Shown piece after piece: positions 1 through 64,000 of a stretch of 64,000 nucleotides of DNA. The stretch covers positions 12,705,823 through 12,769,822 of the forward strand of contig OZ024789.1 of assembly GCA_964017065.1 (NCBI GenBank), read 5' to 3'. The stretch is from Haliclona indistincta (lineage: Eukaryota > Porifera > Demospongiae > Haplosclerida > Chalinidae). The position numbers and the translations under genes were made by a program. Within the stretch, counting starts at the first letter, position 1, and each line of letters starts with the position of its first letter. The notes beneath the pieces are model-generated. The model saw only the letters and a list, made by a program, of their open reading frames with translations, made no database searches and was not told where the DNA came from.

Positions 1-281
1 TCTCCCTCCCACCCTCTCTCTCCCTCCCTTTCTCCTTCCCTCCCTCCCTCACTCTCTCCCTCCCTCTCTTCCTCTCTCCTTCCCTTCGTCTCTCTTCCTC
101 CCTCTCTCTCTCTCTCTCTCTCTCCCTCTCTCTCTCCCTCCCTTCATCTCTCCCTCTCTCCTTCCCTTTGTCTCTCTCTCTCCCTCTCTCCCTCCCTCCT
201 CCCTCTCTCCCTCCCTTCCTCTCTCCCTCTCTCCTTCCCTTCGTCTCTCTCTCCCTCCCTCTCTCTCTGTCTCTCTCTCAG
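1..281. repeat. Polypyrimidine (CT/CCCT)n tract in an intron
   Basis: Almost pure C/T on the + strand, ending in the polypyrimidine tract and AG acceptor of the exon at 282. The same intron in copy B (46176-46510) is the complementary GA/GGGA tract, so the low-complexity block is an inherited part of this intron. Open reading frames inside it are composition artefacts. Confidence 0.9.
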
Positions 282-2684
282 TCATTCATGCTTATGAAGA
301 CAGTCTTCGACTTAGCAAGAAGAGAGAGCAGGAGCTAATGGACTAGCTCAATTCTGCTCAGCGTGATTCACAGGAGAAGGATCAGAAGTGTTCTAAACTA
401 GAGGATGATGTGTATGGCATGCAGAAGAAGATGGCTGCTAGCAGAGACGACTATGAACAGCAACAAGAGCTGCTAGAGAAACTGCAACAAAAGAGTAAGT
501 AGACTGTGATGGGAGGAGTCTGCATGTGGAATGTGTTCTCATTGTAGCTGCACAGACTAAGCTAGCAAGTGATGTGACCACACAGGTGGACCTCACTGCA
601 GATGGTGAGTATCTCTATACTGCAGCTCTGCATCTCACTGTATGCACACTGTGATAGTCATCCATGAGTATGAGACCAAGCTGACAGCTAGTGAGACCAA
701 GCTGACAGCTAGTGAGGAGGAACAGCAAGAGCTTCTAAGAGTATTGGAGCAAACAAAGAGAATGGCCTATGCTAGAGATCAACAGATCTCAATGTTGGAA
801 AGTGATGGTCAACTGATGCTAGAGAAATGTGAGTATTAGTGTGAGTGATTAATGTATCTAGCACTTGTTACTGTATTCCACAGTTGATCAACTGAAAATC
901 AGCTACAAACAACTGCTTCACAAACAGGAACTCTCACTCAGTGCTGGCAATCAAGAAAATGGTGAGTGATGCTGCCCAGCTCACAGCTGCTGCTAGTAGC
1001 TCACTATACTGTAGCTATCAAACCAAGGTGTGTGGTCGAAGCTGGAGTGCAAGCAGATTATTTAGCAGTTGCTCCAGGTAAGCTACTAATGCATCTCCTT
1101 CAGTTTGTGACTGTGCATGTGGTGCAGACTTCCTGCGTGGTGTTGAAGTGTACAGGGAGACTGTACTGGAGGTTGTGGGAGACAAGCCTCAGAAAGTAGA
1201 GTGGCCTGGCTATGGGTTCTTCATTGAGATCCCTGAAGGTGCTGTTCCTCCTGGAGTGACTGTCAGTGTGGGCGTGAAGGTGATTCTAGCCGGCCAGTTT
1301 AATTTCCCTGAGAACAGGCAGTTGATCAGTGCCATCTACTGGGTCTCATCCAGCATAGAGTTCATAAAAGAGGTGTCTGTCAACATACAGCATTGCGCTG
1401 TTGTACGCAGTGAGGATCAATGCTCCCAGTTCAAGTTCATCATCGCCAAGTGCTCACAGAGTCAGCTGCCATACAGATTCCGTGAACGAGAGGGATTGTT
1501 CAGCTCACACACTCAGTATGGAGCCATCAAGCTGAAGCAGTTCTCATTACTAGGAGAAACAGCACCAGAGGATACAGACACACTCTGTACAGCCTTCATG
1601 TTCTACCAACAGCAGTCAGCCAGTCCACTGATGGTTGATTTCCACTTTGTTGTTGTTAGAGACTTGGAGCCTAATCAACATGTTTGTGCATATATCAATA
1701 TGCTTGCTTTTGGTCACACTCATTAACATACAGGAAGTTAAGCAGCAGTATGAGAAGTGGAGTGCTGATCGTACCACACTAGAAATCTGCATTGAGGATG
1801 ATCCTAGTCCTGCTATTGTGCTTGATCAGAAGGAAAATGAAGTGGGTCAGTGGATAATAAGCCCTCTATCATCACCAACACAGGTATGACCCATTTTAGT
1901 TGTTGGTATATGCTTGTAATGATATGTACAGATCTCTAAAGCTGCTATCAGGAACTACCAAATTGGTAGAAGAATCCCTCACTGTGGATTTGAGTTAGAG
2001 CTGTTGTCAGAGCAAGTTCAACGACTGCGTCACAAAGTGGTTGTCAGTGGAGTCTCATCTCTCACTACCTTCACCATACGCTACCCTCAACAGACTGGAA
2101 TAGGTGATTAGACTACAATGATACACTGCATTTACTAGTAGGGAATTGGTGCCTCTAAATTTGTTTTTGATATAGTGACCCAGACACCAGCAGCAGTGCC
2201 CCAGACACCAGCAGCAGTGCCCCAGACGCCAGCAGCAGTGACCCAGACACCAGCAGCAGTGCCCCAGACACCAGCAGCAGTGACCCAGACACCAGCAGCA
2301 GTGACCCAGACACCAGCAGCAGTGCCCCAGACACCAGCAGCAGTGCCCCAGACACCAGCAGCAGTGCCCCAGACACCAGCAGCTGACAAGGCTGCAGCAT
2401 ATTCTCAAGCTCCATCAATCCCTAAACTGATGAGCTTAGTTGCTAAGAAGATACCGACCAAGTGGTATGATATAGGAATGCAACTAGAGATTGAAATATC
2501 AACTCTGGAAGCATTTGAGCAACAGACCAGCGATCAAAAGCGTCTCTATAGCAAGGTGTTTGACCAATGGAAACGAGAGCAGAAGGTTCCATTCACCTGG
2601 GAGACTATCATCAACACACTAGAGGAAGCTGATGAGAACAGTACAGCTGCTGGGATCAGGGAATGGCTGGATACTAGATCATGA
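282..2684 (+). pseudogene. ZU5-UPA-Death domain gene, copy A, 3' part (5' end outside window)
   Basis: This is the 3' part of a gene whose complete relative is at 42994-49628 (-). Exons read from splice sites and comparison: 282-494, 548-604, 658-828 and 884-961 (coiled coil, Glu/Gln/Lys-rich), about 1034-1077, 1128-1678 (ZU5, with the GYGFFIEIPEGAVPPG core), 1734-1884 and 1932-2103 (UPA-like), and 2176-2684 (repeated TPAAVPQ heptads followed by a Death domain of about 95 residues ending at TGA 2682-2684). ZU5-UPA-Death modules occur in UNC5, PIDD and ankyrin proteins, where the Death domain binds other Death domains in apoptotic or inflammatory signalling; a signalling role here is inference. 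Oddity: the first coiled-coil exon has an in-frame TAG at 344-346 where copy B has AAG, so this copy is probably broken unless the base is a sequence error. Its UPA-like exons differ strongly from those of copies B and C. Confidence 0.75.
2176..2380 (+). repeat. Coding 21-bp minisatellite (TPAAVPQ heptads)
   Basis: About ten tandem 21-bp units encode TPAAVPQ or TPAAVTQ, forming a Pro/Ala-rich linker between the UPA-like region and the Death domain of copy A. Homologous arrays lie at 43335-43524 and 62665-62903. Confidence 0.92.
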
Positions 2685-3728
2685 AGTAGCTATCACTCAT
2701 TCACATGCACCAGTTACTGCTAGTCCTTGTGTGTATACAGATACTAATCATGTAGTTGTATTCATGACATAGAGGTCATGTATTATTCATGAGATGAACA
2801 AAAATTGCTTGTACTAATGAATACAGAATCTTCTAAAGTCTCTTCTCCTTCACTCGACTGGTGTGTGTGCTCTACAGCTCATCTTTGGTAGCTGGCTCCT
2901 CAGACTGAAGGAAAGATTAGGATACCTCAGTAAAACACTGCATGTATATCTCAGTAAACCTGCTGTATACTCTAGTAATCTCTTACGTATAGGCAGTATA
3001 CTGTTTGACACACAGGACGAAAAGTTGAATTTGAGTTGTATTTGATTGGTATCACATGTATATCACAGATGATAGGTCATATGTGACACACTATTGCACT
3101 GTATCAAATATGGATCACACACAAGGGATGTTTGATTCATGTTTGTCAGCAGTCACAGCTATGTCACACATGATATCATATGTGATACATCTGCACTATA
3201 CAGTTGACTACATGCTATCATTCATGTATTGTACATGTGTTTCATGTTAGTCAAATAAATATCACAACTGAAATAAAATTGAAAAATCACTAGAGCATGG
3301 TAGCAGAAGTATTATGGTTTTAATCTATCATCTGTTGAAGGAGAATGGTGTACCAAAGAGAAGATCAATAGAAAGTGAAAGAAGAAGAAGAGTGTATCTG
3401 AAACTGTATACGGACGACAAATCAAGTTGTCAGTCCGTTTAGATCTATCGGATCTCATCATTACAGTCAATCAGATTAAGAGGCAAGAGATAGAGAGAGA
3501 AGAGAAAAAGAAAAAAGAGTAGGAGAGAGATTACTGATTCTATGGTGCAATGCTTGAAAGAGAAAAATCCAAGTAAAGTCTCACATTAACACACTACCAT
3601 GCATATGTCATCAAGCACTCACCAGATACAGATGTATTTATTGGCAAGCAATCAGATTTCATTGACTATCACCCATATTACACACATCAAACATTCAATG
3701 CAATAAAGGACTACATTGTACTCAAATA
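2685..3728. other. 3' flank of copy A, duplicated downstream of copies B and C
   Basis: I see no convincing gene. The stretch has AT-rich 3'-UTR character, for example AATAAA-like motifs near 3255-3275. It is closely similar in inverted orientation to 41930-42990, and 2700-3000 also matches 62030-62360. Short open frames at 2863-3250 are not supported by any family. Confidence 0.6.
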
Positions 3729-4269
3729 CCGTAGACGCAGACATTTTCGAGGGCGAAATATTTCGAGTGTTAAATTTCCAAGGAATCCAATTTTCGAGGG
3801 TGGTCACCTCCCTCGAAAATTTGAACGCAGCGAAAAATTTTGTTAGCGAAAATTTACACGTGCGAAAATGGCGGGAACAGTTTCGCGGTACCAGAAAGAT
3901 CTCTGTATCCGCGGATATCAAAGATATCTGGGAAGCTGCAGTTGGGGAAACACTTGTGTGTGCGTAGGAGCCTAACAATTCAAGGGACAGGAACGCTGCG
4001 GCAATAGTTGCAGCTCATGAGCTGCATGGAATTCGTGCTGACAACGGTCCACATGGATCTGGTAGAAACCCGTCAGCAGTTTGATCCACTGGCTTGAAGT
4101 AGCGCCTGAGAGTCATGCTGGTAGCTCTGTCAACACATGGGAATGTACCATCGTTGCACAAATAATTCGACGATTTAATATTTTTCGAACTAATAATTCG
4201 ATGATTTAAATTTCGAGGTTAATCCCAGCCTCGAAAATAAAATCCCCTTGAAAATTTCTGTGTCTACGG
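3729..4269. mobile_element. 541-bp MITE with TA target duplication
   Basis: Terminal inverted repeats begin CCGTAGACGCAGACATTTTC on the left and CCGTAGACACAGAAATTTTC on the reverse complement of the right end. The element is flanked by TA (3727-3728 and 4270-4271). The homologous site at about 41930-41941 lacks the insertion and has a single TA, which confirms both boundaries. The ends also contain TTTTCGAGGG-type subrepeats. A TA duplication suits Tc1/mariner-type mobilisation, but no transposase is encoded, so the family is inference. Confidence 0.88.
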
Positions 4270-4368
4270 TATTATATTGGTGTTTAATATCACATTAATA
4301 ATGAAAACAAGACATGAATTGGACACTTGGATATCAGATTTTAATAGTGGTTATAATTATGCTAGATT

Positions 4369-4939
4369 GTTATTGTAAGGAACTTCATTCAAGCATACCT
4401 GTTTGTTATTGTAAGGAAGTTTATTCAAGCATACCTGTTTGTTATTGTAAGGTAGTTTATTCAAGCATACCTGTTTGTTATTGTAAGGAAGTTTATTCAA
4501 GCATACCTGTTTGTTATTGTAAGGAAGTTTATTCAAGCATACCTGTTTGTTATTGTAAGGAAGTTTATTCAAGCATACCTGTTTGTTATTGTAAGGAAGT
4601 TTATTCAAGCATACCTGTTTGTTATTGTAAGGAAGTTTATTCAAGCATACCTTTTTGTTATTGTAAGGTAGTTTATTCAAGCATACCTGTTTGTTATTGT
4701 AAGGAAGTTTATTCAAGCATACCTGTTTGTTATTGTAAGGAAGTTTATTCAAGCATACCTGTTTGTTATTGTAAGGAAGTTTATTCAAGCATACCTGTTT
4801 GTTATTGCAAGGAAGTTTATTCAAGCATACCTGTTTGTTATTGTAAGGTAGTTTATTCAAGCATACCTGTTTGTTATTGTAAGGTAGTTTATTCAAGCAT
4901 ACCGGTTTGTTATTGTAAGGTAGTTTATTCAAGCATACA
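4369..4939 (+). repeat. 36-bp minisatellite
   Basis: About 16 near-identical 36-bp units (GTTATTGTAAGGAAGTTTAT plus 16 more bases). Because 36 is a multiple of three, long false open frames run through it on both strands. Inverted counterparts are at 41341-41846 and 61286-62005. Confidence 0.93.
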
Positions 4940-5367
4940 GTACATACACATCAGGCAAGAATTTATCAGATTCTTTCACTTTTATTTCACAGTCAAAAAT
5001 GACTATTTCACATTCATTGTTTGACATGACATTCTACAATAATAATCTTTTACCAACCCACCAAACACTTAACCCTTAGTTACCACATGCCCAAAGTAAT
5101 ATTGAAAATAAAGTTAAAGCAGCTGTGGACAGACACACATTGTACATCTGTTTCGGACTCATTCTGACCTCTTCAGCACAGCATAGCTTGCATAAACACA
5201 AGGTTATGACACACAAATAAGCAATATTATGTAGAACTATAGTAAATCCTGTCGAGTGGGTATAGTACATAATTCATAATTATTCTTGTCATCGTTGTAA
5301 GTCAAGCAACCAATATAGTGTGCTTACATGCTGTGTGACGATATAGTGTGTGCATGTGTATCTTGTT
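4940..5367. other. Non-coding spacer between minisatellite and satellite, present in three copies
   Basis: Single-copy-looking AT-rich DNA repeated in inverted orientation at 39691-41340 (with two insertions) and 60871-61285. It serves as the empty-site reference for those insertions. I see no gene in it. Confidence 0.7.
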
Positions 5368-7593
5368 AGTATAAGCTAGCTAATGATACACTGACTAGTA
5401 AGTATAAGCTAGCTAATAATACACTGACTAGTAAGTATAAGCTAGCTAATAATACACTGACTAGTAAGTATAAGCTAGCTAATAATACACTGACTAGTAA
5501 GTATAAGCTAACTAATAATACACTGACTAGTTAGTATAAGCTAGCTAATAATACACTGACTAGTAAGTATAAGCTAACTAATAATACACTGACTAGTAAG
5601 TATAAGCTAGCTAATAATACACTGACTAGTAAGTATAAGCTAGCTAATAATACACTGACTAGTAAGTATAAGCTAGCTAATAATACACTGACTAGTTAGT
5701 ATAAGCTAGCTAATAATACAATGACTAGTAAGTATAAGCTAGCTAATAATACACTGACTAGTAAGTATAAGCTAGCTAATAATACACTGAATAGTAAGTA
5801 TAAGCTAGCTAATAATACACTGACTAGTAAGTATAAGCTAGCTAATAATACAATGACTAGTAAGTATAAGCTAGCTAATAATACACTGACTAGTAAGTAT
5901 AAGCTAGCTAATAATACACTGACTAGTTAGTATAAGCTAGCTAATAATACACTGACTAGTAAGTATAAGCTAAATAATAATACACTGACTAGTAAGTATA
6001 AGCTAGCTAATAATACACTGACTAGTAAGTATAAGCTAGCTAATAATACACTGACTAGTAAGTATAAGCTAACTAATAATACACTGACTAGTTAGTATAA
6101 GCTAGCTAATAATACACTGACTAGTAAGTATAAGCTAACTAATAATACACTGACTAGTAAGTATAAGCTAGCTAATAATACACTGACTAGTAAGTATAAG
6201 CTAGCTAATAATACACTGACTAGTAAGTATAAGCTAGCTAATAATACACTGACTAGTTAGTATAAGCTAGCTAATAATACAATGACTAATAAGTATAAGC
6301 TAACTAATAATACACTGACTAGTAAGTATAAGCTAGCTAATAATACACTGAATAGTAAGTATAAGCTAGCTAATAATACACTGACTAGTAAGTATAAGCT
6401 AGCTAATAATACACTGACTAGTTAGTATAAGCTAGCTAATAATACACTGACTAGTAAGTATAAGCTAGCTAATAATACACTGACTAGTAAGTATAAGCTA
6501 ACTAATAATACACTGACTAGTAAGTATAAGCTAGCTAATAATACACTGACTAGTAAGTATAAGCTAACTAATAATACACTGACTAGTTAGTATAAGCTAG
6601 CTAATAATACACTGACTAGTAAGTATAAGCTAGCTAATAATACACTGACTAGTAAGTATAAGCTAGCTAATAATACACTGACTAGTAAGTATAAGCTAAC
6701 TAATAATACACTGACTAGTTAGTATAAGCTAACTAATAATACACTGACTAGTAAGTATAAGCTAGCTAATAATACACTGACTAGTAAGTATAAGCTAGCT
6801 AATAATACACTGACTAGTAAGTATAAGCTAACTAATAATACACTGACTAGTTAGTATAAGCTAACTAATAATACACTGACTAGTAAGTATAAGCTAGCTA
6901 ATAATACACTGACTAGTAAGTATAAGCTAGCTAATAATACACTGACTAGTAAGTATAAGCTAACTAATAATACACTGACTAGTAAGTATAAGCTAGCTAA
7001 TAATACACTGACTAGTAAGTATAAGCTAGCTAATAATACACTGACTAGTTAGTATAAGCTAGCTAATAATACACTGACTAGTAAGTATAAGCTAACTAAT
7101 AATACACTGACTAGTAAGTATAAGCTAACTAATAATACACTGACTAGTAAGTATAAGCTAACTAATAATACACTGACTAGTTAGTATAAGCTAGCTAATA
7201 ATACACTGACTAGTAAGTATAAGCTAACTAATAATACACTGACTAGTTAGTATAAGCTAGCTAATAATACACTGACTAGTAAGTATAAGCTAGCTAATAA
7301 TACACTGACTAGTAAGTATAAGCTAACTAATAATACACTGACTAGTAAGTATAAGCTAGCTAATAATACACTGACTAGTAAGTATAAGCTAACTAATAAT
7401 ACACTGACTAGTAAGTATAAGCTAGCTAATAATACACTGACTAGTAAGTATAAGCTAACTAATAATACACTGACTAGTAAGTATAAGCTAGCTAATAATA
7501 CACTGACTAGTAAGTATAAGCTAACTAATAATACACTGACTAGTAAGTATAAGCTAGCTAATAATACACTGACTAGTAAGTATAAGCTAACTA
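5368..7593 (+). repeat. 33-bp satellite array (forward orientation)
   Basis: About 67 units of 33 bp, AGTATAAGCTAGCTAATAAT followed by ACACTGACTAGTA, with recurrent variants (GCTAGC versus GCTAAC, GTAAGT versus GTTAGT). The same satellite in opposite orientation fills most of 23531-39690 and 59822-60870. Apparent 11-residue-repeat proteins are artefacts of a period divisible by three. Confidence 0.95.
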
Positions 7594-7648
7594 ATAGCCG
7601 ACCTGTGATAGTGGGAAGGTGAGGTTAGTGACAGTGGGAGGAGCTTAC

Positions 7649-7852
7649 AGGTGCATCAGAGTCCATGCCTACGCTCAGTCGAAGCATTCTCTCAATACGA
7701 CCAGCGGAAGAGCTTGAGTCCAGCAGAGTGTAGCCTGATCTTAATATGGCAGTGTCAAACATCACTCGAGGAAGATCAACAGTTGTCTCATCCTTCTCAA
7801 CACGACACTGTAACTCCTTGACAAGAGGATGGCGAGGATTGTGTCTTCTGAG
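7649..7852 (-). pseudogene. HSP90B1: GRP94 (HSP90B1) C-terminal-domain exon, isolated
   Basis: The minus strand encodes the C-terminal dimerisation region of the ER HSP90, GRP94: NPRHPLV, a Val-Glu-Lys-Asp-rich stretch, then LRSGY and RIERMLRLSVG. The acceptor is at about 7853 and the GT donor at 7648-7647. This copy keeps the residues after RIERM that are lost in the copy at 23347-23536. No neighbouring GRP94 exon is in register except the far N-terminal-domain exon at 9054-9206, so this looks like a fragment of a broken or rearranged gene. Confidence 0.75.
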
Positions 7853-8165
7853 CTGAGAGAGAGAGAGAGAGAGAGAGAGGGAGATGGAGGTAGTGGGAGA
7901 GAGGGGGAGGGATCGAGGGGGGAGGGAGGGGAAGGGATCGAAGGGGGAGGTAGGGGAGGGGTCGAGGAGAGAGAGAGGGATCGAGGAGAGAGAGAGGGGG
8001 AGGGATCGAGGGGGGAGAGAGGGGGAGGGATCGAGGTGGGGGAGAGAGGGGAAGGGATCGAGGGGAGAGAGAGGGGGAGGGATCGAGGTGGGAGGGAGAG
8101 AGGGGGAGGGATTGAGGAGAGAGAGAGGGGGAGAGAGAGGGGGAGAGGGGGGAGGGAGACAACAG
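7853..8165. repeat. GA-rich purine tract with GATCGAGG motif
   Basis: Purine-rich low-complexity DNA with irregular repeats of GGGGGAGGGATCGAGG. The complementary tract at 23185-23345 precedes the other copy of the same GRP94 exon. Open frames in it are composition artefacts. Confidence 0.85.
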
Positions 8166-8617
8166 TTAGAGCATTACTCAATGATCTGGTCTCGTGTAGC
8201 AGCATGTAGAGGTACAGCTAAATATTTCTGTGACATATTCTCATTCACTAACTTCTTGCAGGAGGACCAGATAGTGATTGTATACTATCTCTTCTCATGG
8301 CTGGCTTCTTCTAGAGTTGGTTCAAGATGGTTAGGAATCCTCCTTCAGCTCCTCCTTCTCTTACCTAACACACAACAAGCATACTGAGATCCATTGACAC
8401 TAACTAATGTCAATAATAACAGAAAGGTCGCTATACCTAGTCATTATAAAAACCAAAAGGTCATTCTTGTAAGCTTCTGTTATGAGTAGTTTATATAACA
8501 GTTTTGATTGTTGGGATAGTGAGATAGTTGTGACTGTGTGATAGTTGTGAGGGTGTGACAGTTGTGAGGGTGTGATGTTGTGAGCGTGTGATGGTTGTGA
8601 CTGATACTCCTGAGAGA

Positions 8618-8666
<49 letters not shown>

Positions 8667-8796
8667 AGGGAGGGAGGGAGGGAGGGAGGGAGGGAGGGAG
8701 GGAGGGAGGGAGGGAGGGAGAGAGAGAGAGAGACAGCTGGAGAGAGAGAGAGAGAGAGTGACTCACGATGAGTGGTTTAGTATGATTCATGAGTAC
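8166..8796. other. Duplicated intron-like DNA with (GGGA)n/(GA)n runs
   Basis: 8166-8610 is an inverted repeat of about 22740-23185. 8610-8760 is a GA/GGGA simple repeat. I see no coding sequence. Confidence 0.6.
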
Positions 8797-8903
8797 CAGT
8801 GTGAGACAGTATGAGTTGAGTCCAGGTGTGGACATGAGGATAGATGGCTGTGAGGTCACCTAGCGCTAGGAACACATCACGATCCAGCTTACATGGACAT
8901 GAA
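8797..8903 (-). CDS. Possible orphan exon of unknown product
   Basis: On the minus strand a CT-rich tract and AG acceptor precede an open stretch with protein-like composition (CKLDRDVFLALGDLTAIYPH and on), followed by a GT at 8796-8795. I do not recognise the family. It is shorter than chance can exclude and has no supporting neighbour, so it is only a candidate. Confidence 0.25.
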
Positions 8904-9053
8904 CTGAGAGAGAAACAGAGAGGCAAGCTATATGATGGTATAACCAACACAATATGTCATAATCTTGAATAATGCATTATTGTTTGTGGAAGAATTTAGC
9001 GTTTTATCTTGTGAAGTGTGTGTCTTACACTGTGATGAAGACTTTTTTCTTAC

Positions 9054-9206
9054 CAAGGAATGAAGAGTAGAAACCAACACCGAATTGACCAATCAGATCG
9101 CTTGCCGCCGATTGTGATGAAGCTTGTTGTAGCTTCTCCATGAACTCTGTTGTACCGGATTTAGCGATTGTACCAAGATTCTGCTCAAGATCACGTTTAG
9201 TCATTC
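9054..9206 (-). pseudogene. HSP90B1: GRP94 N-terminal (ATPase) domain exon, isolated but intact
   Basis: A 153-nt exon encodes [18 protein letters not shown] through [13 protein letters not shown]. These are the HSP90 ATP-lid and the GxxGxG-type glycine motif (GQFGVGFYS) of the GHKL ATPase fold. AG acceptor and GT donor (GTAAGA) are intact. It is the undamaged counterpart of exon 51724-51876, where a TAC codon reads TAA. No adjoining GRP94 exons are present, so it is a displaced fragment next to the ANKLE2 3' end. Confidence 0.82.
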
Positions 9207-9248
9207 CTGCGAACAAACAGAAAGATGAGTGAGTGAATGAACGATAGG

Positions 9249-9249
<1 letters not shown>

Positions 9250-9283
<34 letters not shown>

Positions 9284-9368
9284 TGTGTGTGTGTGTATGT
9301 GTGTGTGTGTGTGTGTGTCGTCTGTGTGTGTGTGTGTGTGTGTGAGTGTGTGTGTGTGTGTGTGTGTC

Positions 9369-9411
<43 letters not shown>

Positions 9412-9412
9412 T
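9250..9412. repeat. (GT)n microsatellite
   Basis: Dinucleotide GT/AC repeat with two TCGTCTG interruptions, lying between the ANKLE2 last exon and the GRP94 exon. Confidence 0.95.
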
Positions 9413-9418
9413 CACCCT

Positions 9419-11985
9419 GTGATGTAGACCTTAGCAAGTGGAGTAGAGCGGGATGGCGCCATGATGTAGTCCCCTCTGAGTGGAGTCATGAATCCACCAG
9501 CCACCTCATGTGGACTAGTAAATGACCTCATCTCTTCTTCTCTATCTACGATAACCACCTCTTCACTCATCTCTGTGTCCTCCTTGGCTCCTAAAGTGAG
9601 TCCCTCTATAGCAGACACCAAATCATTATCAGTGACTGGAGCAGATACCAATACATCCTCCATATCTTCTAATCCATTAAACTGCCTCACTGCATTGTCA
9701 CTATCAGGTGTATCTTGTGCTGTGGTTGATGGTGTTCGATGCTGGTCCCTCATCCGTGATAAGTGGTTCTCTAGTTTCATGAGTCCTTCAGGTTGAGACA
9801 GATCACAGTAGCACCCTAGGAACTCCCAGTATTCACGCCATCCCACTCCTCTGGTCTGAGCTATGGACCTGCAGTAACAATCACACTAGTAACATAGCAA
9901 CTGAGATCAGAGGTGTAGTGAGGGTATTATGGTATCTTCCAATCCTCTCCCAACCTCTGTCAGGATCTGATCGTTTGATGACACTAGCTTGTCTCCTGTC
10001 AGCACTACTAGTGGGAGAGTGCCATTGCTGGTACACTTCATGAGCCTACATGTATGGATCAGAATCAATGGCTAGTGTGTCATCTTACTAACTAGCCTTT
10101 GCTTCACTCATTGGTCCAGCAAGAGCGTGTCCTATCACAGGTGATGACAGCAGTGTCTCTCTCTCCTCAGTCGACTGTCCCTCCATCTTGCAGGGGCTGC
10201 CGAGATAAGGAGTCAGTGAGTTGTCAGTCGCTCTGATCACTGGTACATAATACAAGTCAGGATCTGTGAGAGAGAAGAGGGCTCATGATCTCTGGTCTCT
10301 ACTAGAATATGATACACCTTTTAGGAGCTGTTTTATTCTTTGAGCAAGACCACTTGTCCTCTCTCGTCTACACACCACGTCCATGGCGGTCTCACCATCT
10401 CTGTTCCTGATGGTTCTATCAATGCTTGGTTGACCAACAAGGAATGACACTATCTCCTCATAACCAAACCGACTAGCGATATGAAGAGGTGTGTCATTAT
10501 TCTACACAACAAGGAGACACTATAATATCAGACACACATCACATACAGACCACTTAATGTAGTGGCCTGGACACAAGGCAATTTAAAATTCGCTACAAAC
10601 GCATGTGTGTTTCTGCCAAATTAGATGAAGTTATCAAATGAAGTAGTATACGAATCTGGTATACAGAACAGCTTTAGTTCGTACTAAGTCGGTGAGAATG
10701 CGCCAGAAGCATTCGTGCATAGCTTAAACTAGCCATTCACTGCTGTTTCCGGAAACGATAGTACTGTGTATAAAATTGTACCAATCGTACGTGATGTTTT
10801 ATAAATTTTGGACCATGCACAGACATGCCATCTCCCCAGCAGAGAGAGCTGCCTGGAGGTGAGGCTACACAAACAATACTCACTATCTTGTCCTGCATGT
10901 TCAGGTACAGATCAATAAGATGATCACGTCTCTTTGCTCTAGTCTCAGCAGTATCGTCAGGATAGATCAACTCCCAAAATCGACTGCTCTCTATAATAGC
11001 AATCACCTCCTTACACACTGCTAGCTGGCACTGAGATGCACCACAGTGGAGTGCATTGGAACGTGTTGGGACCTGAAGAATCTCTGGAGTGTCGCCTGAA
11101 GTGATGAGATGACGTGGATTGTCCCAAACCACGTCAGCAAACTCAGCTGCTTTGCCGTCTTCTATTAGCTTACGAAGACGAGACAGATCCTGGGTTTTAA
11201 CACTGGGATACCTGTTAGCCTTTTCTGATATCGTTGCTGCATCAGTCGTGATTTCAGACTGTTCCTCGTGTGTTTGCAAGGTAAACCCAGTCAGCTCTAC
11301 CTCATCCTGTGTCAGGCTGGCAGCTGGTGCAGACTCCACTATGGTGAACCGTACTCCTGGTGGAAGACTCTTTATGCGCGTATCAATGAAATGCCCCACT
11401 CCCCCCCACCCGGGGTAGGGTGGGGATTTGTCAAAATTCGTGTGTCAAAAGCCCCACCCCTGGGGCAGTGTAACTACGAAGCCGGTTCACAGTTTGCCTA
11501 AACGATGACACACTATGCAAGTTTGTTGCTGGCAACAGTTGCGCAAAACAAATTTGCCTAGTGAATCATCATTTAAGGCAAACTGTAGACCGGCTTCGAA
11601 TTTACTCTGCCCCAGGGGTGGGGCTTTTGACACAAAAATTTTGACAAATCCCCCACCCTACCCGGGAGGGGGGAGTGGGGCATTTCATTGATACGTGCAT
11701 TACAGCTACCAGCGCCTCTGCTTTAGAGCCATAGTAGGGAGAACTGGTAGTGCCGTCCATTAGTACACCTGTACCATCCTCTGGTCGAGCTAGCTGAGCT
11801 GCAGCTACTGGACTAGCTAGTGTCGTGCGGGCAGTGTCGTCTTGACGCGGCTCTGCACTCATCTGTCGTCTCAGCTTCCTAATGAGTAGACTGCGGGTAG
11901 AGGGAGTCACCGGCTGAGTGATGGAGTAGGCAGTGAGTAGCTCCCGTAGTCCAGCATCACTGAGCTCTTCCAACGTGTCCGCCAT
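9419..11985 (-). CDS. ANKLE2: ANKLE2-like LEM-domain / ankyrin protein, copy A
   Basis: ANKLE2 is an ER/nuclear-envelope LEM protein that controls BAF (BANF1) phosphorylation at mitotic exit; that role is family knowledge. Seen here: start at 11985 and an N-terminal LEM domain (ELSDAGLRELLTAYSITQP then a basic helix, residues about 5-45). A second exon at about 10884-11374 carries LPPGVRFTI and the ANKLE2 signature NPRHLITSGD...YPDD...LIDLYLNMQDK. Then come exon 10318-10501 (ankyrin repeat NNDTPLHIASRFGYEEIVSF), 10093-10263 (YYVPVIRA and AGPMSEAKA), 9936-10045 (SNDPDRGWERIGR), and about 9419-9868 (GVGWREYWEFLGCYCDLSQP, then an acidic Ser/Thr-rich tail). Oddities: a 325-bp MITE (11375-11699) sits inside the first coding exon. 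The exon 9936-10045 is followed by AT (GGAAG|ATACC) where a GT donor is expected. The 3' end runs into a GT microsatellite without a clear stop. A functional product is doubtful unless the MITE is spliced out. Confidence 0.8.
11375..11699. mobile_element. 325-bp MITE inserted in the ANKLE2 coding exon (TTA duplication)
   Basis: The ends are long inverted repeats starting TGCGCGTATCAATGAAATGC (left) and TGCACGTATCAATGAAATGC (right, reverse complement), continuing through CCCCACTCCCCC-rich and GGGTGGGGATTTG-like segments. TTA flanks both sides (11372-11374 and 11700-11702). The paralogous exon at 50035-50060 has the uninterrupted sequence with one TTA (TAA on +), so the insertion is directly demonstrated. 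A 3-bp TWA duplication is typical of PIF/Harbinger; there is no transposase inside. Confidence 0.92.
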
Positions 11986-11999
11986 GCTGCCCGGTATTC

Positions 12000-12277
12000 T
12001 ATTAGAAGCGCATCAAAAGAAAGGTGTGGCTAAGTTTATGCCTATGGTCACTCCCACACAGCTAACAGAGTAGTCAGGCGTGGCCCGACCCATCGCGTCT
12101 ACGTATGGGTCAGGAGACACTGGTATCATCGAGTTGTCGCTCTGGAATGTGCACTACGCAATAATTGAGTGATGAACAAAGAGCCTGTCGTAGTCGTAGC
12201 CCAATCTCCTACATGCCTTGGTGGCTGCTCTTTCAATATCTTCGTCGCTCAATCGCGGTCTTGCTTGCATCTATAGA
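12000..12277. other. Upstream region of ANKLE2 copy A
   Basis: The first ~40 bp (GCGCATCAAAAGAAAGGTGTGGCTAA) match the short intergenic promoter at 49720-49755 in inverted orientation, so this is the ANKLE2 promoter side. Beyond it the copies diverge. A sequence near 12071 (TAGTCAGGCGTGGCCCGACC) resembles the terminus of the MITE at 46887-47360, suggesting another member of that family whose far end may be near 13377 (CCACGCCTGAC). Confidence 0.5.
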
Positions 12278-12576
12278 CAGGGGCGTGTTTAGAAGGGGGC
12301 TGAGGGGGCTTGAGCACCCCCCTCAGCAAAAAAGTTTTAATTATTCATTGCATTAAAGTACACTGTGGCTATAAATTTATCATAATTGTTATTACAACAA
12401 ACTTAGCAGCTGCCAATATCCCATTCTAAGGTAGTTTAGGCTGTTTTCCTTTAGTTTCAGCGAAGAAGAGATCCAGTGCGCCATGATAATAATGACGTAA
12501 TTTAATGAATAATATGAATATTAATTAGATTTTGCTCGCGCGCACCCCCCTTGCCTCATTTCTAGAATCGCCCCTG
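12278..12576. mobile_element. About 299-bp hAT-like MITE
   Basis: The ends are inverted: CAGGGGCGTGTTTAGAAGGG on the left and CAGGGGCGATTCTAGAAATG on the reverse complement of the right. Termini beginning CAGGGGCG are typical of non-autonomous hAT elements. The flanks (TCTATAGA / CTAGAGGT) resemble a decayed 8-bp duplication but are not identical. No coding capacity. Confidence 0.7.
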
Positions 12577-13995
12577 CTAGAGGTGAATTCTCGCGCTGTG
12601 GTTAGTTAAGTTACCACCCACCCGGACGTGACGCGACCTTGCTGCAATCTGATTGGATTGCACGATTTCATGCAAAGTGTACAAGTCGATGATACTAGTG
12701 TCTCCCAGAGGAGGTTGGAAGCATTAATATTCAGTCATGTGACTTGTGGTTTGTAAATTCTCTCCAAATCAAAATGTATGGCGAATCTTAGTTGTCAATT
12801 TTACGCTATTCTCTGGACAGAATTTAACGAATTTAGTATCAATCAAAAGCTCTTGCACAGCAGATTACAAATATGCGATCTACCCGATCCAACCCAGGGG
12901 TTCCTGAGCTGCTATGGGCGAGAAAGTAGTGAAGATTCTCAACACTACAGTTATTGTTCGTGCAAGCAATTAGCTTATTGACAAGCCTACTACAGACGTC
13001 CTGAAGCAAAATCTTGGCGTTTAAAACGGCGAGCGAAGAGACAGCTCCATTGTTATCTGCAAAACCCAGTATACAGCTGACGAGACCTGGTCAGAGCTAG
13101 AACCAAGAAAGTTGCTTAAATTTAAGCTGTTTCACAGAAGAAAGATTCCTGAATCCAGCACAAGTGTGCTGTATACTAGACTTGTGCTACTTCTTCCTAG
13201 ATTTCACGACATACAAAGCACAGAAACTGGTGTGCAGTGCTCTATACAAATAGCTAGAACCAATACTCTAAGATCATATCTTTAAGTAAGACCAGTAATC
13301 AAGGTCTACGCAATACCATTTTAGAAAGAATCCACGAATGAGTTCTAGTGCTGTATGCGTAACCACGCCTGACGATGGAACGTTAGCTATGCTCATTCCA
13401 AATCACGTGCGCATAATAACAGCCTACAATCACGTGCGCATACTAATGCTTCCAACCTCCTCTGGTCATGTGCTAGGTACACCATTGACTCCAGCTCAGG
13501 GAATCTCTTGGAATATTTATCACGTACATATTTATGAATGATATCTATATAACAATAACACTAAATACAATCCTGTCAGTATGATAGCACTCAGTGTCTC
13601 AATGAAGACAACAGTACTCTCACCTCTTGTCCCAGAGACAGGTATGATATACACTTGTTATGCTCAACTATTAGAGCAGTCAGATAGATATTGTGTACTT
13701 GAACTACGTCTGTGCTTTATGTATCGTAGAATGTAAATTTTAGTGACATTTTCATGTAGTAGTCTATTTTAAATAAGTGCCCGGACGGGTTCAAATGAAG
13801 AACTAGAGTTCTCATGAACACATACCCGGGACACGGTTGCTGCACAGTTTTGTCATGTGGTGCAGTATCAGCAATTACTGCTCAAAGCTGCTACCCAAAG
13901 CTGTTGCTCAAAGCTGCACCTAAACACTTAACCCTCTGATGCCTATGTGTCCCGAGTAATTAAACATTAAGATGACAGTCTCTACGTATTCAAAA
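12577..13995. other. Intergenic / repeat-derived DNA without recognised genes
   Basis: I find no domain-bearing open frame. 12600-12680 contains a CACGATTT / TGATTGG segment resembling the interior of the 46887-47360 MITE. Short open frames at 12778-12981 and 13338-13541 have no recognisable features. Confidence 0.5.
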
Positions 13996-14017
13996 TTAAT
14001 GATATGTTGATAACTCA

Positions 14018-14215
14018 CTGATCTCATTATCTGTCTCCACTACAAGGTTGTTAGCATCCACTATCACCTGATACTCAGGATCAGCCTCAACTGGTCCTCG
14101 TGACGTCACTATATCAATCACGTGATCACAATGTGATGTGTGCATGGGCGGGGCACATACCTTCAGTAGGGTTCTCCAGGTAGTATTGTACCTTGTCCAT
14201 GACCTCAGTGAACTG
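14018..14215 (-). pseudogene. PRPF31: PRPF31-like fragment (two exons)
   Basis: The minus strand encodes MDKVQYYLENPTE followed after a short intron by GPVEADPEYQVIVDANNL and VVETDNEI. The second string matches the conserved start of the NOSIC/Nop region of the U4/U6 snRNP protein PRPF31 (animal proteins have GPVEAAPEYRVIVDANNL). PRPF31 is needed for tri-snRNP assembly. No further exons are visible before or after; the downstream side shows no Nop-domain coding. This is a fragment or the edge of a gene interrupted by the nearby gap. Confidence 0.7.
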
Positions 14216-14239
14216 TCAGGGGGCGGCGACTCCAATGTA

Positions 14240-14695
14240 CCCTGTACTTGCGGCCGCGACCGGGATCAAATTGGAATCAATGGATCAAGATGGTTCGTTG
14301 GTGGCGATCAAAGGATCAAGACAGTTCCTGGGCTGATCAAAATCAAAAATTTAACTCTACTCTAATAAGTTTATAAATCATAATCATACCTGTTTATAAT
14401 GCTATACAATGAGTTATGACTCTCTGTGCATATGCTACGAGACCGTACACAGCGGAAGTATAACAGTATAAAGCGGCTAGCTAGCTAGCTACTCGTCAGG
14501 CCACTCCCACTAGGGTTAAACGGTCACTCCTACTTATTGGTGCGAGCCTGAGCGAGCCCAATGGCCCACGCGGCGGGGAATGTAGAGCCTGCAGATAGCA
14601 GTAGATAGCAGTAGAGCCTGCAGTGAGTGAGGAGACCGAGGAACCCTACTCATCACAACTTCCAGGTACATTGTTCCCATGACGCCTATAGACAA
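14240..14695. other. Unassigned sequence before the assembly gap
   Basis: No gene recognised. A possible short exon with EETEEPYSSQLP followed by GTACATT is seen at 14628-14664 (+), too short to assign. Confidence 0.4.
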
Positions 14696-14895
14696 NNNNN
14701 NNNNNNNNNNNNNNNNNNNNNNNNNNNNNNNNNNNNNNNNNNNNNNNNNNNNNNNNNNNNNNNNNNNNNNNNNNNNNNNNNNNNNNNNNNNNNNNNNNNN
14801 NNNNNNNNNNNNNNNNNNNNNNNNNNNNNNNNNNNNNNNNNNNNNNNNNNNNNNNNNNNNNNNNNNNNNNNNNNNNNNNNNNNNNNNNNNNNNNN
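14696..14895. other. Assembly gap of exactly 200 N
   Basis: Run of 200 N, probably a scaffolding gap of conventional size. It falls inside the GRP94 exon that is complete at 52827-52907, so sequence resumes mid-exon. Confidence 0.99.
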
Positions 14896-15459
14896 CATTT
14901 CACAGCTGAAGGAGAGGTGACATTCAGAGCCATCCTCTTCGTACCAACAGTAAGTAACTCCCATCATCACTACTGTCACACCCTCTCCATCACAGACCAC
15001 ACCTCATGACATGTTCAACAACTACGCTAAATCATCTGACAAGATCAAGATGTACGTCAGACGTGTGTTCATCACAGACGATTTCGAGGATCTTATGCCA
15101 CGATACCTTGGATTCATTCGTGGAGTGGTCAGTACCAAATTTTTTAATCACCAGAATTTTACAAAAATAAGTTGTTGATTTCAAATTTTTGAATGATTAC
15201 CAATTGAAATTTTATGATCGCCCATTTCAATTTTTGTATGTAGTCAAATTTTATGTTCATTGTCCTAATTTTTGATAGGTCGATTCTGATGATCTCCCAC
15301 TAAATGTCTCTCGTGAGACACTCCAGCAACACAAGCTGTTGAAAGTGGTGAAGAAGAAGCTGGTAAGGAAAGCCCTGGACATGATGAAGAAAATGGACAA
15401 AGAGACTTATGACAAGTTCTGGAAGGTAAGAAACAAACCATCTCTCTTCATTACACACA

Positions 15460-15516
<57 letters not shown>

Positions 15517-15702
15517 GAGTTCAGCACTAATCTGAAGCTTGGTGTAGTTGAGGATTTCACTAACAAGAGTCGTATTGCTAAGCTGCTTCGATTCCAGTCC
15601 TCTAATGATCCAGAATCACTCACATCACTGGACGAGTACATTGAGAGAATGAAGGAAAAACAAGAACACATCTACTTCATGTCTGCTACCAGCAGGAAAG
15701 AG
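14896..15702 (+). pseudogene. HSP90B1: GRP94 (HSP90B1) middle-domain exons, truncated copy
   Basis: GRP94 is the ER-lumen HSP90 chaperone. Exons: 14896-14949 (HFTAEGEVTFRAILFVPT, cut by the gap), 14996-15127 ([20 protein letters not shown]), 15279-15425 ([20 protein letters not shown], with the conserved catalytic-loop Arg of the middle domain), and 15517-15702 ([20 protein letters not shown] through [10 protein letters not shown]). All splice sites are canonical and the reading frame is open. Nothing like the rest of the middle and C-terminal domain follows. The next exon-like sequence is AMT, so the gene is truncated by rearrangement. Nearly identical to 52827-53705 including introns. Confidence 0.85.
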
Positions 15703-16241
15703 GTGGGTGTGGTCATGACGTCATCACTACCAGTAGGAAAGAATTTTAGTAGAGTGAGCTGATCAAAAGTTACTACATTCAAAAATGTTAGTGATGAAAA
15801 AGATTTAAAGAAACAAGTAATTTTGAAATAGACCAAATTCTTGTGTTCAGTATTGTACATGTAGTGTGTTCAGATACATGTAATATTAACCCTCTATCAG
15901 TATACGGTACCATAAACGTAGAAAAGCTTTGACATTAATTTTTTGTCCAATGTTTCGTGTTTCAAGTTTGATCATGTCCAAATAATCAACCTGAGACTAC
16001 ACTCCCTCTCACAATCTGAAACCATTTCAATATGCCCTTTTAGAAATAGTGGTCACTACCTGTACGAGGTGAAATCATGATTCTATCATAGCCTGCTTCA
16101 GTGGGTGTGTCAGTGGTTCAATATGTGACCAGTGCCAAGGCTGACTATAGCATGTTTGCACTGAGCCTCTGAGAAGAAGGAAATGTAAGCATTCAGTGTG
16201 TGGTGGGTGTGGTTGAAATACTCTACTTCTTTTTGTTACAG
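15703..16241. other. Intron-like DNA between GRP94 and AMT exons
   Basis: No coding sequence seen. It is repeated nearly exactly at 53706-54241. Around 16086-16118 there is one copy, in reverse, of the ACACCCACTC/CTGACAC motif that forms the 36-bp minisatellite at 54945-55012 and 59218-59500. Confidence 0.6.
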
Positions 16242-16500
16242 ATTTCTGTACCAACTGAACTGGTTGTTGAGTTAGCCGACAAGTAGGCGGGGCTACCACT
16301 AATCTAGCTGCACTGAGAGCTCGTGATGTGCTCAGACTAGAGGCAGGGCTGTGCCTGTATGGGAACAATCTATCGGAGGAGACCACACCCATTGAGGCGG
16401 GGCTAGCGTGGTGCATTAGTGAGTGTCAATGGATCTCAGTATGCTTGTTGTGTGTTAGGTAAGAGAAGGGAGCAATGTCCAGTACTGCCACAACCTGTCA
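16242..16500 (+). pseudogene. AMT: Aminomethyltransferase (glycine cleavage T-protein) fragment
   Basis: The exon 16242-16418 encodes the AMT signature [20 protein letters not shown] followed by [14 protein letters not shown], matching the folate-binding region of the mitochondrial glycine-cleavage T-protein (family [20 protein letters not shown]). A second exon starts at 16459 with KRRE, as in the family GKRR. Upstream, [14 protein letters not shown] is in another frame and meets TAG at about 16284, so a frameshift separates the two parts. The same lesion occurs in the copy at 54242, so it predates the duplication. Downstream it dissolves into minisatellite. Confidence 0.75.
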
Positions 16501-16550
16501 TAGGACATCCTAAGGATGCTCTAAAATATAGGTATCCTTAGGTATGACCT

Positions 16551-17590
16551 GGTCTGTGTACTAAGTATCCCGGGAGTCCCAGGATTGTCCCCAGTATCCC
16601 ATGTACATAGAGGGGTTAAATTCCATGTACTAAGTATCCCGGGAGTCCCAGGATTGTCCTCAGTATCCCATGTACATAGAGGGGTTAAATCCCATGTACT
16701 AAGTATCCCGAGAGTCCCAGGATTGTCCTCAGTATCCCGTGTACATAGAGGGGTTAAATCCCATGTACTAAGTATCCTGGGAGTCCCAGGATTGTCCTCA
16801 GTATCCCATGTACATAGAGGGGTTAAATCCCATGTACTAAGTATCCCTGGAGTCCCAGGATTGTCCTCAGTATCCCGTGTACATAGAGGGGTTAAATCCC
16901 ATGTACTAAGTATCCCGGGAGTCCCAGGATTGTCCTCAGTATCCCGTGTACATAGAGGGGTTAAATCCCATGTACTAAGTATCCTGGGAGTCCCAGGATT
17001 GTCCTCAGTATCCCATGTACATAGAGGGGTTAAATCCCATGTACTAAGTATCCCGGGAGTCCCAGGATTGTCCTCAGTATCCCGTGTACATAGAGGGGTT
17101 AAATCCCATGCACTAAGTATCCTGGGAGTCCCAGGATTGTCCTCAGTATCCCGTGTACATAGAGGGGGTTAAATCCCATGTACTAAGTATCCCGGGAGTC
17201 CCAGGATTGTCCTCAGTATCCCATGTACATAGAGGGGTTAAATCCCATGTACTAAGTATCCCGGGAGTCCCATGATTGTCCTCAGTATCCCATGTACATA
17301 GAGGGGTTAAATCCCATGTACTAAGTATCCCGGGAGTCCCAGGATTGTCCTCAGTATCCCGTGTACATTGAGGGGTTAAATCCCATGTACTAAGTATCCC
17401 GGGAGTCCCAGGATTGTCCTCAGTATCCCATGTACATAGAGGGGTTAAATCCCATGTACTAAGTATCCCGAGAGTCCCAGGATTGTCCTCAGTATCCCGT
17501 GTACATAGAGGGGGTTAAATCCCATGTACTAAGTATCCCGGGAGTCCCAGGATTGTCCTCAGTATCCCATGTACATAGAGGGGGTTAAAT
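16551..17590 (+). repeat. 69-bp minisatellite array 1
   Basis: About 15 units of 69 bp containing TACTAAGTATCCCGGGAGTC, CCAGGATTGTCCTCAGTATC and CATGTACATAGAGGGGTTAA. Unit variants occur (CCCGGG / CCTGGG / CCCGAG). Related arrays lie at 21564-22733 and 54557-54930. Confidence 0.95.
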
Positions 17591-17646
17591 CACTCATGTC
17601 CGGTACTGCCATGACATGCCTTGGCAAGTTCTATGTATGTCACAGT

Positions 17647-18680
17647 TACATTGACAATAATAGGTCTCTGACCTGGCCACACAAAGTAATTCTGACATCC
17701 TGGGATTACCCTTGACATCCGCTGATGTCCATGGATGATCCCAGGACATCACTCCAAAAGTATACCATGGAAAAGTAACCAATGTGTACAAAGTAACTCT
17801 GACATCCTGGGATTATCCTAGACATCCGCTGATGTCCATGGATGATCCCAGGACATCACTCCAAAAGTATACCACGGAAAAGTAACCAATGTGTACAAAG
17901 TAACTCTGACATCCTGGGATTATCCTAGACATCCGCTGATGTCCATGGATGATCCCAGGACATCACTCCAAAAGTATACCACGGAAAAGTAACCAATGTG
18001 TACAAAGTAACTCTGACATCCAGGGATTATCCTTGACATCCGCTGATGTCCATGGATGATCCCAGGACATCACTCCAAAAGTATACCACGGAAAAGTAAC
18101 CAATGTGTACAAAGTAACTCTGACATCCTGGGATTATCCTTGACATCCGCTGATGTCCATGGATGATCCCAGGACATCACTCCAAAAGTATACCACGGAA
18201 AAGTAACCAATGTGTACAAAGTAACTCTGACATCCTGGGATTATCCTAGACATCCGCTGATGTCCATGGATGATCCCAGGACATCACTCCAAAAGTATAC
18301 CATGGAAAAGTAACCAATGTGTACAAAGTAACTCTGACATCCTGGGAATATCCTTGACATCCGCTGATGTCCATGGATGATCCCAGGACATCACTCCAAA
18401 AGTATACCACGGAAAAGTAACCAATGTGTACAAAGTAACTCTGACATCCTGGGATTATCCTAGACATCCGCTGATGTCCATGGATGATCCCAGGACATCA
18501 CTCCAAAAGTATACCATGGAAAAGTAACCAATGTGTACAAAGTAACTCTGACATCCTGGGATTATCCTTGACATCCGCTGATGTCCATGGATGATCCCAG
18601 GACATCACTCCAAAAGTATACCACGGAAAAGTAACCAATGTGTACAAAGTAACTCTGACATCCTGGGATTATCCTTGGAT
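17647..18680 (+). repeat. 107-bp minisatellite array
   Basis: About nine to ten units of 107 bp, measured between successive CTCTGACATCCTGGGATTAT starts (17797, 17904, 18011). Internal inverted motifs include GACATCCGCTGATGTC. Confidence 0.95.
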
Positions 18681-18794
18681 GTCAGAGTTAGTTTCATTAT
18701 TATTCAACAGTGGTTGTACTTGAATCAGTGTTTTGGAGATTAGTTCCTGCATGCTTGTGTTCCTTTTTTCTACCTTATTTTTTGCACAAGTTTC

Positions 18795-20232
18795 GGTTTT
18801 CAGTGTTAGGCTAGTGTTATAGTGTTAGGTTAGTGTTTAGTGTTAGGTTAGTGTTTAGTGTTAGGTTAGTGTTTAGTGTTAGGTTACTGTTTAGTATTAG
18901 GTTAGTGTTTAGTGTTAGGTTAGTGTTTAGTGTTAGGTTAGGGTTTAGTGTTAGGTTAGTGTTAGGTTAGTGTTTAGTGTTAGGTTAGTGTTTAGTGTTA
19001 GGTTAGGGTTTAGTGTTAGGTTAGTGTTTAGTGTTAGGTTAGGTTAGTGTTTAGTGTTAGGTTAGCGTTTAGTGTTAGGTTAGTGTTTAGTGTTAGGTTA
19101 GTATTTAGTGTTAGGTTAGTGTTAGGTTACTGTTTAGTATTATTAGTGTTAGGTTAGTGTTTAGTGTTAGGTTAGCGTTTAGTGTTAGGTTAGTATTTAG
19201 TGTTAGGTTAGTATTTAGTGTTAGGTTAGTGTTTAGTGTTAGGTTACTGTTTAGTATTATTAGTGTTAGGTTAGTGTTTAGTGTTAGGTTAGCGTTTAGT
19301 GTTAGGTTAGTATTTAGTGTTAGGTTAGTGTTTAGTGTTAGGTTAGTGTTTAGTGTTAGGTTAGTGTTTAGTGTTAGGTTAGCGTTTAGTGTTAGGTTAG
19401 CGTTTAGTGTTAGGTTAGTGTTTAGTGTTAGGTTAGTGTTTAGTGTTAGGTTAGCGTTTAGTGTTAGGTTAGTGTTTAGTGTTAGGTTAGTGTTTAGTGT
19501 TAGGTTAGCGTTTAGTGTTAGGTTAGTATTTAGTGTTAGGTTAGTGTTTAGTGTTAGGTTAGTGTTTAGTGTTAGGTTAGGTTAGTGTTTAGTGTTAGGT
19601 TAGTGTTTAGTATTAGGTTAGTGTTTAGTATTAGGTTAGGGTTTAGTGTTAGTGTTAGGTTAGTGTAGGTTAGTGTTTAGTGTTAGGTTAGTGTTTAGTG
19701 TTAGGTTAGCGTTTAGTGTTAGGTTAGTACTTAGTGTTAGGTTAGTGTTTAGTGTTAGTGTTTAGTGTTATAGGTTAGTGTTTAGTGTTAGGTTAGTGTT
19801 AGGTTAGTGTTTAGTATTAGGTTAGTGTTTAGTATTAGGTTAGTGTTTAGTATTAGGTTAGTGTTTAGTATTAGGTTAGTGTTTAGTATTAGGTTAGGGT
19901 TTAGTGTTAGGTTAGTGTTGGCTTAAGGTTTAGTGTTAGGTTAGTGTTTAGTGTTAGGTTAGTGTTTAGTGTTAGGTTAGTGTTTAGTGTTAGGTTAGTG
20001 TTTAGTGTTAGGTTAGTGTTTAGTGTTAGGTTAGTGTTTAGTGTTAGGTTAGTGTTTAGTGTTAGGTTAGTGTTTAGTGTTAGGTTAGTGTTTAGTGTTA
20101 GGTTAGTGTTTAGTGTTAGGTTAGGGTTTAGTGTTAGGTCAGTGTTTAGTGTTAGGTTAGTGTTTAGTGTTAGGTTAGGATTTAGTATTAGGTTAGTGTT
20201 TTGTGTTAGGTTAGTGTTTAGTATTAGGTTTA
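18795..20232 (+). repeat. 18-bp telomere-like tandem array
   Basis: About 75 units of TTTAGTGTTAGGTTAGTG with frequent variants. The unit is rich in TTAG/TTAGG words and resembles degenerate animal telomeric repeat (TTAGGG)n, but lacks perfect hexamer runs. Confidence 0.9.
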
Positions 20233-20300
20233 TAGTGCGTTTACACTAGCAACTTTAGAACTGGGCCAGACTAGCTTAATTTTATTTTTCAAGTTTGGAG
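20233..20300. other. Junction with possible MITE end fragment
   Basis: ATAGTGCGTTTACACTAGCA resembles the left end of the MITE at 24693-24925 (TACCGCGTTCACACTACGCG), suggesting a degraded relative at this array boundary. Confidence 0.4.
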
Positions 20301-21395
20301 TAACTAGTTACTGGGTTACTTTTCTGTAGGGTGATTATTTTCTCTGTCCCGGGAAGATCCCGGGATCGTCAGAGATACAATGTATTACTGGGTTACTTTT
20401 CCGTAGAGTGATCACGGTCCGCGTCCCGGGAAGATCCCGGGATCGTCAGAGATACAATGTATTACTGGGTTACTTTTCCGTAGGGTGATCACGGTCCCGT
20501 CCCGGGAAGATCCCGGGATCGTCAGAGATACAATGTATTACTGGGTTACTTTTCCGTAGGATAATCACGGTCCCGTCCCGGGAAGATCCCGGGATCGTCA
20601 GAGATACAATGTATTACTGGGTTACTTTTCCGTAGGGTGATCACGGTCCGCGTCCCGGGAAGATCCCGGGATCGTCAGAGATACAATGTATTACTGGGTT
20701 ACTTTTCCGTAGGGTGATCACGGTCCCGTCCCGGGATCGTCAGAGATACAATGTATTACTGGGTTACTTTTCCGTAGGGTGATCACGGTCCCGTCCCGGG
20801 AAGATCCCGGGATCGTCAGAGATACAATGTATTACTAGGTTACTTTTCCGTAGGGTGATCACGGTCCCCGTCCCGGGAAGGTCCCGGGATCGTCAGAGAT
20901 ACAATGTATTACTGGGTTACTTTTCCGTAGGGTGATCACGGTCCCGTCCCGGGAAGATCCCGGGATCGTCAGAGATACAATGTATTACTGGGTTACTTTT
21001 CTGTAGGGTGATCACGGTCCCCGTCCCGGGAAGGTCCCGGGATCGTCAGAGATACAATGTATTACTGGGTTACTTTTCCGTAGGGTGATCACGGTCCCCG
21101 TCCCGGGAAGATCCCGGGATCGTCAGAGATACAATGTATTACTGGGTTACTTTTCCGTAGGGTGATCACGGTCCCCGTCCCGGGAAGATCCCGGGATCGT
21201 CAGAGATACAATGTATTACTGGGTTACTTTTCCGTAGGGTGATCACGGTCCCCGTCCCGGGAAGATCCCGGGATCGTCAGAGATACAATGTATTACTGGG
21301 TTACTTTTCCGTAGGGTGATCACGGTCCCCGTCCCGGGAAGATCCCGGGATCGTCAGAGATACAATGTATTACTGGGTTACTTTTCTATGGGGTA
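20300..21395 (+). repeat. 77-bp minisatellite array
   Basis: About 14 units of 77 bp: CTGGGTTACTTTTCCGTAGG, GTGATCACGGTCCCCGTCCC, then GGGAAGATCCCGGGATCGTC and AGAGATACAATGTATTA. The CCCGGG...CCCGGG pair gives each unit a strong inverted repeat; one unit near 20725 lacks the GAAGATCCCGGG part. Confidence 0.95.
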
Positions 21396-21563
21396 ATTCA
21401 TGGCCAGATATAATGGTCTAGGTTGGGAAGATCCAAAATTGTCAGGGTGCATGCTGAATTCAAAATGCCATCAAGGACAATCCAGGATTGTCAATGACAC
21501 AGTTTCTAACTATGACAATACGGGATAATACCGTATATTCCGTGGCAAGACTGGACTACCCTC

Positions 21564-22733
21564 GGTTAAATCCCATGTACTAAGTATCCCGGGAGTCCCA
21601 GGATTGTCCTCAGTATCCCATGTACATAGAGTAGGTTAAATCCCATGTACTAAGTATCCCGGGAGTCCCAGGATTGTCCTCAGTATCCCGTGTACATAGA
21701 GGGGGTTAAATCCCATGTACTAAGTATCCCGGGAGTCCCAGGATTGTCCTCAGTATCCCTTGTACATAGAGGGGTTAAATCTGTGTACTAAGTATCCCGG
21801 GAGTCCCGGGATTGTCCTCAGTATCCCGTGTACATAGAGGGGGTTAAATCCCATGTACTAAGTATCCCGGGAGTCCCAGGATTGTCCTCAGTATCCCATG
21901 TACATAGAGGGCCATGTACTAAGTATCCCGGGAGTCCCAGGATTGTCCTCAGTATCCCATGTACATAGAGGGGGTTAAATCCCATGTACTAAGTATCCCG
22001 GAGTCCCAGGATTGTCCTCAGTATCCCATGTACATAGAGGGGTTAAATCCATGAACTAAGTATCCTGGGAGTCCCAGGATTGTCCTCAGTATCCCGTGTA
22101 CATAGAGGGGGTTAAATCCCATGTACTAAGTATCCCGGGAGTCCCAGGATTGTCCTCAGTATCCCATGTACATAGAGGGGGTTAAATCCCATGTACTAAG
22201 TATCCCTGGAGTCCCAGGATTGTCCTCAGTATCCCATGTACATAGAGGGGTTAAATCCCATGTACTAAGTATCCCTGGAGTCCCAGGATTGTCCTCAGTA
22301 TCCCATGTACATAGAGGGGTTAAATCCCATGTACTAAGTATCCCGGGAGTCCCAGGAGTGTCCTCAGTATCCTATGTACATAGAGGGGTTAAATCCCATG
22401 TACTAAGTATCCCGGGAGTCCCAGGATTGTCCTCAGTATCCCGTGTACATAGAGGGGTTAAATCCCATGTACTAAGTATCCCGGGAGTCCCAGGATTGTC
22501 CTCAGTATCCCGTGTACATAGAGGGGTTAAATCCCATGTACTAAGTATCCCTGGAGTCCCAGGATTGTCCTCAGTATCCCATGTACATAGAGGGGTTAAA
22601 TCCCATGTACATAGAGGGGTTAAATCCCATGTACATAGAGGGGTTAAATCCCATGTACTAAGTATCCCGGGAGTCCCAGGATTGTCCTCAGTATCCCATG
22701 TACATAGAGGGGTTAAATCCCATGTACTAAGTA
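21564..22733 (+). repeat. 69-bp minisatellite array 2
   Basis: Same 69-bp family as 16551-17590, about 17 units, with several shortened units between 22590 and 22660 where only the CATGTACATAGAGGGGTTAA part is repeated. Confidence 0.95.
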
Positions 22734-23346
22734 TCCCACTATCACACAACACAGTCACAACTACAAAGTACATTGCATCACACATTTCCAACCATCACAC
22801 GCTCACAATCACACCCTCACAACTGTCACACAGTCACAACTATCACACCATCCCAACAATCAAAACTGTTATATAAACTACTCATAACAGAAGCTTACAA
22901 GAATGACCTTTTGGTTTTTATAATGACTAGGTATAGACCTTTCTGTTATTATTGACATTAGTTAGTGTCAATGGATCTCAGTATGCTTGTTGTGTGTAGA
23001 GAAGGAGAGCTGAAGGAGGATTCCTAACCATCTTGAACCAACTCTAGAAGAAGCCAGCTATGAGAAGAGTTAGTATACAATCACTATCTGGTCCTCCTGC
23101 AAGAAGTGAGTGAATGAGAATATGTCACAGAAATATTTAGCTGTACCTCTACATGCAGACCAGATCATTGAGTAATGCTCTAACTGTTGTCTCCCTCCCC
23201 CTCTCTCCCCCTCTCACCCTCCCCCCTCTCTCCCCCTCTCACCCTCTCCCTCTCTCCTCCCCCTCTCACCCTCCCCCTCTCTCCTCCCCCTCGATCCCTC
23301 CCCCTCAATCCATCTCCCTCACTCTCGTTTTCTCTCTCTCTCTCAG
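22734..23346. other. Inverted duplicate of 7853-8610 (intron-like)
   Basis: Non-coding. Includes a polypyrimidine tract (23185-23345) that serves as the acceptor tract of the GRP94 exon. No independent gene seen. Confidence 0.65.
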
Positions 23347-23536
23347 ATGGTATTTGACTCAGTAGGCACAATCCTCGCCATCCTCTTGTCAAGGAGTTAC
23401 AGCGTCGTGTTGAGAAGGATGAGAGCGATGAGACAACTGTTGATCTTGCTCGAGTGATGTTTGACACCGCCATATTAAGATCAGGCTACACTCTGCCGGA
23501 CTCTAGCTCTTTCACTGGTCGTATTGAGAGAATGCT
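23347..23536 (+). pseudogene. HSP90B1: GRP94 C-terminal exon truncated by satellite
   Basis: A CT-rich acceptor is followed by an exon encoding PRHPLVKELQRRVEKDESDE through RSGYTLPDSSSFTGRIERML. At codon RIERM-L the sequence passes directly into the 33-bp satellite (AGCTTATACTTACTAG), giving an in-frame TAG. The homologous exon at 7649-7852 continues normally (LRLSVGMDSDAP, then GTAAGC), so the junction marks a rearrangement breakpoint. Confidence 0.8.
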
Positions 23537-24692
23537 AGCTTATACTTACTAGTCAGTGTATTATTAGCTAGCTTATACTTACTAGTCAATGTATTATTAG
23601 CTAGCTTATACTTACTAGTCAGTGTATTATTAGCTAGCTTATACTTACTAGTCAGTGTATTATTAGCTAGCTTATACTTACTAGTCAATGTATTATTAGC
23701 TAGCTTATACTTACTAGTCAGTGTATTATTAGCTAGCTTATACTTACTAGTCAGTGTATTATTAGCTAGCTTATACTTACTAGTCAATGTATTATTAGCT
23801 AGCTTATACTTACTAGTCAGTGTATTATTAGCTGGCTTATACTTACTAGTCAGTGTATTATTAGCTAGCTTATACTTACTAGTCAGTGTATTATTAGTTA
23901 GCTTATACTTACTAGTCAGTGTATTATTAGTTAGCTTATACTTACTAGTCAGTATATTATTAGCTAGCTTATACTTACTAGTCAGTGTATTATTAGCTAG
24001 CTTATACTTACTAGTCAGTGTATTATTAGTTAGCTTATACTTACTAGTCAGTGTATTATTAGCTAGCTTATACTTACTAGTCAATGTATTATTAGCTAGC
24101 TTATACTTACTAGTCAGTGTATTATTAGTTAGCTTATACTTACTAGTCAGTGTATTATTAGCTAGCTTATACTTACTAGTCAATGTATTATTAGCTAGCT
24201 TATACTTACTAGTCAGTGTATTATTAGCTGGCTTATACTTACTAGTCAGTGTATTATTAGCTAGCTTATACTTACTAGTCAGTGTATTATTAGTTAGCTT
24301 ATACTTACTTGTCAGTGTATTATTAGTTAGCTTATATACTTACTAGTCAGTGTATTATTAGTTAGCTTATACTTACTAGTCAGTGTATTATTAGTTAGCT
24401 TATATACTTACTAGTCAGTGTATTATTAGCTAGCTTATACTTACTAGTCGATGTATTATTAGCTAGCTTATACTTACTAGTCAGTGTATTATTAGTTAGC
24501 TTATACTTACTAGTCAGTGTATTATTAGCTAGCTTATACTTACTAGTCAGTGTATTATTAGCTAGCTTATACTTACTAGTCAGTGTATTATTAGTTAGCT
24601 TATACTTACTAGTCAGTGTATTATTAGTTAGCTTATACTTACTAGTCAGTGTATTATTAGTTAGCTTGTACTTACTAGTCAATGTGTTATTA
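23531..24692 (-). repeat. 33-bp satellite array (reverse orientation), segment 1
   Basis: Same 33-bp satellite as 5368-7593 but inverted (GCTTATACTTACTAGTCAGT...). It contains 35-bp variants with TATATACTT. Confidence 0.95.
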
Positions 24693-24925
24693 TACCGCGT
24701 TCACACTACGCGCTAAAACATAGCCGAACCGGGCCGGCCCGGTTGCAAATCTCTGACAGTATGAACGCAACTGAACTGAGCTACAACTGAACTGAACTGC
24801 ACCATCGCGGCACACCAACCATAGGTGGGCCTCTTCCAGCACGGTTCGGTTGTGTCGGAACTTTGATCATAAAGTGTGGCCCGGTTCGGTTCGGCCCGGT
24901 TCTAACGTGCAGTGTGAACGGGGTA
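24693..24925. mobile_element. 233-bp MITE inserted in the satellite (TTA duplication)
   Basis: The ends are inverted: TACCGCGTTCACACTACGCG and, on the reverse complement of the right end, TACCCCGTTCACACTGCACG. The interior is rich in CCGGTTCGG-type motifs. TTA flanks both sides (24690-24692, 24926-24928), and the satellite unit resumes exactly where it left off. Probably PIF/Harbinger-like by duplication; no coding capacity. Confidence 0.9.
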
Positions 24926-27900
24926 TTAGTTAGCTTATACTTACTAGTCAGTGAATTATTAGCTAGCTCATACTTACTAGTCAGTGTATTATTAGCTAGC
25001 TTATACTGACTAGTCAGTGTATTATTAGCTAGCTTATACTTACTAGTCAGTGTATTATTAGTTAGCTTATACTTACTAGTCAGTGTATTATTAGCTAGCT
25101 TATACTTACTAGTCAGTGTATTATTAGTTAGCTTATATACTTACTAGTCAGTGTATTATTAGCTAGCTTATACTTACTAGTCAGTGTATTATTAGCTAGC
25201 TTATACTTACTAGTCAGTGTATTATTAGTTAGCTTATATACTTACTAGTCAGTGTATTATTAGTTAGCTTATACTTACTAGTCAGTGTATTATTAGTTAG
25301 CTTATGCTTACTAGTCAGTGTATTATTAGTTAGCTTATATACTTACTAGTCAGTGTATTATTAGCTAGCTTATACTTACTAGTCAGTGTATTATTAGCTA
25401 GCTTATACTTACTAGTCAGTGTATTATTAGCTAGCTTATACTTACTAGTCTGTGTATTATTAGTTAGCTTATACTTACTAGTCAGTGAATTATTAGCTAG
25501 CTTATACTTACTAGTCAGTGTATTATTAGCTAGCTTATACTGACTAGTCAGTGTATTATTAGCTAGCTTATACTTACTAGTCAGTGTATTATTAGTTAGC
25601 TTATACTTACTAGTCAGTGTATTATTAGCTATCTTATACTTACTAGTCTGTGTATTATTAGTTAGCTTATATACTTACTAGTCAGTGTATTATTAGCTAG
25701 CTTATACTTACTAGTCAGTGTATTATTAGCTAGCTTATACTTACTAGTCAGTGTATTATTAGTTAGCTTATATACTTACTAGTCAGTGTATTATTAGTTA
25801 GCTTATACTTACTAGTCAGTGTATTATTAGTTAGCTTATGCTTACTAGTCAGTGTATTATTAGTTAGCTTATACTTACTAGTCAGTGTATTATTAGTTAG
25901 CTTATACTTACTAGTCAGTGTATTATTAGTTAGCTTATACTTACTAGTCAGTGTATTATTAGTTAGCTTATACTTACTAGTCAGTGTATTATTAGTTAGC
26001 TTATACTTACTAGTCAGTGTATTATTAGTTAGCTTATGCTTACTAGTCAGTGTATTATTAGTTAGCTTATATACTTACTAGTCAGTGTATTATTAGCTAG
26101 CTTATACTTACTAGTCAGTGTATTATTAGCTAGCTTATACTTACTAGTCAGTGTATTATTAGCTAGCTTATACTTACTAGTCTGTGTATTATTAGTTAGC
26201 TTATACTTACTAGTCAGTGAATTATTAGCTAGCTTATACTTACTAGTCAGTGTATTATTAGCTAGCTTATACTGACTAGTCAGTGTATTATTAGCTAGCT
26301 TATACTTACTAGTCAGTGTATTATTAGTTAGCTTATACTTACTAGTCAGTGTATTATTAGCTATCTTATACTTACTAGTCAGTGTATTATTAGTTAGCTT
26401 ATATACTTACTAGTCAGTGTATTATTAGCTAGCTTATACTTACTAGTCAGTGTATTATTAGCTAGCTTATACTTACTAGTCAGTGTATTATTAGTTAGCT
26501 TATATACTTACTAGTCAGTGTATTATTAGTTAGCTTATACTTACTAGTCAGTGTATTATTAGTTAGCTTATGCTTACTAGTCAGTGTATTATTAGTTAGC
26601 TTATACTTACTAGTCAGTGTATTATTAGCTAGCTTATACTTACTAGTCAGTGTATTATTAGCTAGCTTATACTTACTAGTCAGTGTATTATTAGCTAGCT
26701 TATACTTACTAGTCAGTGTATTATTAGTTAGCTTATATACTTACTAGTCAGTGTATTATTAGTTAGCTTATACTTACTAGTCAGTGTATTATTAGTTAGC
26801 TTATGCTTACTAGTCAGTGTATTATTAGTTAGCTTATATACTTACTAGTCAGTGTATTATTAGCTAGCTTATACTTACTAGTCAGTGTATTATTAGCTAG
26901 CTTATACTTACTAGTCAGTGTATTATTAGCTAGCTTATACTTACTAGTCTGTGTATTATTAGTTAGCTTATACTTACTAGTCAGTGAATTATTAGCTAGC
27001 TTATACTTACTAGTCAGTGTATTATTAGCTAGCTTATACTGACTAGTCAGTGTATTATTAGCTAGCTTATACTTACTAGTCAGTGTATTATTAGTTAGCT
27101 TATACTTACTAGTCAGTGTATTATTAGCTATCTTATACTTACTAGTCAGTGTATTATTAGTTAGCTTATATACTTACTAGTCAGTGTATTATTAGCTAGC
27201 TTATACTTACTAGTCAATGTATTATTAGCTAGCATATACTTACTAGTCAGTGTATTATTAGTTAGCTTATATACTTACTAGTCAGTGTATTATTAGTTAG
27301 CTTATACTTACTAGTCAGTGTATTATTAGTTAGCTTATGCTTACTAGTCAGTGTATTATTAGTTAGCTTATACTTACTAGTCAGTGTATTATTAGTTAGC
27401 TTATACTTACTAGTCAGTGTATTATTTGTTAGCTTATACTTACTAGTCAGTGTATTATTAGCTAGCTTATACTGACTAGTCAGTGTATTATTAGCTAGCT
27501 TATACTTACTAGTCAGTGTATTATTAGTTAGCTTATACTTACTAGTCAGTGTATTATTAGCTATCTTATACTTACTAGTCAGTGTATTATTAGTTAGCTT
27601 ATATACTTACTAGTCAGTGTATTATTAGCTAGCTTATACTTACTAGTCAGTGTATTATTAGCTAGCTTATACTTACTAGTCAGTGTATTATTAGTTAGCT
27701 TATATACTTACTAGTCAGTGTATTATTAGTTAGCTTATACTTACTAGTCAGTGTATTATTAGTTAGCTTATGCTTACTAGTCAGTGTATTATTAGTTAGC
27801 TTATACTTACTAGTCAGTGTATTATTAGTTAGCTTATACTTACTAGTCAGTGTATTATTAGTTAGCTTATACTTACTAGTCAGTGTATTATTAGTTAGCT

Positions 27901-30900
27901 TATACTTACTAGTCAGTGTATTATTAGTTAGCTTATACTTACTAGTCAGTGTATTATTAGTTAGCTTATGCTTACTAGTCAGTGTATTATTAGTTAGCTT
28001 ATATACTTACTAGTCAGTGTATTATTAGCTAGCTTATACTTACTAGTCAGTGTATTATTAGCTAGCTTATACTTACTAGTCAGTGTATTATTAGCTAGCT
28101 TATACTTACTAGTCTGTGTATTATTAGTTAGCTTATACTTACTAGTCAGTGAATTATTAGCTAGCTTATACTTACTAGTCAGTGTATTATTAGCTAGCTT
28201 ATACTGACTAGTCAGTGTATTATTAGCTAGCTTATACTTACTAGTCAGTGTATTATTAGTTAGCTTATACTTACTAGTCAGTGTATTATTAGCTATCTTA
28301 TACTTACTAGTCAGTGTATTATTAGTTAGCTTATATACTTACTAGTCAGTGTATTATTAGCTAGCTTATACTTACTAGTCAGTGTATTATTAGCTAGCTT
28401 ATACTTACTAGTCAGTGTATTATTAGTTAGCTTATATACTTACTAGTCAGTGTATTATTAGCTAGCTTATACTTACTAGTCAGTGTATTATTAGTTAGCT
28501 TATACTTACTAGTCAGTGTATTATTAGCTATCTTATACTTACTAGTCAGTGTATTATTAGTTAGCTTATATACTTACTTGTCAGTGTATTATTAGCTAGC
28601 TTATACTTACTAGTCAGTGTATTATTAGCTAGCATATACTTACTAGTCAGTGTATTATTAGTTAGCTTATATACTTACTAGTCAGTGTATTATTAGTTAG
28701 CTTATACTTACTAGTCAGTGTATTATTAGTTAGCTTATGCTTACTAGTCAGTGTATTATTAGTTAGCTTATACTTACTAGTCAGTGTATTATTAGTTAGC
28801 TTATACTTACTAGTCAGTGTATTATTAGTTAGCTTATACTTACTAGTCAGTGTATTATTAGCTAGCTTATACTGACTAGTCAGTGTATTATTAGCTAGCT
28901 TATACTTACTAGTCAGTGTATTATTAGTTAGCTTATACTTACTAGTCAGTGTATTATTAGCTATCTTATACTTACTAGTCAGTGTATTATTAGTTAGCTT
29001 ATATACTTACTAGTCAGTGTATTATTAGCTAGCTTATACTTACTAGTCAGTGTATTATTAGCTAGCTTATACTTACTAGTCAGTGTATTATTAGTTAGCT
29101 TATATACTTACTAGTCAGTGTATTATTAGCTAGCTTATACTTACTAGTCAGTGTATTATTAGTTAGCTTATACTTACTAGTCAGTGTATTATTAGCTATC
29201 TTATACTTACTAGTCAGTGTATTATTAGCTAGCTTATACTTACTAGTCAGTGTATTATTAGCTAGCATATACTTACTAGTCAGTGTATTATTAGTTAGCT
29301 TATATACTTACTAGTCAGTGTATTATTAGTTAGCTTATACTTACTAGTCAGTGTATTATTAGTTAGCTTATGCTTACTAGTCAGTGTATTATTAGTTAGC
29401 TTATACTTACTAGTCAGTGTATTATTAGTTAGCTTATACTTACTAGTCAGTGTATTATTAGTTAGCTTATACTTACTAGTCAGTGTATTATTAGCTAGCT
29501 TATACTGACTAGTCAGTGTATTATTAGCTAGCTTATACTTACTAGTCAGTGTATTATTAGTTAGCTTATACTTACTAGTCAGTGTATTATTAGCTATCTT
29601 ATACTTACTAGTCAGTGTATTATTAGTTAGCTTATATACTTACTAGTCAGTGTATTATTAGCTAGCTTATACTTACTAGTCAGTGTATTATTAGCTAGCT
29701 TATACTTACTAGTCAGTGTATTATTAGTTAGCTTATATACTTACTAGTCAGTGTATTATTAGTTAGCTTATACTTACTAGTCAGTGTATTATTAGTTAGC
29801 TTATGCTTACTAGTCAGTGTATTATTAGTTAGCTTATACTTACTAGTCAGTGTATTATTAGTTAGCTTATACTTACTAGTCAGTGTATTATTAGTTAGCT
29901 TATACTTACTAGTCAGTGTATTATTAGTTAGCTTATACTTACTAGTCAGTGTATTATTAGTTAGCTTATACTTACTAGTCAGTGTATTATTAGTTAGCTT
30001 ATGCTTACTAGTCAGTGTATTATTAGTTAGCTTATATACTTACTAGTCAGTGTATTATTAGCTAGCTTATACTTTCTAGTCAGTGTATTATTAGCTAGCT
30101 TATACTTACTAGTCAGTGTATTATTAGCTATCTTATACTTACTAGTCAGTGTATTATTAGTTAGCTTATATACTTACTAGTCAGTGTATTATTAGCTAGC
30201 TTATACTTACTAGTCAGTGTATTATTAGCTAGCTTATACTTACTAGTCAGTGTATTATTAGTTAGCTTATATACTTACTAGTCAGTGTATTATTAGTTAG
30301 CTTATACTTACTAGTCAGTGTATTATTAGTTAGCTTATGCTTACTAGTCAGTGTATTATTAGTTAGCTTATACTTACTAGTCAGTGTATTATTAGTTAGC
30401 TTATACTTACTAGTCAGTGTATTATTAGTTAGCTTATACTTACTAGTCAGTGTATTATTAGTTAGCTTATACTTACTAGTCAGTGTATTATTAGTTAGCT
30501 TATACTTACTAGTCAGTGTATTATTAGTTAGCTTATGCTTACTAGTCAGTGTATTATTAGTTAGCTTATATACTTACTAGTCAGTGTATTATTAGCTAGC
30601 TTATACTTACTAGTCAGTGTATTATTAGCTAGCTTATACTTACTAGTCAGTGTATTATTAGTTAGCTTATATACTTACTAGTCAGTGTATTATTAGTTAG
30701 CTTATACTTACTAGTCAGTGTATTATTAGTTAGCTTATGCTTACTAGTCAGTGTATTATTAGTTAGCTTATACTTACTAGTCAGTGTATTATTAGTTAGC
30801 TTATACTTACTAGTCAGTGTATTATTAGTTAGCTTATACTTACTAGTCAGTGTATTATTAGTTAGCTTATACTTACTAGTCAGTGTATTATTAGTTAGCT

Positions 30901-33900
30901 TATACTTACTAGTCAGTGTATTATTAGTTAGCTTATGCTTACTAGTCAGTGTATTATTAGTTAGCTTATATACTTACTAGTCAGTGTATTATTAGCTAGC
31001 TTATACTTTCTAGTCAGTGTATTATTAGCTAGCTTATACTTACTAGTCAGTGTATTATTAGCTATCTTATACTTACTAGTCAGTGTATTATTAGTTAGCT
31101 TATATACTTACTAGTCAGTGTATTATTAGCTAGCTTATACTTACTAGTCAGTGTATTATTAGCTAGCTTATACTTACTAGTCAGTGTATTATTAGTTAGC
31201 TTATATACTTACTAGTCAGTGTATTATTAGTTAGCTTATACTTACTAGTCAGTGTATTATTAGTTAGCTTATGCTTACTAGTCAGTGTATTATTAGTTAG
31301 CTTATACTTACTAGTCAGTGTATTATTAGTTAGCTTATACTTACTAGTCAGTGTATTATTAGTTAGCTTATACTTACTAGTCAGTGTATTATTAGTTAGC
31401 TTATACTTACTAGTCAGTGTATTATTAGTTAGCTTATACTTACTAGTCAGTGTATTATTAGTTAGCTTATGCTTACTAGTCAGTGTATTATTAGTTAGCT
31501 TATATACTTACTAGTCAGTGTATTATTAGCTAGCTTATACTTACTAGTCAGTGTATTATTAGCTAGCTTATACTTACTAGTCAGTGTATTATTAGCTAGC
31601 TTATACTTACTAGTCTGTGTATTATTAGTTAGCTTATACTTACTAGTCAGTGAATTATTAGCTAGCTTATACTTACTAGTCAGTGTATTATTAGCTAGCT
31701 TATACTGACTAGTCAGTGTATTATTAGCTAGCTTATACTTACTAGTCAGTGTATTATTAGTTAGCTTATACTTACTAGTCAGTGTATTATTAGCTATCTT
31801 ATACTTACTAGTCAGTGTATTATTAGTTAGCTTATATACTTACTAGTCAGTGTATTATTAGCTAGCTTATACTTACTAGTCAGTGTATTATTAGCTAGCT
31901 TATACTTACTAGTCAGTGTATTATTAGTTAGCTTATATACTTACTAGTCAGTGTATTATTAGCTAGCTTATACTTACTAGTCAGTGTATTATTAGTTAGC
32001 TTATACTTACTAGTCAGTGTATTATTAGCTATCTTATACTTACTAGTCAGTGTATTATTAGTTAGCTTATATACTTACTTGTCAGTGTATTATTAGCTAG
32101 CTTATACTTACTAGTCAGTGTATTATTAGCTAGCATATACTTACTAGTCAGTGTATTATTAGTTAGCTTATATACTTACTAGTCAGTGTATTATTAGTTA
32201 GCTTATACTTACTAGTCAGTGTATTATTAGTTAGCTTATGCTTACTAGTCAGTGTATTATTAGTTAGCTTATACTTACTAGTCAGTGTATTATTAGTTAG
32301 CTTATACTTACTAGTCAGTGTATTATTAGTTAGCTTATACTTACTAGTCAGTGTATTATTAGCTAGCTTATACTGACTAGTCAGTGTATTATTAGCTAGC
32401 TTATACTTACTAGTCAGTGTATTATTAGTTAGCTTATACTTACTAGTCAGTGTATTATTAGCTATCTTATACTTACTAGTCAGTGTATTATTAGTTAGCT
32501 TATATACTTACTAGTCAGTGTATTATTAGCTAGCTTATACTTACTAGTCAGTGTATTATTAGCTAGCTTATACTTACTAGTCAGTGTATTATTAGTTAGC
32601 TTATATACTTACTAGTCAGTGTATTATTAGCTAGCTTATACTTACTAGTCAGTGTATTATTAGTTAGCTTATACTTACTAGTCAGTGTATTATTAGCTAT
32701 CTTATACTTACTAGTCAGTGTATTATTAGCTAGCTTATACTTACTAGTCAGTGTATTATTAGCTAGCATATACTTACTAGTCAGTGTATTATTAGTTAGC
32801 TTATATACTTACTAGTCAGTGTATTATTAGTTAGCTTATACTTACTAGTCAGTGTATTATTAGTTAGCTTATGCTTACTAGTCAGTGTATTATTAGTTAG
32901 CTTATACTTACTAGTCAGTGTATTATTAGTTAGCTTATACTTACTAGTCAGTGTATTATTAGTTAGCTTATACTTACTAGTCAGTGTATTATTAGCTAGC
33001 TTATACTGACTAGTCAGTGTATTATTAGCTAGCTTATACTTACTAGTCAGTGTATTATTAGTTAGCTTATACTTACTAGTCAGTGTATTATTAGCTATCT
33101 TATACTTACTAGTCAGTGTATTATTAGTTAGCTTATATACTTACTAGTCAGTGTATTATTAGCTAGCTTATACTTACTAGTCAGTGTATTATTAGCTAGC
33201 TTATACTTACTAGTCAGTGTATTATTAGTTAGCTTATATACTTACTAGTCAGTGTATTATTAGTTAGCTTATACTTACTAGTCAGTGTATTATTAGTTAG
33301 CTTATGCTTACTAGTCAGTGTATTATTAGTTAGCTTATACTTACTAGTCAGTGTATTATTAGTTAGCTTATACTTACTAGTCAGTGTATTATTAGTTAGC
33401 TTATACTTACTAGTCAGTGTATTATTAGTTAGCTTATACTTACTAGTCAGTGTATTATTAGTTAGCTTATACTTACTAGTCAGTGTATTATTAGTTAGCT
33501 TATGCTTACTAGTCAGTGTATTATTAGTTAGCTTATATACTTACTAGTCAGTGTATTATTAGCTAGCTTATACTTACTAGTCAGTGTATTATTAGCTAGC
33601 TTATACTTACTAGTCAGTGTATTATTAGCTAGCTTATACTTACTAGTCTGTGTATTATTAGTTAGCTTATACTTACTAGTCAGTGAATTATTAGCTAGCT
33701 TATACTTACTAGTCAGTGTATTATTAGCTAGCTTATACTGACTAGTCAGTGTATTATTAGCTAGCTTATACTTACTAGTCAGTGTATTATTAGTTAGCTT
33801 ATACTTACTAGTCAGTGTATTATTAGCTATCTTATACTTACTAGTCAGTGTATTATTAGTTAGCTTATATACTTACTAGTCAGTGTATTATTAGCTAGCT

Positions 33901-36389
33901 TATACTTACTAGTCAGTGTATTATTAGCTAGCTTATACTTACTAGTCAGTGTATTATTAGTTAGCTTATATACTTACTAGTCAGTGTATTATTAGTTAGC
34001 TTATACTTACTAGTCAGTGTATTATTAGTTAGCTTATGCTTACTAGTCAGTGTATTATTAGTTAGCTTATACTTACTAGTCAGTGTATTATTAGTTAGCT
34101 TATACTTACTAGTCAGTGTATTATTAGTTAGCTTATACTTACTAGTCAGTGTATTATTAGTTAGCTTATACTTACTAGTCAGTGTATTATTAGTTAGCTT
34201 ATACTTACTAGTCAGTGTATTATTAGTTAGCTTATGCTTACTAGTCAGTGTATTATTAGTTAGCTTATATACTTACTAGTCAGTGTATTATTAGCTAGCT
34301 TATACTTACTAGTCAGTGTATTATTAGCTAGCTTATACTTACTAGTCAGTGTATTATTAGCTAGCTTATACTTACTAGTCTGTGTATTATTAGTTAGCTT
34401 ATACTTACTAGTCAGTGAATTATTAGCTAGCTTATACTTACTAGTCAGTGTATTATTAGCTAGCTTATACTGACTAGTCAGTGTATTATTAGCTAGCTTA
34501 TACTTACTAGTCAGTGTATTATTAGTTAGCTTATACTTACTAGTCAGTGTATTATTAGTTAGCTTATATACTTACTAGTCAGTGTATTATTAGCTAGCTT
34601 ATACTTACTAGTCAGTGTATTATTAGCTAGCTTATACTTACTAGTCAGTGTATTATTAGTTAGCTTATATACTTACTAGTCAGTGTATTATTAGCTAGCT
34701 TATACTTACTAGTCAGTGTATTATTAGTTAGCTTATACTTACTAGTCAGTGTATTATTAGCTATCTTATACTTACTAGTCAGTGTATTATTAGTTAGCTT
34801 ATATACTTACTAGTCAGTGTATTATTAGCTAGCTTATACTTACTAGTCAGTGTATTATTAGCTAGCTTATACTTACTAGTCAGTGTATTATTAGTTAGCT
34901 TATATACTTACTAGTCAGTGTATTATTAGTTAGCTTATACTTACTAGTCAGTGTATTATTAGTTAGCTTATGCTTACTAGTCAGTGTATTATTAGTTAGC
35001 TTATACTTACTAGTCAGTGTATTATTAGCTAGCTTATACTTACTAGTCAGTGTATTATTAGCTAGCTTATACTGACTAGTCAGTGTATTATTAGCTAGCT
35101 TATACTTACTAGTCAGTGTATTATTAGTTAGCTTATATACTTACTAGTCAGTGTATTATTAGTTAGCTTATACTTACTAGTCAGTGTATTATTAGTTAGC
35201 TTATGCTTACTAGTCAGTGTATTATTAGTTAGCTTATATACTTACTAGTCAGTGTATTATTAGCTAGCTTATACTTACTAGTCAGTGTATTATTAGCTAG
35301 CTTATACTTACTAGTCAGTGTATTATTAGCTAGCTTATACTTACTAGTCTGTGTATTATTAGTTAGCTTATACTTACTAGTCAGTGAATTATTAGCTAGC
35401 TTATACTTACTAGTCAGTGTATTATTAGCTAGCTTATACTGACTAGTCAGTGTATTATTAGCTAGCTTATACTTACTAGTCTGTGTATTATTAGTTAGCT
35501 TATACTTACTAGTCAGTGTATTATTAGCTATCTTATACTTACTAGTCAGTGTATTATTAGTTAGCTTATATACTTACTAGTCAGTGTATTATTAGCTAGC
35601 TTATACTTACTAGTCAGTGTATTATTAGCTAGCATATACTTACTAGTCAGTGTATTATTAGTTAGCTTATATACTTACTAGTCAGTGTATTATTAGTTAG
35701 CTTATACTTACTAGTCAGTGTATTATTAGTTAGCTTATGCTTACTAGTCAGTGTATTATTAGTTAGCTTATACTTACTAGTCAGTGTATTATTAGTTAGC
35801 TTATACTTACTAGTCAGTGTATTATTAGTTAGCTTATACTTACTAGTCAGTGTATTATTAGTTAGCTTATACTTACTAGTCAGTGTATTATTAGTTAGCT
35901 TATACTTACTAGTCAGTGTATTATTAGTTAGCTTATGCTTACTAGTCTGTGTATTATTAGTTAGCTTATATACTTACTAGTCAGTGTATTATTAGCTAGC
36001 TTATACTTACTAGTCAGTGTATTATTAGCTAGCTTATACTTACTAGTCAGTGTATTATTAGCTAGCTTATACTTACTAGTCTGTGTATTATTAGTTAGCT
36101 TATACTTACTAGTCAGTGAATTATTAGCTAGCTTATACTTACTAGTCAGTGTATTATTAGCTAGCTTATACTGACTAGTCAGTGTATTATTAGCTAGCTT
36201 ATACTTACTAGTCAGTGTATTATTAGTTAGCTTATACTTACTAGTCAGTGTATTATTAGCTATCTTATACTTACTAGTCAGTGTATTATTAGTTAGCTTA
36301 TATACTTACTAGTCAGTGTATTATTAGTTAGCTTATACTTACTAGTCAGTGTATTATTAGTTAGCTTATGCTTACTAGTCAGTGTATTA
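24926..36389 (-). repeat. 33-bp satellite array (reverse), segment 2, with higher-order structure
   Basis: About 11.5 kb of 33/35-bp units. Rare variants (TATACTGACT, GTGAATTATT, GCTATCTTAT, TATGCTTACT, TATATACTTA) recur in a fixed order. Spacing of the TATACTGACT variant is often about 731 bp (27472 to 28203, 33005 to 33736, 35437 to 36168), which indicates a higher-order repeat. A larger block repeats at about 3.5 kb (28.2-29.5 kb versus 31.7-33.0 kb). No gene. Confidence 0.95.
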
Positions 36390-38481
36390 TCATTGCCGAT
36401 AGGCAATGATATGTAGGGATGACCACGAATTAAGATGGCGGCAACTCATGTGTGAAAATTAGTTTTCGCACATATCTCTTTTGTTATACATTTCTACTGC
36501 ATTTTAACTATCTCTGAGGGAATCTGAAATGTAAGCGCTTGTAGGAAGTCCATGAAAGTCGCCGGGATTGCTTGCTCGACGACGAAAATCAAGATGGCGA
36601 CTCTCAGGGAGCAAGTTGCAGATCTTCGCTGTTTTAGCGTTTATCGAAATTCCAGACATCTAGGATTGATCAGGCAATTGTTCTGAGCATGGAAATACCT
36701 TTGGCGAAGCTGGCAGACGTTTCTAAAGAGGTAAAACAAAATCGCCGCCCACGCGAATTGTTCATCTTCTTTCTTCTTCTTCTTCTTCTTCTTCTTCTTC
36801 TTTTGACAAGCCTAGCGCTGTCCTGAGTGAACGAATCACTATCAAACCTGCACCATCGCACGTGTATATATCTGGGGTAGTGCACTTAGTGCTTAGATAG
36901 GATCCAAACACTACCAGAAGCGAGTAATCCTTGAAAAACATGGTTTTTGGACCGTTTTGGGCTGTAGAAGAGCGACTCCATTAATTAACCCTCTTGTCGC
37001 TGCTGATCATTGACTCCGCCCATATCAGTTTTGAAAGTGAGCTCGGTTCTCGCTTTCTCTCTGCTCATGGGCGCTTCAGCGCGCAAGCTAGAGCCTAGAG
37101 GTATGAAGAAGCAGTATACCATACCCTGGGTAACACTGATCTGTCTATGCTGTCATCATGACCCACGGTAGGCGCGAACCGGACGACGGTGATGCTACCC
37201 GATCTAGCAGGCTAGGTTTCTTACACTAGCTACGTGGCGTGAGCTGTACCTATAGGACCCCTGTGCTGTTGACAACTGGACGTTGGTCATTTTAAATGGC
37301 TAGTAGCCTCTGTGATCGTGATATCGCCATCAACAAGGCTCTACTAGGCGTGTCTACTCCGGCGAATCCTCTATCCCGGCGGACTCAGAGTCTTCCAGCC
37401 ATGATCACCATAGTGTTCCACTGAGTTGTCAGCATTAGTCTCTTCTTCATCCATTACAGTGCTAGGAAATATCACGTTGTCAACTCAACCTCTCTAACTA
37501 ATTGAACCTTTTCGTGATTGCCGATAATAACATTCCATGTTCCTTGACTCTCTGACTATAGAGGTTATGCACCTTCTCATCTACTAGCTAGTAACTGCTG
37601 CTCACAGAGTTGTAAAAATGAAATAACAGCTAGCATAGAATACAGCTGATAATTTTAAACTGATAGTGATCAAAAAAGTAACAGGAACAAGTAAAGTAAA
37701 AAAGTTTTAATAAAAAAAACTAAAAAGTGTAGGGATGACTCTTGCAAAAGTAAAGGAACAAGATGGAATAATGCTTGCAAAAGTAAAAGAACAAGATGGG
37801 ATGATGCTTGCAAAAGTAAAGGAACAAGATGGGATAATGCTTGCAAAAGTAAAAGAACAAGATGGGATGATGCTTGCAAAAGTAAAGGAACAAGATGGAA
37901 TAATGCTTGCAAATGTAAAAGTCCCAAGTATCCCTACATCAGCGGCTTGAAGGAGGACGCAGTCCGATGAAGTAATTGACGGTTGTAAATAAATATAGAG
38001 GTATCTGTTTAGGAGGACGCAGTCCGATGAAGTAGTTGACAGTTGTAAATAGCTAGAGGTATCTGTGTTTGGAGGACGCAGTCCGATGAAGTAATTGACG
38101 GTTGTAAATAACTAGAGGTATCTGTGTTTAGGAGGACGCAGTCCGATGAAGTAATTGACGGTTGTAAAAGGTGTAGGAAAAGGATTCCGCATCAATTTTG
38201 TCAGTTGAACGTCATCGCAGCAAGCCGCTGATGTAGGGATACTTGGGACTTTTACATTTGCAAGCATTATTCCATCTTGTTCCTTTACTTTTGCAAGCAT
38301 CATCCCATCTTGTTCTTTTACTTTTGCAAGCATTATCCCATCTTGTTCCTTTACTTTTGCAAGCATCATCCCATCTTGTTCTTTTACTTTTGCAAGCATT
38401 ATTCCATCTTGTTCCTTTACTTTTGCAAGAGTCATCCCTACACTTTTTAGTTTTTTTTATTAAAACTTTTTTACTTTACTT
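36390..38481. mobile_element. 2.1-kb insertion in the satellite, unclassified, containing a foldback
   Basis: The satellite is interrupted between GTGTATTAT and TATTAGTTAG, with TAT (or TTAT) shared by both edges as a possible target duplication. The left edge starts with the hairpin CATTGCCGATAGGCAATG. The interior to 37690 has unique-looking DNA with two 'AAGATGGCG' motifs and a TTC repeat (36772-36802), but no recognised gene. The right edge coincides with the end of the foldback described separately. Confidence 0.65.
37692..38480. repeat. Foldback: about 258-bp inverted arms around a 60-bp tandem repeat
   Basis: Left arm 37692-37949 and right arm 38221-38480 are near-perfect reverse complements. 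Each arm holds a poly-A-rich end and about six 33-bp units (GCTTGCAAAAGTAAAGGAAC plus AAGATGGGATAAT). Between them are four units of about 60 bp starting AGGAGGACGCAGTCCGATGA. The mirrored open frames in the arms reflect the repeat, not protein. Confidence 0.9.
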
Positions 38482-39690
38482 TTATTAGTTAGCTTATACT
38501 TACTAGTCAGTGTATTATTAGTTAGCTTATACTTACTAGTCAGTGTATTATTAGTTAGCTTATACTTACTAGTCAGTGTATTATTAGTTAGCTTATACTT
38601 ACTAGTCAGTGTATTATTAGCTAGCTTATACTTACTAGTCAGTGTATTATTAGCTAGCTTATACTTACTAGTCAGTGTATTATTAGCTAGCTTATACTTA
38701 CTAGTCAGTGTATTATTAGTTAGCTTATACTTACTAGTCAGTGTATTATTAGCTAGCTTATACTTACTAGTCAGTGTATTATTAGCTAGCTTATACTTAC
38801 TAGTCAGTGTATTATTAGTTAGCTTATACTTACTAGTCAGTGTATTATTAGCTAGCTTATACTTACTAGTCAGTGTATTATTAGTTAGCTTATACTTACT
38901 AGTCAGTGTATTATTAGTTAGCTTATACTTACTAGTCAGTGTATTATTAGTTAGCTTATACTTACTAGTCAGTGTATTATTAGTTAGCTAATACTTACTA
39001 GTCAGTGTATTATTAGTTAGCTTATACTTACTAGTCAGTGTATTATTAGCTAGCTTATACTTACTAGTCAGTGTATTATTAGTTAGCTTATACTTACTAG
39101 TCAGTGTATTATTAGTTAGCTTATACTTACTAGTCAGTGTATTATTAGTTAGCTTATACTTACTAGTCAGTGTATTATTAGTTAGCTTATACTTACTAGT
39201 CAGTGTATTATTAGTTAGCTTATACTTACTAGTCAGTGTATTATTAGCTAGCTTATACTTACTAGTCAGTGTATTATTAGCTAGCTTATACTTACTAGTC
39301 AGTGTATTATTAGTTAGCTTATACTTACTAGTCAGTGTATTATTAGTTAGCTTTTACTTACTAGTCAGTGTATTATTAGTTAGCTTATACTTACTAGTCA
39401 GTGTATTATTAGTTAGCTTATACTTACTAGTCATTGTATTATTAGCTAGCTTATACTTACTAGTCAGTGTATTATTAGCTAGCTTATACTTACTAGTCAG
39501 TGTATTATTAGCTAGCTTATACTTACTAGTCAGTGTATTATTAGCTAGCTTATACTTACTATTCAGTGTATTATTAGCTAGCTTATACTTACTAGTCAGT
39601 GTATTATTAGCTAGCTTATACTTACTAGTCAGTGTATTATTAGTTAGCTTATACTTACTAGTCAGTGTATTATTAGCTAGCTTATACTAA
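38482..39690 (-). repeat. 33-bp satellite array (reverse), segment 3
   Basis: Continuation of the satellite after the 2.1-kb insertion. It ends in the same unique sequence (AACAAGGTACACATGCACAC) that bounds the arrays at 5368 and 60870. Confidence 0.95.
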
Positions 39691-39771
39691 CAAGGTACAC
39701 ATGCACACACTATATCGTCTCACAGTATGTAAGCACACTATATTGGTTCCTTGACTTACAACGATGACAAG

Positions 39772-40346
39772 GAAAATGCACCATTGGTGCGGGTTATGCC
39801 TCGGTGGATGTTAAAATTTGAGCATGTAATGCTATAACAGAGTAGGATTCATATTCAGCTGCCAGCATTCGAATATAGCACGAGCTGAAGCAATATAGCA
39901 AACTTGTTGTTATGCAATCAGAAGCCAAACAGTGCTGAGTAATTATTAATATTATTTTAATTAACTGGGCGTGCCTATGCATTGAATGGCAGCAGCCTGC
40001 CTGGTTCTGGTTACAAGTAGCTTCCTCGCGCAGTGTCTACGGACCTGCGCTGCCATCATGTAGTATAAATTTAACCTACAAGCTACTAGGCAGTCTGCTG
40101 TGAGTAGTTTTGTTTTCTGAGAAGTCCTGATCGTCAGCAAAGCCATCTAGGTGAGCAAACCACGTCATAACTCTAGAACAAAGCTTTGCATCGAACTTTC
40201 GCTAATACACAACCGAGATAATGTCGAGTTATACCTGCATTGCAAGTTTCAGAGCTCACCGTTCAGCGTGCACCGCAAAAATGGTGTAACAGACAGACAG
40301 ACAACGCGATTACAGTATGCCTCGTGGCTCCGCCCACCGAGGCAAA
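39772..40346. mobile_element. About 575-bp insertion of family 'GCCTCGGTGG', copy 1
   Basis: Absent from the two homologous sites (about 5275 inverted and about 60955), where GATGACAAG runs directly into AATAATTATG. The element starts with a small hairpin (GCACCATTGGTGC, 39778-39790), then ATGCCTCGGTGG, and ends CCGCCCACCGAGGCA. A second member is at about 44000-44720. No coding capacity. The class (DNA element, Helitron-like or SINE) is unresolved. Confidence 0.75.
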
Positions 40347-40431
40347 ATAATTATGAATTATGTACTATACCCAGTCGACAGCATTTACTATAGTTCTACA
40401 TAATATTGCTTATTTGTGTGCCATAACCTTG

Positions 40432-40823
40432 CTTTGACAACTGAGCTAGCTGGGGAGGAGCACGTGACCTTAACCCGTGCACCCACGCGTTGACGACCAG
40501 GCACGTCAGCCCGTTGTTGGGCGTGTCACTGTAGGCGTGGTTTCTTCTGGTCTGAAACGATGGCGATTTTCGAGCGCTCTTGTACGCAGCGTTTCCGGAT
40601 TGTGTGACTGATTGCAGCTATCCAGGTACATTTAGATGACTGCGCCAGTAATTCCTACCAGTTCTGAATGCTTGCCATTGACCAATAGACAGAAGTAAGT
40701 GCAGCTAGCTATCTCGCTTGCTCGCTCGCTTCATCCTCTTGCAAGCGGCTCAGGCCCCTTCGGCTAGACACACACAGACACTACAAACATATCTTATCAT
40801 CCACACAGTTCATATCTGTCTCC

Positions 40824-40854
<31 letters not shown>

Positions 40855-41090
40855 TTCTTCAGTCGCTAGATCCTTTGATCCTCAAAGGCCCGAAACCGGA
40901 AACTTGTAAAGATGAAAGTTCCGCTTCCGTGCCGACAGAGGGGGTGGTTTCACGGTACTTGAATGCCGCCTGCATCTCATTTCCTGTACAATAACCATTA
41001 TAACTTGTGTTATTAATAATTATTAAAGTGGGCACTTACCATGAATACTAAGTCGGGTTGTATTTTTACAACTTTTCAGAGCTCAAAGAG
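40432..41090. mobile_element. About 659-bp insertion absent from the two paralogous sites
   Basis: The homologous sequences read CCTTGTGTTTATGCAAGC (about 5190-5215 inverted, and 61040-61058). Here this is split between CCTTG and TTATGCAAGC. The ends carry a weak inverted repeat (CTTTGA...GAGCT). A 24-A run lies at about 40827. No recognisable gene. Confidence 0.6.
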
Positions 41091-41340
41091 TTATGCAAGC
41101 TATGCTGTGCTGAAGAGGTCAGAATGAGTCCGAAACAGATGTACAATGTATGTCTGTCCACAGCTGCTTTAACTTTATTTTCAATATTACTTTGGGCATG
41201 TGGTAACTAAGGGTTAAGTGTTTGGTGGGTTGGTAAAAGATTATTATTGTAGAATGTCATGTCAAACAATGAATGTGAAATAGTCATTTTTGACTGTGTG
41301 AAAGAATCTGATAAATTCTTGCCTGATGTGTATGTACTGT

Positions 41341-41846
41341 ATGCTTGAATAAACTTCCTTACAATAACAAACAGGTATGCTTGAATAAACTTCCTTACAA
41401 TAACAAACAGGTATGCTTGAATAAACTTCCTTACAATAACAAACAGGTATGCTTGAATAAACTTCCTTACAATAACAAACAGGTATGCTTGAATAAACTA
41501 CCTTACAATAACAAACAGGTATGCTTGAATAAACTTCCTTACAATAACAAACAGGTATGCTTGAATAAACTTACTTACAGTAACAAACAGGTATGCTTGA
41601 ATAAACTTCCTTACAATAACAATCAGGTATGCTTGAATAAACTACCTTACAATAACAAACAGGTATGCTTGAATAAACTTCCTTACAATAACAAACAGGT
41701 ATGCTTGAATAAACTTCCTTACAATAACAAACAGGTATGCTTGAATAAACTTCCTTACAATAACAAACAGGTATGCTTGAATAAACTTCCTTACAATGAT
41801 TGTACTGTATGCTTGAATGAAGTTCCTTACAATAACAATCTAGCAT
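41341..41846 (-). repeat. 36-bp minisatellite, inverted copy
   Basis: About 13 units of the 36-bp family seen at 4369-4939, in reverse orientation. Confidence 0.93.
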
Positions 41847-42990
41847 AATTATAACCACTATTAAAATCTGATATCCAAGTGTCCAATTCATGTCTTGTTT
41901 CATTATTAATGTGATATTAAACACCAATATAATATTTGAGTACAATGTAGTCCTTTATTGCATTGAATGTTTGATGTGTGTAATATGGGTGATAGTCAAT
42001 GAAGTCTGATTGCTTGCCAATAAATACATCTGTATCTGGTGAGTGCTTGATGACATATGCATGGTAGTGTGTTAATGAGACTTTACTTGGATTTTTCTCT
42101 TTCAAGCATTGCACCATGGAATCAGTAATCTCTCTCCTACTCTTTTGTCTTTTTCTCTTCTCTCTCTATCTCTTGCCTCTTAATCTGATTGACTGTACTG
42201 ATGAGATCCGATAGATCAAAACGGACTGACAACTTGATTTGTCGTCCGTATACAGTTTCAGATACACTCTTCTTCTTCTTTCACTTTCTATTGATCTTCT
42301 CTTTGGTACACCATTCTCCTTCAACAGATGATAGATTAAAACCATAATACTTCTGTTACCATGCTCTAGTGATTTTTAATTTTATTTCAGTTGTGATATT
42401 TATTTGACTAACATGAAACACATGTACAATACATGAATGATAGCATGTGGTCAGCTGTAGTGCAGATGTATCACATATGATATCATGTGTGACATAGCTG
42501 TGACTGCTGACAAACATGAATCAAACATCCCTTGTGTGTGATCCATATTTGATACAGTGCAATAGTGTGTCACATATGACCTATCATCTGTGATATACAT
42601 GTGATACCAATCAAATACAACTCAAATTCAACTTTTCGTCCTGTGTGTCAAACAGTATACTGCCTATACGCAAGAGATTACTAGATTATACAGCAGGTTT
42701 ACAGAGATATACATGCAGTGTTTACTGAGTTATCCTAATCTTTCCCTCAGTCTGAGGAACCAGCTACCAAAGATGAGCTGTAGAGCACACACACCAGTCG
42801 AGTGAAGGAGAAGAGACTTTAGAAGATTCTGTATTTAATTTGATTTTTTATTACAAGCAATTTTTGTAAATAATTTACTAATACATGAAAATAGCTTGTT
42901 AATGAGGCTACAAGTGAAGTGTGTAATATAGTCTATAAGTGTGTGTGTGATATAGCTATAGTCAGCACATCATGCAGAGTGAGTGACTAT
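41847..42990. other. 3' flank of kelch/ZU5/Death copy B
   Basis: Inverted homologue of 2685-4370 without the TA-flanked MITE (empty site at about 41930-41941). No gene recognised. Confidence 0.65.
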
Positions 42991-42993
42991 CAG

Positions 42994-45900
42994 TCAGCTT
43001 GTGACCAACCATTCCTTGAGCTCAGTTGCTGTTTTCTTCTCACCAACTGTGTCTAGAGCAGTGATGATAGTGCTCCAGGTGTAGGGAACCGTTTCGGCTC
43101 GTTTCCATTCCTTAAACACCTCAATGAAAAGCTCAATTTGATCATTAGTTTGAGCCTTGAATGAGTCCAGTGTAGATGTCTCGATACTCAGCATTATTCC
43201 TACTAGGTACCACTTGGTTGGTACTTTAGTTGCAACATGAACCATCAGATCAGCAGTTGATGGAGACTTGGCTGTATAAGAGTTTATCATCAGTAATATA
43301 AACAAACAAGGCCATCATGTGACTTACATCTTAATGTATGGGGCACTACTGTTGGTGTCTGGGGCACTGCTGCTGGTGTCTGGGGCACTGCTGCTGGTGT
43401 CTGGGGCACTGCTGCTGGTGTCTGGGGCACTGCTGCTGGTGTCTGGGGCACTGCTGCTGGTGTCTGGGGCACTGCTGCTGGTGTCTGGGGCACTGCTGCT
43501 GGTGTCTGGGGCACTGCTGCTGGTCTCAAGGTTGTTGAAAGAACTACATGGATGTTATATGATATTATGTACACACAATAATCAATCATCTCTTACCTTC
43601 TGTCTGAGGATAAAGTATTTGAAAAGCTTTGAGACTTGACACTCCAGTAACAACCATCTTGTGACTAATATGAGCCGCTTCATGGGCTGACAACAGCTGG
43701 AACTCAAATCCACAGTGTGGAATCCGTTTACCAATTTTGAAGTTTAATATTGAAGATTTAGAAATCTAATAAAGGTTCACAGATCATGTGTTACGTTATT
43801 AGACTACATGCAGTGTGCCATGTTAATATACCTGAGAGGGAGATGATAGAGGAACTATTTTCCATTGCTCTATCTTTTCTTCCTGTTGATCTAGCTCAAT
43901 AGCAGGACCAGTATCATTATCAATGACAATCTCAAATGTTGTTTGGTCCTCATTCCACAGTTCATATCTCTGTCTCACTTTCTAAAAATAAATGAAGCAC
44001 CTAAGGTGCAGATGCCTCGGTGGAATGACACATTATCCACAAACACAACTATCCACCATTCCACAAACACAGCAACTGCAGATGCATGTATACAGGATTT
44101 ATGTACAGCAATCACAATGCAGTGCTTTAGTTATGCAATCAGAAGCCAATCAGTGCTAACCACAATTCAACTGGGCGTGTCTACAGTGTTTAGCACAGCA
44201 CAGCAGTTACACGCATACCACGAGCGAGATAGCTCCACAGCTTGCTTACATAATTTCTCTGGACCTGCGCTGCTATCCTGTAGTAAATTCTAACCTATCA
44301 GCTTCTAGGCAGTCAACTGTGGACAGCAAGTTTGCCTCCAGTGAAGAAGTCCAGATCGCCAGCAATGGTGAACAAATAGCGCCATAACTCAGGAACTAAG
44401 CTTCGTATAAAGTTTTCACATGTTCGAAAGCGAGATAATACCGTGCTCTACTTGCATTGCTAGTTTCAGAGCTTAACTTTCAGCGTGCGCTACAAAACCG
44501 AACCAGCCGTGAGCAATTCACACAGTAACTTACGCACTAAGCTTTAAAATCAAACTTCTGAAAATTCAAATCCGAGCAAGTATCGATTTCTACCCGTGCT
44601 GCTTGTTTCAGCGATTAGTTTTCAGCGAGCTATGAGAAATCGTTGCGACAGACTGACTGACAGAATGACTGACTGACACCACGATTACTGTATGCCCCGT
44701 GGCTCCGCCCACCGAGGCATAATTATGTCAGTACATGTATAGTACATTGCTTCGATCAGTAAGATATGGCTCAATATCATTAGCTTCATGCATATTTATA
44801 CCTGTAGATTAGGCTCAAGATCCCTCACAACCACAAAGTGGAAATCAACAGCAGTCAGAGGACTGGCTAGTCGTTGCTTGTAGAACATGAAGGCTGTACA
44901 GAGTGTGTCTGTATCCTCTGGTGCTGTTTCTCCTAGTAATGAGAACTGCTTCAGCTTGATGGCTCCATACTGAGTGTGTGAGCTGAACAATCCCTCTCGT
45001 TCACGGAATCTGTACGGCAGCTGACTCTGTGAGCACTTGGCGATGATGAACTTGAATTGGGAGCATTGATCCTCACTGCGTACAACAGCGCAATGCTGTA
45101 TGTTGACAGACACCTCTTTTATGAACTCTATGCTGGATGAGACCCAGTAGATGGCACTGATCAACTGCCTGTTCTCAGGGAACTCAAACTGGCCGGCTGG
45201 AATCACCTTCACGCCCACACTGACAGTCACTCCAGGAGGAACAGCACCTTCAGGGATCTCAATGAAGAACCCATAGCCAGGCCACTCTACTTTCTGAGGC
45301 TTGTCTCCCACAACCTCCAGTACAGTCTCCCTGTACACTTCGACACCATGCAGGAAGTCTGCACCACATGCACAGTCACAAACTGAAGGAGATGCATTAG
45401 TAGCTTACCTGGAGCAACTGCTAAATAATCTGCTTGCACTCCAGCTTCCATAACACACCTTGGTTTGATAGCTACAGTATAGTGAGCTACTAGCAGCAGC
45501 TGTGAGCTGGGCAGCATCACTCACCATTTTCTTGATTGCCAGCACTGAGTGAGAGTTCTTGTTTGTGAAGCAGTTGTTTGTAGCTGATTTTCAGTTGATC
45601 AACTGTGGAATACAGTAACAAGACATTAATCACTCACTCTAATACTCACATTTCTCTAGCATCAGTTGACCATCACTTTCCAACATTGAGATCTGTTGAT
45701 CTCTAGCATAGGCCATTCTCTTGGTTTGCTCTAATACTCTTAGAAGCTCTTGCTGTTCCTCCTCACTAGCTGTCAGCTTGGTCTCATACTCATGGATGAC
45801 TATCACAGTGTGCATACAGTGAGATGCAGAGCTGCAGTATAGAGATACTCACCATCTGCAGTGAGGTCCACCTGTGTGGTCTCGTCACTTGCTAGCTTAG

Positions 45901-46727
45901 TCTGCGCAGCTACAATGAGAACACATTCCACATGCAGACTCCTCCCATCACAGTCTACTTACTCTTTTGTTGCAGTTTCTCTAGCAGCTCTTGTTGCTGT
46001 TCATAGTCGTCTCTGCTAGCAGCCATCTTCTTCTGCATGCCATACACATCATCCTCTAGTTTAGAACACTTCTGATCCTTCTCCTGTGAATCACGCTGAG
46101 CAGCATTGAGCTTGTCCATTAGCTCCTGCTCTCTCTTCTTGCTAAGTCGAAGGCTGTCTTCATAAGCATGAATGACTAAGGGAGAGAGAGAGAGGGGGAG
46201 GGAGGGAGGGAGGGAGAGAGGGAGGAAGAGAGGGAGGGAGGAAGAGAGGGAGAGAGAGGAAGGGAGCGAGAGAGGGAGAAAGGGAGGGAGGAAGAGAGGG
46301 AGAAAGGGAGGGAGGAAAAGAGGGAGGGAGGGAGAGAGGGAGGGAGGGAGGGAGAGAGGGAGGAAGAGAGGGAGGGAGGAAGAGAGGGAGAGAGAGGAAG
46401 GGAGCGAGAGAGGGAGAAAGGGAGGGAGGAAGAGAGGGAGAAAGGGAGGGAGGAAAAGAGGGAGGGAGGGAGAGAGAGGGAGGGAGGGAGTGAAAGTAAA
46501 GAGAGAGAGAGTATAAGAGAGAAGAGGTAGTAGGTGAGTGTGCCTCAGTGTGTGGTTACCATCTTCTGAGGTGAGTTCAAGTGATGTCTCTGAGGTCTGT
46601 GGTTCTGCCTCATTGTGTGATTCTGTTTGAGGAGAAAAAGAAGACATATAAAGGTAGATTGTCAACATAACCACAAACCACAGTTCAGTGATGAATATCA
46701 TTACATGAAGCACACATGCATGTGCGC

Positions 46728-46758
<31 letters not shown>

Positions 46759-49628
46759 ATTGTTACTAACCGTGTTTGTCATGTTTCTCATCTCTCTCAT
46801 CAATATTGGTCTCATGCTGCTGTGAACACCACAACACATCAACCACTGTCACCAACCACACACACCTGCTTCACCTGATCCTGCACTAGTTGGGCGTGGC
46901 CCGACCTCAGCCTTAACGGGAGGTCGGGTGTCACGCGTTCACCTTATTCGTTCTACTGCACGATTTGGTGCAGCACCAATCAGATTGCAGTATTTCAATA
47001 GTTTCTACAAGACATGTTCACCGCACTACATTATACATGCACTTTAACAAGAGTACCTGCCTACTACATCATATCCATGACAACACTAACAATCGTAATG
47101 GCTACTAGTACTGGTGATGAGAGAGAGTGTGTGATTCGTGCTGGTAGAGACCTAGGCTATGCTTCTATGAAGGACCGCCTTAACACTTCAACCACGCTTG
47201 AACTCTACTTCAGCTGCACTTAGCTTAATGATAATCATTGTTGTTTTAATAATAATCATGACAATAATGGTACAAGTAACATACAAGCCCTCAGGACAAC
47301 TTTTGTGAACGCGTGACACCCGACCTCCCGTTAAGGCTGAGGTCGGGCCACGCCCAACTAATCCTGCACCTGGAGTCTGAGCACTCTAACCTCCTCCTCC
47401 ACCTCTCTGATCCTCCTCTGACGAGACTTTATTGTTTGCTCACTCTTCTGTAGCTAATGAAGGAAACAGCTCACTCACTACACACTCTACATTATTGACT
47501 GTATCTAGATCTGACCAATGGTCACACTAACCTGTTGCTGTAGCTGTCTATGCTCAGTGTCTAGTTCTATCAGTCTCATCCTGTCTCTAGCCTCTTGTAC
47601 AGGTACTGGTCCCTTTATCCTGGCCTCTCTCAGTCTCTTCTGGTACTCTGTGTTGTTGCTCAGTGTCTCTCTCTCCATCACTCTCTCCACACACCACTGC
47701 CCACTAGTGTCCTGGACTGTATGGAGGAGATGAGCTGTTATGTGCAGTCCACCACTGTCAGTGTGTGCATCAGCTGCTGTAGCTACTGCTGATTACTGCA
47801 TGGACACACACTGTGCTCACTTAGCTCTATAATACTAGTGCCAGCCTTGTGCGCCAATCCTCCAAACACTAGTATCCAGACACAGTGGGCTCCTAGATGC
47901 AACACTGACACTGAGTGCCAGTATCGTCGTGTCACTGAATCAGGTAGTGATGGTAGCTATAGAACACAATAAAACAACACATTATATGAACCATACAATA
48001 CTACATGACATGTACAGTATCTCATTATAATAGAATCAAATTATAAAGTTCTCAAGTCAAGTGGAACTATTCCTCACACACATCAAACCACAACCAAGTT
48101 AATTAGTTATAACTAAGTTAATAACCAATAATAAGTAATAACAACAAGAAAGCAGTTAATTAGTCTATTGTACAGTTCATCATTCTGTGAAATGTCATGA
48201 TCATCTTGTTAGTAGACAATGTGTGAGCACATTCACAATGTGCAGGTTGTAACTAAATTCATGTGAAATACCTTGATCCATTGGTTAGTATCATATAACC
48301 ACATATCACTCAGTGTAGAACCACCATCTCCTCCACTCATCACAAACACAGGACCAGTAATGTGTGATGCAGCATGGGCATTTCTCCCCTCAGGCCATTG
48401 GACAGACTGACTAACTGGTTTCTTGATCTTGCTCCAGTTCTGAGAAGACAAAGATATCATAGACTCCTAGAAATATCACAGGCTATAGACTAATGCAATA
48501 TGCTTGATACACTGATGTTGTGCAAGATTGGAGCAATGAATACTCAAATGATGATATGTATGAAGAATGTATTATAATGATTGTGTGTATCAGTGATTAT
48601 GAGATCAATATGATGTGATCAGATCACACAAGAGTGAATCAGTGCTATACTATTCATACAGTGACTACAGCACTCACCACAGAATGTCTCTCCAGATCTA
48701 CAATATACAAATCATCAGAGCAGCTGCTTGATGGAGTGAGACCACCAAACATAGCAGCCCTCTTCCCTTCCACTGTTGTTAGTGTGAACCAATAACATGG
48801 AGGAGGAGCTTGTCCTGTGACTACTGGTGAGCTCCACCCATCATCTGGAGGACAATAACAACTCATTAGTTATAACACATAAACAGTAACTTTGAGACAA
48901 CATGTATTATCATCTCTCTCATTATGAGAGATGGGTCTATGAACGAGGCTACTCACTATACTATAAGAGGACTATACTGAGACAACACAGTATCACTCAC
49001 TTGTGGACAGAGAGAAAATGTGTTGTTCATTGGTACATACATTACCATACACTTTTTGATACTGTGCTCCATGTTGTGGTGATGATGGGACAGCAGGACC
49101 CCGCCCTCCCACCACATACAAGAGGTCCTCCTCTCCATCAGTGAAGTGCACCATTCCACACCTGTACTTCTGCATTGGTGACCCATCTTCTGTTGTTGAG
49201 GGAGCCAACATCCTCCATTGCAGGGTGGAGGTGCTCAGTGTGTGAACACTGTTGTGGTAGCAGCCACTGTGACCACAGTAACCACCGAAATAGTGCAGCT
49301 TATTCCTGACAGCAACACAGGAATAGCCCCACACTCCCAGTGGAGGTGTTCCACTAGTGGTGCGCTGCTCCCAGCAACCAGAGTTCACGTCGAACACCTC
49401 CACACTGGAGAAAAACTGACGCTTCTCAGCGCTATCGTGCACCTTAGGCTTTCCATCCTGGTATCCGCCCCACAGGTAAAGATGATCGCCAGCAACAGCT
49501 GTGCCGTGTTCATCACGACCAGCGGGTTCCCTCCATCCATCCACTGTGAGGAGTAACAATCAGTCACTGTTTGAACACCTGAAACAACTCATGAACTCAC
49601 CTTCTCGCTGCTGCTGAGGAGCGGACAT
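42994..49628 (-). CDS. Kelch / coiled-coil / ZU5 / UPA-like / Death-domain protein, copy B
   Basis: The most complete copy. Start at 49628 (MSAPQQQRE, exon 49601-49628). Kelch exons 49001-49543, 48678-48844, 48272-48439 and about 47821-47933 give six GG-type blades (LYLWGG, LHYFGG, LYVVGG, AAMFGG, FVMSGG, ILVFGG), hence a probable six-bladed propeller. Coiled-coil exons: 47532-47773, 47361-47453 plus 46866-46886 (one exon split by a MITE), 46771-46819, 46560-46622, 45963-46175, 45853-45909, 45650-45799, 45525-45602, 45409-45458. The ZU5 exon is 44802-45358, UPA-like exons 43832-43981 and 43597-43765, the TPAAVPQ linker 43328-43524, and the Death domain 42991-43271. The 48439-47821 junction is not resolved in phase. 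ZU5-UPA-Death forms an autoinhibitory signalling module in UNC5 and PIDD; a kelch sensor in front suggests a cytosolic scaffold or receptor (inference). Not RAG2: the only kelch likeness is generic. The MITE places a TAG in the exon unless splicing avoids it. Confidence 0.82.
43335..43524 (-). repeat. Coding 21-bp minisatellite in copy B
   Basis: About nine units encoding TPAAVPQ on the minus strand, here on a separate exon from the Death domain, whereas in copies A and C both are in one exon. Confidence 0.92.
44000..44720. mobile_element. Insertion of family 'GCCTCGGTGG', copy 2, in an intron
   Basis: Starts with hairpin GCACCTAAGGTGC (about 43998-44010), then ATGCCTCGGTGG (44012), and ends CCGCCCACCGAGGCAT at 44720. 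The interior shares TCAGCGTGC, CCGAGATAAT and GACAGACTGACTGACA-type motifs with 39772-40346. The equivalent intron of copy C (63367-63453) lacks it. Confidence 0.75.
46176..46510. repeat. GA/GGGA polypurine tract in an intron
   Basis: Complement of the tract at 1-281, in the same intron of the paralogue. Contains an internal near-duplicate of about 130 bp. Confidence 0.9.
46887..47360. mobile_element. 474-bp MITE with 9-bp target duplication inside a coding exon
   Basis: Inverted ends of about 55 bp start TAGTTGGGCGTGGCCCGACC on both strands. ATCCTGCAC is duplicated exactly (46878-46886 and 47361-47369). Removing element and duplication restores a continuous coiled-coil exon (LRLQVQDQVKQ, then GTGTGT donor) of the kelch/ZU5 gene. 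A 9-bp duplication and long inverted ends suit a Mutator-like (MULE) MITE. It holds a 69-codon open frame (47014-47223) with no recognised similarity. Confidence 0.93.
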
Positions 49629-49762
49629 GATGGAGGAGGAAGAAAGTGACCGAAATCTTGAGAGCGAGCTTGAGAGCTCTGTTAGCTGCGTGGGAGCTCG
49701 CGTGGGAGTGATTAAATATTAGCCACACCTTTCCTTTGATGCGCTTCTAATAGAATACCAGC
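49629..49762. promoter_or_regulatory. Short divergent intergenic region (putative bidirectional promoter)
   Basis: Only 134 bp separate the start of the kelch/ZU5/Death gene (-, 49628) from the ANKLE2-like start (+, 49763). It contains TTAAATATTAGCC and a TTAGCCACACCTTTCCTTTG segment that is conserved upstream of ANKLE2 copy A (12000-12040). A shared promoter is inferred from spacing and conservation. Confidence 0.55.
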
Positions 49763-50212
49763 ATGGCGGACACGTTGGAAGAGCTCAGTGATGCTGGACT
49801 ACGGGAGCTACTCACTGACTATACTCCATCACTCAGCCGGTGACTCCCTCTACCCGCAGTCTACTCATTAGGAAGCTGAGACGACAGATGAGTGCAGAGC
49901 CGCGTCAAGACGACACTGCCCGCACGACACTAGCTAGTCCAGTAGCTGCAGCTCAGCTAGCTCGACCAGAGGATGGTACAGGTGTACTAATAGACGGCAC
50001 TACCAGTTCTCCCTACTATGGCTCTAAAGCAGAGGCGCTGGTAGCTGTAAAGAGTCTTCCACCAGGAGTACGTTTCACCATATATAGTGGAGTCTGCACC
50101 AGCTGCCAGCCTGACACTGGTAGAGCTGACTGGGTTTACCTTGCAAACACACGAGGAACAGTCTGAAATCACGACTGATGCAGCAACGATATCCGAAAAA
50201 GCTAACAGGTAA
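49763..50212 (+). pseudogene. ANKLE2: ANKLE2-like 5' exon, frameshifted copy B
   Basis: Begins MADTLEELSDAGLRELLTDY, the LEM domain, then carries a 2-bp insertion relative to copy A (near 49819), which breaks the frame. It continues in another frame through TPSTRSLLIRKLRRQMSAEP to LPPGVRFTI and shows further small indels at about 50083-50130. It ends at GCTAACAG|GTAACAG, where copy A continues in coding sequence. It lacks the MITE of copy A and so preserves the empty site. Downstream are GRP94 remnants rather than the ankyrin part. Confidence 0.8.
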
Positions 50213-50290
50213 CAGATAGGTTAGCACTTGATGGATCACTCACTCACTAACCCACTCTATCATTCATTCATCTCTCTCTGTTTGTTCTCA

Positions 50291-50420
50291 GATGGTGAAA
50301 CATGATCTTGGTACAATCACTAAATTCAGTAAAAGTGAGTTCATAGAAAACTGCAAAGTTCATCTTGATCGGTGGCAAGCGATCTGATAGGTCAATTCAA
50401 TGTCAGCTTCTACTAATGAT
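50291..50420 (+). pseudogene. HSP90B1: Degenerate copy of the GRP94 ATPase-domain exon
   Basis: Follows a TTCTCAG acceptor and resembles exon 51724-51876 or 9054-9206: GATCTTGGTACAATCACTAA, GTGGCAAGCGATCTGATAGG and GTCAATTCAATGT. It has many substitutions and stops. It lies upstream of the signal-peptide exon, so it is out of order for a functional gene. Confidence 0.65.
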
Positions 50421-51603
50421 TCTGTGCTCACTATCTCCTGCTGGGGCTCCTAGCAGTGCTACTGTGCGCAGGTATAAAGAAACAGCTTATTGCTGGAAAA
50501 ACATGAACTGCACGTTAAGGGCTGATGGAGCTTGCTTTGACTGGGGATTTTGTGACACTGTGTGTCGCCATTTTGAATTATTGAAATGTGTTGATATTTT
50601 CATGGTTTGTGCGCTTTTTCTTTATGCAGGTTGTAGAGCAGAGGAGGAAGTGGAAGATGTGGAGCCTCCCAAGGCAGACCCTGACCTAGGAGCAAGCAGA
50701 GAAGCTGTGAGAACAGATGCAGAGGCCGTACAAAGGTACCAACCGACCAATCAGATTACACATTTAAGCAAACTGACGAATCACGTTGCTTCCATTTTGT
50801 TTAAAATCAGAGAAGAGGAGGCGATCAAGTTGGACGGACTGAGCATGGCGGAGATGAAGGAACTAAGAGACAAGGCAGAGAAATTCACATTCCAAGCTGA
50901 AGTGAACCGTATGATGAAACTCATCATTAACTCACTCTATCGTAACAAGGAGGTGAGCTGGTGGTGGGTGTGGTCACCACGCCTATCATATGTGTCTCTT
51001 TCTTAGATTTTCTTGCGTGAGATGATTTCCAATGCTTCAGATGCTCTGGACAAGATTAGATTTCTCTCTCTCACTGACAAAGCAGCTCTTAGCACCACCG
51101 ATGAGCTGTCTGTGAAGATAAAGGTTTGTGAGTGAGTAAGTCTTGTACTAGGGATTGGCTGTGTCTCATCACTGACCACTAGAGGTTCAGATGGGCCTGC
51201 CGTGAGAGGCATAGTCAGTGCTCCTGTGAGCTGCAGCTAGACTCCATTGCTTGTGTGTTAGTGCACTAGGTATCTCCACCCAGAGCTCATGTGGTCTCTG
51301 TGGATGATCGTCACATCAGTGCTATATTAGTACGGCATGTCTCAGGCATAGTTGGTCACTGACTAGCATATTGTGCTCCTTGACCTGGATACAGCTGCTA
51401 CATGTTGAAAATACTTTAGAATCCCACAGATCATAGCCCTACACATTTCTTTGAAACTGGTTGAAACTGAAAGCCTAATATTATCATGTGTTTTGCAATT
51501 ATTGTGTTTTTTCTTGGTTTATATCCTGTCTGTCTGTCTTCACAATAGGCTGACAAGGAAACAAGATCTATTCATGTCACAGACACTGGAATAGGTTAAT
51601 ACT

Positions 51604-51632
51604 CACACACACACACACACACACACACAAAT

Positions 51633-51671
<39 letters not shown>

Positions 51672-51693
51672 TTAACACACACACACACACACA
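51604..51693. repeat. (AC)n microsatellite in a GRP94 intron
   Basis: Three AC runs separated by AAATT. Confidence 0.95.
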
Positions 51694-52500
51694 CTATAAC
51701 TTTCATTCATCTTTCTTTCAAAGGAATGACTAAACGAGATCTTGAGCAGAATCTTGGTACAATCGCTAAATCTGGTACAACAGAGTTCATGGAGAAGCTA
51801 CAACAAGCTTCATCACAATCGGCGGCAAGCGATCTGATTGGTCAATTCGGTGTTGGTTTCTAATCTTCATTCCTTGGTAAGAAAAAAGTGTAATTATTGT
51901 CTTAATTTCTTTCATCTCTTTGTGTCTAGTTGCTGATCGTGTACATCTAAACACAATGATGATGAACAGCATATTTGGGAGTCAGATTCTGCTTCATTTT
52001 CGATCGTGAAGGATCCTCGTGGCAACACACTCAAGCGTGGAACCACCATCTCTATCTTCTTGAAGGAGGAGGCACAAGAGTTCATGGAAGAGGAGAAACT
52101 GAAGGAGCTGGTCAGCAAGTACAGTCAGTTCATCAACTTCCCTATCTACCTCTGGGATAGCAAGGTGGGTGGAGCTAATACTATGAACTCACTTCCATAC
52201 ACATGTTATACTATGTCATTAGACTGAGACAGTAGAGGAGCCAGTCGATGAGGAAGAAGCTAAGGAAGACAAACCAGAGGAAGCTAAGGAGGACAAGGAT
52301 AGTGATGATGACGCTACTGTAGAGGAGGAGAAAGAGGACAAACCCAAAACAAAGAAGGTGTGGCTAGTTATTAGTAGTTAGTAGTGGTTTCAATGATCAC
52401 ATTGTAGGTTGAGAAGACAACATGGGACTGGGTACTCATGAATGATACTAAACCACTCTGGCTGAGATCGTGAGTCACTCACCCACCTGCCCACCTGGCC

Positions 52501-52710
<210 letters not shown>

Positions 52711-53426
52711 TATAGACCAAAAGAGGTTACTGAGGAGGAATATTCCAAATTATTTTTACAAATCATTCTCAAAGGTACACTAGACCTGTGCTAACATTGC
52801 TTGTGTATTCATCTCTGCTGATCCAGGACTCACAAACCCCACTAGCTAAGATCCATTTCACAGCTGAAGGAGAGGTGACATTCAGAGCCATCCTCTTCGT
52901 ACCAACAGTAAGTAACTCCCATCATCACTACTGTCACACCATCTCCATCACAGACCACACCTCATGACATGTTCAACAACTACGCTAAATCATCGGACAA
53001 GATCAAGATGTACGTCAGACGTGTGTTCATCACAGACGATTTCGAGGATCTTATGCCACGATACCTTGGATTCATTCGTGGAGTGGTCAGTACCAAATTT
53101 TTTATTCACCAGAATTTTACAAAAATAAGTTGTTGATTTCAAATTTTTGAATGATTACCAATTGAAATTTTATGATCGCCCATTTCAATTTTTGTATGTA
53201 GTCAAATTTTATGTTCATTGTCCTAATTTTTGATAGGTCGATTCTGATGATCTCCCACTAAATGTCTCTCGTGAGACACTCCAGCAACACAAGCTGTTGA
53301 AAGTGGTGAAGAAGAAGCTGGTAAGGAAAGCCCTGGACATGATGAAGAAAATGGACAAAGAGACTTATGACAAGTTCTGGAAGGTAAGAAACAAACCATC
53401 TCTCTTCATTAAACTCTCTCTCTTCT

Positions 53427-53513
<87 letters not shown>

Positions 53514-54241
53514 TCTCAGGAGTTCAGCACTAATCTGAAGCTTGGTGTAGTTGAGGATTTCACTAACAAGAGTCGTATTGCTAAGCTGCTTCGATTCCAG
53601 TCCTCTAATGATCCAGAATCACTCACATCACTGGACGAGTACATTGAGAGAATGAAGGAAAAACAAGAACACATCTACTTCATGTCTGCTACCAGCAGGA
53701 AAGAGGTGGGTGTGGTCATGACGTCATCACTACCAGTAGGAAAGAATTTTAGTAGAGTGAGCTGATCAAAAGTTACTACATTCAAAAATGTTAGTGATGA
53801 AAATATTTAAAGAAACTAGTAATTTTGAAATAGAGCAAAATACTTGTGTTCAGTATTGTACATGTAGTGTGTTCAGATACATGTAATATTAACCCTCTAT
53901 CAGTATACGGTACCATAAACATAGAAAAGCTTTGACATTAATTTTTTGTCCAAAATGTTTCGTGTTTCAAGTTTGATCATGTCCAAATAATCAACCTGAG
54001 ACTACACTCCCTCTCACAATCTGAAACCATATTCAATATGCCCTTTTAGAAATAGTGGTCACTACCTGTACGAGGTGAAATCATGATTCTATCATAGCCT
54101 GTTAGTGTATCAGTGGTTCAATATGTGACCAGTACCAAGGCTGACTATAGCATGTTTGCACTGAGCCTCTGAGAAGAAGGAAATGTGAGCATTCAGTGTG
54201 TGGTGGGTGTGGTTGAAATACTCTACTTCTTTTTGTTGCAG

Positions 54242-54500
54242 ATTTCTGTACAAACTGAACTGGTTGTTGAGTTAGCCGACAAGTAGGCGGGGCTACCACT
54301 AATCTAGCTGCACTGAGAGCTCGTGATGTGCTCAGACTAGAGGCATGGCTGTGCCTGTATGGGAACAATCTATCGGAGGAGACCACTCCCATTGAGGCGG
54401 GGCTAGCATGGTGCATTAGTGAGTGTCAATGGATCTCAGTATGCTTGTTGTGTGTTAGGTAAGAGAAGGGAGCAATGTCCAGTACTGTCACAACCTGTCC
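54242..54500 (+). pseudogene. AMT: Aminomethyltransferase fragment, second copy
   Basis: Near-identical to 16242-16500: exon 54242-54418 with [12 protein letters not shown] and [20 protein letters not shown], and a partial exon from 54459. The same frame break at GACAAGTAGGCGG is present, so both copies descend from an already broken fragment or share an unusual splice. Confidence 0.75.
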
Positions 54501-54556
54501 TAGGACATCCTAAGGATGCTCTAAAATATAGGTATCCTTAGGTTTGACCTGGTCTG

Positions 54557-54930
54557 TGTACTAAGTATCCCGGGAGTCCCAGGATTGTCCTCAGTATCCC
54601 ATGTACATAGAGGGGTTAAATCCCATGTACTAAGTATCCCGGGAGTCCCAGGATTGTCCTCAGTATCCCATGTACATAGAGGGGTTAAATCCCATGTACT
54701 AAGTATCCCGTGAGTCCCAGGATTGTCCTCAGTATCCCATGTACATAGAGGGGGTTAAATCCCATGTACTAAGTATCCCGTGAGTCCCAGGATTGTCCTC
54801 AGTATCCCGTGTACATAGAGGGGTTAAATCCCATGTACTAAGTATCCCGGGAGTCCCAGGATTGCCCTCAGTATCCCGTGTACATAGAGGGGTTAAATCC
54901 CATGTACTAAGTATCCCGGGAGTCGGAGGA
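54557..54930 (+). repeat. 69-bp minisatellite array 3
   Basis: About five and a half units of the 69-bp family, much shorter than the arrays at 16551 and 21564, at the equivalent position downstream of AMT. Confidence 0.95.
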
Positions 54931-54944
54931 TTGTCCCATAATAC

Positions 54945-55012
54945 CCTCACTGACACACCCACTCAAGGGTGGTATGATACACTCACTGACACACCCACTC
55001 AAGGGTGGTATG
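54945..55012 (+). repeat. 36-bp minisatellite, left part (target of the RAG1-like element)
   Basis: Two units of GATACACTCACTGACACACC plus CACTCAAGGGTGGTAT. The array resumes at 59218 after the inserted element. Confidence 0.93.
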
Positions 55013-55463
55013 CACGGGTGTTTCTATCAATTATTACTATGTACACTTACTGACGTCACAAAACGCACGTGATGAACTTAGCAACCGCATAGCAACGTAC
55101 TGTTTAGTCACGCTATTCTCACCTGATGAGTTGCCCCTTGGTGATATTGAAAAACTAGCCTCATGGCCAGCAAGATCGTGTTACGAGCTTTACAATGATA
55201 TAAGCCTCAACCATCTTCTGCGCTAATTTTTTGCGTGAATCACTCCTTTGAAAAAGAAATATGAACCACTGTCTTCTCTTTGCTAAAGTTTTTGCAAGCC
55301 AGACGTTCAGTCAGGGTGAAAGAATAGGTCTTCTGGAAGTTGTAGCGACGGCATCATCTAGTGAAGTATTTTTTAAAGGAACTTTTGAAACGGGTAAGCG
55401 ATCACTATTATTTTAATCATGTGTATTCTGTACGGACAAGTGTAGTTTGTGCGTGAGTAAGTA

Positions 55464-58400
55464 TTAGTTCTTCTTGTACCGTTTTGGAGACGGCTGCCTA
55501 TCTATATTGTCAGGGCAAACTTCCCTGAAGTGTTCCCTCATTGTAGCCATTAGTCTCTGTACGTCGTTGGGCATGTTCCCATAAGCCCGGCTCAAGTGAT
55601 TGAACCGAGCATGGATGCTTTCAGCACCTTGCTCCCCCATCATGCCCAGTCCTACTCTCCATTTCTGGATGAATTCTACTACATGGTCCTCCAGCATGTG
55701 TAGTTTTGGTGTTATTGTAGCTGTCGGAAATGTAGCTCTATAATAACTCAAGAACTCATCAATTCTGTTTTCTGTGGACACAATAGTAATTGATGTTACT
55801 TTCATTTTTGCAGTGCTGCACTTACGTAGGTCTGTCACTTCCACCTCTGTAAAATGCCTGCTACTATTCAATCGTTGGTGACAATTAGAGAACAGCAACA
55901 GGGCTTTGCTATGCCTATTGGCAACTTGCTGTGCCTTATCCTCCAGCTCAGGGCATCTATCTGAGGCAACCTGAGGGATCGCTCCTGCTATTCTGTCAAT
56001 GTTGACAGACTGGAAGCAGGTTAGAGATGCATGCATGTCACCAAGATGCATACCTTGAGGCATTTGTGAGCATGATTCCCCGTAAAGGTCCCACCATAGT
56101 AGGCTTCACGATGTACATGCATGGATGACAACGTTTTGTCCAGACATCTGAGGAACGGTCCGTCCTCAAGTAGAAAGACTTTTTTAAGTTCTTCGGTTGT
56201 TTTCCCAATTCTTGTTTCCTTTTGACAACATAATAGTAACAGATTCATATCGTCATGATTATGCAACTTACAAGCTCTCTCAGTCTTTGGTTTGCACTAA
56301 CAGCTTCACTACAAACAGCTTGTATGTTGACCTGGTTATTGCCGCTGTCTTGCTGAATTGCAAGATTTGCCAAGATGTTTTTCAACAGCTGTACAAACTC
56401 GGACAGGTCATTTAAGTTGTTCTTGTCGTCACATAGCTGATGTACTAATTGGCTGTATTTTTTGAAAGACTCTCTGTCCGCTTCATCAACTGATGACATC
56501 CTGGCTAGCTCTAGATCAAGGATGTGACAATCTTCTTCTAGTAAGCTCCACAGGCGGAAAAAAATTCCGAGTGTGATGTGCAAGCCTGGTGGACTGACCT
56601 AAGAATCAAATTTTAAATGTGTTTTCTAACTTTGCTTTTCATTAACCTGTGTGAGAGGAACATCGAGCATGTAAGGCCGGATTACATTGTTGTAGTTCTT
56701 GGCCTGCTTAGTGTCTCCCTTGCCCTTTGTTGCAAACTGCAAGTGGTCTGCTTGAAGTGTGTCTAGGCTACGTGAAGCAGTGTTGTCACTGAAGCGTTCT
56801 CGCCGAGAGATCTTCATTTTGTCATTGACAATATGACACCAAAGACAGCAATGACGACCTGATGATGTAGTAGTGTATAAATTCTATACAAGCAATTTTA
56901 CTGTTTAGGCATACCGGAAGCACCTGAGATACCGTACAGGTTGCAGAGTAACTCATAGTCCCCAAACATGAAGACACGGATCTTTTTGTCTCTGTAAATT
57001 AAACTATGATTTTTTTTGATTATAGTGAAAGATTATTACCTCCACTGTGTCTGTTGCAGTGTTGTGACCTGTGCTCTGAAGCGCTCAAGTGCTACTGTCA
57101 GATTTGCAGGTGAGTCTTTCGCTTCGAAGAGACAGAAAACACATGTGTTCTGGACCGAATTAGGGGCAGGGACGTTAACCAACTGGAAGGACATCTTGAA
57201 TGACTTTCCCCCCTTGTCACCGCCAATCTTAATCCATATCTCACTTTGTGGAATGCCTTCAGGCCATGTGAGTTTGTTCAAACTATAAGTGAGCAACATA
57301 ATCCTTTGTTTTACATGTTGTGTATGTTGATACCTATCATTCTGGTCTAAAATCTGTAGTGCCTTTGCAACAAGATCTGGGGTGTACACTAGTGGAGCTG
57401 GTCGCAAGTCAATACCATTCTTCAGCTGAAAGGAAAAAGGAACTGACTCTCCAGCAAGGTTATCTCCTATCTGTTCTGCCGACAGCTTTCTCATCTGCTT
57501 TTCACTCGCTATCTCTATTCCCCATGCCTTCATCCATCTGTTATGTAGTACATAGACTGTTTGCATAATGGACATTATAGTTTTCTTACCTCCTCATCAC
57601 TCTCATCTTATTCCAGGGTACTACTAGATCAGCCTTCATAGCAAGGGCATCTTGTGGTGTGATTGGCACCTTAAAGTCTGTGCTCTCAAGTAGACTTTGT
57701 CGTTGCTCTTTAGAGATGACAGAGAACTCATCCTGGAGCTGTGACGACGTTGCCTGTGGGCTTCCTCCACTCACTGTCTGTCTCACCAAGGCAAGTTGGT
57801 TTGACCTACCACGGATAGTTTTGAGACTAGCGTCAGATGAGCTGACACGAGAACTACTAATTTTTAGTAGTTTCAATGGCTATTGTAATAATGATAAGAT
57901 CATGTGAGTATCTTTTTTTAGATTTTACCTGGCCAGCTGTTGGTAGCTTGACAATCTGGTCAGTAGCTGCAGATGAATTCATCAAGCGTTTGAGTATGTT
58001 TGTAGCTGCTTTTTGCTCGATTGATGTTGGAGGAGCTGATAGTGGGCGAGATATGATCTGTGCAGCTGTTATTTGTGATGGTGAGTGTAGCCCAATGTTC
58101 ATGCAACCTGATTCCAGATGTGTTTTTAGGGCCCTCAACTCAACTACCTCTGTGCATGATGGTTTGTCACACTTGACAAGGAGTGAGCCGAGAACCTTCA
58201 AAACAACATCTGGAACCGGTGCAAATGCTGACTGCTGATGGACATCTGAGCATGATTGGCATACCATCTTGGGAGTAATGCACTCAGCACACACCAGTTT
58301 ACGGCATGGTGTCTCTAATGGCCTATCTACGATGCAACTACAGACTGTACACAAAAAGTCTTCTAGCTGCAAAACTGGTGGTGGAAGGAATCGTGAGGGT

Positions 58401-58795
58401 GTGAGTGGCTCAAACCCTCGCCAGCTGTCAGGAGCAGTTCTAATGGTTTGAGTGTTCTCCAAGCTTGGTCTTCCTCGGTTTTTTTGACCTTTTCTTGGTC
58501 TTCCTCCTCGTTGTTGTGAGGAGAAGAGATGGCATATTGAGCAGTCGTGTTCGGTGTGTGCTGTCCACTGCTGGACTACTAGAGAGCTTCTCGTCCCTTT
58601 GCTAAGAGAGTACTGCTTAGCCTTGGTACAGCAGTTGTGGCAAACATTGGGCGGGTGAATTCCTTGCTGGTCTCTAGTGATGTCCAGTCCAAGGCCCTCT
58701 AGTAGTGTGTCTCTAACCTCACTGCAAGGTTTGTGCGCTCCTTTGATCTTTACAGCACATACTCTACAGTGCCGATCCAGCTGGTTGTGGTCCAT
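55464..58795 (-). CDS. RAG1-like transposase (N-terminal zinc region, RING-like, DDE core)
   Basis: Exons: 57929-58795, 57590-57879, about 57339-57562, 57040-57287, 56915-56991, 56647-56858, 56272-56598, 56054-56218, 55826-56011 and 55464-55771. Start MDHNQLDRHCRVC at 58795. N-terminal zinc pairs C10/C13, C52/C55 (IHPPNVCHNC) and C85/C88 (HTEHDCSIC) match the RAG1 N-terminal pattern. AT-hook-like GGRPRKGQKNRGRP is at 97-110, a RING-like domain at 149-182 (CTVC...LETPC..LVCAEC...CQSC) and a zinc-finger stretch at 209-231. The core has a first acidic Asp (IGGDKGGKSFKMSF), a second (FGDYELL), zinc CxxC (HCCLWC), LHMLEDH (HxxxxH, spacing as RAG1 His937/His942) and a Glu in GEQGAESIHARF aligned with RAG1 Glu962. 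Odd: the RING histidine is replaced (RKLVC for KHVFC). Two introns (51 and 54 bp) are frame-neutral. The junction of the second and third exons does not phase cleanly, so a frameshift there is possible. Likely role: cut-and-paste transposition of its own element. Confidence 0.85.
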
Positions 58796-59217
58796 CTTTG
58801 AAGAGCTATTATGACATACAAAAAATACTTCAACTCTTTAGTTGTTTACTAGTTGTTAGAATGACTTGTAACCAAGCCTACTCACTGTTCTGATCTTGCC
58901 GCAAAACTGTACAAAGGAGGTGGCAACTCTCTGTATCTCTCTATTCAAATTTGAAATGTTGTTGCAGCTGTCATGTTTTTGGTGCGCAGTCTATTTTTGT
59001 TAATGCAAATGAATGCGCACACTTGTAGATGTGGTGTAGAGATGTACATGATCACGCAGTTTGCACATGTGGTGCTTGTTGTTTGTTAAAGTACTGTAAA
59101 GTCCATAGCAACCAAACAGCTTTTTGCTTGTGCGGTTGCTAAGCTAATGAATGCAATTAAACCCACGCATGTAATTAATTATTGTTATTGCTAAGTTTCC
59201 CCGAGAATTCAGCCGTG
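58796..59217. promoter_or_regulatory. 5' region of the RAG1-like gene and right end of the element
   Basis: Non-coding sequence between the start codon and the element terminus. It presumably holds the promoter and includes the subterminal repeat at 59131-59143. No further gene seen. Confidence 0.5.
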
Positions 59218-59500
59218 TATGATACACTCACTGACACACCCACTCAAGGGTGGTATGATACACTCACTGACACACCCACTCAAGGGTGGTATGATACACT
59301 CACTGACACACCCACTCAAGGGTGGTGTGATACACTCACTGACACACCCACTCAAGGGTGGTATGATACACTCACTGACACACCCACTCAAGGGTGGTGT
59401 GATACACTCACTGACACACCCATTCAAGGGTGGTATGATACACTCACTGACACACCCACTCAAGGGTGGTGTGATACACTCACTGACACACCCACTCTGC
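59218..59500 (+). repeat. 36-bp minisatellite, right part
   Basis: About eight units continuing the array interrupted at 55012. It joins GCCTCTGATCTCAGTTGCTA (59500-59520), which is the reverse complement of an ANKLE2 intron at about 9893-9915. Confidence 0.93.
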
Positions 59501-59821
59501 CTCTGATCTCAGTTGCTATGTTACTAGTGCCTGCATGGACTATGCGCTAATCTTCTCGCTTATTCTCTGGAAGTGTAACAGCACAAATTTGAGGTACAAT
59601 AATAACTTAGATGCAGCCGGATACGCCAATAGGAAGTATAAGTCTGATGCAGCATGACAAGTAGTTACCGCGCGCGAGTACATGCCCCGCATTAGTATCA
59701 TGTGTTGTCTATAGAATCGAGGCTAGTGTGGTAGCATACATAGATTTGCGTCATGGCCTGTTCATTATTATCAAAACGTACTGAATTTTAGACACTGTGT
59801 ATAAACATTCAGGCAACTATT
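59501..59821. other. Spacer with a fragment of ANKLE2 intron
   Basis: Apart from the ~30-bp ANKLE2 intron match, I see nothing in this stretch. No gene. Confidence 0.5.
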
Positions 59822-60870
59822 CAGTGTATTATTAGTTAGCTTATACTTACTAGTCAGTGTATTATTAGTTAGCTTATACTTACTAGTCAGTGTATTATTA
59901 GCTAGCTTATACTTACTAGTCAGTGTATTATTAGTTAGCTTATACTTACTAGTCAGTGTATTATTAGATAGCTTATACTTACTAGTCAGTGTATTATTAG
60001 CTAGCTTATACTTACTAGTCAGTGTATTATTAGTTAGCTTATACTTACTAGTCAGTGTATTATTAGATAGCTTATACTTACTAGTCAGTGTATTATTAGC
60101 TAGCTTATACTTACTAGTCAGTGTATTATTAGTTAGCTTATACTTACTAGTCAGTGTATTATTAGTTAGCTTATACTTACTAGTCAGTGTATTATTAGTT
60201 AGCTTATACTTACTAGTCAGTGTATTATTAGCTAGCTTATACTTACTAGTCAGTGTATTATTAGTTAGCTTATACTTACTAGTCAGTGTATTATTAGCTA
60301 GCTTATACTTACTAGTCTGTGTATTATTAGTTAGCTTATACTTACTAGTCAGTGTATTATTAGCTAGCTTATACTTACTAGTCAGTGTATTATTAGTTAG
60401 CTTATACTTACTAGTCAGTGTATTATTAGCTAGCTTATACTTACTAGTCAGTGTATTATTAGCTAGCTTATACTTACTAGTCAGTGTATTATTAGTTAGC
60501 TTATACTTACTAGTCAGTGTATTATTAGTTAGCTTATACTTACTAGTCAGTGTATTATTAGTTAGCTTATACTTACTAGTCAGTGTATTATTAGTTAGCT
60601 TATACTTACTAGTCAGTGTATTATTAGTTAGCTTATACTTACTAGTCAGTGTATTATTAGTTAGCTTGTACTTACTAGTCAGTGTATTATTAGTTAGCTT
60701 ATACTTACTAGTCAGTGTATTATTAGTTAGCTTATACTTACTAGTCAGTGTATTATTAGCTAGCTTATACTTACTAGTCAGTGTATTATTAGTTAGCTTA
60801 TACTTACTAGTCAGTGTATTATTAGTTAGCTTATACTTACTAGTCAGTGTATTATTAGTTAGCTTATACT
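59822..60870 (-). repeat. 33-bp satellite array (reverse), copy near gene C
   Basis: About 32 units of the same satellite, bounded on the right by the AACAAGGTACACATGCACAC flank shared with the other arrays. Confidence 0.95.
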
Positions 60871-61285
60871 AACAAGGTACACATGCACACACTATATCGT
60901 CTCACAGTATGTTAGCACACTATATTGGTTGCTTGACTTACAACGATCGATGACAAGAATAATTATGAATTATGTACTATACCCACTCGACAGGATTTAC
61001 TATAGTTCTACATAATATTGCTTATTTGTGTGCCATAACGTTGTGTTTATGCAAGCTATGCTGTGCTGAAGAGGTCAGAATGAGTCCGAAACAGATGTAC
61101 AATGTATGTCTGTCCACAGCTGCATTAACTTTATTTTCAATATTACTTGGGGTATGTGGTAACTAAGGGTCAAGTGTTTGGTGGGTTGGTAAAAGATTAT
61201 TATTGTAGAATGTCATGTCAAACAATGAATGTGAAATAAAATGAAAGAATCTGATAAATTCTTGCCTGATGTGTGTATGTACTGT
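60871..61285. other. Spacer, uninterrupted homologue of 39691-41340
   Basis: Lacks both insertions present at 39772-40346 and 40432-41090 and so provides their empty sites. No gene. Confidence 0.7.
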
Positions 61286-62005
61286 ATGCTTGAATAAACT
61301 TCCTTACAATAACAAACAGGTATGCTTGAATAAACTTCCTTACAATAACAAACAGGTATGCTTGAATAAACTTCCTTACAATAACGAACATGCAGGTATT
61401 CTTGAATAAACTTCCTTACAATTACAAACAGGTATGCTTGAATAAACTTCCTTACAATAACAAACAGGTATGACTTCCTTACAATAACAAACAGGTATGC
61501 TTGAATAAACTTCCTTACAATAACAAACAGGTATGCTTGAATAAACTTCCTTACAATAACAAACAGGTATGCTTGAATAAACTTCCTTACAATAACGAAC
61601 ATGCAGGTATTCTTGAATAAACTTCCTTACAATAACAAACAGGTATGCTTGAATAAACTTCCTTACAATAACAAACAGGTATGCTTGAATAAACTTCCTT
61701 ACAATAACAAACTGGTATGCTTGAATAAACTTCCTTACAATAACAAACAGGTATGCTTGAATAAACTTCCTTACAATAACAAACAGGTATGCTTGAATAA
61801 ACTTCCTTACAATAACAAACAGGTATGCTTGAATAAACTTCCTTACAATAACAAACATGCAGGTATTCTTGAATAAACTTCCTTACAATAACAAACAGGT
61901 ATTCTTGAATAAACATCCTTACAATAACAAACAGGTATGCTTGAATAAACTTCCTTACAATAACAAACAGGTATGCTTGAATAAACTTCCTTACAATAAC
62001 AATCT
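61286..62005 (-). repeat. 36-bp minisatellite, third copy
   Basis: About 20 units with several length variants, including an ATGCAGGTATT insertion variant repeated at about 230-240 bp spacing (61390, 61603, 61857) and a shortened unit near 61470. Confidence 0.93.
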
Positions 62006-62362
62006 AGCATAATTATAACCACTATATTTCAAACAGTATACTGCCTATATATACGTAAGAGATTACTAGAGTATACATGCAGCAGGTTTACTGAGATATA
62101 CATGCAGTGTTTTACTGAGTTATCATAATCTTTCCCTCAGTCTGAGGAGCCAGCTACCAAAGATGAGCTGTAGAGCACACACACCAGTGGAGTGAAGCAG
62201 AAGAGACTTTAGAAGATTCTGTTTTCATTAGTACAAGCAATTTTGTACATCTCATCACTAATAATACATGAACTCTATGTCATGAATACAACTACATGAT
62301 TAGTATCTGTATACACACAAGGACTAGCAGTAACTGGTGCATGTGAATGAGTGATAGCTACT
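62006..62362. other. 3' flank of copy C
   Basis: Matches the 3' flank of copy A (2690-3000, inverted) more closely than that of copy B in the first 150 bp after the stop, consistent with an A-type Death-domain end. No gene. Confidence 0.6.
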
Positions 62363-64000
62363 TCATGATCTAGTGTCCAGCCATTCCCTGATCCCAGCAG
62401 CTGTACTGTTCTCATCAGCTTCCTCTAGTGTGTTGATGATAGTCTCCCAGGTGAATGGAACCTTTTGCTCTCGTTTCCATTGGTCAAACACCTTGCTATA
62501 GAGACGCTTTTGATCGCTGGTCTGTTGCTCAAATGCTTCCAGAGTTGATATTTCAATCTCTAGTTGCATTCCTATATCGTACCACTTGGTCGGTATCTTC
62601 TTAGCAACTAAGCTCATCAATTTAGGGATTGATGGAGCTTGAGAATATGCTGCAGCCTTGTCAGCTGCTGGTATGTGGGGCACTGCTGCTGGCGCCTGGG
62701 GCACTGCTGCTGGTGTCTGGGGCACTGCTGCTGGTGTCTGGGTCACTGCTGCTGGTGTCTGGGGCACTGCTGCTAGTGTCTGGGGCACTGCTGCTGGTGT
62801 CTGGGGCACTGCTGCTGGTGTCTGGGGTACTGCTGCTGGTGTCTGGGGTACTGCTGCTGGTGTCTGGGGCACTGCTGCTGGTGCCTGGGGCACTGCTGCT
62901 GGTCTTGAGGTTGTCAATGAAACTACATGGATGTCATAATTATGATATTTTGTACACACAATAATCAATCATCTCTTACCTTCTGTCTGAGGGTAAAGTA
63001 TTTGAAAAGCCTTCAGACTTGACACTCCAGTAACAACCATCTTGTGACTAATATGAGCCGCTTCATGGGCTGACAACAGCTGGAACTCAAATCCACAGTG
63101 TGGAATCCGTTTACCAATTTTGTAGTTTAATATTGAAGATTTAGAAATCTAATAAAGGTTCACAAATCATGTGCTACGTTATGAATAGACTGCATGTGCA
63201 TTGCATGTTAATGTACCTGAGAGGGCGATGATAAAGGCACTATTTTCCATTGTTCTACTTTTTCTTCCTGATGATCTAGCTCAATAGCAGGACTAGTATC
63301 GTTATCAATGACAATCTCAAATGTTGTTTGGTCCTCATTCCACAGTTCATATCTTTGTCTCACTTTCTGAAAAGAAATATGTGAGTATATTACATTGTGT
63401 CAGTGAGATAGGGATATTTAGCTTCATGCATATTTATACCTCATAAATCATACCTGTAGATTAGGCTCAAGATCCCTCACAACCACAAAGTGGAAATCAA
63501 CAGCAGTCAGAGGACTGGCTAGTCGTTGCTTGTAGAACATGAAGGCTGTGCAGAGTGTGTCTGTATCCTCTGGTGCTGTTTCTCCTAGTAATGAGAACTG
63601 CTTCAGCTTGATGGCTCCATACTGAGTGTGTGAGCTGAACAATCCATCTCGTTCACGGAATCTGTACGGCAGCTGACTCTGTGAGCACTTGGCGATGATG
63701 AACTTGAACTGGGAGCATTGATCCTCACTGCGTACAACAGCGCAATGCTGTATGTTGACAGACACCTCTTTTATGAACTCTATGCTGGATGAGACCCAGT
63801 AGATGGCACTGATCAACTGCCTGTTCTCAGGGAACTCAAACTGGCCGGCTAGAATCACCTTCACGCCCACACTGACAGTCGCTCCAGGAGGAACAGCACC
63901 TTCAGGGATCTCAATGAAGAACCCATAGCCAGGCCACTCTACTTTCTGAGGCTTGTCTCCCACAACCTCCAGTACAGTCTCCCTGTACACTTCAACACCA
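62363..64000 (-). CDS. ZU5-UPA-Death gene, copy C (5' part outside window)
   Basis: Exons: 63454-64000 (ZU5, open at the window edge), 63217-63366 and 62980-63148 (UPA-like), 62363-62903 (TPAAVPQ linker plus Death domain, stop at 62363-62365). No internal stop is seen. The ZU5 exon is almost identical to copies A and B. The UPA-like exons match copy B (KVRQRYELWNEDQTTFEI, FKIGKRIPHCGFEFQLLSAH-type) and not copy A. The Death domain is residue-for-residue that of copy A and very different from copy B. The gene is therefore a mosaic. Function as for copy B: probable Death-domain signalling adaptor or receptor (inference). Confidence 0.85.
62665..62903 (-). repeat. Coding 21-bp minisatellite in copy C
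   Basis: About eleven units encoding TPAAVPQ variants (one APAAVPQ, one HIPAAD at the end). It coincides with the switch from B-like to A-like sequence. Confidence 0.92.

Follow-up and report, generated by a model that had tools for sequence, protein, structure and literature searches.

The window (the whole 64,000-nucleotide stretch of DNA analyzed) contains a complete, intact-looking DNA transposon that makes 4-bp target-site duplications and carries its gene on the minus strand, with the ends and orientation given in the initial annotation of this DNA (Table 1). The element sits in a 36-bp minisatellite (arms 54941-55012 and 59217-59497), and the duplication reads CATA on the minus strand (TATG on the plus strand). 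We built an empty-site test from the array itself, joining the flanks with 0 to 8 bases removed and scoring the 36-bp period. Periodicity peaked at exactly 4 bp removed (304/312 positions, 97.4%), and the other removals (0-3 and 5-8 bp) restored the array less well (272-289 positions, 87.8-91.5%). The termini, CACGGGTG and CACGGCTG, show the CAC...GTG ends that are a hallmark of Chapaev elements, and two of the three CACGGSTG occurrences in the window are the element ends, with 0.82 expected. A local alignment of the two 400-bp ends, which includes the 18-nt subterminal pair, was equalled by 0/500 shuffles; the element also holds nine further inverted pairs of 12-19 nt. The 13-base core of the subterminal repeat had two window matches at no more than two mismatches, with 1.15 expected by chance and at least two found in 35/100 shuffles. 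No second copy of the element was found in the window among BLAST matches of at least 150 bp starting inside it. The 36-bp array was seen only beside the element and is absent from the duplicated segment 14896-16935, which thus provides no empty site.

Table 1. Features of the transposon and its predicted gene, in window positions; residue numbers refer to the 958-aa protein.
Feature	Position	Strand	Remarks
Complete Chapaev-type DNA transposon	55013..59217	-	4,205 bp; CACGG...CCGTG ends, 4-bp duplication, array restored on removal
Target-site duplication, copy 1, TATG	55009..55012	+	
Target-site duplication, copy 2, TATG	59218..59221	+	
Terminal inverted 8-mer CACGGGTG	55013..55020	+	
Terminal inverted 8-mer CACGGCTG	59210..59217	-	
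Subterminal inverted repeat, left arm, 18 nt	55072..55089	+	89% complementary; 51 bp inside terminal 8-mer
Subterminal inverted repeat, right arm, 18 nt	59131..59148	-	61 bp inside terminal 8-mer
Exon 1	57929..58795	-	Start codon, RAG1-type N-terminal zinc motifs, AT-hook-like region, RING-like finger, C2HC finger
N-terminal zinc motifs CRVC / HPPNVCHNC / W-x2-H...CSIC	58520..58795	-	Residues 1-92; Chapa domain; RAG1 C1-C3 region
AT-hook-like GGRPRKGQKNRGRP	58466..58507	-	Residues 97-110
RING-like finger	58250..58351	-	Residues 149-182; Lys166 replaces His ligand
C-x4-C-x11-H-x4-C finger, after RING	58103..58171	-	Residues 209-231
Exon 2	57590..57879	-	
Exon 3	57334..57537	-	
51-nt in-frame intron	57283..57333	-	
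Exon 4	57040..57282	-	First catalytic Asp
Predicted catalytic Asp 1, D476	57216..57218	-	RAG1 D600 counterpart
Exon 5	56915..56991	-	Second catalytic Asp
Predicted catalytic Asp 2, D546	56958..56960	-	RAG1 D708 counterpart
Exon 6	56647..56858	-	CxxC
CxxC zinc motif	56836..56847	-	RAG1 C727/C730 counterpart
Exon 7	56272..56598	-	LH motif
LH motif	56578..56583	-	RAG1 L794-H795 counterpart
Exon 8	56054..56218	-	
Exon 9	55826..56009	-	
Exon 10	55464..55771	-	HxxxxH, predicted catalytic Glu, stop codon
HxxxxH zinc motif	55683..55700	-	RAG1 H937/H942 counterpart
Predicted catalytic Glu, E907	55620..55622	-	RAG1 E962 counterpart

The single gene comprises ten predicted exons, separated by nine GT-AG introns of 44-56 nt, and encodes 958 aa with no internal stop; a run of 958 stop-free codons has a chance of about 1e-20 if codons are equally likely. 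The exons, and with them the spliced protein, are predictions from the genomic sequence. The gene had initially been drawn with nine exons, a GT-AG model of 975 aa, and its 17-residue excess over the relatives corresponds exactly to the 51-nt GT-AG stretch 57283-57333. Without this stretch, each of the three longer relatives aligned with a higher BLAST score (330 to 339, 321 to 327 and 203 to 211), and we accepted it as an intron because of the excess in the alignment and these higher scores. The PDB search, family profile, landmark pattern and core alignment used the 975-aa form; the Pfam search was repeated with the 958-aa form and hardly changed.

The three longer relatives, P0001-P0003, are 28-34% identical to the window protein, and five others, P0004-P0008, are exon-1 pieces only. 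Hydra vulgaris P0002 (LOC105850185) carries the RING family zf-C3HC4 and the DUF1280 core above cut-off, with the RAG1 N-terminal family RAG1_imp_bd below it (7.9e-4). Amphiura P0003 has RAG1_imp_bd and DUF1280, both above cut-off, and P0001 has DUF1280 with RING models at 5e-6, just below cut-off. All five exon-1 relatives have Val, hence GTN, at the position of the window's intron-1 donor, which suggests from sequence that this splice site is conserved. We found no encoded relative in the prokaryotic genomes or viral contigs searched, where 15 and 38 stretches and 82 stretches, respectively, matched one or two peptide patterns.

By sequence comparison, the N-terminus of the window protein is clearly related to RAG1. 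The Pfam family RAG1_imp_bd matched the 958-aa protein at 1.4e-6 (28.5 bits, cut-off 23.3), and a family profile of the window protein and P0001-P0003 matched mouse RAG1 101-376 at 8.8e-19, the top of 133 sequences matched. In the PDB, the single window protein matched RAG1 both as its RING-zinc domain, 1rmd (8.5e-5), and as the full protein (1.1e-4), with the RING matches LNX (2.1e-4) and TRAF6 (2.4e-4) close behind. The same family profile also matched the RAG1 N-terminal chain 21wb (1.5e-10), in a stretch ahead of the RING, so the link to RAG1 has support outside the RING as well. Between the zinc motifs and the RING-like finger sits GGRPRKGQKNRGRP, which resembles an AT-hook and in which GGRP and NRGRP are invariant across the six exon-1 sequences (window and five relatives). 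A tree of the N-terminal region (10 rows) had full support on 0/7 inner branches; P0004 was the partner of the window row (90/89), and support for grouping all six exon-1 rows was 81/84. The predicted structure of exon 1 alone had a mean pLDDT of 43 and was set aside.

The RING-like segment described in the initial annotation holds up as a match to 1rmd, over residues 144-229, but not as a canonical RING: Lys stands in for the His ligand, and Pfam, queried with the window protein at E up to 10, gave no RING family. This position, presumably zinc ligand number four, is Lys in all six exon-1 sequences (the window and P0004-P0008), which is a new observation here, and it is kept as His in RAG1 (CKHLFC), Hydra P0002 (CQHSFC) and P0001 (CDHMFC). 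P0004 has a His one position before the Lys, P0007 also lacks the first Cys, and P0003 is without the RING region. Pfam RING families were likewise not reported for P0004-P0008 at E up to 0.01. Given the replacement and the missing family matches, a full cross-brace zinc site is unlikely in these six fingers, and the Lys-bearing finger may have lost ligase activity.

The catalytic core contains every landmark that had been listed, in RAG1 order: Asp, Asp, CxxC, HxxxxH and Glu. The Glu lies 21 residues after the second His (20 in RAG1), and CxxC follows the second Asp at exactly the RAG1 distance (D-x18-C-x2-C). The ordered pattern occurred in 0/20,000 core shuffles and 0/120 endoplasmin controls. 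The Chapaev motifs are likewise all present in order, C(2)C first, then LH, then H(4)H. The profile search that had been proposed as a check gave matches to RAG1_imp_bd (above) and, in the core, to the Chapaev transposase family DUF1280 (PF06918; 1.8e-12, 47.8 bits, cut-off 25), but the RAG1 core profile PF12940 was not reported by Pfam at E up to 10. As a positive control, the mouse RAG1 core (596-1008) matched PF12940 at 5e-253 and lacked DUF1280 at E up to 1. The proposed structural check was made on a relative: a low-confidence model of that relative matched a RAG1 structure at 1.9e-6, and its best fold matches were RAG1. None of the PDB matches seen was named as a solved Chapaev structure. 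When we aligned the core of the four-sequence profile to RAG1 389-1008 with our own script, no landmark fell in register and the score was below the shuffle mean. Kinship of the core with RAG1/Transib is supported but not settled, resting on the ordered catalytic landmarks and the low-confidence model.

To place the host, we located endoplasmin exons in the window with a human bait, joined them and used them as a query. Among the best 120 of 7,600 matches, the closest named record was Amphimedon queenslandica (74% over the whole query), followed by a nematode-labelled record (63% over 91%), Halichondria panicea (72%) and Dysidea avara (70%), both over the whole query; a coral record (P0126) stood lower, with 77% over half of the query. 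On this sequence evidence a demosponge host is very probable, as the proposed non-bilaterian origin would have it. If the host were not a sponge, or if the element had come by recent horizontal transfer, the locus would have little bearing on an ancient fusion. We consider this unlikely: horizontal transfer is documented for Chapaev3 transposons (excerpts of PMC4079192) and the coral identity is high, but the sponge records are the closest named ones, and identities of just 28-34% exclude recent transfer from the lineages of P0001-P0003.

We regard the element, with high confidence, as a cut-and-paste transposon of the Chapaev group that is autonomous, probably young and resident in a demosponge; one DDE protein would pair, cut and join its ends. 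The N-terminal zinc region, the AT-hook-like segment and the core would together let this protein bind both ends, at CACGGSTG and the subterminal repeats, and it would then pair the two bound ends. Cutting would fall to the DDE active site of an RNase-H-like core stabilized by zinc at CxxC and HxxxxH; this chemistry is assumed by analogy with RAG1/Transib. The freed 3' ends would be joined to the target with a 4-bp stagger, yielding the 4-bp duplication. The element may still be active. A host gene domesticated from a Chapaev element that has lost mobility would also have an intact frame and no other copy among the window matches of at least 150 bp, but we think this very improbable, as the matching ends and the intact 4-bp duplication, set in a minisatellite that is 97% uniform, are signs of a recent insertion.

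From the length of its duplication, its ends and its motifs, we classify the element as a Chapaev (CMC-group) transposon, probably of the Chapa-RING kind, and not as the RAG1-like (RAGL) element initially proposed, nor as Transib or N-RAG-TP. Chapaev elements are recognized by duplications of 3 to 4 bp, by CAC/GTG termini and by three motifs, C(2)C, LH and H(4)H (excerpts of PMC4079192). Kapitonov and Koonin (2015) described Chapaev transposases with a RAG1-type N-terminal domain and a RING, and proposed an ancient fusion (excerpts of PMC4411706). Like the Chapa-RING subgroups described in those excerpts, the window element has CAC/GTG ends and a 4-bp duplication; its protein, too, has a zinc domain of the RAG1 N-terminal type, then a RING-like finger, and a DDE core of the DUF1280 type that bears C(2)C, LH and H(4)H. 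Compared by that description, the window element differs in its probable sponge host, the His-to-Lys change in the RING, its ten exons with 44-56-nt introns, and the GGRP...NRGRP AT-hook-like segment. Chapaev3 was rejected, as it needs a 3-bp TWA duplication and the element has 4-bp CATA. Transib was rejected on the 4-bp duplication and the N-terminal zinc region: Transib, represented by HzTransib (PDB 6pqr), is without the N-terminal region of RAG1, and its duplications are 5 bp long (excerpts of PMC7204232). N-RAG-TP of Aplysia also has RAG1-N-terminal-like sequence in a mobile element, but is described as consisting of that part and nothing else (excerpts of PMC8355894), whereas here the core exons lie within the same ends; this candidate was likewise rejected.

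A true RAGL transposon of the ProtoRAG/TransibSU type, a direct relative of the V(D)J recombinase, would explain the N-terminal match to mouse RAG1 101-376, the landmarks in RAG1 order and the RAG1 fold matches. Vertebrate RAG1 and RAGL/ProtoRAG do share with the window protein the N-terminal zinc motifs, the RING-zinc region, the landmark order and probably the core fold. Yet RAGL and Transib make 5-bp duplications (excerpts of PMC7204232), the core is DUF1280 and not PF12940, the reverse of the mouse RAG1 control, and no RAG2 partner was found. By ORF listing, the 4,205 bp contain no RAG2-like kelch gene and no further ORF above 125 aa, the longest outside the gene being one of 125 aa antisense to exon 1. 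A kelch ORF at 48993-49559 was rejected as a RAG2-like partner, lying 5.5 kb outside the element and being of the KLHDC2 type. Duplication, core and gene content thus leave a RAGL identity extremely doubtful. Least credible is that predicted splicing alone joins two unrelated genes, a RAG1-N-terminus-like gene and an adjoining transposase: the exons are predicted and P0004-P0008 are exon-1 pieces, but P0002 and P0003 carry both halves in one protein, P0001 has DUF1280 with a near-cut-off RING, a single pair of ends encloses all the parts, which share a strand, and the intron-1 donor codon recurs in 5/5 relatives.

The claim that one predicted protein unites a RAG1-type N-terminus with a DDE core is thus upheld. 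The architecture itself is not new. Hydra P0002, which aligns with the window protein over 911 columns at 28% identity, already combines a RING, a DUF1280 core and a RAG1-like N-terminus; it differs in keeping the RING His and in being an isoform without the C-terminal HxxxxH/Glu part. New here are the probable sponge member and the altered RING. We found no description of a sponge Chapaev among the open-licence papers listed, which is weak evidence of absence; in excerpts of PMC4298943, the mentions of "sponge" refer to an element named Spongebob.

The origin of the front half of RAG1 is a long-running question. A RING and a core in one cnidarian protein (Hydra P0002) would place their fusion before bilaterians. 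The outline answer to whether the fusion is that old, the question raised by the initial annotation, was already published (excerpts of PMC4411706), and the window element supports and extends that ancient-fusion model: it backs the view that the parts came together well ahead of their use by vertebrates, and speaks against the idea that a Transib and a separate N-RAG-TP merged late. We tentatively suggest, as a plausible but rather doubtful extension, that the fusion of a RAG1-type N-terminus, a RING and an RNase-H-like core predates the sponge split, and that the sponge-line RING then lost its His and was kept for a role other than E3 activity. If the early fusion holds, the whole layout of RAG1, core details aside, was present in a transposon of the last common animal ancestor. 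The RAG recombinase lineage is brought no closer, because the core of this element belongs to Chapaev. With its intact frame and ends, the element is a practical candidate for testing DNA cutting by a Chapaev transposase. Finally, the subterminal motifs are spaced differently at the two ends (51 versus 61 bp), one DNA turn apart; by analogy, this might represent an early, simple version of the pairing between V(D)J signals with unequal spacers.

The conserved His of the RING-like domain (58250-58351) in the element gene is replaced by Lys in all six exon-1 sequences compared, namely that of the window and those of five relatives (P0004-P0008). A kelch-repeat ORF lies 5.5 kb beyond the element (48993-49559), on the strand of the element gene; we rejected it as support for a RAG2-like partner because it encodes a KLHDC2-type kelch (2.1e-21) and is found outside the element.

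Near the ends of the element, an 18-nt subterminal inverted pair (55072-55089 and 59131-59148) has its two arms 51 and 61 bp, respectively, inside the terminal 8-mers, so that the distances differ by approximately one DNA turn. This unequal spacing resembles the unequal spacers of V(D)J signals, though it is a single case and could be due to chance. The 8-mer CACGGCTG occurs a third time in the window, outside the element, at 44504-44511.

Elsewhere in the window, 52854-54936 and 14896-16935 form a segmental duplication (95.6% identity over 2,090 aligned columns) that carries endoplasmin (GRP94) exons, with one copy adjoining a run of Ns at 14696-14895. A 33-bp tandem repeat fills approximately 11.5 kb at 24924-36390, and its unit recurs in the four arrays tabulated below.

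Additional features of the window
Feature	Position	Strand
ZU5-type ORF, one of two occurrences	1082-1726	+
ZU5-type ORF, one of two occurrences	44796-45404	-
Additional endoplasmin piece	7646-9207	-
Additional endoplasmin piece	23370-23537	
Array of 33-bp unit, opposite orientation	about 5362-7596	
Array of 33-bp unit	about 23534-24692	
Array of 33-bp unit	about 38482-39690	
Array of 33-bp unit	about 59816-60870
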